A stretch of DNA of 64,000 nucleotides from Pseudolabrys sp. (GTDB taxonomy: Bacteria > Pseudomonadota > Alphaproteobacteria > Rhizobiales > Xanthobacteraceae): contig JAUXXH010000058.1 of assembly GCA_030684935.1 (NCBI GenBank), positions 62,001 to 126,000 of the forward strand, read 5' to 3'. Every line of letters begins with the position of its first letter. The stretch's first letter is position 1. This document shows, piece after piece, positions 1 through 64,000 of the stretch. Made by a program: the position numbers and the translations under genes. The notes below the pieces were generated by a model. The model searched no databases, was not told the DNA's origin, and saw only the letters and a list, made by a program, of their open reading frames with translations.

Positions 1-1384
1 GGGCAACCCGCGACACGCGAATGAGCGGGCCGATAGCAACGAGCGTGGCAAACATGAGAGCAAGTTCGATGTACCAGACGACGCTGTATCCGGATGACGG
101 ATGCATCATCGCGGGGCCGAGCGAACCATTGGCGGCCAACGCCGAGACGCCGTCGCGGATGGCGCCGCCCAGCGCAATGGCGACGCCCGCGGCGGTGGCC
201 TGGACCGCGCCCCAACTGCCGACCGCGATGCCGCCGAGGCCCTTGCCCGCCAGCGACATGGCGGCGACCAGCGTGCCGATCGCAAACAGGCCTCCGCCAA
301 ACCCGATCAGTGCGGTGCCGATGCTCAGCAGCAACGTTGAATTCAGCGGCGACGAGAAGATGACGGCGGTGAAGGCGACCACGCCGACCAGCGGTCCGTT
401 GGCGGCCAACCGGTAGGGATCGTAGCCGCGGCCCAGGCAGATCGCCGCCAGCGAAAACCCGCCCAACGTGCCGCTGGCCAGCATCGCCGTGAGGAACGTG
501 GTCTGGCTGACGGAAAGCTTCAGGATCTCCCCGCCGTAAGGCTCGAGCAGAATGTCCTGCATGCTGAAGGCCGCCGTGCCGAAGGCGACGACCACGAGCA
601 GGCGCTTCGAACCGGCAGACTGATGCAGCAAGCGCCAGGCGTCGCTGAAGTACATGCCTTTCTGGCCGGTGGTGCGGGACGGGTCGCGGGCTTCCTGCTT
701 CCACAGCGCAATGATGTTCAGCAGCATGGTGACAACGGCAACGCCCTGCACCACCTGGATCAGCTTGATCTGGGTGAAATCGGTGAGCAGCGTGCCGAAG
801 GTGAGCGCGCTGACGACCATGCCGACCAGCAGCATCACGTAGAGGAAGGCGACGACGCGCGGGCGCTGCGCCTCCGGCGCAATGTCGGTCGCCAGCGCCA
901 GGCCGGCGGTCTGCGTTGTGTGCATGCCGGCGCCGACCATCAGAAAGGCGAGCGCGGCCGCGATATGGCCGATGATGACGGGACCGTGCGTATCACCGGA
1001 CAGGATCAGCAGCGCGAACGGCAGAATGGCAAAGCCGCCGAACTGCAGCATGGTGCCGAGCCAGATATAGGGCACGCGGCGCCAGCCGAGCACAGAGCGG
1101 TGGGTGTCGGACTTGAAGCCGATCAAGGCGCGGAACGGCGCGAACACCAGCGGCAGCGACACCATCAAGGCGACGAGCCAGGCCGGCACGCCGAGTTCGA
1201 CGATCATCACCCGGTTGAGCGTGCCGTTCAGCAGCACGAAGGCCATGCCGACCGACACCTGGAACAGCGACAGCCGCAGCAGCCGGGCCAGCGGCAATTC
1301 CTTGCTCGCCGCATCGGCGAACGGCAGGAAGCGCGGCCCGATCCAGATGAACGATTTCACCAAAGCTTTGCTGACGGGGTTCAT
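1..1384 (-). CDS. lhaA: LhaA, LH1 assembly factor / PucC-family (BCH) transporter, 3' end cut by window edge
   Basis: Reading the minus strand from an ATG at 1384 gives an uninterrupted frame of about 461 codons that runs off base 1. The translation begins MNPVSKALVKSF and contains many hydrophobic segments plus family stretches such as LNGTLNRVMIVELGVP (near residue 55) and FKSDTHRSVLGWRRVPY (near residue 95). These mark the major-facilitator-like LhaA/PucC group, inner-membrane proteins needed for LH1 assembly and possibly bacteriochlorophyll delivery. The start overlaps the bchM stop as ATGA, so it is translationally coupled at the end of the bchFNBHLM run, the usual lhaA position. Family members are about 470-480 residues, so only a few C-terminal codons are missing. 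A second family member sits at 13667-14989. Confidence 0.9.
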   Translation of the reverse strand, partial: MNPVSKALVKSFIWIGPRFLPFADAASKELPLARLLRLSLFQVSVGMAFVLLNGTLNRVMIVELGVPAWLVALMVSLPLVFAPFRALIGFKSDTHRSVLGWRRVPYIWLGTMLQFGGFAILPFALLILSGDTHGPVIIGHIAAALAFLMVGAGMHTTQTAGLALATDIAPEAQRPRVVAFLYVMLLVGMVVSALTFGTLLTDFTQIKLIQVVQGVAVVTMLLNIIALWKQEARDPSRTTGQKGMYFSDAWRLLHQSAGSKRLLVVVAFGTAAFSMQDILLEPYGGEILKLSVSQTTFLTAMLASGTLGGFSLAAICLGRGYDPYRLAANGPLVGVVAFTAVIFSSPLNSTLLLSIGTALIGFGGGLFAIGTLVAAMSLAGKGLGGIAVGSWGAVQATAAGVAIALGGAIRDGVSALAANGSLGPAMMHPSSGYSVVWYIELALMFATLVAIGPLIRVSRVA

Positions 1385-2082
1385 GGCGCGCGAACCTCGT
1401 TGGCCTGCGAGGTGTAGAAGCCCGACGCGATGCGCAGCGTACGGCCGGCGTGCCAGCCGCCCAGCGCCGGCGCCTGCTTCAGCAGCCGCTGCATCGCCGC
1501 CTCGGCCACCGGCTGGATCGAGGGCGCCCTTTCGGACCGCGGGAACAAGCGTCCGACGGCATGCATCGCGGCGAGTGCCGGCGTGCGCGGCGCGTAGGTG
1601 AAGACAATCGACCGGCCGGTGCGCACGGCGAGCGCCGATACGGCACCGACGCAATCCTCGGCACGATAATGGATCAGCGAGTCCATCGCCACCACATGAT
1701 CGAAGCGGCCGAGCGCGGGATCGAGCATGTCGCCAACACGGAAATCGATAGACCCCGCGCCGAGGTCGCGCGGCGTGCGCTCGCGCGCCAGTTCGATCAA
1801 GCTGGTGGCGACGTCGATGGCGACGACGTCGGCGCCGCGCCGTGCCGCCTCGACCGCCAGAGCCCCGGTGCCGCAGCCGGCGTCGAGCAGCCGGCAGCCG
1901 CGCAGATCGTCCGGCAGCCAGGACAGCAAGGTTGCGCGCATGCGGTCGCGGCCGGCGCGCACGGTGGCGCGGATCCGGCTCACCGGTGCATCCGACGTCA
2001 GCCGGGCCCAGGCGTCATTCGCCGTGCGGTCGAAGTAGGTTTCGATCTGCCCGCGGCGCTGCTGGTAAGTGGCGGTCTGCAT
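1381..2082 (-). CDS. bchM: Magnesium-protoporphyrin IX O-methyltransferase BchM
   Basis: This 233-residue SAM-dependent methyltransferase has the glycine-rich SAM motif LLDAGCGTGALAVEAA at about residues 65-80 and a following DVVAID acidic strand. BchM methylates the ring-C propionate of Mg-protoporphyrin IX, the step after the Mg-chelatase. The length matches the family. The ATG at 2082 directly follows the bchL stop (TGA then ATG), and the stop overlaps the lhaA start, so it belongs to the bchFNBHLM-lhaA operon. Context and sequence agree. Confidence 0.95.
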   Translation of the reverse strand: MQTATYQQRRGQIETYFDRTANDAWARLTSDAPVSRIRATVRAGRDRMRATLLSWLPDDLRGCRLLDAGCGTGALAVEAARRGADVVAIDVATSLIELARERTPRDLGAGSIDFRVGDMLDPALGRFDHVVAMDSLIHYRAEDCVGAVSALAVRTGRSIVFTYAPRTPALAAMHAVGRLFPRSERAPSIQPVAEAAMQRLLKQAPALGGWHAGRTLRIASGFYTSQANEVRAP

Positions 2083-6726
<4,644 letters not shown>

Positions 6727-6752
<26 letters not shown>

Positions 6753-8286
6753 CGTACAGTGTCTCGACGGTGATCAGCGGAAGACCCTTGGTTTGCGCAA
6801 ACATTTCGGTGTTGCGGCGCGCCTTGCCGCGGACGAAGAACGGAATTTTCTTGAGTTCGGTCTCGGCGTCGCGGTGCCAGACGATCGATTCCGGCGTCGC
6901 GGGTTTGACCGTGATGGCCTCCGCCACGGCGGCCGGCTTTTGCGCCGTCTTGCCCAGATGCGACGGGCCGGCCTCGTCGTGGAATTCATGGTCGTCGCGG
7001 AACATCGCCAGCAGATGCTCCTCGAGGCCCATCATCAGCGGATGGACCCAGGTGTCGAAGATCACGTTGGCGCCTTCGAAGCCCATTTGCGGCGAATAGC
7101 GCGCCGGGAAATCCTGCACGTGCACCGGCGCCGAGATGACCGCACAGGGCACGCCCAGCCGCTTGGCGATATGGCGCTCCATCTGGGTGCCGAGCACCAG
7201 TTCGGGATGCAGCTCGGCAATGCGCGCTTCGACTTCGAGGTAATCGTCGGTGACCAGCGCCTCGACGCCGTATTTTGCGGCGGCTTCCCGGATCTCACGG
7301 GCCATCTCGCGGCTGTAGGTACCGAGCCCGACCACGGTAAAGCCGAGTTCGTCGGCGGCGATGCGGGCCGCGGCCAGCGCATGCGTGCCGTCGCCGAAAA
7401 TGAACACGCGCTTGGCGGTCAGATAGGTCGAGTCGACCGAGCGCGAATACCACGGCAGCCGCGACCCTTCGGCGGACAGCAGCGGCCCGGGATCGACGCC
7501 GGCCAGCGCCGCAACTTCCTTGACGAATTCAACGGTCGCCGACACGCCGATCGGCACGGTTTTGGTTGAAGGCTGGCCGAAGGTGCGCTGCAGCCACTGC
7601 GCGGCCGGGCCCGCAATCTCGGGATACATCACGACATTGAAATCGGCCTCGCCGAGGCGGGTGATGTCGGACGGCGTCGCGCCGAGCGGCGCAACCACAT
7701 TCACGTCAATGCCGAGCCGCTCCAGCAGCCGGCGGATTTCGGTGACATCGTCGCGATGGCGGAAGCCGAGCGCCGTGGCGCCGAGGAGATTGCAACGCGG
7801 CCGCGCGCCCGCCGCCCGCTCGCGCTTCGCGCCGGCTGAAGCCGCCGGACCGGCCAGCGTCCGGACGATCTGATAGAACGTCTCGGCCGCGCCCCAGTTC
7901 TCTTTCTTCTGATAGGCCGGCAGTTCCAGCGGGATCACCGGCACCGGCAGACCGAGCGCCTGCGTCAGGCCGCCGGGATCGTCCTGGATCAGTTCGGCCG
8001 TGCAGGACGCGCCGACAATCATGGCCTGCGGCTTGAAGCGCTCGTAGGCGTCGCGCGCAGCGTCCTTGAACAGGTTGGCGGTGTCGCCGCCGAGGTCACG
8101 CGCCTGAAATGTGGTGTAGGTCACGGGCGGGCGCTTGCCGTTGCGCTCAATCATCGTGAACAGCAGGTCGGCATAGGTGTCGCCCTGCGGCGCATGCAGA
8201 ACATAGTGCATGCCCTCCATTGCCGTCGCGATGCGCATCGCGCCGACATGGGGAGGAGCCTCATAGGTCCATACGGTGAGCTGCAT
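6727..8286 (-). CDS. bchB: Light-independent protochlorophyllide reductase subunit B, BchB
   Basis: This 519-residue NifK-like subunit forms the catalytic heterotetramer with BchN. The N-terminus [20 protein letters not shown] is diagnostic. The conserved Asp in [12 protein letters not shown] (near residue 63) belongs to the region that supplies the unusual aspartate cluster ligand described for BchB. The C-terminal part ([15 protein letters not shown]) is the small domain that closes over the substrate. The gene starts one base after the bchN stop and overlaps bchH by 26 bases, so the three are cotranscribed. Confidence 0.97.
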
Positions 8287-8287
8287 G

Positions 8288-10227
<1,940 letters not shown>

Positions 10228-10274
10228 CGCGGTCTCCCCCGCGCACCCGCCGGCAAGGCTGGCCAGACAAGGAA

Positions 10275-10315
10275 AAGCTAACCGCCTTCCCAAGAAGTGT
10301 CAACAAAACGATACG
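10275..10315 (-). promoter_or_regulatory. Putative bchF promoter with imperfect PpsR palindrome
   Basis: On the minus strand TTGACA (10303-10298), a 17-base spacer and TAGCTT (10280-10275) form a sigma-70-like promoter about 48 bases before the bchF ATG. The -35 box is part of TGT-N12-ACG (10298-10315), one mismatch from the PpsR motif. The region is shared with divergent aerR, so one repressor site could act on both. Confidence 0.5.
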
Positions 10316-10368
10316 TAAACAAAACTTGACGTTTTCTTCTTGGGGAGTTTCAATGGGGAGAGACACAA

Positions 10369-11271
10369 ATGGCGATAGCCGATCTGAGATTTCCGATTAT
10401 GGCGGATATTTCATACGACACGGGCATGCGGCAGGATCGCGATTTCGCGCACAGGTCGACGGCGTCCCGATCCCCAAAGGCCGAAAGACGGAAGGCGGCG
10501 CTGCAGCAGGCCATTGAATTCGACATCGTGCCGCAGCTGTTGATGGCGCATCAGGCGCCCAAGGCCTTCCGGAAGGCAGTATCGGCGCCGCCCGCTCTCG
10601 AGGCAGTCAGCCTGCTGGCCGGCTTCGTTCTCAGCCGGAACAGCGACGCCGCCTCCGACCACGTTCATCACATGCTCGAGAGTGGAATCGGGCTGGAAGC
10701 GATATTCCTGGAGCATATCGACCCGGCCGCGGCCTACCTCAAGCAGTTGTGGATAAATGACGAGCGGGACTTCGCCGACGTCACGCTGGGATTGTGGCGG
10801 TTGCAGCATTTGCTGCGCGAGTTCAGCCTGGATTTTCGCGCCACCGCGCAGCCATCAAACGGGCAGCGCGCCTTGCTGAGCCTGGTGCCGGGCGAAACGC
10901 ATGAATTACCTTACCTCATGTTCAAGCTGGTTCTCTCCGGAGAATTCTTCCGGCACGACGGCTGGGATATCTGGATCGAGCCGAACAGCGCCCGCAACGA
11001 TCTGATGTCGCAGGTCGGCCATGAGTGGTTCGACACCGTCGAGTTTCTGGTCAACAGCGAAAAGCGGCTCGACCTTCTGGCCTCTCGCATCCGAACGATC
11101 CGTAACGACTCCCTGAACCGATCGGTTTGTATCGCCCTCGCCGGGCCGGCTGTTCAACGCCGTCCCGAACTCGTTTCATTTCTGGGGGGCGACGTGATGG
11201 CGGTCCGTCCAGGCGACCCGCACACACCGGCACTTTACGTGAGCGATGCGTCCAAACGCCGCAACGGATGA
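10369..11271 (+). CDS. aerR: AerR/PpaA-type cobalamin-binding photosynthesis regulator
   Basis: The 300-residue protein resembles AerR/PpaA, which bind cobalamin and modulate PpsR/CrtJ. The N-terminal helical cap (residues 45-150) contains HIDPAAAYLKQLWINDERDF and the family stretch ADVTLGLWRLQHLLREF. The Rossmann-like B12 domain follows, with PGETHELPY (His178) where AerR proteins have their cobalamin-ligating motif in place of the classical DxHxxG. The ATG at 10369 has GGAG eight bases upstream. It is divergent from bchF and 81 bases ahead of ppsR1, matching the aerR-ppsR order of other alphaproteobacterial PGCs. The extreme C-terminus is less conserved. Confidence 0.85.
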   Translation: MAIADLRFPIMADISYDTGMRQDRDFAHRSTASRSPKAERRKAALQQAIEFDIVPQLLMAHQAPKAFRKAVSAPPALEAVSLLAGFVLSRNSDAASDHVHHMLESGIGLEAIFLEHIDPAAAYLKQLWINDERDFADVTLGLWRLQHLLREFSLDFRATAQPSNGQRALLSLVPGETHELPYLMFKLVLSGEFFRHDGWDIWIEPNSARNDLMSQVGHEWFDTVEFLVNSEKRLDLLASRIRTIRNDSLNRSVCIALAGPAVQRRPELVSFLGGDVMAVRPGDPHTPALYVSDASKRRNG

Positions 11272-11352
11272 AGACGGCGAGGACGAAGGCAATGACTGCG
11301 AGGGCGGCGATGGCTTGGGAGCGGGTTCGTATGGTGGAGAATAGAGGCGCCC

Positions 11353-12777
11353 GTGACGTTTATGGCGGCAAAGGACTCGCTCGGCAGTCTCGCGACCGAA
11401 ACAACGGCGAAAATCATCGCCGCCGCGGCAGATATTGCGCTCGTTGTCGACGGTAGCGAAGTGATCCTGGACACGACCTTCTCGCGTCCGGGATTGAAAT
11501 CGGACCTTGCGAACGCCGCCGATTGGTCGGGGCGCACCTGGACCGAAACCGTCACCGAAGAAAGTCGTCCAAAAGTCAAAATGCTGCTTGAGGCGGCCGC
11601 GACCGAAGCGCCGGCCAAATGGCGCAATTTGTCCCATCCCGCCACGGCCGGCGGCGAAATCCCGCTGCTGTACACCGCCGTGCGGCTCAGGAAAGACCGC
11701 TATCTCGCCATCGGCCGCGATATGCGGGCGTTGGCCGACCTGCAGCACCGTCTGGTGGAAGCGCAAACCTCGATGGAGCGCGACTACTCCCGCCTGCGGC
11801 ACGCCGAAACACGCTATCGCGTGCTGTTTCATACGACGTCGGAGCCTGTGCTGATTGTCGATGCGGTCAGCGAGACCGTCGTCGAGGCCAATCCGGCAGC
11901 GACGCAATTGTTCGGTGTGCCGGCCGGCCGCCTGCTCAGCCGGAATTTTCCCTCGGCGCTCGAACCCGCCAGCGTCCATGCTCTGAAATCGCTCGCTGGC
12001 GCCATTCGCAACGGCCAGACTGTCGACGACATCCGGTTGCGGCTGGCCGGAAGCACGGACGACCTTGTCGCCGCCGTTGTGCCGTTCCGGCAGACCGCCG
12101 GCATGTTGTTTCTGCTGCGGTTTATCCAGCCCGGCGGCGATACGGCGGGCGCGCGGACATCGCTGGCGAACCTGAAGCTGCTCGCGTTCATGCGGCGGTC
12201 GCCGGATGGATACGTCGTGGTCGATCAGTCCGGCCGCATTCAGGTGGCCAATGCCGCCTTTGTCCAGATGGCTCAACTCGTGAGCGAGGACCAGGCGCAC
12301 GGCGAAATGATCGATCGCTGGCTCGGCCGGTCCGGCGTCGACATGAGCGTGATGATCGCCAACCTGCGGCATCACGAAACCGTCACGCTGTTCGCCACCA
12401 TCATGCGCGGGGAATATGGCGCATCGACCGATGTCGAGGTGTCGGGATTCAGCCTGATCGGCGAACAGCCGAGCTTCGGACTGGCCGTTCGCAACGTCGG
12501 GCGCCGGCTTGGCGAGGCGGCGCAGGGGCCGCACCCGGTGCCCAGGACAGTCGAGCAGTTGAAGGAATTGATCGGCCGCGTCTCGCTCAAGGAGATGGTG
12601 CGCGAGTCGACCGACATGATCGAGAAATTGTGCATCGAAGCCGCGCTCGAGCTGACCGGCGACAACCGGGCATCGGCGGCGGAAATGCTCGGGCTCAGCC
12701 GGCAAAGTCTTTACGTGAAATTGCGGCGCTACGGCATGGCGGACGATATCGCCGGCGCGGAAAGGGAAAGTTCATGA
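11353..12777 (+). CDS. ppsR1: PpsR1, PAS-domain photosynthesis regulator with single HTH cysteine
   Basis: The 474-residue protein has an N-terminal region, a Q-linker helix (QTSMERDYSRLRHAETRYR, near 140-158), two PAS domains (near 160-265 and 280-385) and a C-terminal Fis-type helix-turn-helix (AAEMLGLSRQSLYVKLRRYG). This is the CrtJ/PpsR architecture; the family binds TGT-N12-ACA. Its only cysteine is in MIEKLCIEAALEL just before the HTH (residue 427, or 424 from the ATG at 11362), the position of the redox-active HTH cysteine in Rhodobacter PpsR. Start GTG 11353 (GAGG five bases upstream) is preferred. The stop overlaps bchG as ATGA. The paralogue at 18599 lacks this cysteine. Confidence 0.92.
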   Translation: MTFMAAKDSLGSLATETTAKIIAAAADIALVVDGSEVILDTTFSRPGLKSDLANAADWSGRTWTETVTEESRPKVKMLLEAAATEAPAKWRNLSHPATAGGEIPLLYTAVRLRKDRYLAIGRDMRALADLQHRLVEAQTSMERDYSRLRHAETRYRVLFHTTSEPVLIVDAVSETVVEANPAATQLFGVPAGRLLSRNFPSALEPASVHALKSLAGAIRNGQTVDDIRLRLAGSTDDLVAAVVPFRQTAGMLFLLRFIQPGGDTAGARTSLANLKLLAFMRRSPDGYVVVDQSGRIQVANAAFVQMAQLVSEDQAHGEMIDRWLGRSGVDMSVMIANLRHHETVTLFATIMRGEYGASTDVEVSGFSLIGEQPSFGLAVRNVGRRLGEAAQGPHPVPRTVEQLKELIGRVSLKEMVRESTDMIEKLCIEAALELTGDNRASAAEMLGLSRQSLYVKLRRYGMADDIAGAERESS

Positions 12778-13670
12778 GTCTTGTTCTGTCGCGTCCGGCG
12801 CCGTCCGCGGTCCTTGAGCTACTGAAACCGATCACCTGGTTTCCGCCGATGTGGGCCTATGGCTGCGGCCTGGTCTCGGCCGGCGTCGCGCTGCAGGGCC
12901 GCTGGCACCTGGTGATCGCCGGCGTGCTGCTGTGCGGACCGCTGGTGTGCGGCACATCGCAAGCCGTCAACGACTGGTACGATCGCCACGTCGACGCCAT
13001 CAACGAACCGCACCGCCCGATTCCGTCCGGCCGCATGCCGGGACGATGGGGCCTTTATGTCGCGATCATCTGGACGCTGGTTTCGCTCGCGGTCGCCACG
13101 CTGCTCGGTGTCTGGGGTTTTGTCGCGACACTGGTCGGGCTGGCGCTGGCCTGGGCCTATAGCGCGCCGCCGATCCGGCTCAAGCGCAACGGCTGGTGGG
13201 GCAATTCGGCGGTCGCTGCCTGCTACGAAGGCCTGCCGTGGTTTACCGGCGCCGCGGTGCTGATCGGCGGCCTGCCGGACTGGCGCATCATCACGCTGGC
13301 GGTGCTCTACAGCGTCGGCTGCCACGGCATCATGACGCTGAACGATTTCAAGTCGATCGAAGGCGACACCCGCATGGGCATCGGCTCGCTGCCGGTGCAG
13401 CTTGGTCCCAAGCTCGCCGCGCAACTGGCCTGCGTTGTGATGGCGGTGCCGCAGCTCGTCGTGATTTTCCTGCTGGCGGCATGGGACCGGCCGTTTCACG
13501 CCGCAACCATCGCCGTGTTCCTGCTGATTCAATACTACCTGATGCTGGTACTGCTCAAAGCGCCGCGCGAGAACGCCGCCTGGTATAACGGCACGGGGAT
13601 CACGCTCTACGTACTCGGCATGCTGGTCAGCGCCTTCGCCGTGCAAACGCTGGTGGCGGGTGCATCATGA
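12774..13670 (+). CDS. bchG: Bacteriochlorophyll synthase (geranylgeranyl/phytyl transferase) BchG
   Basis: This 298-residue UbiA-family prenyltransferase esterifies bacteriochlorophyllide a with geranylgeranyl diphosphate. The first aspartate-rich motif NDWYDRHVDAINEPHRPIPS is near residues 66-85, and the second site (LNDFKSIEGDTRMGI) is near 190. There are eight to nine hydrophobic helices. The ATG at 12774 overlaps the ppsR1 stop, has AAAGGGAAAG upstream and gives MSLVLSRPAPSAV. Its stop overlaps the next gene as ATGA. ppsR1-bchG-pucC-like-bchP thus form a tightly coupled operon. Confidence 0.96.
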   Translation: MSLVLSRPAPSAVLELLKPITWFPPMWAYGCGLVSAGVALQGRWHLVIAGVLLCGPLVCGTSQAVNDWYDRHVDAINEPHRPIPSGRMPGRWGLYVAIIWTLVSLAVATLLGVWGFVATLVGLALAWAYSAPPIRLKRNGWWGNSAVAACYEGLPWFTGAAVLIGGLPDWRIITLAVLYSVGCHGIMTLNDFKSIEGDTRMGIGSLPVQLGPKLAAQLACVVMAVPQLVVIFLLAAWDRPFHAATIAVFLLIQYYLMLVLLKAPRENAAWYNGTGITLYVLGMLVSAFAVQTLVAGAS

Positions 13671-14989
13671 CGCCCGCCCCGCTCGGATGGCTCGGCATCG
13701 TCCGGCTCGGCCTGGTGCAGACGTCGCTGGGCGCCATTGTGGTGCTGACGACGTCGACGCTCAATCGGGTGATGGTGGTCGAGATCGCGCTGCCGGCGAT
13801 TATTCCGGGCATCCTGATCGCGGTGCATTACGGCATGCAGATCTTCCGGCCGCGCCTCGGATTCGGTTCGGACGTGGGCGGGCGGCGCACGCCCTGGATC
13901 GTCGGCGGCATGGCGGTGCTGGCACTGGGCGGCGCGCTGGCCGCCGTGGCGACGGCGCTGATGATGCAGCAACCGGCCTTCGGCGTCGCACTGGCCGTCG
14001 TCGCATTCCTGATGATCGGCCTCGGCGTCGGCGCCGCCGGGACGACGCTGCTGGTGCTGCTGGCGCAGCGCACCGATGAGCGAAGACGGCCGGCAGCCGC
14101 GACTGTCGTCTGGGTGATGATGATCGCCGGCTTTATTGTCACGTCGGCGGTGGCCGGGCACCTGCTCGACCCGTTCTCGCCGACCCGCCTGGTGCTGGTC
14201 GCCTCTGGCGTCTCGGTGCTGGCCTTCATCGTGTCGCTGGTTGCGGTGTGGAACGTCGAGGGCCATCCGCAACGGCGCCCGATCGCCGTCCCGGCGCCGC
14301 CGCAGCCATCGTTTAGCGCCGCATTTACGGAGGTTTGGCGCGAGCCGCAGAGCCGGCGCTTTGCCATCTTCATTTTCGTGTCGATGATCGCGTTCAGTGC
14401 GCAGGACCTGATCCTCGAGCCGTTCGCCGGCATCGTCTTCGCGTACACGCCCGGTGAATCGACCAAATTGTCGGGCGTTCAGAATGCCGGCGTGCTAGTC
14501 GGCATGGTGATGGTGGCGCTGGCCGGCACCGCCTTCCGCGGCAAGCCGCTCGGCTCTCTGAAAGCCTGGACCGTCGCCGGCTGCTGTGCATCCGCCGTTG
14601 CGCTGGCGGGGATCGGCATGGCCGGTCTGGTGGGACCGGCCTGGCCGTTGCGGGCGTCGGTGTTCGCGCTCGGCGTCACCAACGGCGCCTATGCCGTCGC
14701 CGCCATCGGCTCGATGATGAAAATGGTCGGTGAAGGCGCGAAGTCACGCGAGGGCGTCCGCATGGGCCTGTGGGGCGCGGCGCAAGCGCTGGCCTTCGGT
14801 CTTGGCGGGCTGCTCGGCACGCTGGCCAGCGACATTGCCCGCCTGCTGCTGGGCAATCCGGCTCTGGCCTATTCCACCGTCTTCTTCGCCGAAGCGCTGT
14901 TGTTCCTCGTCGCTGCCGCGCTGGCGGCGAAGCTGCAGTCGACCGGGACTCGTCAGCGCGCTTTCACCCAACCGGCCAGTCAGGGATGA
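13667..14989 (+). CDS. PucC-family (BCH) MFS transporter between bchG and bchP
   Basis: The 440-residue protein has about 12 hydrophobic segments and PucC/LhaA-type signatures: TLNRVMVVEIALPAIIPG (near residue 30) and FGSDVGGRRTPWIVGGM (near 67). Its position between bchG and bchP is that of the ORF428/bch2 protein of Rhodobacter. The role is inferred as pigment handling or light-harvesting complex assembly in the inner membrane; the substrate is unknown. Both ends overlap neighbours as ATGA. It is distinct from lhaA at 1-1384. Confidence 0.85.
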   Translation: MTPAPLGWLGIVRLGLVQTSLGAIVVLTTSTLNRVMVVEIALPAIIPGILIAVHYGMQIFRPRLGFGSDVGGRRTPWIVGGMAVLALGGALAAVATALMMQQPAFGVALAVVAFLMIGLGVGAAGTTLLVLLAQRTDERRRPAAATVVWVMMIAGFIVTSAVAGHLLDPFSPTRLVLVASGVSVLAFIVSLVAVWNVEGHPQRRPIAVPAPPQPSFSAAFTEVWREPQSRRFAIFIFVSMIAFSAQDLILEPFAGIVFAYTPGESTKLSGVQNAGVLVGMVMVALAGTAFRGKPLGSLKAWTVAGCCASAVALAGIGMAGLVGPAWPLRASVFALGVTNGAYAVAAIGSMMKMVGEGAKSREGVRMGLWGAAQALAFGLGGLLGTLASDIARLLLGNPALAYSTVFFAEALLFLVAAALAAKLQSTGTRQRAFTQPASQG

Positions 14990-16188
14990 ACATCATGCTC
15001 GAACCTGAAACATTCGATGTCGTGGTGGTCGGCGGCGGCCCGGCCGGCGCAACGGCGGCCGAACATCTGGCGCGGCAGGGCCGCTCGGTGCTGCTGCTGG
15101 ACCGCGCCGGCCGCATCAAGCCGTGCGGCGGCGCCATTCCGCCGCGGCTGATCCGCGACTTCGCCATTCCCGACGACATCATCGTCGCCAAGATCACCTC
15201 CGCGCGCATGATTTCGCCGACGGCGCGTGAGGTCGACATGCCGATCGACGGCGGCTTTGTCGGTATGGTGGACCGCGAGGTTTTCGACGAGTGGCTACGC
15301 GAGCGTGCCGCGCGCCAGGGCGCCGTCCGCCGCAACGCCACATTCGAGCGGCTGGAGCGCGGCAGCGACGGCGTGGCGCGGATCCACTACCGCAGCAAAG
15401 CCGCCGACGGCCCGCTCGAAACCGTGCGCGCGCGCGCGATCATAGGTGCGGACGGCGCCCTGTCGGCCGTCGCCCGCCAGGCCATGCCCGACCTCGACCG
15501 CCCGCCTTACGTTTTCGCCTATCATGAAATCATCCGTGCGCCGCAGGGACAGTCGAAGGCTTTCGACGGCACGCGGTGCGACGTGATCTATCGCGGCGAA
15601 TTGTCGCCCGACTTCTATGGCTGGATATTTCCCCACGGCGACACCGCCAGCGTCGGCACCGGCAGCGCGCACAAGGGCTTCTCGCTGCGCGATGCGGTCG
15701 GATCGTTGCGCGACAGCGCCGGGCTCGGCGAGGTCGAGACCATCCGCCGCGAAGGCGCACCGATTCCGCTGCATCCGCTATCCCGCTGGGACAACGGCAT
15801 CGATGTGGTGCTGGCCGGCGATGCCGCCGGCGTGGTGGCGCCGGCCTCGGGCGAAGGCATCTACTACGCCATGGCCGGCGGCCAATTCGCCGCCGAGGCG
15901 GCCGAGGCGTTTCTCGCCACCGGCAACGCCAACGCGCTGCGGCAGGCGCGCCGGAAATTCATGCGGGCCCACGGCACCGTGTTCCGCGTGCTGCGGATGA
16001 TGCAGTGGTTCTGGTACGCCAGCGACAAGCGGCGCGAACGCTTCGTCAGCATCTGCCGCGACAAGGACGTGCAGCAGCTCACCTGGGATGCCTACATGAA
16101 CAAGCGGCTGGTGCGGGCCCGGCCGCTAGCGCATGTGCGGATCTTCTTCAAGGACCTTGCCCACCTGACCGGGCTGGTTCGCGCATAA
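14986..16188 (+). CDS. bchP: Geranylgeranyl reductase BchP
   Basis: The 400-residue flavoprotein reduces the geranylgeranyl tail of bacteriochlorophyll to phytyl. The N-terminal FAD motif VVVVGGGPAGATAAEHLARQ is at about residues 10-29, KPCGGAIPPRLI follows near 47, and the second FAD motif VVLAGDAAGVVAPASGEGI is near 280. The start is ATG 14986 (ATGA overlap with the transporter) or ATG 14995, which has AGGG nine bases upstream; the difference is three residues. Length and order (bchG-transporter-bchP) match other PGCs. Confidence 0.95.
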   Translation: MNIMLEPETFDVVVVGGGPAGATAAEHLARQGRSVLLLDRAGRIKPCGGAIPPRLIRDFAIPDDIIVAKITSARMISPTAREVDMPIDGGFVGMVDREVFDEWLRERAARQGAVRRNATFERLERGSDGVARIHYRSKAADGPLETVRARAIIGADGALSAVARQAMPDLDRPPYVFAYHEIIRAPQGQSKAFDGTRCDVIYRGELSPDFYGWIFPHGDTASVGTGSAHKGFSLRDAVGSLRDSAGLGEVETIRREGAPIPLHPLSRWDNGIDVVLAGDAAGVVAPASGEGIYYAMAGGQFAAEAAEAFLATGNANALRQARRKFMRAHGTVFRVLRMMQWFWYASDKRRERFVSICRDKDVQQLTWDAYMNKRLVRARPLAHVRIFFKDLAHLTGLVRA

Positions 16189-16200
16189 GCGAGGAAGCCG

Positions 16201-16482
16201 ATGGCGGCATTGTTCGACAGCGGGGCCATCGCCGATCTGATCATCGCGGTGATGGTCGTCGAGGGTCTGGTGCTGATCGCGCTGCGGTCCCGCTTCCGCA
16301 ACGTCAATGTCGCGGACATTGTGGGTATGCTGGCCGCCGGCCTGTTTCTCGTGCTGGCCTTGCGAGCGACGCTGACCGGCGCCGGCTGGCCGTGGGTGGC
16401 AGTGTTTCTCACGGCCGCGTTCGCGGCGCATCTTTTCGACCTGCGCCGCCGCCTTGCGCGGCGGCCCGCGCCGGCCCGATAG
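16201..16482 (+). CDS. Small membrane protein of unknown function downstream of bchP
   Basis: The 93-residue protein has three predicted membrane segments (about residues 9-28, 40-58 and 62-80) and an arginine-rich C-terminus (RRRLARRPAPAR). It starts 12 bases after bchP in the same direction, with GAGGAAG just ahead of the ATG, so it is probably the last gene of the ppsR1-bchG-bchP operon. I do not recognise a named family. No catalytic motif is visible. Placement suggests an accessory role in pigment synthesis or membrane assembly, which is inference only. Confidence 0.7.
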   Translation: MAALFDSGAIADLIIAVMVVEGLVLIALRSRFRNVNVADIVGMLAAGLFLVLALRATLTGAGWPWVAVFLTAAFAAHLFDLRRRLARRPAPAR

Positions 16483-16490
16483 ATCGCCGG

Positions 16491-17699
16491 CTATTCAGCC
16501 GCCTGCCTGGTGGCCGCGCCATGCGCGGAAACGAGGTAGTCCATCGCCGCCTGGGCGCCGCCGGTCTTGATCGGCACTTTGGCCAGTTGCAGCGCCATCT
16601 CGGTGGCCGCGAGTGCGCCCATCATGGAGGCGTCGTTGACATCGCCGAGGTGACCGATGCGGAACATCTTGCCCTGGAAACGGCCGAAGCTGGCGCCGTA
16701 GGAGATATTGAACGTTTCCAGCGCCAGCGCCCGGAACGCGTCGGCGTCGTGCCCCTCGGGCATCAACACTGCGGTGATCGTCGGCGAATAGTATTTCGCG
16801 TCGCGGCAGATGATCTCCAGGCCCCAGGTCTTGATGGCGCGCCGCGTGGCTTCGGCCAGCCGGTCGTGGCGGGCGAACACGTTGTCGAGGCCTTCCTCGT
16901 GCAGCATCTCAATGCTCACGGCCAGGCCGTGCAGCATCTGCGTCGCTGGCGTGTAGGGGAAAAAGCCGACTTTGTTCATCGTCAGCATGTCGTCCCAGGC
17001 AAAGAACGACTTCGGCATCGCTGCCGTTTTGGTGGCGGCGAGCGCCTTGTCGCTGATTGCGTTGAACGACATACCCGGCGGCATCATCAGGCCCTTCTGC
17101 GCGCCGCCGATCGACACGTCGACACCCCATTCGTCATGGCGGTAGTCGGTCGAAGCGAGCGACGAGATGGTATCGACCATCAGCAGCGCCGGATGGCCGG
17201 CGGCGTCGATCGCCTTGCGGATATCCGCAATCGGCGACTGGGTGCCGGTCGACGTTTCGTTGTGCAGAACGCAGACCGCCTTGATTTCCCTGGTCTTGTC
17301 TTCACGCAGGCGCGCCTCGATCAGCGCCGGATCGGTGCCGACCCGCCAGTCGGTCTCGATGACCTCGGGCTTGAGCCCGAGCCGGTCGGCCATCTTCTTC
17401 CAGAGCAGGCCGAACTGGCCGGTCTCGACCATCAATACCTTGTCTCCGGGCGACAAGGTGTTGACCAAAGCCGCTTCCCAGGCGCCCGTGCCGGTGGCGG
17501 TGAAGATGATCACCGGGTTGGCGGTCTTGAAGATGGTCTTGATGCCATCGAGACATCGCTTGTTGAGCTTGGCGAATTCAGGCCCCCGATGATCGATCAT
17601 CGGCGTATCGATCGCACGCAGAATCCGGTCCGGCACCGGCGTCGGTCCGGGAATATGGAGCAGATGCCGCCCAGGGGCGCGCGACGCATTGTGGGCCAT
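16491..17699 (-). CDS. sgaA: Serine-glyoxylate aminotransferase (class V, PLP)
   Basis: The 402-residue class V aminotransferase carries the PLP lysine in SIGGAQKGLMMPPG (near residue 200) and an ATGTGAWEAALVNTL cofactor loop near residue 68. The family transfers the amino group of serine to glyoxylate, giving hydroxypyruvate and glycine, as used in photorespiration or the serine cycle. The ATG at 17699 begins MAHNASRAPGRHLLHIPGPTPVP, typical for the family. It lies between cycA and convergent bchP. Near form IC RuBisCO genes a glyoxylate-scavenging role is plausible. Alanine-glyoxylate aminotransferase activity cannot be excluded. Confidence 0.85.
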   Translation of the reverse strand: MAHNASRAPGRHLLHIPGPTPVPDRILRAIDTPMIDHRGPEFAKLNKRCLDGIKTIFKTANPVIIFTATGTGAWEAALVNTLSPGDKVLMVETGQFGLLWKKMADRLGLKPEVIETDWRVGTDPALIEARLREDKTREIKAVCVLHNETSTGTQSPIADIRKAIDAAGHPALLMVDTISSLASTDYRHDEWGVDVSIGGAQKGLMMPPGMSFNAISDKALAATKTAAMPKSFFAWDDMLTMNKVGFFPYTPATQMLHGLAVSIEMLHEEGLDNVFARHDRLAEATRRAIKTWGLEIICRDAKYYSPTITAVLMPEGHDADAFRALALETFNISYGASFGRFQGKMFRIGHLGDVNDASMMGALAATEMALQLAKVPIKTGGAQAAMDYLVSAHGAATRQAAE

Positions 17700-17768
17700 T
17701 GACGTTTCGCTCCCTGGGCGCGGCGTTTGTGCCGGCGTTATTGTCGATGCGAGCCGCCCCGCACCTGG

Positions 17769-18215
17769 CTATTTGGCCTCACCGCCCGCCTTCTTGATGT
17801 AGGCGATGACGTCCTTACGTTCCTGTTCGCTGGCCAGCTTGAACGACATCTTGGTCGATCCTGTCGCCAGATCAGCCTTGCCTTTGTCGGCCAGAAACTT
17901 CTTCAGGAAGCCGTTGGGATCCGGCAGGTAGTCGAACATATTCTGTTCGGTCCAGACCAACCCGGCCGAGCCGGCCGCCTTGTTGATGTTGGAATAGGCA
18001 TAGCCTTCCACGGTGCCGGCGGTGCGGCCGATGATTCCATTCTGGGTCGGCCCCACGGCATTCTTGGCGCCGGGTCCGATCCGGTGGCAGGTCATGCACT
18101 TCTTGAAAACCTGCTCGCCCGCCGCCGGATCGCCACCGAGGTCTTGCGCAAACAGGGGGCCCGCAGGAAGCATGGCGGCAAGGGCAATAGCGAAGACGAT
18201 TTTGGGTGCAGTCAT
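17769..18215 (-). CDS. cycA: Cytochrome c2 precursor
   Basis: This 148-residue class I c-type cytochrome has a cleavable signal (MTAPKIVFAIALAAMLPAGPLFA, about 23 residues). The heme-binding CMTCH is near residue 41 and the axial methionine in STKMSFKL lies about 75 residues later. Cytochrome c2 is the periplasmic electron carrier from the bc1 complex to the photo-oxidised reaction centre. No pufC tetraheme subunit is seen after pufM, so direct donation by c2 is expected. The frame is open for 13 more residues upstream, but ATG 18215 starts exactly at the signal peptide and has AAGGAAAAAG ahead of it. Confidence 0.92.
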   Translation of the reverse strand: MTAPKIVFAIALAAMLPAGPLFAQDLGGDPAAGEQVFKKCMTCHRIGPGAKNAVGPTQNGIIGRTAGTVEGYAYSNINKAAGSAGLVWTEQNMFDYLPDPNGFLKKFLADKGKADLATGSTKMSFKLASEQERKDVIAYIKKAGGEAK

Positions 18216-18598
18216 TGGCTTTTTCCTTGGTCGTTTCTGTTCAGTCATGGACAACGAAGATCGCCCCGCCGTAAAGATAACATGACAAAGTTTTGATCAA
18301 TTGTCATTGTCAAAATGACCCTCAAGCACCTCAGATCATTCGACTATTACCGCCGAAACCCGCAAGTTATTGATATCACTTGAAATATGCGAAGTTGGCG
18401 CCATATCCATTACAGTCGCGCTGTTCGACGCGGCCGAAACCGGTGTCTAAAGTTCGCTCATACTTTTGTAAGGCTTGACTGACACTCGGAAAACGCCTCA
18501 ATCGGAGGTGATTTCGGGGCTGGTGTCAGCTAGAATGGACACCGCGCTGTAGCCGCCCACCGCTGCCGGGCCATACGCATGGAAGCAACGGAGCCGTC
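18216..18598. other. 383-bp intergenic region between cycA and ppsR2
   Basis: This is one of the longest non-coding stretches and is much richer in A/T than its surroundings. It must hold the divergent promoters of cycA (minus) and ppsR2 (plus). It contains nested TTGTCA/TGACA-type repeats at about 18281-18318 near cycA, which I cannot assign to a known regulator, and one exact PpsR palindrome at 18524-18541. No ORF with a ribosome binding site is convincing. Confidence 0.7.
18524..18541. promoter_or_regulatory. PpsR-type palindrome upstream of ppsR2
   Basis: The sequence is TGTCAGCTAGAATGGACA, an exact TGT-N12-ACA, 58-75 bases before the ppsR2 start. It suggests autoregulation of ppsR2 or control by PpsR1. 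No second half-site at 8-bp spacing is visible, unlike the bchC, crtE and dxs sites. Confidence 0.6.
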
Positions 18599-19960
18599 TT
18601 GACCATCCACGTAACCCAGCCCGACGTAACGCTGTTCCTGAACCTCGACGGCGTAATCCGGGAAGCCACCCTCTCATCCGCGCTGTCGGAGGAAGGCGTG
18701 CAAAGCTGGCTCGGCCAGCCGTGGCCCGAGACCGTCGGCGACCTCGGCGGCGAAAAAATCCGCCGCATGGTGGAAGACGCGCGCGCGACCGGCATGTCGG
18801 CTTTCCGGCAGGTGACGCAGCGCTTTCCCTCAGGCCTCGAACTGCCGATGGAATACACCACCGTTCTGCTCGGCGGCCATGCCGGCCTGCTGGCGATCGG
18901 CAAGAGCCTGCAGGCCGTCGCGGAACTGCAATCGCGCCTGATCACGGCGCAGCAGTCGATGGAGCGCGACTACTGGAAACTCCGCGACGTCGAGACGAAG
19001 TACCGGCTGCTGTTCGACGCGTCGCAGGAGCCTGCGATTCTGCTCAACGCGTCGTCGTTGCGCATCACCGAAGCCAATCCTGCCGCCGTCCAGGCGATGG
19101 GTCTGGGGACGCAGAAATCCGTCGCCGGCCGGCCATTCGTCACGGAAATTGCCGCCGCCGACCGCGAGCCCTTCCAGGCCATGCTGTTGCGCGTGCGTGA
19201 GCAGGGCAAGGCGCCCGGCATCGTTATTCATCTCGGCAAGGAACAGAAGCCGTGGCTGGTGCGCTGCTCGCTGATGTCGTCCGAGCCGAATCTGGTGATG
19301 ATGCTGCAATTGACGCCGGGCTGGACCGGCCACATGCCGGCCGTGCAGCAGGAAGCCATATCGATCGACGACCTGATCGAGCGGCTGCCGGATGCCTTCA
19401 TCGTCCTCGATAAAAGCGGCATCATCCGGCGCGCCAACCGCGCCTTCCTCGATCTGGTCGAGGCCGGCACCAAGGGCTCGGTGGTCGGCGAGAACCTGAC
19501 TCGCTGGCTGTGGCGCCCCGGCGCCGACCTCAATGTCCTTCTCGCCAACGTCGAACGCCACGGTTCGGTGCGGATGTTCACGACCACGATCCAGGGCGAG
19601 CGCGGCACCACGACCGAAGTGGAAATCTCGGCCGCCGGCAACAGCGAGACCGATCTGCAGTATCTCGGAGTCGTTATTCGCGATATCGGCCGGCGCATCG
19701 GCCGCACCACCGAGGACGGCAATCTGCGCGCGGAACTGGGCGCTGTCGCCGAGCGAATCGGCAAGACGCCGCTGCGCAAGCTGGTCAAGGAAACGGTTGG
19801 ACTGGTCGAACGCCACTATGTGCAGTCGGCGCTCGGGCTGGCCAACGACAACCGGACGGTCGCAGCCGAGTTGCTTGGCCTCAGCCGTCAGAGCCTGTAC
19901 GCTAAGCTCAACCGGTACGGACTCAGCGGTCCGGCGGACGAAACAGAACAAAGCGAGTGA
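18599..19960 (+). CDS. ppsR2: PpsR2, second PpsR/CrtJ-type regulator, lacking the HTH cysteine
   Basis: The 453-residue paralogue of PpsR1 has the same plan: N-terminal PAS-like region, coiled Q-linker (QQSMERDYWKLRDVETKYR), two PAS domains, and a C-terminal Fis-type HTH (AAELLGLSRQSLYAKLNRYG). The residue matching the redox cysteine of PpsR1 is in VERHYVQSAL, with no cysteine; the only cysteine is residue 223 in WLVRCSLM between the PAS domains. Redox sensing by the classical route is therefore unlikely. Start TTG 18599 has GGAG five bases upstream. It lies 21 bases before the phytochrome gene, and in Bradyrhizobium and Rhodopseudomonas the linked bacteriophytochrome antagonises PpsR2. Confidence 0.92.
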   Translation: MTIHVTQPDVTLFLNLDGVIREATLSSALSEEGVQSWLGQPWPETVGDLGGEKIRRMVEDARATGMSAFRQVTQRFPSGLELPMEYTTVLLGGHAGLLAIGKSLQAVAELQSRLITAQQSMERDYWKLRDVETKYRLLFDASQEPAILLNASSLRITEANPAAVQAMGLGTQKSVAGRPFVTEIAAADREPFQAMLLRVREQGKAPGIVIHLGKEQKPWLVRCSLMSSEPNLVMMLQLTPGWTGHMPAVQQEAISIDDLIERLPDAFIVLDKSGIIRRANRAFLDLVEAGTKGSVVGENLTRWLWRPGADLNVLLANVERHGSVRMFTTTIQGERGTTTEVEISAAGNSETDLQYLGVVIRDIGRRIGRTTEDGNLRAELGAVAERIGKTPLRKLVKETVGLVERHYVQSALGLANDNRTVAAELLGLSRQSLYAKLNRYGLSGPADETEQSE

Positions 19961-19981
19961 CGTAACGGGGGGAGTTTCGAG

Positions 19982-22144
19982 GTGTCCACCACACGCCCCT
20001 CCCCCACGCCAGCCTTCGGCCAAGCCGACCTTTCCAATTGCGAGCGTGAACAGATCCATCTTGCGGCCTCGATCCAGCCGCACGGCGCGCTGCTGGTGGT
20101 GCGAACCGCCGACGGCATTGTTATCCAGAGCAGCGCCAATGCATCGGAATTTCTCGACCTCGACCGCCCTGCCGTCGGGTGCAACATCCACGAATTCGGC
20201 GGCCTGGCCGAGCATGTCGCCCCGTATCTGACGGAACCGCCGGACGGCCACGCGGTCATGACGCGGTGCAAGGTCGGCCGCACCGCCGGCGAGTTCGACG
20301 TGCTGGTGCATTCGCTCAACGGCGGACTGGTGGTCGAGCTGGAGCGAGCGAGTCCGCCGGTCGATCTGTCGCAACCCGTCGAGACAGCGCTCAAAGGCAT
20401 TGTCTCGTCGACCTCGCTGCGCGGCCTGTGCGAACAGACGGCGTCGATCTTCAAGTCGCTGACCGGCTACGACCGTGTCATGGTCTATCGCTTCGATGAA
20501 GACGGCCACGGCGAGGTGTTCTCGGAGCGGAAAGAAGCACACCTCGAGGCCTTTCTCGGCAACCGCTATCCGGCTTCCGACATTCCGCAGATTGCGCGCC
20601 GGCTTTACGAGCAAACGCGCGTGCGCGTGCTGGTGGACGTCGCCTACAAGCCGGTTCCGCTGGTGCCGCGGCTGTGCCCGCTGTCCGGCCAGGACCTCGA
20701 CATGTCCCTGTGCTTTTTGCGCAGCATGTCGCCCATTCACATTCAGTATCTCAAGAACATGGGTGTCGGCGCGACGCTTGTGGCCTCGCTCGTTGTCGGC
20801 GGCAAATTGTGGGGTCTGGTGGCATGTCACCACTATTCACCCTGGAATATTCCGTTCGAATCGCGCGCCGCCTGCGAACTGCTGGTGGAAGCGATCTCGA
20901 CGCGCATTGCCGCCCTTGAAAGCGTGGCTTTGGCGCAGGCGGAGATTTCGGTCCGGCGCCTCGAGCAGCGCATGATCGAGGCGATCTCGCAGGACGGCGA
21001 CTGGCGCATCGCGCTGTTCGACAACTCGCAAGCGCTGTTGCAGCCGGTCGGCGCGCACGGCGGCGCGCTGCTGTTCGAAGGACAGATCCAGACGGCCGGC
21101 GATGTGCCGGGCACCCAGCAATTGCGCGACATCGCGCGCTGGCTGGACGAGCAGCCGCGTCAGCCGGTCATCGCCACCGCTGCGCTCGGACACGACGAGC
21201 CGCGCTTCGCCCCGCTGGTCGCGGTGGCGAGCGGCCTGTTGGCGGCACCGGTGTCAAGCACGCGGGGCGAATATCTTATCTGGTTCCGGCCCGAGCTTGT
21301 TCGCATGCTGACCTGGGGCGGCGATCCGTCCGAGCCCGTCATCATCGGCAACGATCCATCCGACCTGTCGCCGCGCCGTTCCTTCGCCAAATGGCACCAG
21401 CTGGTGGAAGGCAAAGCGGATCCCTGGACGCCGGCCGACATCACCGTCGCAAAACTGATCGGAGAGACCGTATCGGACGTGGTGCTGCAGTTCCGGTCGG
21501 TGCGCATGCTGATCGCCAAGGACCAGTTCGAGAACGTCACGCAGCAGGTGCAAACCTCCGATATCCCGGTTGTCGTCGCCGATCCGCGCGGACGTATTCT
21601 GCTGCAAAGCCAGCAATTCGAAAGTCTGCTGCCGGCCGGCCACCGCCGCCTCGAAACGATCCAGCACCTTGCCGATCTTTTTGTCGATTCGGCCGAAGCC
21701 AAGCGACGGTTGCGCGAGCTGGTCGATTTTCGCCGGACCTGGCGCGGCGAACTGACGATGCGCATGCCGACCGGCGAGCCCGTCTCGGTGCTGGTGCGCG
21801 GCGATCCGGTGTTCTCGTCGCCCGATCGCGTACTCGGCATTGTTCTGCTGTTCACCGACGTCACCGACCGCAAGACGGTGGAAGCCGCGGGCCGGGAATT
21901 CCAGAACAGCGTGATCGAACGCCACCGCGTGCCCGGCATCAACCTGGGCACCAAGGCAGATCTGATCCATCAGCGGCTGTATTCGTCGGTGGTCGAAAAC
22001 GCCCAATTGGCGGCACTGGAAATCACCGACGGCACCGACAAGGCCCGGATGCTGCGCATGCTCGACAGCGTGCGCTCATCGATGAGCCGAACGGCGGAGA
22101 TCCTCGATCGGCTGATCCGGCGGACCATGCGCGGCAGAGACTAG
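19982..22144 (+). CDS. bphP: Bacteriophytochrome (PAS-GAF-PHY-PAS), red/far-red photoreceptor
   Basis: The 720-residue photoreceptor has the biliverdin-attaching cysteine at residue 20 (DLSNCEREQIH), a PAS domain, a GAF domain with YPASDIPQIARRLY near residue 200, a PHY domain to about residue 500 (SFAKWHQLVEG tongue region), and an extra PAS domain at about 515-625. The C-terminus has a short helical tail and no histidine-kinase H or ATP boxes, as in Bradyrhizobium BrBphP. Start GTG 19982 has GGGGGGAG about seven bases upstream. It follows ppsR2 by 21 bases and faces a heme oxygenase gene that supplies biliverdin. Output is most likely protein-protein interaction with PpsR2. Confidence 0.93.
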   Translation: MSTTRPSPTPAFGQADLSNCEREQIHLAASIQPHGALLVVRTADGIVIQSSANASEFLDLDRPAVGCNIHEFGGLAEHVAPYLTEPPDGHAVMTRCKVGRTAGEFDVLVHSLNGGLVVELERASPPVDLSQPVETALKGIVSSTSLRGLCEQTASIFKSLTGYDRVMVYRFDEDGHGEVFSERKEAHLEAFLGNRYPASDIPQIARRLYEQTRVRVLVDVAYKPVPLVPRLCPLSGQDLDMSLCFLRSMSPIHIQYLKNMGVGATLVASLVVGGKLWGLVACHHYSPWNIPFESRAACELLVEAISTRIAALESVALAQAEISVRRLEQRMIEAISQDGDWRIALFDNSQALLQPVGAHGGALLFEGQIQTAGDVPGTQQLRDIARWLDEQPRQPVIATAALGHDEPRFAPLVAVASGLLAAPVSSTRGEYLIWFRPELVRMLTWGGDPSEPVIIGNDPSDLSPRRSFAKWHQLVEGKADPWTPADITVAKLIGETVSDVVLQFRSVRMLIAKDQFENVTQQVQTSDIPVVVADPRGRILLQSQQFESLLPAGHRRLETIQHLADLFVDSAEAKRRLRELVDFRRTWRGELTMRMPTGEPVSVLVRGDPVFSSPDRVLGIVLLFTDVTDRKTVEAAGREFQNSVIERHRVPGINLGTKADLIHQRLYSSVVENAQLAALEITDGTDKARMLRMLDSVRSSMSRTAEILDRLIRRTMRGRD

Positions 22145-22169
22145 ACACGCACGCGGGCCGCAATCAGGC

Positions 22170-22838
22170 TCAGGCGTTGCGTTTCAGGAAGTCCTGCACG
22201 GCCGTCGAGACGGCGATGTTGTGCTCGAAGGCGCGCATCGCCTCGTCGATCACGATTTCCGGCTCGCAGGCGGCAGCCGCATCAACATCGATGGCGCGGC
22301 GCATCGCGTTCTTGAACGCGGACGGGTCGTCAATTCCCGGGAATTCGTAGAAGGACAAGGCCTCCGGCTGAAGGCCCAGCGTTTTGCCCAGCAGCCCTTT
22401 CAGGATCTGGCCGCCGCTGAGATCGCCGAAGTAACGGACATAGGCATGCGCCACGAGCCTGGCGCCACCACCCTCCGCGGACTGCGCAATGCACGCCGCA
22501 TAGTCGTCTGCGGCCGGCAGGCGAACCAGGTCGCGCTCCCAGTTCAATCCGGCGATGACCGAAAGATCGGCCGCAATTTTATCGGCGCGATAAAGCTCCG
22601 GCCTTGCAAAGACCTGAAACATCGGCAGGTGCCGATGCCTTTCAAGCGCGCGCTCCATGGCGCGATAGGCCGGAATGACATTGCGCAACAGCAGCGCATA
22701 GCCGTTGCGGTCGGCTTTCTTGCGCAGAATGTCGTTGATGATGCCGGACCGTTCAGCGGCCGTGTGCAAGGCCCAGGTTCGCTGCCGCAGTGCCTCGGTC
22801 AATGTGCCCGCCTGCAAGGCGGGGGCGACATGGCCCAT
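22170..22838 (-). CDS. hmuO: Heme oxygenase supplying biliverdin to the bacteriophytochrome
   Basis: The 222-residue heme oxygenase has the proximal histidine region RTWALHTAAERSG (His25) and the distal-helix signature VAHAYVRYFGDLSGGQIL near residue 128. It cleaves heme to biliverdin IX, iron and CO. It is transcribed toward bphP and ends 25 bases from it. Downstream of the pufM terminator, it probably has its own promoter in 22839-22923. The gene could be called bphO or hmuO; a role in biliverdin supply rather than iron acquisition is inferred from context. Confidence 0.9.
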   Translation of the reverse strand: MGHVAPALQAGTLTEALRQRTWALHTAAERSGIINDILRKKADRNGYALLLRNVIPAYRAMERALERHRHLPMFQVFARPELYRADKIAADLSVIAGLNWERDLVRLPAADDYAACIAQSAEGGGARLVAHAYVRYFGDLSGGQILKGLLGKTLGLQPEALSFYEFPGIDDPSAFKNAMRRAIDVDAAAACEPEIVIDEAMRAFEHNIAVSTAVQDFLKRNA

Positions 22839-22923
22839 TCGTTCACTCCCCAGCGGCTTAAGCTTTTTTCTTATGGTAGCTCATCTTGTGCGCGATGCGA
22901 ACGGCCCCACCGGCGTTGGATCG

Positions 22924-22965
22924 AAAAAATGGCCCGGATTCGCGGGGAGCGAGGGAATCCGGGCC
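22924..22965 (-). terminator. Rho-independent terminator after pufM
   Basis: On the minus strand an 11-bp perfect stem (GGCCCGGATTC with GAATCCGGGCC; bases 22965-22955 and 22941-22931) encloses a 13-base loop and is followed by A then six T residues. It starts 15 bases after the pufM stop and should end the bchCXYZ-pufQBALM transcript. It also argues that no pufC is cotranscribed. Confidence 0.9.
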
Positions 22966-22979
22966 TTCAGTTTTTCGTC

Positions 22980-23903
22980 CTAGCGGGCCGCAAGACCGTG
23001 TTTCACGCCCCATTCGAACCAGTTGTCGACCGCTGTTCCCGACAGCAGGATACCGAGGGCGCCGGTGAAGGTGCAGAGAGTCGCGCACCACCAGGCCCAG
23101 CGGTGGATCGATTCGACCGTGGCGTTGAAGCCCATGGTCCAGCGCCAGAACAACGCCGCCCGTTCCGCCGCCGTGCCGCGATCCGTGATCTGCTCAAGTT
23201 CCCGTTCGCCGCCGTAACGGCTGACCGCAAGGATGGTCGCGCCATGCATCGCGAACAGCAAGGCCGACCCGTACAGGAAGGCGATCGAGAGCATGTGGAA
23301 GGGGTTGTAGAACAGATTGCCGTGGTCAATGGAGAACTGGTTGGTCCAGTCCAGATGCGGGAAGATGCCGAACGGCACGCCGTGACTGAAATTCCCCATC
23401 AGCAGGGGTCTTATGAAGCCGAGCGACAGATAGAGGAAGATCGCCGAAGCGAAGGCCCAGGCCACATGCGTTCCCATGCCGAGCGCGCGGGCGCGGGTAT
23501 AGACCCGCACCCACCATAGCATGATCGACAGCGTCAGAAAGAAGCCGGCCATTAACCACCAGCCGCCTTCGGCGAGCGGCGCAATGGTCAGGCCGTATTC
23601 CGGTCTCGGCGGCTCCAGCGCCAGCCAGGGGAGCCGGCGCATGAACTCGATCGGCGACCAGTTCACCTGCGCCAGCATGTTGAGACCGATGATCTCGATC
23701 GCAACAATGCCGGCGGCCAGCGACATGACGCCCGTCCAGCCGAGATAGATCGGTCCGACCTGCGGATCGCCGAACCGTCCGAGCAAGTGCGAGTAGCTCG
23801 GCTTCCAGGATCGCTCCCAGGAACCGCGCGGCAGAGCCACGCCCTGATAGGCCGGGGCGCGCAGCTGAACCGACGTGAAGATGTTCTGATATTCAGTGGT
23901 CAT
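22980..23903 (-). CDS. pufM: Photosynthetic reaction centre subunit M
   Basis: The 307-residue integral membrane protein has five transmembrane helices. Family stretches include [54 protein letters not shown] (bacteriochlorophyll and iron ligand histidines) and [26 protein letters not shown] (quinone and iron site). M pairs with L to bind the special pair, bacteriopheophytins and quinones. It starts nine bases after pufL and is the last gene before a terminator; no tetraheme cytochrome gene pufC follows. Confidence 0.98.
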
Positions 23904-23912
23904 GACGCTCCC

Positions 23913-24749
23913 CTACGACCAGATCGGAAGATTGAGCCACCAGCTCCACCAGTCGACCCACTGCTCGCCTTCCGGCCACAGATAGGACGGCCCGCTGATG
24001 ATCATGCACAGCGCGCTGAAGGCCACCGCCGCCAGCGCCAGAAACAGGCCGAGGCGGTGAATGCCGAGCGTTCCGACCGACCAGCCGATGGTGTCGCGGA
24101 AGAAGGTGTTCTCGTGTTCGGACGTCTTGACGGTCTGGCCCTTCTTGGGGTTGACCGCCGACAGGATAAGCGAACCGTGCAATGCCAGCGCCAGGCACGT
24201 CGTGAAGAAGAACGTGATCGCGATCATGTGCGCCGGGTTGTAGTGGAAGTTGCCGTACTGGTAGCCGGTGTTCGACACCCAATCGAGATGGCTCATGAAG
24301 CCGTAGGGAAAACCGTACGACCATGAGCCCATCATCGCCGGCCGCAGCACCACCAGCGTGACGTAGGCGAAGATGGCGAAGCCGAAGGCGAACGGCACGT
24401 GCAGGCCGATGCCGAGCTTGCGGCAGATCTCGACTTCCCGCAGCGCCCAGGAACCGAAGGCGCCGATCGAGCAGAACGTCACCCACTGCCAGATGCCGCC
24501 GTCCTGCAGCGGCGCCAGCGCCATGCCGTACTCGGCCGGCGGCGGATTGATGCTGATGAGAAACGGATTCCAGGTCGGGCCGATGGCCGCACCCCAGAGA
24601 ATGAGAGACACGCCCACCAACGTGAAGAAGATGGTCGTGACGCCGAAGAACCCGACGTAGAAAGGTCCGACCCAGAAGTCGAACAAATCCCCGCCGATGA
24701 GCGTTCCCCCGCGGACGCGATATTTCGGTTCAAAGCTGAGCATCGCCAT
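23913..24749 (-). CDS. pufL: Photosynthetic reaction centre subunit L
   Basis: The 278-residue L subunit begins [20 protein letters not shown] and has five membrane helices. Conserved regions include [47 protein letters not shown] (chlorophyll and iron ligand histidines) and [21 protein letters not shown] around the secondary quinone. Separation from pufA by 111 bases with an internal hairpin is the usual arrangement that lets antenna message outlast reaction-centre message. Confidence 0.98.
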
Positions 24750-24810
24750 CGCTGGACCCCTGTTCGCTCGCGACGCGGAATCGGTTTCCGCTCCCGCCTT
24801 TTGTTTGGCA

Positions 24811-24839
24811 GACGGGGCCGGGGTGTTCCCGGCCTCGTC
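24811..24839 (-). promoter_or_regulatory. Intercistronic hairpin between pufA and pufL
   Basis: Bases 24811-24822 and 24828-24839 form a GC-rich 12-bp stem with one mismatch and a five-base loop (core GGCCGGG/CCCGGCC). In other purple bacteria, hairpins at this place stabilise the pufBA part of the mRNA and set the LH1 to reaction-centre ratio. It lacks a U-run on the mRNA side, so it is not a simple terminator. Confidence 0.7.
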
Positions 24840-24860
24840 CGCCGTTCTTGGTGTCGGCTG

Positions 24861-25073
24861 TTAGCCGATCTTGAAGCCGGGTGACGGCAAAGGCGCCACC
24901 GGCGTGATGATCATCTCCGACGCCCTGACGGGAGTGGCGCGAGGCCCATCCAGCCAGTTGAAGCGGTTCGTGCTGAGCAGGATGAAGTGAATCACCAGCG
25001 CCAGTCCGAACAGGAAGACGAACAATGCGACCAGCGTTCTGCGCGGATCGAAGAGAAGCCAAAGTCTCCACAT
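24861..25073 (-). CDS. pufA: Light-harvesting 1 alpha polypeptide
   Basis: The 70-residue antenna polypeptide begins [20 protein letters not shown] and has one membrane helix. The bacteriochlorophyll-ligating histidine is in [12 protein letters not shown] (His29), and FNWLDG follows. The C-terminal tail is longer than in minimal LH1 alpha chains, as often seen before processing. It starts 11 bases after the pufB stop. Confidence 0.97.
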
Positions 25074-25084
25074 TGCTGTGCCTC

Positions 25085-25306
25085 CTACGCGACAAAGGAG
25101 ATGAGAGAGCCGACCGACTGGTTGAAGCCATCAAGCATGGCGTAACCTTTCGGCCCGGGCAGCCACGGACGCCACTGCCAAACCAGGAAGTGGGCGATGA
25201 TGGCGACTACCATGAAGCCAATGAAGCTGGTGACGAAGAGGCTGTGAAACTCCCTCGCTTCCTGCTCCGTCAGCCCCGACAAGGATCCGCTTCTGTCTGC
25301 GGCCAT
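25085..25306 (-). CDS. pufB: Light-harvesting 1 beta polypeptide
   Basis: The 73-residue antenna polypeptide has the diagnostic [19 protein letters not shown] and [19 protein letters not shown]. The two histidines (near 21 and 39) are the conserved structural and bacteriochlorophyll-ligating residues. A C-terminal tail of about 22 residues after WLPG exceeds the standard beta chain. GGAG lies eight bases before the ATG. pufB precedes pufA, as usual. Confidence 0.96.
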
Positions 25307-25420
25307 GTAGGTATCTCCGGTTTTATTCAGCCGTTACCGCGACCACCCGCGCGGCGAGGAGACCGTGACGACGCCACGGCTTGTCTTCCCGTCCGGCTAC
25401 GCCGAACGGAATCGATGCGA

Positions 25421-25651
25421 TCAGCCCATGAAGAAGAACGGAACAATCCGGCATGTTCTCGCTCTCGCTTCGTGGACGATCGATTTGCGAATCTCGCCTG
25501 CCCGCGCACCGCGGCGCATCGGCACCAGCCGTGACAGCACGGCAAGGACGAGTGAGATTGTGAATATGACCGCGTAGACCCAGCGGAACTGCCGCCTGTC
25601 CTGGCCCAGACGGAAATGCTGGCCAGCTCCGACATCGGTTTCAACCGTCAT
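25421..25651 (-). CDS. pufQ: PufQ-like protein
   Basis: The 76-residue protein has a charged N-terminus (residues 1-23), one membrane helix (WVYAVIFTISLVLAVLSRLV, near 25-44) and a basic tail ending CRIVPFFFMG. Size, single helix and location between bchZ and pufB are those of PufQ, which promotes bacteriochlorophyll synthesis or transport. ATG 25651 has AGGAG eight bases upstream; a GTG three codons earlier is less likely. Sequence conservation in this family is low, so the assignment leans on position. Confidence 0.75.
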   Translation of the reverse strand: MTVETDVGAGQHFRLGQDRRQFRWVYAVIFTISLVLAVLSRLVPMRRGARAGEIRKSIVHEARARTCRIVPFFFMG

Positions 25652-25681
25652 CGCGTGCACTCCTCTGTGGTTGGTGCTGGA

Positions 25682-27127
25682 TCATGCGGCTTTGCCCTCG
25701 GTGAGCGCGGCGCGCTTGACGCTGTCGGCAGTGACACGGTCGTCGCCACTGCGCCGGGCGTCACGCTCGGCGGCGTCGCGCAGCCGCTTGGCGGCAGAGA
25801 TACGCACCAGCACCGGATGCTGCTCGACCATGGCGTCGAGCGCGTCCTTGGCGTCTTCGTTCCAGGGCAGTTCGGGCTGCAGCCGCGCCAGCGTCGCTTC
25901 GACCTTGTCGAGCTCGGTGCCGAGCGGAAGGATGTTGAACAGCGCGTCGAACAGGGCGTTGCAAACTTCCTGGACCAAGTAGGTTGCGCCGGAATAGCCC
26001 ATGAACGGCGTGCCGGTGTGGCGGCGGATCACGGCGCCCGGGAACGATGCCGGGATGTAGATGCTGCGGCCGCCCGCTTCTGCCGCGTACATGCGCTCGT
26101 TGTAGCTGCCGAACAGCACCAGCGGCGGCGTCGAGCGGATCGCCTGGCGCACCGCCTCGTTGTCAGGCTTGACGCCGGCGCAGCGCGAGAAGGCAAAGGC
26201 GCACGGCAGGCCCATCTCCTCGGCGAGGAAGTTCTTCACACCCCGCGCGTAGGTTTCGTTGGCCACGATGGCGAAGCTGGCGGTGCCGTAGAAATCCTGC
26301 GTCACCGACCGCCACAGGTCCCACAGCGGCTTGATGGTCGTGTGCTTTTCACGCTCGATGAACGGCTCCGGGTCAAGGCCGAGCAGTTCGCCAAGCGCAC
26401 GCAGGAACTTTGTGGTGCTGTGCAGGCCGATCGGCGCCTGCAGGTAGGGCCGGTTCAGCGCCTCGCACAGCAGGCGGCCGAATTCGCGGTACATGCAGAC
26501 ATTGACGTCGGCGTTGATCAGCCGGGGCACGTCCGCCAGGTGGCTGCCGAGCGGGAACGTCATATTGATTTCGGCGCCGATGCCTTCGATCAGGCGCTTG
26601 ATTTCCGCCACGTCTGACGGTGTGTTGAAGGTGCCGTAGATCGGGCCGATAATGTTGACGCGCGGCTTCTCGCCTTCCTTGCGCGGCTTGCGGTCCGGCA
26701 CTTTTTTCAGGCCGTATTCGCTCCACAGCCAGTTCATGGCGCGGTCGGCGCTCTGCCACTGGTCTTCGTCGATGGTACGCGGCAGGAAGCGCTTGATGTT
26801 GGTGCCTTCCGGCGTCACGCCGCCACCGATCATCTCGGCGATCGAGCCGGTGACGACGACCGCCGGCTGATCCGGATCGAGCGTGCGGTGGGCGCGGCGC
26901 ATGGCGCCTTCGGTGCCCTTCTGGCCGAGCTCTTCCTCGCCAAGACCTGTCACCACGATCGGCAGTTCGTGTGGCGGCAGCGCGTCGGTGTAATGCAGCA
27001 CCGAGGTGACGGGGAGGTTCTCGCAACCGACCGGGCCGTCGATGATGACCTGCATGCCCTTGATGGCGGTGAAGACGTACACCGAACCCCAGTAACCGCC
27101 GGCCCGATCGTGGTCGAGAACGAGCAT
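25682..27127 (-). CDS. bchZ: Chlorophyllide a reductase subunit Z, BchZ
   Basis: The 481-residue NifK-like subunit pairs with BchY to reduce ring B of chlorophyllide, giving the bacteriochlorin. It begins [19 protein letters not shown]. Cluster-ligand cysteines are expected in [15 protein letters not shown] and downstream. The frame is open upstream, but ATG 27127 overlaps the last base of the bchY stop (TGATG) and starts at the conserved N-terminus. The length matches the family. Confidence 0.96.
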
Positions 27128-28767
27128 CAGATCATCTTCCCGTTCTTGTAATCGCTGGTGTCGCCGGTGCTGCGCTGCTTCGCCAGCGCCGCCATCTGCT
27201 TTCGATATTTCTCGCGGAATTCCGGCCGGTCCTTCGGCACATCGTCCCAGACGCCGGCGCTGTAGCCCTCGCCAACGCCAGCAAAAAAATCCTTCATGGT
27301 GTCGAAGCGCGCCTTGTTGCCGAGCGCGGCATTGACCACGGTCGCCAGCGAACCGGCGCCGGCCGGGCCCATCAGCGGGCGCGCCGAAATCAGGTTGGTG
27401 AAGTACAGCGCCGGGATCGCCATCTGCTTGGCCTTCTGCACCACCGGCGTGGTGCCGATGGCGAGATCCGGCTTGAACTCCTCGACCGCGGCGATGTCCT
27501 GCTCGAGCGAAGCGCGGTACTGGACGCGGATGCCCTTGGCCTCGAGCCATTCGCGGTCGGGATCTGACCACTGGGTGCGCGGGCAGGCGGTGCCGACATA
27601 GGCAAGCTCGGCGCCGCTTTCGACCAGCAACCGCGCCACCAAAAGTTCGGAGCCTTCGTAGCCGGACAGCGTGATGCGGCCTTTGACCGGCATGGCCGAC
27701 AGCGCGCCTTTGATCGCCGGCAGAATGCGGTTCTGCGCGGCGGCGATGGTATCGGCGGCAATGCCGCAGCGGCGGCCGATGGCGTCGAGCCAGGCGGCGG
27801 TGCCGTCATAGCCAACCGGTGCCGAGCCGACGATCGGCCGGCCGGCGATTTCGAACTCGCGGAACGATGCGGTGTAGAAAGGATGGATGGCGGCGACCAC
27901 CGCGCCGTCGAGCGCGGCATAGAGTTCCCGCCATTCCCGCGTCGGCACCACCGGTCCGGCGGCGAGCCCCATCGGCTCCAGCATCATGCCAATGGTGACC
28001 GGATCGACCGGGAACATCTCGCCCACCAGCGTCACCGTCGGCTTGCCGCTGCGGCCGCCGCGCGGCGTCTGCACCGGCCCCTGCTCGGCTTCCTCGCGGG
28101 CGTATTTCAGCATCGCGCCGGCCAGCACATCCTTGGCTTCGGCGTGGGTCGGAATGCCGAAGCCGGGCACATCGATGCCGATGATGCGCACGCCGTTGAT
28201 GACCTTCGGCAGCAGCCGCAACGGCACGCCGGACGCCGTCGGCACGCAGAGATTGGTGATGACGATGGTGTCGTAAAGTTCGGGATCGGCCAGCTTGAAC
28301 ACCGCCTCGCGGATGTCCTCGAACAGCTTGCCGGTCACAAGGGTCTCGGAATTGAACGGCACGTAACCGACGGTGCGGCGCGCGCCATAGAAGTGCGACG
28401 TGAAGGTCAGGCCGTAGACGCAGCAGGCCGAGCCGGACAGCACCGTCGCCGTGCGGCGCATGCGCAGGCCGACGCGCAGCGAGCCGAAGGCCGGGCACAT
28501 GCTCTGCGGCTGGTCGTGCGGGCCGACCGGATAGTCCTTGGCGTATTGGTCCAGGATTTCGCTTTTGCCCGCAGCCTTGGCGGCCTTCAGCATCTCGTCC
28601 TTGCCGGCGTGACAGCCGGCGCCGTCGCCTTGCAGTGCGGCGGCATTGACCGGCGGCGCATCCGCAGTCGTCACAACGCCTTCAGTCGCAATCGCGACCG
28701 GCGCGGCGTTGTCATAAACGACTTCGCTGGTCGCTGTCGGGTCTTTGATCGGCAGATGGGCGTTCAT
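27127..28767 (-). CDS. bchY: Chlorophyllide a reductase subunit Y, BchY
   Basis: This NifD-like subunit of about 546 residues has a low-complexity N-terminal stretch. The conserved core follows, with [18 protein letters not shown] near residue 123 and [12 protein letters not shown] near 150 (cluster cysteines), and [17 protein letters not shown] near 215. ATG 28767 has GGAAAG five bases upstream and is preferred over an in-frame GTG two codons earlier. The operon order bchC-X-Y-Z is standard. Confidence 0.96.
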
Positions 28768-28787
28768 CGGCACTTTCCAGCAGCGGT

Positions 28788-29786
28788 TCAGACGGTGTCG
28801 TAAACGACCTCAAGCGTGGCTTTCTCGACGATGACGCCGCCGCGCATGTCTTCCTGCGACGCCGGGTCGAGCACCACGTTGCGGCCGGTGGTCTCGCTGG
28901 AGAACAGGCCGAGCAGTCCATCCTGGGTGACCGGCTTCGGCCGCACCGGCGGCGCGGTGGCGACGTTGTGCGCCAATTCCTCGAACAGCGGCGCCCAGCG
29001 ATCGCCGGGGATGCCGATGATCTGGTAGTTCGCGCTTTTCTTGCGGATATCGTCGTCGGCCGGGATCGCGGCCAGGATCGGAATGCCGACTTCCTTGGCG
29101 AAAGCCGCGGCTTCGCCGGTGCCGTCGTCCTTGTTGACGACCATGCCGGCGACGCCGACATTGCCGCCGAGCTTGCGGAAATATTCCACCGCCGAGCAGA
29201 CATTGTTGGCGACGTAGAGCGACTGCATGTCGTTGGAGGCGACGACGATCACCTTCTGGCACATGTCCCGCGCGATCGGCAGGCCGAAGCCGCCGCACAC
29301 CACGTCGCCGAGGAAATCGAGCAGGACGTAGTCGAAGCCCCACTCATGAAAACCGAGCTTCTCCAGCAGTTCGAAGCCGTGGATGATGCCGCGGCCGCCG
29401 CAGCCACGGCCGACTTCCGGCCCGCCCAGTTCCATCGCGAACACGCCGTCGCGCTTGAAGCAGACGTCGCCGATCTTCACATCGTCGCCGGCCAGCTTCT
29501 TCCGGGCCGAGGTTTCGATGATGGTCGGACAGGCCTTGCCGCCGAACAGCAGCGAGGTGGTGTCGCTTTTCGGATCGCAGCCGATCAGCAGCACCCGTTT
29601 GCCCTGCTGCGCCATCATGTAGGACAGGTTGGCGAGGGTGAAGCTCTTGCCGATGCCGCCCTTGCCGTAGATAGCAATAACCTGGGTTTCCTTGGTCACT
29701 TCCCCGGTGACAACGGGATCGGGTTCGATCGCGGCTTCCTTGCGGAGCCCTTCCGTCATGGCGGCGACTGCGGCGTGAGCATTCAT
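28788..29786 (-). CDS. bchX: Chlorophyllide a reductase iron protein, BchX
   Basis: The 332-residue NifH-like ATPase donates electrons to BchY/BchZ. The P-loop [18 protein letters not shown] is near residue 41. Cluster cysteines lie in EVGRGCGGRG and [15 protein letters not shown] 29786 overlaps the bchC stop as ATGA; an upstream in-frame TTG would add five residues and lacks support. BchX is a paralogue of BchL at 2083-2991. Confidence 0.97.
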   Translation of the reverse strand: MNAHAAVAAMTEGLRKEAAIEPDPVVTGEVTKETQVIAIYGKGGIGKSFTLANLSYMMAQQGKRVLLIGCDPKSDTTSLLFGGKACPTIIETSARKKLAGDDVKIGDVCFKRDGVFAMELGGPEVGRGCGGRGIIHGFELLEKLGFHEWGFDYVLLDFLGDVVCGGFGLPIARDMCQKVIVVASNDMQSLYVANNVCSAVEYFRKLGGNVGVAGMVVNKDDGTGEAAAFAKEVGIPILAAIPADDDIRKKSANYQIIGIPGDRWAPLFEELAHNVATAPPVRPKPVTQDGLLGLFSSETTGRNVVLDPASQEDMRGGVIVEKATLEVVYDTV

Positions 29787-30715
29787 GAAAGCGATCTCCA
29801 ATCCAGAACCATTTTGAGGCAGGACGCATCCTCAAAAGCCGTGCGATAGGCCGCGCTGGCATCCATTGCCGGTGCACGGTGGGTGATCAGTCCGTCGAGC
29901 GACAGCGCGCCGGAGCGAACCAGCGCCTTGACCGCATGCAGGTCCGGCTCGCGCCATTCGGCGGCGACGCGGATTTTGGCTTCGCGCATGAACGCGGGCG
30001 GAAATGAGAAGGAGAGCGGTTCGCTGTAGAAGCCGGCCAGCACCACCTCGCCGCCTTGCGAAAGGCGCGCGATCAGGCGGTCCAGCAGGCTGCCATCGCC
30101 GCTGACGTCGTAGATGGAGCGATAGTCGTTGCGCTTGTCGTCGGCGGGATCGATGACGGTGTAGCCCTGCGCGCCGTCGCGGCGGTCGGCCCGCGTCTCC
30201 CAGACGACAGGCGCGCCACCCGCGGCGACGCCGAGGCGCGCCAGCAGCCGGCCAAGCACACCGTGTCCAATGATCAGGTCGGGCAATTGGCCGCCGGCCA
30301 GCGCGTGTTGCGCCGTCGCCGCCAGCGCCATCAACACGCCCTGCTCGCCGAGGTTTTCGTCAATCGCGACAGCGCGGGCGCCTGGCACGATCAGGCGCGA
30401 TGCCGCGCCGCCGAACAACCCCCGCACATCCTTGAAACAACGCGCGCCGGGTACGAAGACGCGTTCGCCGACGCTGTGGCCCGAGGCCGGACCGGCCGAA
30501 GCAACGCGGCCCAGCGACTCGTAGCCGGGGACCAGCGGATAGCCCATGCCGGGGAACGGCGGCATTCGCCCGCTCCACAGCAGCCGTTCGGTGCCGGTGC
30601 TGATGCCGCTCCATTCGATGTCGACGACGATGTCGCCGTCTTGCGCTGGCAACAGCTCGACCGAACTGAGCGAGAGCTGCTCAGGCTGCTGGAGAACGAC
30701 GGCGACAGTTTGCAT
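29783..30715 (-). CDS. bchC: Bacteriochlorophyllide a dehydrogenase BchC
   Basis: The 310-residue zinc-type medium-chain dehydrogenase oxidises the 3-hydroxyethyl group of 3-hydroxyethyl-bacteriochlorophyllide to acetyl. Family features: WSGISTGTERLLWSGRMP near residue 37, PLVPGYESLGRV near 62 and a nucleotide-binding strand at LIIGHGVLGRLLARLG near 150. ATG 30715 has GGGAGG five bases upstream, so longer open frames are ignored. It heads the bchCXYZ-pufQBALM transcript behind a paired PpsR operator. Confidence 0.95.
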   Translation of the reverse strand: MQTVAVVLQQPEQLSLSSVELLPAQDGDIVVDIEWSGISTGTERLLWSGRMPPFPGMGYPLVPGYESLGRVASAGPASGHSVGERVFVPGARCFKDVRGLFGGAASRLIVPGARAVAIDENLGEQGVLMALAATAQHALAGGQLPDLIIGHGVLGRLLARLGVAAGGAPVVWETRADRRDGAQGYTVIDPADDKRNDYRSIYDVSGDGSLLDRLIARLSQGGEVVLAGFYSEPLSFSFPPAFMREAKIRVAAEWREPDLHAVKALVRSGALSLDGLITHRAPAMDASAAYRTAFEDASCLKMVLDWRSLS

Positions 30716-30753
30716 CAGGGCCTCCCGCGAGAAATTCGCAGGCACTAATGAGA

Positions 30754-30797
30754 TGTAATCTTAAGATGACGCTTTGCGATGTCAATATAGATTTACA
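30754..30797 (-). promoter_or_regulatory. bchC promoter with paired PpsR palindromes 8 bp apart
   Basis: On the minus strand TTGACA (30785-30780), 17 bases and AAGATT (30762-30757) form a promoter 42 bases before the bchC ATG. The exact palindrome TGT-N12-ACA at 30780-30797 covers -35; a one-mismatch palindrome, TGT-N12-ACG at 30754-30771, covers -10. The gap is exactly 8 bp, the arrangement known for CrtJ at bchC of Rhodobacter capsulatus. Confidence 0.85.
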
Positions 30798-30845
30798 CAC
30801 AAACTGGTGTTGCAGCGCACGCGCTTGCGCTTCAGCCAGCCCCAG

Positions 30846-32021
30846 CTAACCCAATGAAAGCACTTGTTTTTCAGCGACGATGGCGCCGGTGAGCAACGGC
30901 TGGTGCGTAGTCAGCACCCGAGGTTTGGTGAAGCCTGCCGCTACAAGGAGGGCTGTCAGCTCGGCGCTCGTGCGGGCACGGCCGCTCCCCATCGCCATCA
31001 AGTAGAAGCCGAAGTAGGCGGCGCCGACCTGGCCGGCGCCGGGCGCGCCGGCCATCGGCTCGGCGATCAGCAGTTTTCCGCCCGGCGGGAGAGCGTCATA
31101 CGCGGCGCGCAGTAACTGCCGTACCACCGCGTCGTCGTGGTCGTGGACCACCCGCACCAGTGTGATCAGGTCGGCGCCGCGCGGCAGCGGGTCGTCGACA
31201 AAGCTGCCGCCATGCACCGCCACGCGATCGCCGAGCGCCGCAAGGCGGGTGCGCGCGCGATCGGCCACCGCTGGCAGATCGAACACTTTGAACGTCAGTT
31301 GCGGATGTTTCGCGGCAGCCGCCGCAATGAACGCGCCCTCACCGCCACCGACATCCATCACGCATCTGTGCGTATCGAACCGGTAGGCATCCAGCACATC
31401 TGCCGCAATGAACGACTGCGACGACGCCATCAGCGCGCTGTAGGCGGCGACGTCATCGGCGGCAAGAGCGGCAGCGTCGGCAGCACCGGCATAACCCCAG
31501 AACCGCGACAGCTCGGTTTGGCCGTGACGGTCGCGCAGCAACGTCACCGGATTGGCCAGGTCGCGGTAGAGCATGCCGTGATGCTGCACCATGGCGGCGA
31601 TGCCGGGATTGTCGACCAGAGCGGCGCCGAGCATGCCGAGGCCGTAGCGATTGCCGCGGCGGCGCGACAACAGCCGCAGCGACACGGCGCCATCGAGCAG
31701 CCGCGACAGCCGCTCCCCCGGAATGCCGAGATCGCGGGCCAGTTTATCCCCGGTCTGCGGCTCGGCCCGCAGGCGCCGGAACAGGTCGAGATCGACACAG
31801 GCGGCGAGGATCTGCGAATAGACGAAGCCGGCGCAGAGATCGAACAACGCCCCGGCCTGCCTGCGCGCAATCGGACGGGTCAGAAAGAACGATGCCGAAA
31901 AGCGCTGGAATTGCTGGCTTCCCAGCAACCGGTCGCGGAGCGCATAGAGACGGTCGGTGAACGATAGCGGCGCGGGCGCGGCCTTGTGCAGACCGTGCGC
32001 GCGCCGCGTGTCCGTGGTCAC
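30846..32021 (-). CDS. crtF: Demethylspheroidene/hydroxy-carotenoid O-methyltransferase CrtF
   Basis: The 391-residue SAM-dependent methyltransferase forms the methoxy groups of spirilloxanthin-type carotenoids. The N-terminal winged-helix dimerisation part includes RRQAGALFDLCAGFVYSQIL near residue 53. The SAM motif CVMDVGGGEGAFIAAAAAKHP is near residue 216, with LITLVRVVHDHDDAVVRQLL following. The start is GTG 32021 in a GTGA overlap with the crtE stop. It is cotranscribed with crtE and ends about 130 bases before the divergently spaced bchC start. Confidence 0.93.
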   Translation of the reverse strand: MTTDTRRAHGLHKAAPAPLSFTDRLYALRDRLLGSQQFQRFSASFFLTRPIARRQAGALFDLCAGFVYSQILAACVDLDLFRRLRAEPQTGDKLARDLGIPGERLSRLLDGAVSLRLLSRRRGNRYGLGMLGAALVDNPGIAAMVQHHGMLYRDLANPVTLLRDRHGQTELSRFWGYAGAADAAALAADDVAAYSALMASSQSFIAADVLDAYRFDTHRCVMDVGGGEGAFIAAAAAKHPQLTFKVFDLPAVADRARTRLAALGDRVAVHGGSFVDDPLPRGADLITLVRVVHDHDDAVVRQLLRAAYDALPPGGKLLIAEPMAGAPGAGQVGAAYFGFYLMAMGSGRARTSAELTALLVAAGFTKPRVLTTHQPLLTGAIVAEKQVLSLG

Positions 32022-32884
32022 GCCGCGTGCCGGGCGACGCCTTTCGGCAGCAGCCGCGTCGCCTCCAGCATGATCAAGGCACGCAAATCGGCCGCGCCCG
32101 GACAGGCCGGGATCGACTCGATGCCCTCGCGCACCAGCAGTTCCAGCCGCTGAACGGCGCCGGCAATGCCGAATTCGCGCGTGGCACTCGGGCGGTCCAG
32201 CGCAATGTCGCGGCCGACGGGCTTGCCGAGCTCGTCGGCGTTGCCGGCGGCGTCGCGGATGTCGTCGGCGACCTGGTAGGCTTCCCCGAGACGTTCGCCG
32301 AGCAGGCGCCAGCCGTCATATTCGGCGCCGGCAGCGGCGGCACCGGCGGCAGTCGAGGCAGAAAACAGCGCCGCCGTCTTGGCCCGGTGATAGTGCGCCA
32401 GATCGACCTTCGGCTCGCACTCCCAGGCCTGGCCGGCGACGATGCCCGACGGCGCACCGACGGCGTGACCGATGATGGTGAGCAGCCCGGCCAGCCGTTG
32501 CGGCACATGCGCGGTGCGGGTCAGATTCTGGAACGCCAGCACAATCAGGCCGTCGCCCGCCAGCACCGCCAGCGGCTCGCCGAAGGCGTGGTGCACCGTG
32601 GGCCGTCCGCGCCGCGTATCGGCGTCGTCGAAGCACGGCAGATCGTCATGCACCAGCGAGGCGCAGTGGAGCAGTTCGATTGACGATGCCGCCGCTTCGG
32701 CAATGGCGGGATCGTCCTCGCCGCAGGCCGTAGCGACGGCAAGGCAAATGCGGGGGCGGATGCGGGCGCCGCGGGGAAACACCGCCGCGCGCATCGCTGC
32801 CGCCAGACGGGGCGGACAGGAAGGCCCTTCGGCCCGGCTAAAGGCGGCGTTGAGAGCGAATTCGATGCGGCTGACAGCATCCAT
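32018..32884 (-). CDS. crtE: Geranylgeranyl diphosphate synthase CrtE
   Basis: The 288-residue trans-isoprenyl diphosphate synthase has the first aspartate-rich motif LVHDDLPCFDDADTRRGRPT near residue 77 and the second, YQVADDIRDAAGN, near residue 208. It makes GGPP for both carotenoids and the bacteriochlorophyll tail. ATG 32884 with GGAG eight bases upstream is preferred over GTG 32893. crtE-crtF run left from a PpsR-controlled divergent promoter shared with crtD. Confidence 0.94.
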   Translation of the reverse strand: MDAVSRIEFALNAAFSRAEGPSCPPRLAAAMRAAVFPRGARIRPRICLAVATACGEDDPAIAEAAASSIELLHCASLVHDDLPCFDDADTRRGRPTVHHAFGEPLAVLAGDGLIVLAFQNLTRTAHVPQRLAGLLTIIGHAVGAPSGIVAGQAWECEPKVDLAHYHRAKTAALFSASTAAGAAAAGAEYDGWRLLGERLGEAYQVADDIRDAAGNADELGKPVGRDIALDRPSATREFGIAGAVQRLELLVREGIESIPACPGAADLRALIMLEATRLLPKGVARHAA

Positions 32885-32914
32885 GACAGGCACTCCGGGC
32901 GCGTTTCGGCCTTG

Positions 32915-32958
32915 TGTAAGGTCTTATTGTCCATTTATATTGTCAACTATTATTTACA
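32915..32958. promoter_or_regulatory. crtE/crtD divergent promoter with PpsR palindrome
   Basis: The exact motif TGTCAACTATTATTTACA lies at 32941-32958. A half-conserved copy (TGT-N12-TCC) at 32915-32932 is 8 bp away. The region is AT-rich and contains TTGACA on the minus strand and TATTAT on the plus strand. It is shared between crtE (33 bases left) and crtD (20 bases right) and fits repression of both carotenoid operons. Confidence 0.75.
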
Positions 32959-32977
32959 CTCGTTCGGGAGGGCGCGC

Positions 32978-34513
32978 TTGCCGGCCCATCACGCGGTCAT
33001 CATCGGCGCCGGGGTCGGCGGCCTCGCCGCGGCCATCGATCTGGCCGTGCGCGGCCTGGCGGTGACGGTCGTTGAGCGCGCGAGCGGCCCGGGCGGCAAG
33101 TTGCGCGGCGTCGGCATCGGCGGCAGGACGCTCGACGCCGGTCCCACCGTCCTGACGATGCGGCCGGTGTTCGAGCAACTGTTCGACGACGCCGGCGCCG
33201 CGCTCGCCGATCACGTCACGCTGCGACCGCTCGACGTCATCGCCCGCCACGCCTGGAGCGAGACCGAACGCCTCGATTTGTTTGCCGACCCGCGGCAGTC
33301 GGCGCAGGCGATCGGCGATTTCGCCGGCGCCGCCGCGGCAAAAGAGTTCGAAGCTTTCTCCGCCCGCGCCAAACGCATCTTCGACACGCTCGACATGAGC
33401 TTCATGCGCGCGCAACGCCCGGACCCGGTCAGCCTCGCCATTGCGGTGGCGCCGCAGGGGCTCGGCCGATTATGGGGCATCTCGCCGTTCACGACGCTAT
33501 GGCAGGCGCTGGGCCGGCATTTTCACGATCCGCGCCTGCGCCAGTTGTTCGGCCGCTACGCCACCTATTGCGGCGCGTCGCCATTCAAGGCGCCGGCGAC
33601 CCTGATGCTGGTGGCCCATGCCGAGCAAGGCGGCGTCTGGACGGTGGACGGCGGCATGCACCGTCTGGCCACGGCGCTGGCGCGGCTGGCTGTCGCGCGC
33701 GGCGTCACCATCCGCTACGGCACCGATGTCGCCGAGGTGCTGGTGGCGCGGGGCCGCGCCTGCGGCGTGCGGCTCGCCACCAATGAGCATCTCATCGCCG
33801 ACGCGGTCATCAGCAATGCCGATGCGGCGGCGTTGTCGTCCGGCCTGTTCGGACGCAAGGCCGAACACGCCGCGCCGAAAATGCCGCCCAAAGCCCGCTC
33901 ACTGTCCGCCGTGACCTGGACCATGAACGCCACGGCGCGCGGCTTTCCCCTGCACCGCCACAACGTGTTTTTCTCAGCCGACTATCCAGCCGAGTTCAGC
34001 GACCTCGGCCGCGGCCGCCTGCCGCGCGATCCGACCGTCTATGTCTGCGCCCAGGACCGCGACGACGGCACGTCCGCGCCGGAGGGCCCGGAGCGCCTGC
34101 TCTGCCTGATCAATGCGCCGGCAACCGGCGACGGCCACCCCTTCGATGCCCCGGAGATCGAACAATGCCGCGAAACAACATTCCGCCGCCTGGCGATATG
34201 CGGGCTGCGTTTAAGCTCCACACCAACAGACACGATGATGACGACGCCGGCGGACTTCCATCGCCTCTATCCGGCGACCGGCGGGGCGCTGTACGGCCGG
34301 GCGTCGCACGGCTGGTTAGCATCGTTCCAGCGGCCGGCCGCCCGCAGCAAGCTGCCTGGCCTGTATCTGGCGGGCGGCAGCACACACCCGGGCCCGGGCG
34401 TGCCGATGGCGGCGATCTCCGGCCGGCTGGCGGCGCAATCTTTGATCGCGGACCTCGTTTCGACGCGGCCGTCCCGCGCAACGGTTATGCATGGTGGTAC
34501 ATCGATGCGCTGA
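32978..34513 (+). CDS. crtD: 1-hydroxycarotenoid 3,4-desaturase (methoxyneurosporene dehydrogenase) CrtD
   Basis: The 511-residue FAD-dependent carotenoid desaturase is related to CrtI. The N-terminal dinucleotide motif AVIIGAGVGGLAAAIDLAVRG is near residues 5-25, with GPGGKLR and LDAGPTVLTM following. The C-terminal signature LYLAGGSTHPGPGVPMAAISG is near 460. The start is TTG 32978, with GGGAGGG five bases upstream; the frame is open further left but runs through the PpsR operator. The last 349 bases overlap the open crtC frame. CrtD introduces the 3,4 double bond on the way to spirilloxanthin. Confidence 0.92.
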   Translation: MPAHHAVIIGAGVGGLAAAIDLAVRGLAVTVVERASGPGGKLRGVGIGGRTLDAGPTVLTMRPVFEQLFDDAGAALADHVTLRPLDVIARHAWSETERLDLFADPRQSAQAIGDFAGAAAAKEFEAFSARAKRIFDTLDMSFMRAQRPDPVSLAIAVAPQGLGRLWGISPFTTLWQALGRHFHDPRLRQLFGRYATYCGASPFKAPATLMLVAHAEQGGVWTVDGGMHRLATALARLAVARGVTIRYGTDVAEVLVARGRACGVRLATNEHLIADAVISNADAAALSSGLFGRKAEHAAPKMPPKARSLSAVTWTMNATARGFPLHRHNVFFSADYPAEFSDLGRGRLPRDPTVYVCAQDRDDGTSAPEGPERLLCLINAPATGDGHPFDAPEIEQCRETTFRRLAICGLRLSSTPTDTMMTTPADFHRLYPATGGALYGRASHGWLASFQRPAARSKLPGLYLAGGSTHPGPGVPMAAISGRLAAQSLIADLVSTRPSRATVMHGGTSMR

Positions 34514-35379
34514 GCGACGACGGTTCGCACGGGCTGACCATCATCGCCTTCATCGGCAGCGTGTTCTCGCCCTATTACGCGGCGTCACGCCGCCGCGGCG
34601 ACGGCGACCCCACCGATCACTGCGCCGTCAATGTGGCGCTGTACAATCCGCGATCCAAATACTGGGCGCTGACCGAACGGCGCCGGACGTCGCTCGGCCA
34701 GGCCGCCGCCAGCCTGTCGATCGGCCGCAGCGTCCTGATGTGGGACGGCGACGGGCTGACCATTGAAGTCGATGAACTGGCGGTGCCGCGGTTCACGCGA
34801 CTGCAGGGGCGGATCCGGCTATACCCCGACGCGGTGACGTCGCGCGTTACCGCGCTCGATGCCAACGGTCATCACCACTGGTGGCCGATTGCGCCGTCGG
34901 CCCGGGTCGAGATCGACCTGCAGCAGCCGTCCCTTCGCTGGAGCGGCAACGGCTATTTCGACTGCAATGCGGGCACGCGGGCGCTGGAGCAGGACTTCGT
35001 CGACTGGACCTGGTCGCGCGCGCGCACCGCGGACGGCGCCGCCATTCTGTATGACGCGGCGCGGCGCGATGGATCGAGCCTGTCGCTGGCCTATCGCTTC
35101 GATCAGAGGGGCCGGTGCGAGGAGTTCATGCCACCACCGGCGTCACCGTTGCCGGCGACCGGCTGGCGCATCGCGCGGCGCACGCGGTCGGACGATCCCA
35201 AGCAAACGAGCGTGCGCAAGACCCTGGAGGACACCCCGTTCTACGCCCGCTCGCTGGTCGACCAAAGCCTGCTGGGCGAAACGGTGACGTCGGTGCACGA
35301 AAGCCTGTCGCTCGACCGCTTTCGCCGCCGCATCGTGCAGGCGATGCTGCCGTTCCGGATGCCGCGCGCCTTCAGCTAA
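34165..35379 (+). CDS. crtC: Acyclic carotenoid 1,2-hydratase CrtC; start codon uncertain
   Basis: The recognisable CrtC sequence begins near base 34450 (PRFDAAVPRNGYAWWYIDALSDDG) and runs to 35379 with IIAFIGSVFSPYYAASRRRG and WDGDGLTIEVDELAVP; CrtC adds water at C1 of neurosporene/lycopene. No ATG, GTG or TTG occurs in this frame between 34201 and the conserved start. The coordinates use ATG 34165, which has GGAG eight bases upstream, but this adds about 95 residues read out of frame within crtD and may not be real. Alternatives are a non-canonical start near 34440 or coupling with crtD termination. The stop overlaps the crtB stop on the opposite strand. Confidence 0.8.
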   Translation: MPRNNIPPPGDMRAAFKLHTNRHDDDDAGGLPSPLSGDRRGAVRPGVARLVSIVPAAGRPQQAAWPVSGGRQHTPGPGRADGGDLRPAGGAIFDRGPRFDAAVPRNGYAWWYIDALSDDGSHGLTIIAFIGSVFSPYYAASRRRGDGDPTDHCAVNVALYNPRSKYWALTERRRTSLGQAAASLSIGRSVLMWDGDGLTIEVDELAVPRFTRLQGRIRLYPDAVTSRVTALDANGHHHWWPIAPSARVEIDLQQPSLRWSGNGYFDCNAGTRALEQDFVDWTWSRARTADGAAILYDAARRDGSSLSLAYRFDQRGRCEEFMPPPASPLPATGWRIARRTRSDDPKQTSVRKTLEDTPFYARSLVDQSLLGETVTSVHESLSLDRFRRRIVQAMLPFRMPRAFS

Positions 35380-36419
35380 TAGAGATCGACGGCGCGGCCT
35401 TGCTCGCGCCGTTCCAGCCGCTCGAACAACGCGATCAGCCACAGCGCCCGCGCCTTCAGATTCCACCACGCCGGCGCAAAGTGCGGCGTCTCATGAAGAT
35501 GCGGCGGCCGCAGCGGCTGCACCGCATCGATCAGGAACTGCGCTTCCGGCAATGCCCCGGTGTCCAGGTCGCGCGGCACCGCGAAGCATGCGGACATGGC
35601 GCCGCCGAGCAGGCGCAGTTTCGTCGCGCCGGGCACGACTGCGCGAGACGCGACCGAATCGAAATCCCGCCGCGCCACTTCATGGCCGATCGCGCAGTAG
35701 AGCATCCGCGCCGCATGAATGCCGAAGCGGCAGGTGCCGGGCAGATGGCCGATGCCGAGCGCCGAGCGATCGTAGAGCGCCTGTGCCGCATCCAGCAGCC
35801 GCCGCACCACCGACGCCAGCGCCGCACTGTGCGCGGGGTTGCGTATGAACGCATCGGCGTCGATGCCGGCCTCATCTAGCCAGCGCAGCGGCAGATAGAG
35901 CCGCCCCATGCGTGCGTCCTCGCCGACATCGCGGGCGATGTTGGTGAGCTGCATGGCGACGCCGAGATCGCTGGCCCGCGCCAGCACCCGCGGATCACGC
36001 TGCCGCATCAGCAGCGTCATCATCACGCCGACCGAGCCTGCGACCCGCGCCGCATAGCCGCACAGGTCTTCCAGCGTCTCGTAGCGGCGGCTGGCGGCGT
36101 CCCAGGCGAAGCCTTCGAGCAGGGCCTGCGGCAACGCCCGCGGAATGTCGTACTGCGCGACAACGGACGCAAAGGCGCGGTCGGCGGCGATGTCGTCGGG
36201 CTGGCCACGGTAGAGCCGGTCGAGCCGCCCGGTCAGCAGACGCAGTTCACGCGCACAGTCGTCGCCGCCGTCGATCGCATCGTCGGCCAGCCGGCAGAAG
36301 GCATAGAGCGCGGTGGCGGCGTCGCGCATGCCGCGCGGCAGCACCAGTGAGGCGGCGTGAAACGATCGCGAGCCCCCGCGCAACAAGGTCCGGCAATGGT
36401 CGAGGTCGGCAACGCGCAT
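35376..36419 (-). CDS. crtB: Phytoene synthase CrtB
   Basis: This 347-residue squalene/phytoene synthase joins two GGPP molecules. The first aspartate motif FCRLADDAIDGGDD is near residue 38 and the second, AMQLTNIARDVGEDARMGRLYLP, is near 155. ATG 36419 lies five bases after the crtI stop; a GTG three codons earlier would give a GTGA overlap and is a possible alternative. The stop is nested with the crtC stop (shared bases 35376-35379), so transcripts converge here with no terminator gap. Confidence 0.95.
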   Translation of the reverse strand: MRVADLDHCRTLLRGGSRSFHAASLVLPRGMRDAATALYAFCRLADDAIDGGDDCARELRLLTGRLDRLYRGQPDDIAADRAFASVVAQYDIPRALPQALLEGFAWDAASRRYETLEDLCGYAARVAGSVGVMMTLLMRQRDPRVLARASDLGVAMQLTNIARDVGEDARMGRLYLPLRWLDEAGIDADAFIRNPAHSAALASVVRRLLDAAQALYDRSALGIGHLPGTCRFGIHAARMLYCAIGHEVARRDFDSVASRAVVPGATKLRLLGGAMSACFAVPRDLDTGALPEAQFLIDAVQPLRPPHLHETPHFAPAWWNLKARALWLIALFERLERREQGRAVDLY

Positions 36420-36424
36420 GGGGT

Positions 36425-37966
36425 TCACTCTGCGATCAGTTCGGTGGCATGGGGAACGACGGTATCGAGAACGCGCGCCGACGACAGCACGCCCGGCAGA
36501 CCGGCGCCCGGATGGGTGCCGGCGCCGACCAGATACAGCCGGTCGATGTTCTCGCTCTTGTTGTGCGGGCGGAACCAGGCGCTTTGCGTCAGCACCGGCT
36601 CCAGCCCGAACGCGGCGCCGCGGAACGAGTTCAGACGGTCCTGAAAATCCTGCGGCGTCAGCATCAGCGAGGTGACGATCTCCGACTCCAGGCCGGGCAG
36701 GATGGTGGCGTCGAGATGGCGCGCAATCTTCTGCCGGTACTGCTCCGCCATCACTGACCAGTCGGTGCCGCTCTCCAAATGCGGCACCGGCGACAGCACA
36801 TAGAAGGCGTCGCAGCCGTCCGGCGCCAGCGACCGATCGGTCGCGGTCGGCCGGTGCAGATAGAGGCTGAAGTCGTCGGCCAGGATCTTGCGCCGGAAGA
36901 TGTCGGTGAGCAGCTCGCGATAGCGCGGCCCGAGCATGATGGTGTGGTGCGCCACGTCCGGGTATTGCCGCCGCGTGCCGAAATACCAGACGAACAGACT
37001 CATCGAGTAGCGCGACCGTTCGATTTTCGCGTCCGACCAGCGCCGGCGCGCGGTGGGCCGGATGAGGTGCCGGTAGGTCCAGGCCGAATCCGCGTTCGAC
37101 ACCACGATGTCGGCCGCGATGGTGCCGCCGGAGACAAGACGCACGCCGGTGGCGCGGCCCTGCTCCACCACGATCTCGTCGACTTCCTGCCCGCAGCGCA
37201 CCGCGCCGCCCTGGCCCTCGATCAGGCCGACCAGTCCCGCGACCAGACGGCCGGTGCCGCCCATGGCGAAATGTACGCCCCAGCGCCGCTCCAGATGCGC
37301 GATCAGGCAAAAGATCGACGACGCCGAAAACGGATTGCCGCCGATCAGCAGCGGATGAAAGCTGAACACCTGCCGCAGCCGCTCGTCCTTGATGTGTTTG
37401 GCGACGATCGAATAGACGCTGCGGTGGCCCTGCAGCCGCGCCAGTTGCGGCGCGATGCGCAGCATGTCGCCGACCGATCCGAACGGCACATGGCCGAGCT
37501 CTTCGAACCCGGCTTTGTAGGTTCGCTCGCTGACCTGCATGAAACGGCGGTAACCGGCGACATCCGATGGCGAGAAGCGCGCGACCTCCGCCTCCATCGC
37601 TTCGGCATCGCCGCTGTAGTTGAAGATCGCGCCGTCGTCGAAGCGGATGCGGTAGAACGGCGCGACCGGCCGCAGCTCGACGTCGTCGGCCATGCGGCGT
37701 CCGCACAACTGCCACAGCTCCTCGAACAGAAACGGCGCGGTGACGATGGTCGGCCCGGCGTCGAAGGTGAAGCCATCCTGGCGGTACACGTAAGCGCGGC
37801 CGCCGGGACGATCCAGCTTCTCCAGCACGGTGACGCGGTAGCCGCGCGCGCCGAGCCGCACGGCCGCGGCGAGACCGCCGAAGCCGCTGCCGATCACGAC
37901 GGCATGCGGCGCCCCGGCGCGGATGCCGGGAAAATCCGGAAGACGGCGGCCGGTAACATCAAGCAC
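36425..37966 (-). CDS. crtI: Phytoene desaturase CrtI
   Basis: The 513-residue FAD enzyme desaturates phytoene to neurosporene or lycopene. Motifs: AVVIGSGFGGLAAAVRLGARG near residue 22, DRPGGRAYVYRQDGFTFDAG near 52 and the C-terminal LYLVGAGTHPGAGLPGVLSSA near 475. The start is GTG 37966, with GGGAGG five to six bases upstream, overlapping bchO by eight bases. No crtA is seen, so spirilloxanthin rather than spheroidenone is the expected end product. Confidence 0.96.
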   Translation of the reverse strand: MLDVTGRRLPDFPGIRAGAPHAVVIGSGFGGLAAAVRLGARGYRVTVLEKLDRPGGRAYVYRQDGFTFDAGPTIVTAPFLFEELWQLCGRRMADDVELRPVAPFYRIRFDDGAIFNYSGDAEAMEAEVARFSPSDVAGYRRFMQVSERTYKAGFEELGHVPFGSVGDMLRIAPQLARLQGHRSVYSIVAKHIKDERLRQVFSFHPLLIGGNPFSASSIFCLIAHLERRWGVHFAMGGTGRLVAGLVGLIEGQGGAVRCGQEVDEIVVEQGRATGVRLVSGGTIAADIVVSNADSAWTYRHLIRPTARRRWSDAKIERSRYSMSLFVWYFGTRRQYPDVAHHTIMLGPRYRELLTDIFRRKILADDFSLYLHRPTATDRSLAPDGCDAFYVLSPVPHLESGTDWSVMAEQYRQKIARHLDATILPGLESEIVTSLMLTPQDFQDRLNSFRGAAFGLEPVLTQSAWFRPHNKSENIDRLYLVGAGTHPGAGLPGVLSSARVLDTVVPHATELIAE

Positions 37967-38867
37967 CGGTGCCTCCCGCGATCAGACCGAAACGCGCGGC
38001 GATGCGTTCGATCTCGTGCACAGTGCGCTGCGGCACCTCTTCATGCGCGAGATGGCCGAGACCACGCAATGCGATCACCTCGGTGCCCGGAATGATAGCC
38101 TGAACGCGCTTCGCCTCGGACGGTGGAATGGTGCGGTCGCCGCCGCCGACGATCAGGAACAGTGGTGTCCGCAGTTTCGGCAATTCACGGCGCAGACGCG
38201 GCAGATCCCATTCCGCCATCATTGCCAGCGCCGCGGCGACATGGCCCGGGCGCTGCGCCAGTCGATGGTAGTAGCCGATGCCTTCGGCATCCAGCGTCGA
38301 GCCGGTGTTGTCGATCATGCTCTTGATGGTGGCGCGGTCGAAGGCGCGCCGCGCGAACAGCTTCGGCACGATCGGGATGCGCGTCAGCATCCGCGCCAGC
38401 GGCGAGAACAACTGACCGGCGAGACCCGGCAGCGGCAGCAGCGCGGCATTCAGCCCGATGATGGCGCGTGGCGCGATCCAGCCATCGAGGCTCATGCGTA
38501 CCGCGATCGCCGCGCCGGCCGAGTGGCCGGCCACCAGCGCCGGGCTCTTGTCGAGCGCCTTCAGCAGCGCGCGGATCGCCCGGCCCATGCCGTAGATCGA
38601 CACCAGTTCGCGGCCCGGCATCGCGGTAAAGCCGTGGCCGGGGAGATCGACCCCGATGACATTGAAGTGCTTGGCCAAAAGCGGCGCGACGTCGCGCCAT
38701 GAATGCGTGCTGGCGCCGGTGCCGTGCAGCAGCAGCATGACCGGGCCACTGCCCATGTCCTGCACATGCCAGGCGATGCCGGCGGCACGCACGACGCGGC
38801 TGGTGTGACCGTTCGGCCAGTCACCGCCTTCGCGTTGCCATTGCGGCATGTCGACCATGGCGTTCAT
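37959..38867 (-). CDS. bchO: BchO, alpha/beta hydrolase-type Mg-chelatase accessory protein
   Basis: The 302-residue alpha/beta hydrolase has an oxyanion region VMLLLHGTGASTHSW, a nucleophile elbow VAGHSAGAAIAV (Ser near residue 117) and a C-terminal LRGLGHLAHEEVP histidine. Sequence such as QREGGDWPNGHTSRVVRAAGI is typical of BchO, a PGC protein proposed to act with Mg-chelatase; its reaction is unknown. It usually follows bchID, but here it sits between cbbP and crtI while another hydrolase occupies the place after bchD. Confidence 0.85.
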   Translation of the reverse strand: MNAMVDMPQWQREGGDWPNGHTSRVVRAAGIAWHVQDMGSGPVMLLLHGTGASTHSWRDVAPLLAKHFNVIGVDLPGHGFTAMPGRELVSIYGMGRAIRALLKALDKSPALVAGHSAGAAIAVRMSLDGWIAPRAIIGLNAALLPLPGLAGQLFSPLARMLTRIPIVPKLFARRAFDRATIKSMIDNTGSTLDAEGIGYYHRLAQRPGHVAAALAMMAEWDLPRLRRELPKLRTPLFLIVGGGDRTIPPSEAKRVQAIIPGTEVIALRGLGHLAHEEVPQRTVHEIERIAARFGLIAGGTGA

Positions 38868-38885
38868 CGGGTCACGGTATTTCCA

Positions 38886-39767
38886 TCAGTGTTTCAGCAT
38901 CTGCTTGCGCCTTTCCATCAGGCGCCAGATCATCGGCGTGAAAATGAGTTGCATCGCCAGGTCCATCTTGCCGCCCGGACAGACGATGGTGTTCGACCGC
39001 GACATGAACGAGTCGCCCAGCATCGACAGCAGATAGGGAAAGTCGATGCCGCGCGGATCGGCGAAGCGGATCACCAGCATGCTCTCGTCCGGCGCCGGGA
39101 TGTGCCGCGCGATGAACGGATTCGAGGTGTCGACCACCGGCACGCGCTGGAAGTTGATGTGGGTGCGGGAGAATTGCGGGCAGATGTAGTGCACGTAATC
39201 GTGCATGCGCCGCAGGATGGTGTCGGTCACGGCCTCGGTGGTGTAGCCGCGCGACGCCTTGTCGCGGTGCAGCTTCTGGATCCATTCGAGGTTGATGACC
39301 GGCACCACGCCGATGCGCAGGTCGGCGTATTTCGACACGTCGACATTGCCGTGCGCCACCGCGCCATGCAGGCCCTCGTAGAACAGCACATCGGTGTTCG
39401 GCGGGATCTGCTGCCAGGGCGTGAAGGTGCCGGGTCTGGCGTTGTGCGGCGCGGCCTCGGCCTCGTTGTGCAGATATTGCCGCCAGCGGCCGCCGCCATC
39501 CTCGCCATAGGCGCGGAACAGCGCTTCGAGGTCCTCGAACAGGTTCGAGTCGGGGCCGAAATGGCTGAACTGGTAATTGCCCTCCTGCAGTTCCTTGGCC
39601 ATTCGCGCTTTCATCTCTTCGCGATTGTAGCGATGAAAGCTGTCGCCCTCGATGAAGGCGGCGACGACCTTCTCGCGGCGGAAGATTTGCTCGAAGGTGC
39701 GCATCACCGACGTGGTTCCCGCCCCAGAGGAACCTGCCACGGCGATGATCGGGTGCTTGGCGGACAT
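38886..39767 (-). CDS. cbbP: Phosphoribulokinase CbbP
   Basis: The 293-residue proteobacterial (class I) phosphoribulokinase makes ribulose 1,5-bisphosphate for RuBisCO. The P-loop AVAGSSGAGTTSVMR is near residue 9; EGDSFHRYNREEMKARM (near 40) and LFYEGLHGAV (near 127) carry conserved acidic and basic residues. It begins three bases after cbbF and ends 18 bases before bchO, so a Calvin-cycle gene is embedded directly ahead of bchO-crtI-crtB. Confidence 0.95.
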   Translation of the reverse strand: MSAKHPIIAVAGSSGAGTTSVMRTFEQIFRREKVVAAFIEGDSFHRYNREEMKARMAKELQEGNYQFSHFGPDSNLFEDLEALFRAYGEDGGGRWRQYLHNEAEAAPHNARPGTFTPWQQIPPNTDVLFYEGLHGAVAHGNVDVSKYADLRIGVVPVINLEWIQKLHRDKASRGYTTEAVTDTILRRMHDYVHYICPQFSRTHINFQRVPVVDTSNPFIARHIPAPDESMLVIRFADPRGIDFPYLLSMLGDSFMSRSNTIVCPGGKMDLAMQLIFTPMIWRLMERRKQMLKH

Positions 39768-39770
39768 GGC

Positions 39771-40841
39771 TCACGTCGCCGCCCGGAACAGGCCGCGCGC
39801 GCCGAACAGAGGCGCGTCGTATTCGCTCACCGCCGGATCGAGGTGATAGCGCTCGATCAGGTCGACTTCCTCGCTAGCGCCGAAGATGAAGGGGATGCGC
39901 TGGTGCAGCTCCGACGGCACGATATCGCTGATGCGTTCGCGGCCGGTGCTGGCGCGGCCACCGGCCTGCTCCATCAGGAAGGCGACCGGGTTGGCCTCGT
40001 ACAGCAGCCGCAGCCGGCCGGCTTTGGTCGGGTCTTTCGAATCGCGCGGATACAGGAACACGCCGCCGCGCATCAGAATGCGGTGCGCCTCCGCCACCAG
40101 CGAGGCGATCCAGCGCATGTTGAAGTCGCGCCCGCGCGGGCCGGATTTGCCGGCCAGGCATTCGTCGACATAGCGCCGCACCGCCGGCTCCCAGAAGCGG
40201 TGGTTGGAGACGTTAATGGCAAATTCGCCCGCCGCCGCCGGCACTTTGATGTCGGGGTGAGTCAGAATGAACTCGCCGAGGTCCGGATCGAGCGTGAAGG
40301 CATGCGTGCCGCGGCCGATGGTCAGCACGAACATGGTCGAGGGGCCGTAGATCGCATAACCGGCGCAGACCTGCTGTGTGCCGGGCTGCAGGAAGTCGTC
40401 CGGCGCGGCGGCCTCGCCGGGACGCAGTGCCCGCAGGACGGAAAAGATACTGCCGACCGAGACATTGACGTCGAGGTTGGACGAGCCGTCGAGTGGATCG
40501 AACAGCAGCAGATAGCGGCCTTTCGGGTAGCGTTCGGGGATCGCGGCGGGCGCATCCATTTCCTCCGACGCCAGGCCGGCGAGATGGCCGCCGCCTTCAT
40601 TGGCGCTCAGAAAGATGTCGTTGGCGACGACGTCGAGCTTCTGCTGGGTTTCGCCTTGCGCGTTCTGCATCGACGTCGCGCCCAGTACCTGCTGCAGCGC
40701 GCCATGGGCCAGGCGGCGAGCGATGATCTTGCAGGCGATCGCCACGTCGAGCACCAGCGCGTTGAAATCGCCGGTGGCCTGCGGATAGCGGCGCCGCTCC
40801 TCGATCAGGTAGTCGGTCAGCGTCTTGCGGTCCGCCAGCAT
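39771..40841 (-). CDS. cbbF: Fructose-1,6-bisphosphatase class I, CbbF
   Basis: The 356-residue class I FBPase has the metal/phosphate motif LFDPLDGSSNLDVNVSVGSIF near residue 113, ASEEMDAP near 92 and GRLRLLYEANPVAFLMEQAGG near 273. It dephosphorylates fructose (and in some cbb systems sedoheptulose) bisphosphate to regenerate Calvin-cycle intermediates. ATG 40841 is 16 bases after the dxs stop, so it is cotranscribed with dxs and cbbP. Confidence 0.94.
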   Translation of the reverse strand: MLADRKTLTDYLIEERRRYPQATGDFNALVLDVAIACKIIARRLAHGALQQVLGATSMQNAQGETQQKLDVVANDIFLSANEGGGHLAGLASEEMDAPAAIPERYPKGRYLLLFDPLDGSSNLDVNVSVGSIFSVLRALRPGEAAAPDDFLQPGTQQVCAGYAIYGPSTMFVLTIGRGTHAFTLDPDLGEFILTHPDIKVPAAAGEFAINVSNHRFWEPAVRRYVDECLAGKSGPRGRDFNMRWIASLVAEAHRILMRGGVFLYPRDSKDPTKAGRLRLLYEANPVAFLMEQAGGRASTGRERISDIVPSELHQRIPFIFGASEEVDLIERYHLDPAVSEYDAPLFGARGLFRAAT

Positions 40842-40857
40842 GGCAATGCCGATCGCC

Positions 40858-42783
40858 TCATGCCCGCATCATGATCCCGGGGCGGATTTCTCGGCCGAGC
40901 GCCTGGAGCACCTTGGTGACGATGGCCGCGGCATCGAGGTTGGCGGCCGCATACATGGCCTCCGGCTTGTCCTGATCGATGAACAGATCGGGCAGCGTCA
41001 TGGCGTGCACCTTCAGACCCTTGGCGAACATCGCGTGGTCGGCCAGCGTGTGCAGCACCTGCGAGCCGAAGCCGCCGATGGATCCTTCCTCGACGGTGAT
41101 CAGAACCTCGTGCTCGCGCGCCAGCCGCAGCACCAGGTCGGTGTCGAGCGGCTTGGCGAAGCGGGCATCGGCGACGGTCGCCGACAGGCCGTAGCGTTGC
41201 AGTTCGTCGGCGGCCTTGAAGCATTCCGTAAGCCTGGTGCCGAGCGACAGCAGCGCCACCGACGTGCCTTCGCGCAGGATGCGGCCTTTGCCGATTTCCA
41301 GCGGCACGCCGGCGGCCGGCAATGCCACGCCGGTGCCGTCGCCGCGCGGGTAGCGGAACGCACTGGGCCGGTCATCGATCGCCGCCGCGGTCGCGACCAT
41401 GTGCACCAGTTCGGCCTCGTCCGCCGCCGCCATCAGCACCATGCCGGGCAGACAGCCGAGATAGGCGAGGTCAAACGAACCGGCATGGGTCGGGCCATCG
41501 GCGCCGACCAGCCCGGCGCGGTCGATGGCAAAGCGCACCGGCAGGCGCTGGATCGCCACGTCATGCACGATCTGGTCGTAGGCGCGCTGCAGGAAGGTCG
41601 AATAGATCGCGACAAAGGGCTTGAGCCCCTCCGTGGCAAGGCCGGCGGCAAAGGTAACGGCGTGCTGTTCGGCGATGCCGACGTCGAAGAATCGCGTGGG
41701 GAATTGTTTGGCAAAGATATCGAGGCCGGTGCCGTTCGGCATCGCCGCGGTGATGCCGACGATGCGGTCGTCCTTGGCAGCTTCCTTTGTCAGCGCCTCG
41801 CCGAAAACCTTCGTATAGGCCGGCGCCGCCGCCACCGCCTTGGCCTGCTTGCCTGTGGCGATGTCGAACTTCACGACGCCGTGGTACTTGTCGACCGACG
41901 CCTCGGCCGGGCTGTAGCCCTTGCCCTTCTGCGTCACGACGTGAACCAGGATCGGCCCGTTCGGCGCATCCTTCACGTTCTTCAGCACCGGCAACAGGCT
42001 GTTCAGATCGTGGCCGTCGATCGGGCCTATATAATAGAAGCCCAGTTCCTCGAACAGCGAACCGCCGGTCCAGAAGCTGCGCAGAAACGTCTCGAACCGC
42101 GATGCCTTGCTGGCGACGTATTTCGGCATCGCCTTGGTGATGCGCTTCAGCGACTCGCGGATGGTGAGATAGGCGGGTCCGGAAATTGCGCGGGCCAGAT
42201 AGTTCGACATGGCGCCGACCGGCGGCGCGATCGACATGTCGTTGTCGTTGAGAATGACGATCAGCCGGGAGTCCATGGCGCCGGCATTGTTCATGGCCTC
42301 ATAGGCCATTCCCGCCGACATGGCGCCGTCGCCGATCACGGCGATGACGTTGTTCTTCTGCGCCTTGAGATCGCGCGCCACCGCCATGCCGAGACCGGCG
42401 GAAATCGAGGTCGACGAATGCGCCGCGCCGAACGGATCGTAGACGCTCTCGGCGCGCTTGGTGAAACCCGACAGGCCGCCGCCCTGGCGCAGCGTGCGGA
42501 TGCGGCCGCGCCGTTCGGTGAGGATCTTGTGCGGGTAGGCCTGATGGCCGACATCCCAGATCAGCCGGTCGTCCGGGGTATCGAACACATAGTGCAAGGC
42601 GACGGTGAGTTCGACGACGCCAAGCCCGGCACCGAGATGGCCGCCCGTAACCGAGACAGCGCTGATGGTTTCAGAGCGAAGCTCGTCAGCGACCTGGGTC
42701 AGCTGGTTTTCATCGAGCAGGCGCAGGTCGGCGGGACAGGATATGGAATCGAGCAACCGGCCGCCGTCATTGTCGTTCACCAT
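40858..42783 (-). CDS. dxs: 1-deoxy-D-xylulose-5-phosphate synthase Dxs
   Basis: The 641-residue thiamine-diphosphate enzyme catalyses the first step of the MEP isoprenoid pathway. The ThDP/Mg motif [21 protein letters not shown] is near residue 148; the transketolase central domain carries [17 protein letters not shown] near 370 and [17 protein letters not shown] near 420. ATG 42783 lies about 60 bases from a PpsR palindrome pair. Being first in dxs-cbbF-cbbP-bchO-crtI-crtB it links precursor supply with pigment synthesis. A housekeeping dxs may exist elsewhere. Confidence 0.95.
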
Positions 42784-42817
42784 GATGTTTCGCTCCGTGT
42801 ATGGCGAGCATCCATGG

Positions 42818-42861
42818 CGTTATCTTACATTGACGGTTTAATTTGTCATCTTTAATTGACA
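42818..42861 (-). promoter_or_regulatory. dxs promoter with PpsR operator
   Basis: The exact motif TGTCATCTTTAATTGACA lies at 42844-42861. A weaker symmetric copy, CGT-N12-ACG, lies at 42818-42835, exactly 8 bp away. On the minus strand ATGACA (42849-42844), 17 bases and AAGATA (42826-42821) form the promoter, so the two palindromes cover -35 and -10 just as at bchC. It should control dxs-cbbF-cbbP-bchO-crtI-crtB. Confidence 0.8.
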
Positions 42862-42900
42862 CTTTGGCGGGAAATTTGAAAATTGCGTAATATCAATATC

Positions 42901-43689
42901 TTATGAAACCCGTCCGGTCGCGGTCCACGGCTGCATCAGGCGGGAGATGTCCCGGACGGCCAGATACGGCGCCCCCTCCAGCTCCGCAACCTCGCCGCCG
43001 GACAGCGGGGTTTCCGGGTCGCCCAGCGTGGAGATCACCAGGTCGGCGCGGGAGAAATCCTGCGAGCGCGTCCACCGGCCCGGCACCGCGATCGTGAACA
43101 GGCCGGCCGCCTTTGCCGCCGCCACGCCGTTGGCCGAATCCTCGATGGCAACACAGCGGTCTGCCGGCAGGCCGAGCATCGCCAGCAGCATGATGTAGAG
43201 ATCCGGCGCCGGCTTCCGCCGCAGCACATGCATGGCGGAGGCGACGGCGTCGATCGGGCTTCGCGCGTTCTCGCCCAGCGCCGTCTTCATGATCCATTGA
43301 ATGTTCGGAGAGACCGAGGTTGCCGCCACGCCGACCTTGCAGCCGTTCTCACGCGCATCGCCGATCAGGCGCCGCACGCCGGGCAGCGGCTGCAGGCCAG
43401 CGTCGTCAAGCATGTCGGCAAACAGCCGCCGCTTGGCGCGATGGACCAGCGGCGCCAGCGAACGCAGATGTACCCGGCGATCGTCGGTGACGGAAAGCGT
43501 ATCAATGAAATGCAGGATGCGATCCTCACCGCCGGAAATTCCGAGCAGCCGCTCATAGGTGTCGGCGTCCCAGTCCCAGCCCAGCCCGAATTCCATGAAG
43601 GTCTGGTTGAAGGCGCGGCGATGCAGTTCCTCGGTGTCGAAGAAAGTCCCATCCAGATCCAGCAGGATTGCTTCCGGTAACATGGTCAT
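42901..43689 (-). CDS. HAD-superfamily phosphatase, CbbY/Gph-like, second HAD of the cbb operon
   Basis: The 262-residue HAD hydrolase has motif I ILLDLDGTFFDTEELHRR (nucleophile Asp near 11), motif II threonine/serine in VGVAATSVS near residue 129, RRKPAPDLYIMLLAMLG near 165 and motif IV VAIEDSANGVAAAKAAG near 185. It resembles CbbY and phosphoglycolate phosphatase. It overlaps cbbY as ATGA and is a diverged paralogue of it. Substrate could be 2-phosphoglycolate (a cbbZ role) or another RuBisCO by-product; the sequence does not decide. Confidence 0.75.
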   Translation of the reverse strand: MTMLPEAILLDLDGTFFDTEELHRRAFNQTFMEFGLGWDWDADTYERLLGISGGEDRILHFIDTLSVTDDRRVHLRSLAPLVHRAKRRLFADMLDDAGLQPLPGVRRLIGDARENGCKVGVAATSVSPNIQWIMKTALGENARSPIDAVASAMHVLRRKPAPDLYIMLLAMLGLPADRCVAIEDSANGVAAAKAAGLFTIAVPGRWTRSQDFSRADLVISTLGDPETPLSGGEVAELEGAPYLAVRDISRLMQPWTATGRVS

Positions 43690-44420
43690 GCGGCCTCGGT
43701 GCGGTGGGGATGGCTTTCATCATGCACGGCCCGCACGCCGCGCAATCCGAACAGATCGTCAAAGCTGCGCACAATGCAGTCGGCGCGGGCGAAGTCGTGC
43801 GACGCGGTCCACACCGACGGCGAGACGATGGTGCAAAGACCGTCGGTCTTGGCCGACAGCAGCCCGGCAGCGGAATCCTCAAACGCCACCGCCTCGGCGG
43901 CATCGATACCGAGTTGCGCCAGCGCCAGCGTGTAGATGTCGGGAGCGGGCTTCTTGTAGAGCACCTGGTCGCCGCAGGCGACGACATCGAAGATGTCCTC
44001 GGACGAGCGGCCAAGAACAGATTTCAGCAGTTCGTCGACATTCGTCAGCGTGGTGGTCGAGGCGATGGCGAGCATCAGCCCGGCGCCGCGCGCCTCCTCC
44101 AGCAGTGCGGCAATGCCGTCGCGCAGTGTCACGCGGCCGTCCTTCATCAGACGGGCATAATGCCGGGTCTTGCTGACATGCAGCGCCGGCACCTGACGGT
44201 GCAGCCGCGCCCGCTCGACCTCCGGCAGGTCGAGGCGCTCGATGTAGGATTGCAGCCGCTCCTTGCCGCCGGTGACGCCGAGCAGCGCGGTGTAGAGCCG
44301 CTGGTTCCACTGCCAGCCCAGCCCGTGCTCGGCGAAGGCGGCGTTGAAGGCGCAGCGGTGCGCCTCCTCGGTATCGGCCAGCGTGCCGTCGACATCGAAG
44401 ATCAGCGCGCGCAGGATCAT
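43686..44420 (-). CDS. cbbY: CbbY, xylulose-1,5-bisphosphate phosphatase-type HAD protein
   Basis: The 244-residue HAD protein has [21 protein letters not shown] (catalytic Asp near 9), [14 protein letters not shown] near 120, [17 protein letters not shown] near 155 and [12 protein letters not shown] near 178. CbbY removes the misfire product xylulose-1,5-bisphosphate, which inhibits red-type RuBisCO, and is typically encoded beside cbbX. It overlaps both cbbX and the next HAD gene by ATGA, so all three are translationally coupled. Confidence 0.88.
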
Positions 44421-45313
44421 TGGCCCTCTCCTTCGGTGCCGAACACGCGGCTGGCGCGGATGTCGCCGGCCTCGATCAGGCTGAGCTGTTCCAGCGAGAG
44501 GCCGCGCTCACGCGCCTCGAACAGGCGGTTGGCCTGCCGCAGCCGCGCCCGGTCCAGCGCATTGCGGATCGAGCGCGCATTGGCGAATTGCGGACGGCTT
44601 TTGCGCAACGCGATGTAGTCGTGCAGCGCGGCGGCAGCGTCATCACTGAGGCGGTACTGCATCCGCTCCAGCATCAGGCCGGCAATGGCGAACAGCTCAT
44701 CCTCGGCGTAATCGGGGAAGTCGATATGGTGCGCGACCCGCGACGCCATGCCGGGGTTGGAGCCGAAGAAGCGGTCCATGCGGTCCTTGTAACCGGCGAA
44801 GATCACGACCAGGTCGTCGCGCTGGTTCTCCATGACCTGCAGCAGGATCTCGATCGCCTCCTGGCCGTAGTCGCGTTCGTTCTCGGGCCGGTAAAGGTAA
44901 TAGGCCTCGTCGATGAACAGCACGCCGCCCATCGCGCGCTTCAGGACTTCCTTGGTCTTGGGCGCGGTGTGGCCGATGTACTGGCCGACCAGATCGTCCC
45001 GCGTCACCGACACCAGTTGGCCTTTGCGCACATAGCCGAGGCCGTGCAGGATCGACGCCATGCGCATCGCCACCGTGGTCTTGCCGGTGCCGGGATTGCC
45101 GGTGAAACTCATGTGCAGCGGCGGCGGACCGGCGTGCAGGCCGACCGAGCGGCGCAGCTTTTCGATCAGCAGCAGCGCGGCGATCTCTCGCACCCGGCGC
45201 TTCACCGGCGCCAACCCGATCAGGTCGCGCTCCAGCGCCTCGAGCATCTCGCCGATGCGCGACTCGCTGTAGAGCGCGTCGATGTCGAGTGTGCTGGCCG
45301 GGCGTGCGAGCAT
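44417..45313 (-). CDS. cbbX: CbbX, red-type RuBisCO activase
   Basis: The 298-residue AAA+ ATPase has Walker A in [19 protein letters not shown] near residue 70, Walker B in [21 protein letters not shown] near 135 and an arginine-rich sensor region. CbbX remodels inhibited form IC/ID RuBisCO by pulling the large-subunit C-terminus. ATG 45313, five bases after cbbS, is chosen over longer open frames because it gives the family N-terminus and length. Confidence 0.95.
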
Positions 45314-45318
45314 GCGGC

Positions 45319-45744
45319 TCAATCCGCCCCGTAGCGTTCGCCGGACGGGCGATCGGCGGCATAACTGCGCGTGGTGTAGCGCACCTGACGCCCCGCGCCC
45401 TCCTGGCGTTCCAGCGCGAAGCCGGGTTCGTCCTTCGGCCGGTTGACGATGAAGGACAGGCGCAGCGCCTCCCAGCCGTGCGACGAGTCGAAGGCGTTGA
45501 CCTTGATGTAGTGATCCGGAAACGCGTGGCGGCACGCCGTGACCTCGGCCATGACGCCGGCGGCGTCCTTGAGGTCGAACATCGGCATGCCCCACATGTC
45601 CCAGTAGGTGTTCCGCGGGTGCGGATCGTCGGTGTACTCGACCGACACCGCCCAGCCGTTCCTGAGGCAGTATTCGATCTGCGCGCCGATCTGGGTGTCG
45701 CTGAGGTCCGGCAGAAACGAGAAGGTGCCCTGGGTCAGTCGCAT
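45319..45744 (-). CDS. cbbS: RuBisCO small subunit, form IC
   Basis: The 141-residue small subunit begins [19 protein letters not shown] and has [23 protein letters not shown] near residue 36. The C-terminal extension (after about residue 110, ending SGERYGAD) is characteristic of red-like form IC/ID small subunits, where it forms a beta hairpin in the central channel. It starts ten bases after cbbL. Confidence 0.97.
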
Positions 45745-45754
45745 TGCATTGTCC

Positions 45755-47263
<1,509 letters not shown>

Positions 47264-47270
47264 TCATAAG

Positions 47271-47285
47271 AACAATTTAATTGTT
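47271..47285. promoter_or_regulatory. Putative CbbR operator in the cbbL/cbbR intergenic region
   Basis: The near-perfect palindrome AACAATTTAATTGTT sits in the 88-bp gap between divergent cbbL and cbbR. It has the T-N11-A form typical of LysR-family operators and is the only AT-rich dyad in the gap. It lies 16 bases before the cbbR ATG, consistent with autoregulation and with activation of cbbLSXY. Confidence 0.65.
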
Positions 47286-47300
47286 GTTACCATTCCGATA

Positions 47301-48242
47301 ATGCATTTTAATGTCTGGATGCTGGAGCGCGCTTCCCTCAACCAGTTGCGGATTTTTGAATGTGCCGCGCGGCACCAGCATTTCGGCCGCGCCGCCGCCG
47401 AGCTGTACCTGACCCAGCCCGCGGTATCGATCCAGTTGAGCCTGCTGGAGAAGACCGTCGGCATGAAGCTGTTCGAGCAGACCGGCCGGCGCATGCAGAT
47501 CACCCCGGCCGGCGTCGAACTCCTGACCCATACCCGCGCGGTGCTGACGCAGCTCCGCGATGCCGACGACGCGCTGAATCTGCTGAAAGGCATCGGCGGC
47601 GGCAGGCTGCACCTCGCAGCCACCACGACGGCGGAATATTTCGCGCCGCACCTGCTGGCGGGCTTTCGCAAGCTGCACGCCAATATCCGCATCCGGCTCG
47701 AGATCGACAACCGCGAGGCGGTGGTACGGGCGCTGGCCGACAACACCGTCGATCTGGCGGTCATGGGCCGCGCGCCGAGTGAGTTCGACACCGTCGCCGT
47801 GCCGTTCGCCGAGCATCCGCTGTCGATCATCGCAGCCCCCGATCACCCGATGGCGGGCCGCAAGCGGTTCGCTCTTGCACGATTGCAGCAGGATACGTTC
47901 CTGATCCGCGAGCCCGGCTCCGGCACCCGCGCAGCGATGGAGCAGGCGTTCAAGGCGGCCAAGTTCATACCCACGGAGACCATCGAGTTTGGTTCGAACG
48001 AGACCATCAAGCAGGCGGTGGCGGCCGGCATGGGGCTCGGCTTCGTCTCGCTGCACACCGCCGCGCTGGATCTCGCGGTGAAAAGGCTGGTGGTGCTGCG
48101 CATCGACGGCATGCCGGTGATGCGTCACTGGTTCGTGGTGCATCGCGCCGGCAAGCGGCTGTCAGCGGTCGCCGCCGCATTCAAGGATTATCTGGTGGCG
48201 CAAGGCGCGGCGCTGATCGCCGCGTCAGGCCGCCCGCTGTGA
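47301..48242 (+). CDS. cbbR: CbbR, LysR-type regulator of Calvin-cycle genes
   Basis: The 313-residue LysR-type activator has the N-terminal winged HTH (LNQLRIFECAARHQHFGRAAAELYLTQPAVSIQL, residues about 13-46) and an effector domain with REPGSGTRAAMEQAF and GSNETIKQAVAAGMGLGFVS. It is divergent from cbbL, the canonical cbbR position. The start may be ATG 47301 or ATG 47319; neither has a clear Shine-Dalgarno. Its 3' end overlaps the convergent hydrolase gene by 18 bases. Confidence 0.93.
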   Translation: MHFNVWMLERASLNQLRIFECAARHQHFGRAAAELYLTQPAVSIQLSLLEKTVGMKLFEQTGRRMQITPAGVELLTHTRAVLTQLRDADDALNLLKGIGGGRLHLAATTTAEYFAPHLLAGFRKLHANIRIRLEIDNREAVVRALADNTVDLAVMGRAPSEFDTVAVPFAEHPLSIIAAPDHPMAGRKRFALARLQQDTFLIREPGSGTRAAMEQAFKAAKFIPTETIEFGSNETIKQAVAAGMGLGFVSLHTAALDLAVKRLVVLRIDGMPVMRHWFVVHRAGKRLSAVAAAFKDYLVAQGAALIAASGRPL

Positions 48243-49142
48243 CGCCTGCGCCAGAAACGCGTCGTAGCGGCGGGTGAATGCGTCGCCGACTTCGAAGAAG
48301 GGCAAGGCGCCGGAGTCGAACTTGGTCACCGTCCAGTTCGGCCGCTGCTCGAATTGGGCCGCATAACTGTAATCCTGGAAATCGCCGCGGTTGCCGTGCG
48401 ACATCCACACCGGCAGCAGCAGCTTCTCGTAGACGCGGGTAATGTCGCGGCTGAACAGATAGCCCGAGACAAAGTAATACGGCGCAAAACGCGCGCCGGG
48501 CTGGTGCGTCGTCTTGTAATCGTAGTCCAGCAGACCCTCGTCGATGTTCTTCGAACCCCAGGTCTTCTCCAGGAAAAACCGGATCGTGCGCCTGGCGGTC
48601 AGCCCCTTGTAAAGCGGCCGGGTCCACAGCGGCACGGTGAAGAAGCGGTATAGCCACGGCATGGCGCGGGTCGTGCCCGGCGGTTCGTTATAGGGCGCCT
48701 TCTTGTCGAAGCCGGTCGGGCTGATCAAGGCGGCGCTGCGGTAATGCTCCGGCCGTTCGCTGATGGCGCGGGCGAGAAACTCGCACGACAGCGACAAGGC
48801 CGCCGCGTCGATCGGCACGTTGTCGTGAGCCTTGCGTATCGCATCGACCATGGCGTGAATGGCGTCGGTCATCAGCCGCGGCGTGTAGACGCGGTCCGAA
48901 CGCTCGGAGAAACCGAAGCCGGGCAGATCGAGCGCATAGACCGGGCGCTTCGCCTGATAGGCCTCGTACAGCGGCTTCATCTCATAGGCCGAGCCGGCCG
49001 CATTGATGCTGTGCGCCAGCAGCACCGGCGGGCCGCCTTGGCCGGCCGAGCGGTAATAGCTCAGCGCGCCGGCGGGGCTCGTCGCGATTGTGTGGCGCTC
49101 GCCCGGCAAGGCGGGCGGCAAGGGTCGGTCGGCCGCGGTCAT
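48225..49142 (-). CDS. Alpha/beta hydrolase of unknown substrate following bchD
   Basis: The 305-residue protein has an alpha/beta-hydrolase fold: PPVLLAHSINAAGSAYEM (oxyanion strand near residue 42), YALDLPGFGFSERSDR near 72, and a nucleophile region IDAAALSLSCEFLAR near 113. Here the usual G-x-S-x-G reads A-L-S-L-S-C, so the glycines are absent. It lies 77 bases after bchD in the same direction, the place normally held by bchO, yet it differs from the BchO at 37959. ATG 49142 is preferred; an in-frame TTG lies 11 codons upstream. The product may assist chelatase or have an unrelated role. Confidence 0.7.
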   Translation of the reverse strand: MTAADRPLPPALPGERHTIATSPAGALSYYRSAGQGGPPVLLAHSINAAGSAYEMKPLYEAYQAKRPVYALDLPGFGFSERSDRVYTPRLMTDAIHAMVDAIRKAHDNVPIDAAALSLSCEFLARAISERPEHYRSAALISPTGFDKKAPYNEPPGTTRAMPWLYRFFTVPLWTRPLYKGLTARRTIRFFLEKTWGSKNIDEGLLDYDYKTTHQPGARFAPYYFVSGYLFSRDITRVYEKLLLPVWMSHGNRGDFQDYSYAAQFEQRPNWTVTKFDSGALPFFEVGDAFTRRYDAFLAQASQRAA

Positions 49143-49219
49143 GTCGAACGGTATCCCGGAATGGCGCCGGTGCAAGCCCGGCTCTGATGGGACAAGCCCC
49201 GGCGCGGGCCCGGAGTTCC

Positions 49220-50986
49220 CTAATAGGCGGCGGGTGCGGCGGTGCGGATGGCCTGCGAAATCACGGCGGCATCGGCGTAGGGCAGTGGCAGATAGCGGCC
49301 GCCGATTTCGGTCGCCAGCCGCGCCGCGGCCGGCCCCGGTTGCGGCGACGTGTCCACCACTAGGCTCGACAGCCGCGCCGCGCGGCAGTGGCGGGCCGCG
49401 GCATAGGCGTCGTCCTGCGCGCGCTCGCGGCCTTGCGCCTCGCCGCGGCCGACATTGGCCCGGCCGTCGGTGAGAAACACCAAAGTCGGCGACAGGCCCT
49501 TACGCCGCAACGCATCGGCCAGCCCGAATCCGGCATCAATGGCCGCGGCCAGCGGCGTGCCGCCGCCGCCGGGCAGCGCCGCCAGCATGCGCTTGGCGCG
49601 GGCCAGCGACCGCGTCGGCGGCAGCATCAGATCCGCCAGCTTGCCGCGGAAGGATATCAGCGCCACCTGGTCGCGGCGGATGTAGCAATCGGCCAGCAGC
49701 AACTCGATGGCGCCCTTGGCCTCGGCCAGCCGGTGCATGGCGGCGGAGCCCGACGCATCGACCAGAAAGATGGTCGCCGTCTCGCTGCGGTGCTTGTAGC
49801 GGACGATGCGGAAGTCCTCGCGCCGGACCATGACGCGATGATCGGCGCCGAGCGTTTCCAGACGCCGCATCGCCTGCCACGGCGCCGCGGTGCGCAGGGT
49901 CTCGACCAGATTGAGACGGACGCCGGACTTGATGTCGCCGCGCCGCGAACCGATCGGCCGGCCACGCAACGCGCTCGGTTGCGCCGCGCCGGCGCGGCCC
50001 GATGACGCGCTGCGGGCGCGCAGGGCGACGCTCGCCTGAAGCTTCGCCAGCAGCCCGGGCGGGATCGATGCCACCACGGCAGCCAGCACGACATCGGCCA
50101 TGGTGCCGGTCTCGACGGAGTCGCCGTCGTCGCCATCGTTTTGGTTCTCGGTCTCGGGCTCGCCGTTGTCGTCGTCCTGTTCTTCTTCGTCACTAGCCTC
50201 CATCTCCGGGGCCGGCAACGATGTCGCACGCGCCAGCAGCACCAGGCGCGCCGCGACCACGGCGTCGTCTTGCGTAGCGTCACGCCGGCCCGCCAAAGCC
50301 GCGTGCAGCCGCGCCACCGTCAGCGCCAGCAGCGTCGCGCGGATTTCGGTAATGCCGAAGTCGGCGGCCACGCCGCAGATGGCGCGGCGGATGTCGTCGC
50401 CGACGATCACGACTGCCGCGGTCTGACGCGCCGATTCAATCTGCGCGAGGGAAAACGGCGCCTCGAACGCCTCGTCGCTCGCCGAAGCAAGTTCGAGATG
50501 AATGCCGAGGCGATCGAGCAGCGCCCGCGGCGGCCGCTCGTCGTCGCTGGCGCCTTCGTCAAGCGCCACGATGGCGATGCGAGCGTTGTGCATGGTGCCG
50601 AAGCCGTCGCGCTCGACCGTCACCTCGCCGCTGTCGAGCACAGCGGCGAGCTTTGCCGCCAAAGTCTGCGGCAATCGCTCCGCCATCGCCGCCACCAGGA
50701 TGCCGCCGTCGGCCTCCGCCAGGACGCCGCGCTCCAGGATAGGCCGATGTGCCTGCAAGGTCGCGGCGAGATCGAGCCCGCCGAGCAGCCGCGCATCGCC
50801 GATGCCGGCCGGCAGCCGACGGAACGCCGCGCCGGCCGGCATCAAGGCGCGCAACAATGTCATGAACTGATCGCGCTCGGGACCGGCACGCGACCGCACA
50901 CAGAGGCCGCCGATGGCGTTGGGATCGACCGCCATGATGCAGGCGGCCAGCGCCGCGTCGGCATGAGCCTTTTCGATGCCGTTCAT
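49220..50986 (-). CDS. bchD: Magnesium chelatase subunit D, BchD
   Basis: The 588-residue AAA+ subunit has an N-terminal degenerate ATPase domain (residues 1-270), an acidic proline-poor linker (SDEEEQDDDNGEPETENQND, near 275-310) and a C-terminal von Willebrand A integrin-I domain with the MIDAS motif IFLVDASGSAAMHRLAEAK near 395 and VFLTDGRANVGRG near 505. It forms the motor complex with BchI. Start ATG 50986 is six bases after bchI; GTG 50995 (GTGA overlap) is an alternative. Confidence 0.95.
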   Translation of the reverse strand: MNGIEKAHADAALAACIMAVDPNAIGGLCVRSRAGPERDQFMTLLRALMPAGAAFRRLPAGIGDARLLGGLDLAATLQAHRPILERGVLAEADGGILVAAMAERLPQTLAAKLAAVLDSGEVTVERDGFGTMHNARIAIVALDEGASDDERPPRALLDRLGIHLELASASDEAFEAPFSLAQIESARQTAAVVIVGDDIRRAICGVAADFGITEIRATLLALTVARLHAALAGRRDATQDDAVVAARLVLLARATSLPAPEMEASDEEEQDDDNGEPETENQNDGDDGDSVETGTMADVVLAAVVASIPPGLLAKLQASVALRARSASSGRAGAAQPSALRGRPIGSRRGDIKSGVRLNLVETLRTAAPWQAMRRLETLGADHRVMVRREDFRIVRYKHRSETATIFLVDASGSAAMHRLAEAKGAIELLLADCYIRRDQVALISFRGKLADLMLPPTRSLARAKRMLAALPGGGGTPLAAAIDAGFGLADALRRKGLSPTLVFLTDGRANVGRGEAQGRERAQDDAYAAARHCRAARLSSLVVDTSPQPGPAAARLATEIGGRYLPLPYADAAVISQAIRTAAPAAY

Positions 50987-50991
50987 GGCGC

Positions 50992-52017
50992 TCACGCCCC
51001 GAACATCTCCGCCACGGCGCGGTCGACCCGAACCGTCGAACCGGCCTCGTCGAGCGGATCGCGGCGCAGCCGGTGCCGCAAGGCGGACGCCGCAATGCGG
51101 CGCAGATGCAGCGCGCCGACTTCCGTGGCGCCATCGAGGCTGGCCACCGCACGCGCCGCGCGGATCAGCGTCAGCTCGCCGCGCAATCCGTCGGTACCGA
51201 GACCCATGCACAGCCGCGCCGCATGTTCGCGCGCGCTCTGCGGCACCGCGACCGCGCCGAGCCGTGCTCGCGCCGCGACGAGCTTGCGGCGGATCTTGGC
51301 GTCCTGCTTCTGCCACTTCATCATGAAGGCGGTAGAGTCGCGCTCAAACTCGTCGCGCCGCCGCACCACTTCGATGCGGGTCTCGATGTCGCCCGGCGTC
51401 GTGACTTCAACGGACAGACCGAAGCGATCGAGCAGTTGCGGGCGCAACTCGCCCTCTTCCGGATTGCCGGTGCCGACCAGCACGAAGCGCGCCGGATGAC
51501 GGACGCTCAAGCCCTCGCGCTCGACCACATTCTCGCCGGACGCGGCGACGTCGAGCAGCAGATCGACCAGATGATCCTCCAGCAGGTTGACCTCGTCGAT
51601 GTAGAGAAAGCCGCGATGCGCCCGCGCCAGCAGGCCTGGCTCGTAGGCCTTGACGCCATGCGCCAGCGCCTTTTCCAGATCCAGCGCGCCGACCACGCGA
51701 TCCTCGGTGGCGCCGAGCGGCATATCGACCACCGGCACCGGCACCAGGTGTGTCTTCAGCTCCTTGAACTTGCCGCGCTCCTGGCATTCGTCGCAGCGCG
51801 ATCCATTGCCGGCCGGATCGCAGTGATAGCGGCATCCGGTTACGACCCGCATCGGCGGCAGCAGCGAAGCCAGCGCGCGTACCGCGGTCGATTTGCCGGT
51901 GCCGCGATCGCCGAACACCAGCACGCCGCCGATGCCGGGATCGACGGCGGCGATCAGGATCGCCAGCTTCATCTCGTCCTGACCGACAATCGCCGAGAAG
52001 GGAAACACCGGTTTCAT
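50992..52017 (-). CDS. bchI: Magnesium chelatase ATPase subunit I, BchI
   Basis: The 341-residue AAA+ ATPase has Walker A VFGDRGTGKSTAVRAL near residue 37, Walker B GFLYIDEVNLLEDHLVDLLLD near 140 and NPEEGELRPQLLDRFGL near 210. A cysteine-bearing insert (CRYHCDPAGNGSRCDEC, near 63-80) is typical of BchI. It starts two bases after the ispH stop and is followed directly by bchD. Confidence 0.97.
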   Translation of the reverse strand: MKPVFPFSAIVGQDEMKLAILIAAVDPGIGGVLVFGDRGTGKSTAVRALASLLPPMRVVTGCRYHCDPAGNGSRCDECQERGKFKELKTHLVPVPVVDMPLGATEDRVVGALDLEKALAHGVKAYEPGLLARAHRGFLYIDEVNLLEDHLVDLLLDVAASGENVVEREGLSVRHPARFVLVGTGNPEEGELRPQLLDRFGLSVEVTTPGDIETRIEVVRRRDEFERDSTAFMMKWQKQDAKIRRKLVAARARLGAVAVPQSAREHAARLCMGLGTDGLRGELTLIRAARAVASLDGATEVGALHLRRIAASALRHRLRRDPLDEAGSTVRVDRAVAEMFGA

Positions 52018-52019
52018 GA

Positions 52020-52988
52020 TCAGGCCACGCTCGCGTTCGGGACCGGCGTCTGCAATCGCTGCGGCAGCCGGAACTGGACATTCTCCTCGACGCCGTCACG
52101 CGTCTCGACGACGACGGGACGGAAGGTGCGGATGCGCTCGATGGTTTGCTGCACCAGCAGTTCCGGCGCCGAGGCGCCGGCTGTCAGCGCCAGCGTGCGC
52201 ACACCATCCAGCCAGGCCGCTTCAAAGGCTTCCGGCCGGTCGATCAGATAGCTCGGCACGCCGGCACCCTCGCCGATCTCGCGCAGCCGCCGCGAGTTGG
52301 AGCTGTTGAGGCCGCCGACGACGACGATCATGTCGACGCTGTCGACCACGTCGAGGATCGCCTTCTGCCGGTTCTGGGTGGCATAACAGATGTTGCGGGT
52401 GTCGGGCCCGATCAGTGCCGGGAAGCGGCGCTTCAGCGCCTCGATCACCGCCTTGGTGTCGAAAATGCTCAGCGTCGTCTGCGTCACATAGGCGACGCGC
52501 GCCGGATCGCGCACCGTCAGACCGGCCACTTCATCCACGGTTGCAATGACATGCAGCCGGCCTTCGATCTGGCCGCGGGTGCCTTCGACTTCCGGGTGCC
52601 CGGCGTGACCGATCAGGACGACGTCATAATCGCGGCCGGCATAGCGGCGGCCTTCGTTGTGAACCTTCTGCACCAGCGGGCAGGTGGCATCGATGACATC
52701 GAGCTTGCGGCCGGCCGCGTCGGCCTCGACCTTGCGCGACACGCCGTGGGCGCTGAACACCGTCACCGCGCCGGCCGGGATTTCGTCGACCTCGTTGACG
52801 AAGATGGCGCCGCGCCCGCGCAACTCTTCGACCACATGGTGGTTGTGAACGATCTCATGGCGCACATAGACCGGCGCGCCGTATTGTTCGAGCGCACGTT
52901 CGACGATCTCGATGGCACGCTCGACGCCGGCGCAGAAGCCGCGCGGCCGGGCCAGGATCACCCGCAATGTGTCGGTCGGTGAAACCAT
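52020..52988 (-). CDS. ispH: 4-hydroxy-3-methylbut-2-enyl diphosphate reductase IspH (LytB)
   Basis: The 322-residue iron-sulfur enzyme is the last step of the MEP pathway, producing IPP and DMAPP. The three cluster cysteines appear in [15 protein letters not shown] (near 19), [13 protein letters not shown] (near 103) and [12 protein letters not shown] (near 203). It heads ispH-bchI-bchD behind tandem PpsR palindromes, so late isoprenoid synthesis and Mg-chelatase share control. It complements dxs at 40858. Confidence 0.96.
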
Positions 52989-52992
52989 GATG

Positions 52993-53035
52993 TGTTATAT
53001 ACTGTTTACAGTAGATGTGTCATGTAAAATTGACA
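52993..53035. promoter_or_regulatory. ispH/SDR divergent promoter with two perfect PpsR palindromes
   Basis: Exact TGT-N12-ACA motifs at 52993-53010 and 53018-53035 are separated by 7 bp. On the minus strand ATGACA (53023-53018), 17 bases and ATATAA (53000-52995) form the ispH promoter, with one palindrome over each element. On the plus strand TGTTTA-N16-TAAAAT could serve the SDR gene. This is the strongest PpsR operator in the window. Confidence 0.85.
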
Positions 53036-53072
53036 GACGCCGTGTGGAATCCTCCGGACCTGAGGCAAGCTA

Positions 53073-53957
53073 TTGAAAGCGAATGTGTTCTGCTTGGGAC
53101 TGGGGTACTCGGCCGCGGCGTATATTGGCGGCTTTGGCGAGCGGATCGGCCGTGTTTCGGGCACGGTGCGGTCCGAAGCCAAGCGGCAGGCGCTCGCTGC
53201 CCGGGGGATCGACGCCTTTGTATTCGACGGTCAGCCGCACCCGGGCGTGACCGAAGCGATCCGGGCGGCTGACGCCATTCTGGTCTCGGCGCCGCCGGCC
53301 GAGCTGGCGGCGACGACGGCCGCCATGCTGGCGCCCGGCCAAACCCCCGCCGTGGTCTATCTGTCGAGCCTCAGCGTCTATGGCGATCATGGCGGCGCCG
53401 AGATCGATGAGGACGCGGCGCTGAAAGCGACATCGGTGCGCGGCCGCGAACGGATCGCGGCGGAAGAAGCGTGGCGGCAGTTCGGCCGCGCCAGCGGATG
53501 CCCGGTGGCGATCCTCCGCCTCGCCGGCATCTACGGTCCCGGACGCAATGCGCTCATCACCGTCGCCAAGGGCGAAGCGCGCCGCATCGTCAAGCCGGGT
53601 CAGGTGTTCAACCGCATCCACGTCGCCGACATCGCGCAGGCGATCGCCGCCGCCTTCGAGCGCCGGGCCGATGGCGTCTTCAATGGTGCCGACGACGAAC
53701 CGGCGCCGCCGCAGGACGTCATCGCCTATGCGGCGAACCTGCTCGGCGTTCCGCCACCGCCGGAGATGCCGTTCGAGGAGGCGAAGCGGACCATGTCGCC
53801 GATGGCGCGGAGCTTTTATGCCGAGAGCAAGCGCGCGCTGAACCGCAGGCTGAAAACCGGACTCGGTGTGACCTTGCGCTATCCGACCTACCGCGAGGGA
53901 CTCGACGCCCTGTTCGCAGCCCGCGATCACGAAAGCAGCGGCGAGCCTTCCGCGTGA
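53073..53957 (+). CDS. NAD(P)-dependent epimerase/dehydratase-like (SDR) protein
   Basis: The 294-residue extended-SDR-like protein has an N-terminal nucleotide-binding strand (FCLGLGYSAAAYIGGF) and VVYLSSLSVYGDHGGAEID near residue 97, then RLAGIYGPGRNALI near 150 and NRIHVADIAQAIAAAFE near 182. The catalytic tyrosine of classical SDRs is not clear (no YxxxK is evident), so activity is uncertain. Start TTG 53073 has GAGG seven bases upstream. It is divergent from ispH across a strong PpsR operator, suggesting a photosynthesis-linked role that remains unknown. Confidence 0.7.
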   Translation: MKANVFCLGLGYSAAAYIGGFGERIGRVSGTVRSEAKRQALAARGIDAFVFDGQPHPGVTEAIRAADAILVSAPPAELAATTAAMLAPGQTPAVVYLSSLSVYGDHGGAEIDEDAALKATSVRGRERIAAEEAWRQFGRASGCPVAILRLAGIYGPGRNALITVAKGEARRIVKPGQVFNRIHVADIAQAIAAAFERRADGVFNGADDEPAPPQDVIAYAANLLGVPPPPEMPFEEAKRTMSPMARSFYAESKRALNRRLKTGLGVTLRYPTYREGLDALFAARDHESSGEPSA

Positions 53958-53959
53958 CG

Positions 53960-54982
53960 CTAGCGCCGGACCCGCGCCAGCATGCGCTCGACATGCTCGA
54001 CCGGCGTGTCCGGCAGAATGCCGTGGCCGAGATTGAAGATGAAGGGCCCGCCCGCAAACGCCTCCAACACCTCATCGACGGCGCGATCGAGCGTCTCGCC
54101 GCCGGTGCGCAGGGCTTCGGGATCGAGATTGCCCTGCACCGGCACGCGGGTTTGGATTTCGTCACGAGCGAATTGCCGGTCGATGGCGGTTTCCAGGCTG
54201 ACCGCGTCGACGCCGGTGGCGTCGACATAGTGCGGAATGCTGCGGCCGGCGCCGCGCGGAAAGCCGATGATGCGCGTCCCCGGCCGCGCCGCGCGCACCA
54301 TCTCAACGAGCCGCGCTGTCGGCTTGACGCACCAGCGCTCGAAACCCTCCGGCGGCAGCGAGCCCGCCCAGGTGTCGAAGATCTGCAGGCACTCGGCGCC
54401 GGCGTCGAGCTGCTTCACCAGATAAGCCGCCGAGGCCTCGACCAGCGTGTCGATCAAGCCGGCGAAGGCTTCAGGGTCGGCCGCCGCCAGTCGCTTGGCC
54501 GGCGCCTGGTCCGGCGTGCCCTGCCCGGCCACCATGTAGGTCGCCACCGTCCACGGCGCGCCGCAGAATCCGATCAGCGTCACGCCCGCCGGCAATTCGG
54601 CTTTGACGCGCCGGACGGTCTCGTAGATCGGCTGCAGAATCGTGTCGTCGCACTGGCGCGGCAGCGCCTTGAGCGCGGCGCCCGTGGTCATCGGATCGAG
54701 GCGCGGCCCTTCGCCTTCGACAAAGCTGACGGTCTGCCCCAGCGCATGCGGGATCACCAGAATGTCGGAAAACAGGATGGCGGCGTCGAAGCCATAGCGC
54801 CGGATCGGCTGCAGCGTCACCTCCGCCGCCATGTCCGGGTTGAAACACAGGTTGAGAAAGCTGCCGGCCTTGTCGCGCACGGCGCGATACTCGGGCAGAT
54901 AGCGTCCGGCCTGACGCATCATCCACACCGGCGGCGTCGCCTGACGCACGCCGGACAGAACATCGATGAGCGGCTTATTCAC
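53960..54982 (-). CDS. hemE: Uroporphyrinogen decarboxylase HemE
   Basis: The 340-residue HemE converts uroporphyrinogen III to coproporphyrinogen III, on the shared path to heme and bacteriochlorophyll. Signatures: [17 protein letters not shown] near residue 17, the catalytic Asp region [16 protein letters not shown] near 68, and [17 protein letters not shown] near 136. The start is GTG 54982. It converges with the SDR gene (two bases between stops) and diverges from the next gene with only 17 bases between starts. Confidence 0.95.
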
Positions 54983-54999
54983 GAGGCAAGGTCTGCACT

Positions 55000-56529
55000 A
55001 TGGTCACCGGCATGCGACACATCATTATAGGTCTCATTGCGATCCTTGCAATTTCCGCGGCGCTTTGGAAGCTCAATAGCGCCCGCGACGGCATCGAGAT
55101 TGTTCGCAGCGAGGTCGGCGCGACGCCGGTCACGGTCTTCAGGCCAGTGTCGGGTGCGCCGGCGCCGGTGGCCGTCATCGCCCATGGCTTTGCCGGCTCG
55201 CAGCAACTGATGCAACCGTTTGCGCTGACGCTGGCGCGCAACGGCTATGTCGCCCTCACCTTCGATTTTCTCGGCCACGGCGCACACCAGCAGGCGCTGC
55301 CGGGCGGACTGGCGGATCAGAACGCCAGCATGAAGGCGCTGATCGCACAGCTCGGCGAGATCGCCGCCTTCGCGCGGAAACTGCCGGGAGGCAATGGCCG
55401 GATGGCGGTGCTCGGGCATTCGATGGCCTCCGATATCGTCGTGCGTCATGCGCAGGCACACCCGGACACTGACGCGACCATAGCCGTCTCGGTGTTCTCG
55501 CCGGTCGCCACCGTCACCAGCCCGCGCAATCTGCTGGTCATCGATGGCGCGCTGGAGCCGTCGTTTCTGAAGGACGAAGGCCGCCGTCTGGTCGGCATGG
55601 CGACCAGCGGGCCGGTCGAAGAGAACGTCACCTATGGCAACGTCGCCGACGGCACCGCGCGACGGCTGGTGTTCGCGCGCGGCGTCGAGCACATCGGCGT
55701 TTTGTACAGCAGCGACAGCATGGCGGCGGCGCGCGACTGGCTGAACGAGGTCTACGGCCGGAGCGGCAGCGGCTTTATCGATGCGCGCGGACCGTGGCTG
55801 GGGTTGCTGTATCTCGGGTTGATCGCGCTGGCCTGGGCGCTGGCGCGCTTGCTGCCGCCGGCCGCCGCGGCGCCGCGCGGGCTCGGCCTGCCGTGGCGGC
55901 TGCTCCTTCCCGCCGCCATCGCGCCGGCGCTGCTGACACCCCTGATCCTGTGGAAGATGCCGACCGGTTTCCTGCCGCTGCTGCTGGGCGATTATCTGGT
56001 GCTGCACTTCGCGCTGTACGGCCTGCTGACGGCCGGCGCCTTGTATCTCGCGCACCGCGCGGGCGGCACTGCCGTCCTGCCGCCGGTGTCGTGGCGCCCT
56101 CTCGTCATCGCTTCCGCCGCCTGTATCGCTTTCAGCATTGTAGCCATCGGCATTCCGACCGACCGCTACGTCAGCGGCCTGGCGCTGACGCCGGTGCGGC
56201 TACCGCTGGTGGCGGCGATGCTGGTCGGAACATTGCTGTATTTCATCGCCGACGAATGGACGACGCGGGGCCCGAACGCACCGCGCGGCGCCTACGCCTT
56301 CACCAAATTCTGCTTCCTCGCGTCGCTCGCCATCGCCATAAGCCTCAATCTGCAGAAGCTGTTTTTCCTGATCATCATCGTGCCGGCCATTCTGCTGTTG
56401 TTCGTGGTCTATGGCCTGTTCAGCGGGTGGGCCTACCGGCGCACCTTCGACCCGCTGCCGGGCGCATTGTGCGCTGCGATCACGTTCGCCTGGGCCATCG
56501 CGGTGACGTTTCCGATGGTGGGGCGATAG
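55000..56529 (+). CDS. Alpha/beta hydrolase fused to a C-terminal multi-pass membrane domain
   Basis: The 509-residue protein has an N-terminal membrane anchor (HIIIGLIAILAISAALW). An alpha/beta-hydrolase domain (residues about 40-255) follows with VIAHGFAGSQQLMQPFA, LTFDFLGHGAHQ and the nucleophile elbow VLGHSMASDIVV (Ser near 147). The C-terminal half has about eight hydrophobic segments (residues 265-505). Substrate is unknown; a membrane lipid or peptide ester is possible. The start is ATG 55000 or ATG 55012. It is not a known PGC component and probably marks the cluster edge. Confidence 0.65.
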   Translation: MVTGMRHIIIGLIAILAISAALWKLNSARDGIEIVRSEVGATPVTVFRPVSGAPAPVAVIAHGFAGSQQLMQPFALTLARNGYVALTFDFLGHGAHQQALPGGLADQNASMKALIAQLGEIAAFARKLPGGNGRMAVLGHSMASDIVVRHAQAHPDTDATIAVSVFSPVATVTSPRNLLVIDGALEPSFLKDEGRRLVGMATSGPVEENVTYGNVADGTARRLVFARGVEHIGVLYSSDSMAAARDWLNEVYGRSGSGFIDARGPWLGLLYLGLIALAWALARLLPPAAAAPRGLGLPWRLLLPAAIAPALLTPLILWKMPTGFLPLLLGDYLVLHFALYGLLTAGALYLAHRAGGTAVLPPVSWRPLVIASAACIAFSIVAIGIPTDRYVSGLALTPVRLPLVAAMLVGTLLYFIADEWTTRGPNAPRGAYAFTKFCFLASLAIAISLNLQKLFFLIIIVPAILLLFVVYGLFSGWAYRRTFDPLPGALCAAITFAWAIAVTFPMVGR

Positions 56530-56603
56530 TGGGAACCGGTACGCCGCTGATCCAACGCGCGGGTCCGTTCGTACTATCCTCAGGTCAAACCGGAGCCGGG
56601 CCC

Positions 56604-57026
56604 ATGCTGTACGCCATCGCCTACGTTACGATCCTGGTGCCGTTCATCATCGTCGATGCGATCTGGCTGACCGTGATGGGCAGCCGGCTGTACCGGCCGA
56701 CGCTCGGCGACATCCTGCTGCCCGACCTGAACACGCCGCCGGCGGTGGTGTTCTATCTGATCTATCCGATCGGAATTCTGGTGTTCGCGACGCTGCCGGC
56801 GCTAAAGGCCGGCTCGGTGTCGCCGGCGCTGATGTATGGCGCGCTGTTCGGCGCCATGGCCTACGCCACCTACGACTTGACCAACTTCGCCACGCTGCGC
56901 AACTGGACGCTGCTGATCTCGGTGCTGGATATCGCCTGGGGCGCCATCGTCACCGCCATTGCCGCGGTCGCCGCCTATTATCTGACGCGGCTGATCGGCG
57001 GCTGGATGGGCATCGCCGGCGTCTGA
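56604..57026 (+). CDS. DUF2177 family membrane protein
   Basis: The 140-residue protein has four hydrophobic segments. Family features are an N-terminal DAIWLTVMGSRLYRP and a middle region ALFGAMAYATYDLTNFATLRNW, which are typical of DUF2177 proteins. GGAG lies eight bases before the ATG. It follows the hydrolase by 74 bases and converges with the methyltransferase gene. In other bacteria DUF2177 genes are often near cyclopropane-synthase-like genes; function is unknown. Confidence 0.8.
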   Translation: MLYAIAYVTILVPFIIVDAIWLTVMGSRLYRPTLGDILLPDLNTPPAVVFYLIYPIGILVFATLPALKAGSVSPALMYGALFGAMAYATYDLTNFATLRNWTLLISVLDIAWGAIVTAIAAVAAYYLTRLIGGWMGIAGV

Positions 57027-57039
57027 TCGACGGCGCGCG

Positions 57040-58068
57040 TTACCGGGTTGGCGCCAGCCGGTAGTGGCTGACGCCCCACTCTGAACCGTTGGCGTGGCCG
57101 AACAGACCTGACGTCGCCAGAAAGAACAGCCGCCAGCGGCGGCGCCACAGCGCGGCGTCGCGGCCATAAGTCTGCGCCAGCACCTGGTCGACGGCATCGA
57201 TGTTGCGGTCGAAATTCTCCAGCCAGTGGTCGGCGGTGCGCGCGTAATGCGCGCCGCTCCAGCGCCAGTCCTGGTCCAGCGTGAACAGATCCGGGAACTC
57301 GCGGATCAGATCGTGGCTCGGCATGATGCCGCCGGTGAAGAAATGCTGCGCGATCCAGTCTTCCTTGTCGTCGAGTTCGAAGCGATACGGCGCGCTGCGA
57401 TGGCTGAAGACGTGGAAGAACAGCAGACCGTCCGGCTTCAGCCAGGAGCGGATGCGCTCCAGCAGACCGCGCCAGTTGGCCATGTGCTCGAACATCTCCA
57501 CCGACACCACGCGGTCGAAGCGCCGCTCCGGCGTGAAGGCGTTCATGTCGGCAGTGACGACCTCGAGGTTGGTCAAGCCGCGCGCTTGCGCCTGCTGCAT
57601 GATGAAGGCGCGCTGCGATTGCGAATTCGACACCGCGGTGATGCGCGCCGCCGGATAGTGGCTGGCCATCCACAGCGACAACGAGCCCCAGCCGCAGCCG
57701 AGCTCGAGAATGTCCTGGCCGTCCGCCAGTTGCGCATTCGCCGCGGTCCGCTTCAGCGCGGCTTCCTCGGCGTCGGCCAGCGTCGATGTGGCGCTGTCGT
57801 AGTAGCAGCACGAATATTTGCGCTGCGGCCCGAGCACCAGATCGAAGAAGGCGGCCGGCACTTCGTAATGCTGCGCGTTGGCGGCATCGACGCTCTCGGC
57901 GATCGGGTACTCCGGCATCCCGGCGGCGAAGGTGCGGTTGATATCGGCGGGCGCGGAGGCCAGCTTGCGCCGTGTGCGGCCGACCAGAAACGACACCGCC
58001 GCGCGCGATACGGCATCCGGCCACGGCAGGCGCTCGAAAGCCGGAATGACGCGCTGGATCGCGCTCAT
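57040..58068 (-). CDS. Cyclopropane-fatty-acyl-phospholipid synthase-like methyltransferase (first of two)
   Basis: The 342-residue SAM-dependent enzyme has HYEVPAAFFDLVLGPQRKYSC near residue 67, the SAM motif ILELGCGWGSLSLWMASHYP near 118 and VSVEMFEHMANWRGLL near 187. The family transfers a methyl(ene) group to double bonds of phospholipid acyl chains. It is the last gene of rpoE-chrR-DUF1295-this gene and overlaps DUF1295 as ATGA, so it should be sigma-E controlled. It differs from the longer homologue at 62455. Confidence 0.85.
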   Translation of the reverse strand: MSAIQRVIPAFERLPWPDAVSRAAVSFLVGRTRRKLASAPADINRTFAAGMPEYPIAESVDAANAQHYEVPAAFFDLVLGPQRKYSCCYYDSATSTLADAEEAALKRTAANAQLADGQDILELGCGWGSLSLWMASHYPAARITAVSNSQSQRAFIMQQAQARGLTNLEVVTADMNAFTPERRFDRVVSVEMFEHMANWRGLLERIRSWLKPDGLLFFHVFSHRSAPYRFELDDKEDWIAQHFFTGGIMPSHDLIREFPDLFTLDQDWRWSGAHYARTADHWLENFDRNIDAVDQVLAQTYGRDAALWRRRWRLFFLATSGLFGHANGSEWGVSHYRLAPTR

Positions 58069-58880
58069 GACGCGGCCCGCGGCGGGCCGGGGAAGAACGC
58101 ATTGGTGCGGCGCTGGTAGGCGCGGAATTTATCGCCGCGGGTGCGGATCATGTGCTCTTCGAGCGGCGGAATGCCGGAGACATAGACCAGCAGCCAGTAC
58201 ATGCAGGCAGGTCCCGCCAGCGCCACAAAGCCCCACGGATAGGCGCCGGTGAGATCGATCGCCAGCAGCGGATAAGCCAGCCAGCCGAAGGTCTCGAAGA
58301 AGTAATTCGGATGCCGCGACCAGCGCCACAGGCCGGCATCGTTGATGCCGCCTTTGTTGGCCGGATTGGCCTTGAACGCCTGCAACTGCCAATCGGCAAC
58401 GCCTTCACCCAGCACCGCGATCGCCATCACCGCGATGGCGAGGAAATCCTGCACCGTCAGCCCGGGCGCCGGATGATGCGCCGCGACGAACATCGACAGC
58501 GCCAACGGGATGCTGACCACCGCCTGCTTCTGCAACAGGATGAACATCTGCCGCCGCGCGTCGCTGCCCCAGCCCTTGATCAGGTCGGCGTAGCGCGGAT
58601 CGTCGGTAATCGTCGCGCTGCGGCTGGCGATATGGATGCCGAGCCGGGCCGCCCAGATCGCTGCAAAGACCGCGACCACGATCTGCCGCGGCTGCACGCC
58701 GTCGGCGCCAACCGGGGCCAGGGCGGCGGCCGCGCCGACCGCGCCGAGGCCGAAGGTCCACACGGTATCGACCCAGCCGGAATTGCCGGTGCGCTGCTGG
58801 ATCAGCCACGCGACGCTCATGATCGCCGACAGCGCGAGCGAGATGGCGATCAATCCAGCGAAGAACTCGACAAAGGTCAT
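58065..58880 (-). CDS. DUF1295 (steroid 5-alpha-reductase-like) membrane protein
   Basis: The 271-residue integral membrane protein has six to seven hydrophobic segments. Conserved regions are NSGWVDTVWTFGLG near residue 33, GLWRWSRHPNYFFETFGWLAYP near 182 and a C-terminal RGDKFRAYQRRTNAFFPGPP. Members resemble isoprenylcysteine methyltransferases and 5-alpha-reductases in topology. It overlaps the methyltransferase gene as ATGA and follows chrR by 25 bases; a role in modifying unsaturated lipids is inferred. Confidence 0.85.
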   Translation of the reverse strand: MTFVEFFAGLIAISLALSAIMSVAWLIQQRTGNSGWVDTVWTFGLGAVGAAAALAPVGADGVQPRQIVVAVFAAIWAARLGIHIASRSATITDDPRYADLIKGWGSDARRQMFILLQKQAVVSIPLALSMFVAAHHPAPGLTVQDFLAIAVMAIAVLGEGVADWQLQAFKANPANKGGINDAGLWRWSRHPNYFFETFGWLAYPLLAIDLTGAYPWGFVALAGPACMYWLLVYVSGIPPLEEHMIRTRGDKFRAYQRRTNAFFPGPPRAAS

Positions 58881-58905
58881 GATGCAATCCGGTTGCGCGC
58901 GATCA

Positions 58906-59541
58906 TCACAGGCGGATGAACGGCTGGATCATGCGGCCGATCATGCTGGTGAACTTGATCTGCCCCTGCATGGCGACCAGGCACACGCATTCCTCGCCCG
59001 CGTCGATCACAGGGCTGTGGGCGTCGTCGTGGTCGGCATCGTCGCAATCGCCGGCGCCGTAGCGGCCGCCTTCGTGAATGAAGGCGCCGGCCAGCACGCA
59101 GGTCAGTTCGGTCCCGGTGTGCAGATGCGACGGCAGCTTCAGGCCGGGTACGGCTTTCAGCATGAACACCCGCGAATCTTTGGCGGCCGGCACGTCGACC
59201 GCGCGATAATGCAGACCGGGCGACACCCAACGCCAGGGCCCAAGGCGATAGCCGAGCAATTCGTCGCGGTCGGGCGACCAGATCTTCGCCGGCGGCTCCG
59301 CATCGACATGCCGCGGCTCGCCCGCGAGCCGGTCCAGCATGCGCGCCGCCGCGCCCTCCGACAAAGCGACCGGTTCGATCTGGTCGAGCATCGCGCCGCC
59401 CATGTCCTCGAGCGCCGCGACAAAACCGCGGCAATGACCGCACACCGCCAGATGCGTCGCGACCACCAGGCTGCGGCCTTCGTCCAGCGTGCCGGCGGCA
59501 AAGTCGGCCAGCGTCGTGTCCTTGGGATGATGTCGGCTCAT
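58906..59541 (-). CDS. chrR: ChrR, zinc-binding anti-sigma factor with cupin domain
   Basis: The 211-residue protein has the N-terminal zinc anti-sigma (ZAS) domain, with an N-terminal histidine (residues 4-5) and THLAVCGHCRGF giving the H-x3-C-x2-C ligands. The C-terminal cupin (residues about 100-200) has LPSHLHTGTELTCVLAGAF. In Rhodobacter sphaeroides ChrR holds sigma-E inactive until singlet oxygen triggers release. It overlaps rpoE as ATGA, as expected for this pair. Confidence 0.95.
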   Translation of the reverse strand: MSRHHPKDTTLADFAAGTLDEGRSLVVATHLAVCGHCRGFVAALEDMGGAMLDQIEPVALSEGAAARMLDRLAGEPRHVDAEPPAKIWSPDRDELLGYRLGPWRWVSPGLHYRAVDVPAAKDSRVFMLKAVPGLKLPSHLHTGTELTCVLAGAFIHEGGRYGAGDCDDADHDDAHSPVIDAGEECVCLVAMQGQIKFTSMIGRMIQPFIRL

Positions 59542-60110
59542 GTCAGATCACCCAGCAGTTCGCGGAGCCGGTTCATCGCCAGACGAATCCGGGATTTGAC
59601 CGTTCCCAGCGGGAGTTCGAGTTCGCTCGCGATATCAGCGTGCGGCTTGCCCTCGAAGAACGACAACCGCACCACGCGCATCTGGTCGTCGGACAGCACA
59701 CGCAATGCGGCCTGGACGCGGCTTTCGCGCTCGACGGCCAGCAATAAAGCGTCCGGCGGCGCCGGTGGTTCCAGATCGTCGTCCGCCTCCAGATCGAGCA
59801 GGCGGGCGCGCTGCTCGCGGCGCGCCACGTCGATGCGCAGGTTGCGCGCGATGGTAAAGATCCAGGCCGCGGCGCCGGCGCGCGACCGGTCGAACTGGGC
59901 GGCCTTGCGCCACACCGTCAGCATCGCCTCCTGCGCCAGTTCCTCGGCGGCGGCCGGCGGGGTATTGGCGCGGATCAGGAAGCCCTTGATGCGCGGGGCG
60001 AAGTAATCGAACAGCGCGGCAAACGCGTCGCGATCCTGGCCGGCCGCCACAGCCTCGATCAGGGCGGCGAGCTCGGCGGACGATTTCCCGCCTTTAACGA
60101 CAGTCGGCAT
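59538..60110 (-). CDS. rpoE: ECF sigma factor RpoE (sigma-E, ECF11 type), singlet-oxygen response
   Basis: This ECF sigma factor of about 190 residues has region 2 (AFAALFDYFAPRIKGFLIR; AAAWIFTIARNLRIDVARRE) and region 4 (VVRLSFFEGKPHADIASELELPLGTVKSRIRLAMNRLREL). The frame is open to 60251, but a predicted sigma-E promoter lies at 60240-60211. A start within it is unlikely, so ATG 60110 is used; TTG or GTG codons between are possible. The neighbouring chrR and TGATCC promoter support the ECF11 class. Confidence 0.92.
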   Translation of the reverse strand: MPTVVKGGKSSAELAALIEAVAAGQDRDAFAALFDYFAPRIKGFLIRANTPPAAAEELAQEAMLTVWRKAAQFDRSRAGAAAWIFTIARNLRIDVARREQRARLLDLEADDDLEPPAPPDALLLAVERESRVQAALRVLSDDQMRVVRLSFFEGKPHADIASELELPLGTVKSRIRLAMNRLRELLGDLT

Positions 60111-60210
60111 CGATATGGGCTTGTCGGTCAATGTACCTGCTTCCACGAGCCGCCATAGCGCTATAGCGGTCCCGCTGAGATCGTCCCTGTGAGCGACTGC
60201 CTGCATGTGA

Positions 60211-60273
60211 ACTATACGGCAGCAAGGGCCCTTTGGATCACAGTGATCCACCCGGTCATCTGACCCGTATTAC
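60211..60273. promoter_or_regulatory. Divergent pair of sigma-E-type promoters
   Basis: TGATCC occurs in both directions around the centre GGATCACAGTGATCC (60235-60249). Leftward, TGATCC (60240-60235), 18 bases, TATAGT (60216-60211) points to rpoE-chrR. Rightward, TGATCC (60244-60249), 18 bases, TATTAC (60268-60273) points to the flavin oxidoreductase operon. TGATCC is the -35 element of Rhodobacter sigma-E promoters. The mirror spacing makes common sigma-E control of both operons likely. Confidence 0.8.
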
Positions 60274-60306
60274 AGGAACATTCAGCGGTAAACCGGGCGG
60301 GTAACG

Positions 60307-61659
60307 ATGCAGGACAGACCTTCCAGCCGTCTTAAGGTCGCGGTTGTCGGCACCGGAATATCGGGCATGGCGGCGGCCTGGCTCCTGTCCTCCGGTCATG
60401 AAGTCACGGTTTATGAGCGCGCCGACCGGATCGGTGGCCACAGCAACACCGTCGATGCCCGCACGCCGCACGGCATCGTGCCGGTCGACACCGGATTCAT
60501 CGTCTACAACGAGCAGACCTACCCGAACCTGACGGCGCTGTTTGACTACCTCCAGGTTCCGACCGAGGCGTCGGAAATGTCGCTGGCGGTGTCGCTGGAC
60601 CAGGGCGCACTGGAATATTCCGGCGACAACCTCGCCACACTGTTCGCGCAGCGGCGCAACATCCTGAGCCCCCGATTCTGGTCGATGCTGCGCGACCTGC
60701 GCCGGTTCTACCGCAATGCACCCGCCGACATGGTGCGGCTGGGCCACCAGGCCACGCTCGGCGATTACCTGAAACTCGGCGGCTACAGCGCCGCCTTCCG
60801 CGACGACCACCTGCTGCCGATGGCGGCGGCGATCTGGTCGGCCCCGGCGCAGGCGATGCTGGACTATCCGGCCGCCGCCTTCATCCGGTTCCAGGACAAT
60901 CACGGCCTCCTGAAGATCAAGGACCGGCCCATCTGGCGCACCGTGCGCGGCGGCAGCCGCTCCTATGTCGAGCGGCTGACCGAGCTCTATGCCGACCGGA
61001 TCCGGCTGAATACCACCATTTCAGCCATTCACCGCACCGCCGACGGCGTCGACATCCAGACCGACGACGGCGACATGCAGCGCTATGACCACGTCGTGAT
61101 GGCGACCCACGCCGACCAGGCCCTGGCGCTGCTGGCCCAGCCCTCCCCGCAGGAGCGCGCCCTGTTGACGCCGTTCCGCTACAGCCGCAATCTTGCGGTT
61201 CTGCATTGCGACGAGGGGTTGATGCCGCAGCGGCGAGCGGTCTGGTCGAGCTGGAATTATGTCGGTGGCCGCAATGGCGGCGCCGACGGCGTGACGGTCA
61301 CCTATTGGATGAACCGGCTGCAACGGATTCAATCCGAGACGCAGTTGTTCGTCACGCTCAATCCGTCGCGGCCGCCGCATGCCGGCATGATCTTTCATTC
61401 CGAAATCTACGAACATCCGCTGCTCGACGCCGCGGCGCTCGACGCGCAGCGCCGGCTGTGGTCGCTGCAGGGACAGAACCGCACCTGGTTCTGCGGCGCC
61501 TATTTCGGCGCCGGCTTTCACGAGGATGGTCTGCAGTCCGGCCTTGCCGTCGCCGAAGCGCTGGGCGGCGTGCGGCGGCCGTGGGAGGTCGCCAACGAAT
61601 CGGGCCGCATTCACATCGGTACCGAGCACGCGGCGCCGGAATCGGAGCCGGTGGCATGA
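60307..61659 (+). CDS. FAD-dependent amine-oxidase-like oxidoreductase, candidate fatty-acid desaturase (UfaD-like)
   Basis: The 450-residue flavoprotein has VAVVGTGISGMAAAWLLSSG near residue 11, ERADRIGGHSNTVD near 37 and TGFIVYNEQTYPNLTALF near 62; a late FCGAYFGAGFHEDGLQSG motif binds FAD. This family (RSP_1091 type) lies in the sigma-E regulon of Rhodobacter sphaeroides, where it takes part in making methylated, di-unsaturated furan-fatty-acid precursors. It starts 34 bases after the rightward sigma-E -10 box and overlaps DUF1365 by ATGA. Confidence 0.82.
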   Translation: MQDRPSSRLKVAVVGTGISGMAAAWLLSSGHEVTVYERADRIGGHSNTVDARTPHGIVPVDTGFIVYNEQTYPNLTALFDYLQVPTEASEMSLAVSLDQGALEYSGDNLATLFAQRRNILSPRFWSMLRDLRRFYRNAPADMVRLGHQATLGDYLKLGGYSAAFRDDHLLPMAAAIWSAPAQAMLDYPAAAFIRFQDNHGLLKIKDRPIWRTVRGGSRSYVERLTELYADRIRLNTTISAIHRTADGVDIQTDDGDMQRYDHVVMATHADQALALLAQPSPQERALLTPFRYSRNLAVLHCDEGLMPQRRAVWSSWNYVGGRNGGADGVTVTYWMNRLQRIQSETQLFVTLNPSRPPHAGMIFHSEIYEHPLLDAAALDAQRRLWSLQGQNRTWFCGAYFGAGFHEDGLQSGLAVAEALGGVRRPWEVANESGRIHIGTEHAAPESEPVA

Positions 61660-62462
61660 CCGACTCCTGCCTCTACGCCGGGACGGTGATGCACCGCCGG
61701 TTCAAGCCGCGCGAGCACCGGCTGCGTTACCGCGTGTTCTGGGCGCTGCTCGACCTCGACGAAATCCCTGCGCTCGGAAAATCACTACGCTTCTTCTCTC
61801 ATGAGCGCTTCAACCTGTTCGGCTTCTACAATGCGGACCATGGCGACGGCTCGGCAACGCCGTTGCGCACGCAAGTCGAGCGCCATCTCGACGCCGCCGG
61901 CCTGACGCTGGACGGCGGCCGAATCCGTCTCTTGTGCATGCCGCGCATCCTCGGCTTCGTCTTCAATCCGATCAGCGTCTACTATTGCTATCACCGCGAC
62001 GGCGCGCTCACCGCGTTGCTCTACCAGGTGCACAACACCTTCGGCCAGCGGCACACTTACCTGATCCCGGTCGAGGACAGCCCGGACACGGCGCTCGAAC
62101 AGCGCTGCCTGAAGGCGTTCTACGTCTCGCCGTTCATGGACATGGAGATCGCCTACGGCTTCCGCGTTCAACTGCCGGCCGAGCGCATTGCGCTGGTGAT
62201 CGAGGGTTCCGACGCCACCGGCCCGGTGATCACGGCCTCGCTCGCCGGCACCCGCGACGCGCTGACCGACGCCGTGCTGCTGCGGAAATTCTTCGCCTTC
62301 CCGCTGATGACGCTCAAGGTTGTCGCCGGCATTCACTGGGAAGCGCTGAAGCTCTGGATCAAGGGCATGCGGCTGCGGCCGCGCCCGCCGGCGCCGGCAG
62401 CCCTCACCGTTGTGCCGCACCAGAACCTGCCGTCGTCTGTCTATGGAAGCCGCCATGTCTGA
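61656..62462 (+). CDS. DUF1365 domain protein
   Basis: The 268-residue protein has LYAGTVMHRRFKPREHRLRYR near the N-terminus, PRILGFVFNPISVYYCYH near residue 100 and KAFYVSPFMDMEIAYGFR near 150, all typical of DUF1365. It is regularly found between a flavin oxidoreductase and a cyclopropane-synthase-like enzyme. The ATGA start and the eight-base overlap with the next gene show tight coupling. A role in lipid modification is likely but the reaction is unknown. Confidence 0.88.
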   Translation: MTDSCLYAGTVMHRRFKPREHRLRYRVFWALLDLDEIPALGKSLRFFSHERFNLFGFYNADHGDGSATPLRTQVERHLDAAGLTLDGGRIRLLCMPRILGFVFNPISVYYCYHRDGALTALLYQVHNTFGQRHTYLIPVEDSPDTALEQRCLKAFYVSPFMDMEIAYGFRVQLPAERIALVIEGSDATGPVITASLAGTRDALTDAVLLRKFFAFPLMTLKVVAGIHWEALKLWIKGMRLRPRPPAPAALTVVPHQNLPSSVYGSRHV

Positions 62463-63708
62463 CATTCGTGCTCTTCGATCGGAGGCCCGACGCCGTCCGG
62501 CGCGCAGCACACCCATTCTGGTCCGGCAGTTGGAGCGGCTGCTGACGCACATCCAGTTCGGCGAAGTCACCATCGTGCTGCCCAATGGCGACACGCTGCA
62601 CCGGCAGGCGCCGAACGCCGGGCCGAGCGCCAAGCTGGTGATCCGGCGCTGGCGCACGGTGTGGCGCCTGATTACCGGCGGCGAACTGGCTTTTGCCGAA
62701 TCCTTCATCGACGGCGACTGGTGGACGCCGAACCTGATCGCCTTTCTGGAATTCGGCGCGCGCAACGAAACCAGCATGCAGCATGCGATCTCCGGCACGG
62801 CCGCACACCGGCTGATGTGGCGCTGGCAGCACTGGCGCCGGCGCAACACGCGCGGCGGCAGCCGCCGCAACATCGCCCAGCATTATGATCTCGGCAACGC
62901 GTTCTATTCGCTGTGGCTTGACCGGACGATGAACTATTCTTCGGCGTTGTTTTCGCAGAGGGACCAGTCGATTGAGGCGGCGCAGAACGCCAAGCTCGAT
63001 CGCATCGTCGACCTGCTCGATATCCGCGGCGGCGAACGTGTGCTGGAAATCGGCTGCGGCTGGGGCGCGGTGATGGAGCGCCTGCTGCCGCGCTGTCACG
63101 TCACCGGGATCACGCTGTCGGCCGAGCAACTGGCCTTCGTCGAGCAACGCCTGGGCGGCAGCGAAAGCGGGCGCTTCGAGGCACGGCTGCAGGACTACCG
63201 CGATGTGCCGGAGCAGTACGACCGCATCGTCTCCATCGAGATGATCGAGGCGGTCGGTGAACAATACTGGCCGGCCTATTTCGGCAAGCTGCGCCAGGCG
63301 CTCACGCAAGGCGGCACCGTGCTGCTCCAGGCCATCACCATCGCCGAAGACCGCTTCGCGAAGTACCGCAACCAGCCGGACTTCATCCAGCGCTACATTT
63401 TTCCCGGCGGCGTGCTGCCGACCGTCGACATCATCCGGCGCCAGGCGGCGCGCGCCGGCCTCGAACTGGTCGTGCACCAGCCGTTCGGGCAGAGCTACGC
63501 GCGGACGCTGGCGGTGTGGCGCGAACGTTTCCTTGCGGCGTGGCCGGAGATCGAACGGCTCGGCTTCGACGCCTCGTTCAAGCGGATGTGGGAGTATTAC
63601 CTCTGCTATTGCGAGGTCGGCTTCCGCAATTCGGCGATTGATGTGGGTTTTTACAAGCTGAGGCCGGTGGCGGTGCGCGCGGGCGCAGGCGCAGGCGCAG
63701 GCGCCTAA
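62455..63708 (+). CDS. Cyclopropane-fatty-acyl-phospholipid synthase family methyltransferase (second)
   Basis: This 417-residue family member has an N-terminal lipid-binding region (ELAFAESFIDGDWWTPNL, near 77), RNIAQHYDLGNAFYSLWLDRTMNYSSALF near 140, the SAM motif VLEIGCGWGAVMERLLPRC near 195 and SIEMIEAVGEQYWPAYF near 260. ATG 62455 has GGAAG five bases upstream. The C-terminus ends in an alternating Gly-Ala run coded by repeats of GGCGCA. It ends the rightward sigma-E operon and may methylate unsaturated acyl chains like UfaM or form cyclopropanes. Confidence 0.88.
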   Translation: MSDIRALRSEARRRPARSTPILVRQLERLLTHIQFGEVTIVLPNGDTLHRQAPNAGPSAKLVIRRWRTVWRLITGGELAFAESFIDGDWWTPNLIAFLEFGARNETSMQHAISGTAAHRLMWRWQHWRRRNTRGGSRRNIAQHYDLGNAFYSLWLDRTMNYSSALFSQRDQSIEAAQNAKLDRIVDLLDIRGGERVLEIGCGWGAVMERLLPRCHVTGITLSAEQLAFVEQRLGGSESGRFEARLQDYRDVPEQYDRIVSIEMIEAVGEQYWPAYFGKLRQALTQGGTVLLQAITIAEDRFAKYRNQPDFIQRYIFPGGVLPTVDIIRRQAARAGLELVVHQPFGQSYARTLAVWRERFLAAWPEIERLGFDASFKRMWEYYLCYCEVGFRNSAIDVGFYKLRPVAVRAGAGAGAGA

Positions 63709-63857
63709 AACAACGATCGGCTCAGCACATCAATGAGCGCTGGCGGAGAGGGAAAGTTTTTCCGCACGCAATAACCGCATCCGTCCCGGTTACACGTCCA
63801 GGGTGCTGTCGCCTTGGTCCCGGTCGCAACAAACGAGCCCCGGGTTTGGCTGACTGC

Positions 63858-63886
63858 TTGTCTTATTTATTTGCCTCTCCTAATGT
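63858..63886 (+). promoter_or_regulatory. Putative sigma-70 promoter for the last, truncated gene
   Basis: TTGTCT (63858-63863), a 17-base spacer and TAATGT (63881-63886) resemble a housekeeping promoter. It sits about 70 bases before the start codon at 63959, in the otherwise featureless 250-bp gap after the methyltransferase gene. Confidence 0.4.
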
Positions 63887-63958
63887 CCTGCAAATGCCTC
63901 CTCACGTGAGCAGTACGATCATTTCGCGGCGCCCCATAAGCAGTTCAGGGGAATGCGG

Positions 63959-64000
63959 ATGAGCACCGACCTGACGACCCTTGCAGCAACCGAACTGGCT
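63959..64000 (+). CDS. 5' end of a gene, possibly an amidase
   Basis: ATG 63959 is preceded by AGGGG seven bases upstream. The 14 visible codons read MSTDLTTLAATELA. Amidase-signature enzymes often begin in this way (LTxLxATELA), so an amidase is the best guess, but this is too short to be sure. It marks the end of the recognisable cluster. Confidence 0.35.
   Translation, partial: MSTDLTTLAATELA

Follow-up and report, generated by a model that had tools for sequence, protein, structure and literature searches.

Gene content of the locus

Six genes lie head to tail on the minus strand of the 64-kb stretch of DNA analysed here (the window), which comes from a purple bacterium that is uncultured: dxs (1-deoxyxylulose-5-phosphate synthase, 40858..42783; TIGR00204, 816.7 bits, over the curated cut-off), cbbF (class 1 fructose-1,6-bisphosphatase, FBPase, 39771..40841; NF006779, 505.2 bits, over cut-off), cbbP (phosphoribulokinase, PRK, 38886..39767; NF011997, 503 bits, over cut-off), bchO (37959..38867; TIGR03056, 298.6 bits, cut-off 172.55), crtI (36425..37966; TIGR02734, 648.7 bits, over cut-off) and crtB (35376..36419; NF045921, 394.2 bits, under the cut-off of 500 with a query one codon short). 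The best NCBIfam matches of CrtB are phytoene synthase models, all under their cut-offs. The co-directional order and the spacings of 16, 3, 18, -8 and 5 bases given in the original prediction were reproduced on recount, and the run contains no internal stops. It was also proposed that no terminator interrupts the run. The minus-strand gaps are indeed clear of terminator-like sites, those of this strand falling within the coding parts of crtI, bchO and cbbF, but the scan is weak in general, since it returned 8 sites on both strands vs 5.6 in shuffles. Scan and gap recount thus agree with the superoperon layout of photosynthesis clusters, in which collinear genes are closely packed and free of terminators. 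No Rfam match was obtained within the window.

In the source genome, cbbF (as class 1 enzyme) and cbbP were each found as the only copy, with one match, and the dxs of the run is a second copy, the other one being located on contig C15 (75% identical). A GlpX-type FBPase is encoded elsewhere in this genome and could serve gluconeogenesis. What we take to be the active-site motifs are present in cbbF, cbbP, dxs and cbbL.

Upstream of dxs, also on the minus strand, the RuBisCO genes are followed by cbbX and then by two HAD genes: cbbL (large chain, 45755..47212, putative start; NF003252, 786.4 bits, over the subfamily cut-off; the only copy found, with one match in the genome), cbbS (small chain, 45319..45744; PF00101, 134.7 bits), cbbX (red-type RuBisCO activase, 44417..45313, the start at 45313 being predicted from the sequence; TIGR02880, 513.3 bits, over cut-off) and two overlapping phosphatase genes of the cbbY/cbbZ type (42901..44420; Pfam HAD), whose names follow from their position. 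A cbbR-like LysR regulator is encoded divergently from cbbL (47301..48242, plus strand; best match to the CbbR model NF045990, 272.8 bits, under the cut-off of 450). The adjoining RuBisCO block with a CbbR-type promoter of its own was part of the original prediction; the block and the divergent regulator are there, and the intergenic region between these divergent genes (47213..47300) would be the likely place of the CbbR operator and promoter. The best PpsR score in the surrounding 300 bases is 0.6 bits. Next to cbbR lies hyd (48225..49175, minus strand), alpha/beta-hydrolase-like by eye, which is the usual gene between bchD and bchO in this family; its counterparts at the same place in relatives are 52-60% identical, and it has no Pfam match at 1e-10 or NCBIfam match at 1e-20.

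The window also encodes two proteins over the TIGR02040 cut-off of 275.4 bits, both with PAS and Fis-type HTH domains, designated by analogy ppsR1 (11353..12777, plus strand, 437.7 bits) and ppsR2 (18599..19960, plus strand, 492.2 bits). The latter is adjoined by a bphP-like bacteriophytochrome gene (19982..22144, plus strand; NF041576, 328.7 bits, under the cut-off of 1040). For Bradyrhizobium, PpsR1 is reported as an activator and PpsR2 as a repressor (PMC10569730).

PpsR-type operators in two genera and related clusters

The exact PpsR palindrome TGTCAATTAAAGATGACA anticipated before dxs is present at 42844..42861 (minus strand, TGTN12ACA form), and the weaker CGTCAATGTAAGATAACG lies 8 bp off at 42818..42835 (minus strand). 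They score 23.5 and 7.6 bits with a matrix built from the 15 ChIP-seq sites listed in Table 2 of PMC4344238 (training range 12.3-25.8 bits), which derives from R. sphaeroides, an organism other than that of the source genome. The primary site overlaps a sigma-70-like promoter, ATGACA-16-TAAGAT (42822..42849, minus strand; 9/12 in a consensus scan), although such a scan is weak, finding 2 sites over 13.3 kb where shuffles give 1.8. None of 2000 shuffles of the gap reached 23.5 bits, a score that ranks second in the 64 kb, and a weak second site at a gap of 7 or 8 has P = 0.007 (3000 shuffles). Throughout the window, TGTN12ACA is seen 12 times vs 5.06 expected (0/100 shuffles as high). Moreover, eight sites of at least 18 bits were detected in the window, none in 60 window shuffles and none across contig bases 1-60000, outside the window. 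By gene position, these eight belong to bchC, dxs, crtE/crtD (two), ispH-bchI, cycA-like/ppsR2 (two) and a putative bchF start. The 7-8 bp spacing of the site pair resembles that of the bchC pair in both this genome and the second one described below; the strong sites at 18524, 18467 and 10101 stand without a partner 5-13 bp away.

A comparison of gene order in related clusters, as proposed originally, proved informative. In a locus from another genus of the same family (L119), the same cbb block is located between bchD and bchO without dxs, and a PpsR-type pair sits immediately before cbbF (21.0 bits, reached by 0/2000 shuffles). On this 71-kb contig, seven sites of at least 12 bits are confined to four promoters, those of bchI, cbbF, crtE/crtD and bchC. 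The dxs gap of the window and the cbbF gap of L119 have GTGTCAATT and ATGTAAGATA/TGTAAGATAA in common. L119 is, from its sequence, the best support for a PpsR-type control of cbbFP, within an arrangement found in two genomes only, both incomplete MAGs (89.6% and 89%). GlpX was not found in G431, so cbbF could be needed there at all times, and no PpsR gene was found within the one G431 contig searched.

Also, of 23 other family loci, 20 have a PpsR site between bchO and crtI, and it is absent in the window and L119; the remaining three lack it as well, though they have no such cbb block. At the bchO-crtI junction of the window, no site of at least 10 bits is observed, crtI overlapping bchO by 8 bases and therefore leaving no gap to hold one. 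Because crtI is devoid of a PpsR-type site of its own, the pigment and RuBP-making genes would share one message. A bodily displacement of the crtI operator is not supported: of 14 loci of relatives with a close pair before crtI, 11 have a spacing of 17 bp, against 7-8 bp here.

Calvin genes beside or inside photosynthesis clusters are already published. In Acaudatibacter (Caulobacterales, PMC12700997), alphaproteobacterial photosynthesis gene clusters likewise contain CBB genes, cbbX and cbbY among them; that paper describes the carbon-fixation genes as lying beyond the part that is syntenic with other clusters, and PpsR, cbbF and bchO have no occurrence in its main text. Closer relatives, the photosynthetic Bradyrhizobium PGC1 and Rhodopseudomonas of the same family, share ppsR1, ppsR2, bphP and Calvin genes by the cluster, but the Calvin genes are described as flanking it (PMC10569730), unlike in the window. 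In the loci scored, cbbF lacks a PpsR site in four Bradyrhizobium and three Rhodopseudomonas-type cases, and crtI retains its own.

Four Rhodoplanes loci are more similar, with an FBPase of the same lineage (67-69% identical) between hyd and bchO, but this stretch is devoid of cbbP, RuBisCO and dxs. One of them (L129) corresponds to contig L055, which is named as R. tepidamans, and the others (L128, L133 and L145) were assigned by genus handle. No PpsR site precedes their cbbF (best 2.0 bits), so place in the cluster alone brings no PpsR control, and crtI has its own operator in the three loci whose stretch includes it. A fifth Rhodoplanes locus (L127) has no cbbF at that place. In another family of the order, L163/L085 presents dxs-bchO-crtI-crtB behind a PpsR-type pair (16.3 and 14.0 bits) but, unlike the window, no cbbFP. 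Finally, the R. sphaeroides PpsR regulon uses the same operator form, with bchC, crtE, crtI and bchI operons among its targets, whereas Table 2 of PMC4344238 includes no Calvin-cycle gene.

Proposed entries into the Calvin-cycle block

Control by PpsR of an operon that joins FBPase, PRK and pigment genes, as put forward in the original prediction, is well supported by sequence, given the close run behind a PpsR-type operator and the L119 operator before cbbF; a role of PpsR as sole driver of cbbFP does not follow from this. The best explanation, and a probable one, is a cbb block between bchD-hyd and bchO with two transcription entries, the second of PpsR type and shared with pigment genes. 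The first entry, at the divergent cbbR/cbbL promoter, would serve cbbLSX and the two HAD genes, and the second, a later promoter with the PpsR operator, would serve dxs-cbbF-cbbP-bchO-crtI-crtB (without dxs in L119). Upon release of PpsR, by analogy in low oxygen or in far-red light via BphP, DXS, FBPase and PRK would rise with the pigment enzymes, and the RuBisCO level would depend mainly on CbbR. Then, one signal may switch on part of carbon fixation along with light harvesting.

A strict division with PpsR for regeneration and CbbR for fixation, also suggested at first, is not supported, as nothing terminator-like on the minus strand separates cbbZ from dxs (117 bp), so CbbR-driven read-through from the cbbR/cbbL promoter may feed dxs-cbbFP. 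If taken further, CbbR would be the main cbbFP driver, with a long message started at cbbL and running through dxs-cbbFP-bchO-crtIB, and the PpsR operator would top up only dxs and the pigment genes. The collinearity of the whole set agrees with this, and so do the ordinary cbb operons examined, where cbbF and cbbP are adjacent, downstream of cbbR or of cbbLSX. The divergent cbbR accompanies cbbL and not cbbF, and cbbFP are not contiguous with the RuBisCO genes, a PpsR-type operator and dxs intervening. In L119, however, which has no dxs, a promoter at the PpsR-type pair would read cbbFP ahead of the pigment genes, making CbbR as main driver unlikely.

It is very improbable that the palindrome is instead a LysR-type CbbR site that places cbbFP under CbbR. 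The loose CbbR consensus TNA-N7/8-TNA is readily matched in AT-rich DNA, and the 8-mer CAATTAAA occurs in the dxs palindrome and in both cbbL promoters. Nevertheless, the site has the full PpsR consensus and a pair spacing as at bchC, the cbbF gap of L119 and its own cbbL promoter have no common 7-mer, and among 26 regions upstream of other cbbF genes, including 12 that adjoin a divergent cbbR, the PpsR score does not exceed 9.2 bits. An inert chance match is hardly credible: PpsR sites that are bound without a response are reported for R. sphaeroides (PMC4344238), but the scores exceed all shuffles at the corresponding place in two genomes, and in L119 such sites are limited to the four promoters mentioned.

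With the two-entry arrangement, a metabolite relay can be tentatively considered. In R. sphaeroides, CbbR is described as activated by RuBP (PMC4806589), and derepressed PRK could supply RuBP that activates the neighbouring RuBisCO operon through CbbR, so that in this lineage the entire Calvin cycle would ultimately answer to PpsR. It is similarly conceivable, at best, that pigment formation and carbon fixation are jointly governed by light and oxygen through a single feed-forward cascade. No PpsR operator heading cluster-linked Calvin genes was found in the literature searched; PpsR is described in PMC10734443 exclusively as a photosynthesis regulator, and the accounts in PMC4806589 and PMC4344238 assign Rhodobacter Calvin-gene control to RegA/PrrA and CbbR. 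If FBPase and PRK are indeed directly under a PpsR operator, this would represent a second, simpler wiring, evolved by placing genes behind a photosynthesis operator, and the maker of the metabolite activating CbbR would come under the pigment regulator.

FBPase and DXS lineages

The cbbF product is not the canonical FBPase of cbb operons, as the cluster FBPases together with that of L056 split at 100/100 from 21 others. This side of the tree comprises the window, L119, the four Rhodoplanes loci and L056, with L056 and L119 flagged as long branches. Its best model is NF006779 instead of NF006780 (window; three cluster or L056 sequences vs two canonical ones). The lineage also extends beyond the slot between hyd and bchO, since L056 represents a cbb operon located next to a cluster. 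An origin of the dxs in the run from the housekeeping copy by recent duplication is not supported: the C15 copy groups with four congeneric genomes (100/99), and the window copy branches apart, with no supported sister. With respect to bin membership of the contig, ten flank ORFs include no clear housekeeping marker, and a search with one flank gene, accessory in nature, gave best matches in other families. The GC content of the flank and of other contig pieces is alike (0.645-0.672).

Candidate PpsR operator upstream of dxs

In the window, the minus strand carries cbbL-cbbS-cbbX and two HAD phosphatase genes (cbbY/cbbZ type by position) and then, after a 117-bp gap, dxs, cbbF (class 1 FBPase), cbbP (PRK), bchO, crtI and crtB. 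The original prediction of a collinear, closely spaced run from dxs to crtB is borne out: the recomputed gaps are 16, 3, 18, -8 and 5 bases, and internal stops are absent. A LysR gene is oriented away from cbbL; its best model is CbbR, with a score under that model's cut-off. The genome, assembled to 3.67 Mb in 59 contigs and 89.6% complete, yields single matches for cbbF, cbbP and cbbL, two copies of dxs and, elsewhere, a GlpX-type FBPase.

The exact PpsR palindrome and the weaker one 8 bp away, also predicted at dxs, were both recovered. With a matrix made from 15 of the 19 R. sphaeroides sites in Table 2 of PMC4344238 (the 4 left out are not upstream of an annotated gene; training sites range from 12.3 to 25.8 bits), the palindrome at 42844..42861 (minus strand) scores 23.5 bits and its partner at 42818..42835 scores 7.6 bits (P = 0.007). 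The higher score was reached in 0/2000 dinucleotide shuffles of the dxs gap, whereas a bare TGTN12ACA arose in 2.6% of 2000. Across the window, TGTN12ACA occurs 12 times against 5.06 expected (0/100 shuffles as high), and eight sites reach at least 18 bits, compared with none in 60 shuffles of the window and none in contig bases 1-60000, outside it. Two of these eight fall within the longest crtD reading (TTG start) and one within the longest reading of the presumed bchF, so these three would count as promoter sites only with true starts further downstream. Partners at 7-8 bp (6.7-13.8 bits) are also found at bchC, ispH-bchI and crtE/crtD, and none at the sites at 18524, 18467 and 10101. A sigma-70-like pair overlaps the dxs operator; such pairs are equally frequent in shuffles. 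The window encodes two PpsR proteins, both above the family cut-off and with one cysteine each (427 in PpsR1, 223 in PpsR2), as well as a bacteriophytochrome-like protein.

The cbb block in another genus

The most decisive comparison is that of gene order within the family. A bchO gene is present in 50 of the 391 genomes sampled, and the comparison drew on 37 of 72 listed positions from genomes other than that of the window. The usual order is bchI-bchD-hyd-bchO-crtI-crtB. The hyd-type gene of the window (48225-49175, between bchD and bchO) is 52-60% identical to its family relatives and has no Pfam match at 1e-10 and no NCBIfam match at 1e-20; by eye, its product is alpha/beta-hydrolase-like. 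In L119, a locus from another genus of Xanthobacteraceae (genome G431, 89% complete), the order is bchD-hyd-cbbR-cbbLSX-HAD-HAD-cbbF-cbbP-bchO-crtI-crtB, with the cbb block in the same place as in the window and without dxs. Comparison with related clusters, proposed in the original prediction as a check, thus reveals the same block with a PpsR-type pair directly before cbbF: TGTCAATTTTTAATTACA scores 21.0 bits (0/2000 shuffles), and TGTAAGATAAAATAGACT, 7 bp beyond it, 15.2 bits (P = 0.0003). The whole 71-kb contig of L119 has seven sites of at least 12 bits, at four promoters (bchI, cbbF, crtE/crtD and bchC); no ppsR was seen on this contig, whose end is in bchX. The window dxs gap and the L119 cbbF gap have in common GTGTCAATT and the overlapping 10-mers making ATGTAAGATAA. 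Because the L119 gap has it too, the predicted operator accompanies cbbF and cbbP whether or not dxs is present. No bchO is found in the seven remaining genomes of the genus to which G431 belongs.

The operator expected at crtI was sought in 39 loci, of which 26 have bchO and crtI in one direction and 13 were dropped because the stretch does not include crtI, most of them being bchO copies that lie outside any cluster. With L119 set aside, and likewise two loci from outside the family, a PpsR-type site of at least 12 bits lies between bchO and crtI in 20 of 23 loci, not all independent, since some share identical operators. The three without it belong to one genus, in which cbbR-cbbLSX-cbbF-cbbP adjoins the photosynthesis cluster (cbbP seen in 2 of the 3 stretches). 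No such site is found in the window or L119, whose crtI therefore seems to rely on upstream transcription through cbbF and cbbP.

An aminotransferase at 16491-17699, between ppsR1 and ppsR2 in the window, has BhcA (aspartate-glyoxylate aminotransferase) as its best match, at a score below the cut-off; a 45% identical relative precedes bchI on the L119 contig.

Other cbbF regions and proposed regulation

Among 26 other cbbF upstream regions, hand-picked from the family and L056 (a locus with a whole cbb operon beside the photosynthesis cluster), the best score is 9.2 bits, under the weakest training site. Four Rhodoplanes loci of this set have cbbF in the same cluster slot and no PpsR site before it (best 2.0 bits), so cluster position and predicted PpsR control of cbbF are separable. 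In a fifth, no cbbF was seen before bchO. The four with cbbF there (L128, L129, L133 and L145) carry a strongly conserved leader, GCGAGCAAGCGA ... CCCGCTTGCAGCCTGCTCGTCG ... GATTGGGAGAC, about 200 bases before the cluster cbbF; by eye it looks like a structured 5' RNA, and the L129 locus, the one of the four compared with Rfam, has no credible match.

The cbbL upstream regions have PpsR scores of 0.6 (window) and -2.4 (L119). The 8-mer CAATTAAA of the dxs palindrome is also in both cbbL promoters, the sole hint of CbbR at this putative operator.

PpsR would likely govern dxs-cbbF-cbbP-bchO-crtI-crtB together with the pigment genes, and CbbR would likely set RuBisCO. The two inputs originally predicted, PpsR for RuBP regeneration and CbbR for fixation, hold in part: a PpsR-type operator lies upstream of cbbF and cbbP, but CbbR-driven read-through may also reach them, since the cbbZ-dxs gap has no terminator-like site. 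RuBP, the product of PRK, is described as activating CbbR in R. sphaeroides (PMC4806589); by analogy, PRK under PpsR could relay a light and oxygen signal to RuBisCO. PpsR1 is reported as an activator and PpsR2 as a repressor in Bradyrhizobium, and both as repressors in R. palustris (PMC10569730).

In the literature consulted, Calvin-cycle genes flank Bradyrhizobium PGC1 (PMC10569730) and lie inside photosynthesis clusters of Acaudatibacter (PMC12700997). None is among the R. sphaeroides PpsR targets listed in PMC4344238, and PpsR is described as a regulator of photosynthesis exclusively (PMC10734443). For R. capsulatus, the CBB genes are reported to show the strongest induction when growth turns photosynthetic, an effect that RegA is said to oppose (PMC5643017). 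No published PpsR operator on Calvin-cycle genes was found among the matches listed, in a search mostly of openly accessible literature.

Rarity and history of the arrangement

Among 80 named loci picked by bchO likeness (several short, with the window's own or near records possibly missing), cbbF occupies the slot before bchO in one, from R. tepidamans, and cbbP in none; L056 also belongs to this set. The 30 short bchO loci compared from the order show no cbb gene, and dxs stands before bchO in two of them. In L162 and L163, which represent two further families of the order, dxs directly precedes bchO-crtI-crtB; a PpsR-type pair lies ahead of dxs in L163, and no PpsR-type site of 12 bits in L162.

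The cluster FBPases and that of L056 form one side of a branch (support 100/100), and in cbbP the window and L119 copies group as sisters (96/88). One Rhodoplanes genome carries, in addition, an ordinary cbb operon at another place. On one account, an early family cluster would have gained this FBPase, either by itself or together with the block, and Rhodoplanes would have retained only cbbF.

In the window's genus, cbbP is found at E 1e-40 or better in 3 of 43 genomes, the other two having it behind cbbSX and cbbF in ordinary order. bchO is absent among the 20 same-genus genomes listed, the search apparently covering all 42 others; therefore, either phototrophy is rare in the genus and this genome is one such case, or the cluster contig is misbinned. 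Adjoining the cluster, at 57040-60251, are genes for a sigma-70-family factor, a ChrR-type cupin protein and DUF1295 and a cyclopropane-synthase-like gene, a set reminiscent of the Rhodobacter genes for the RpoE-ChrR response to singlet oxygen.
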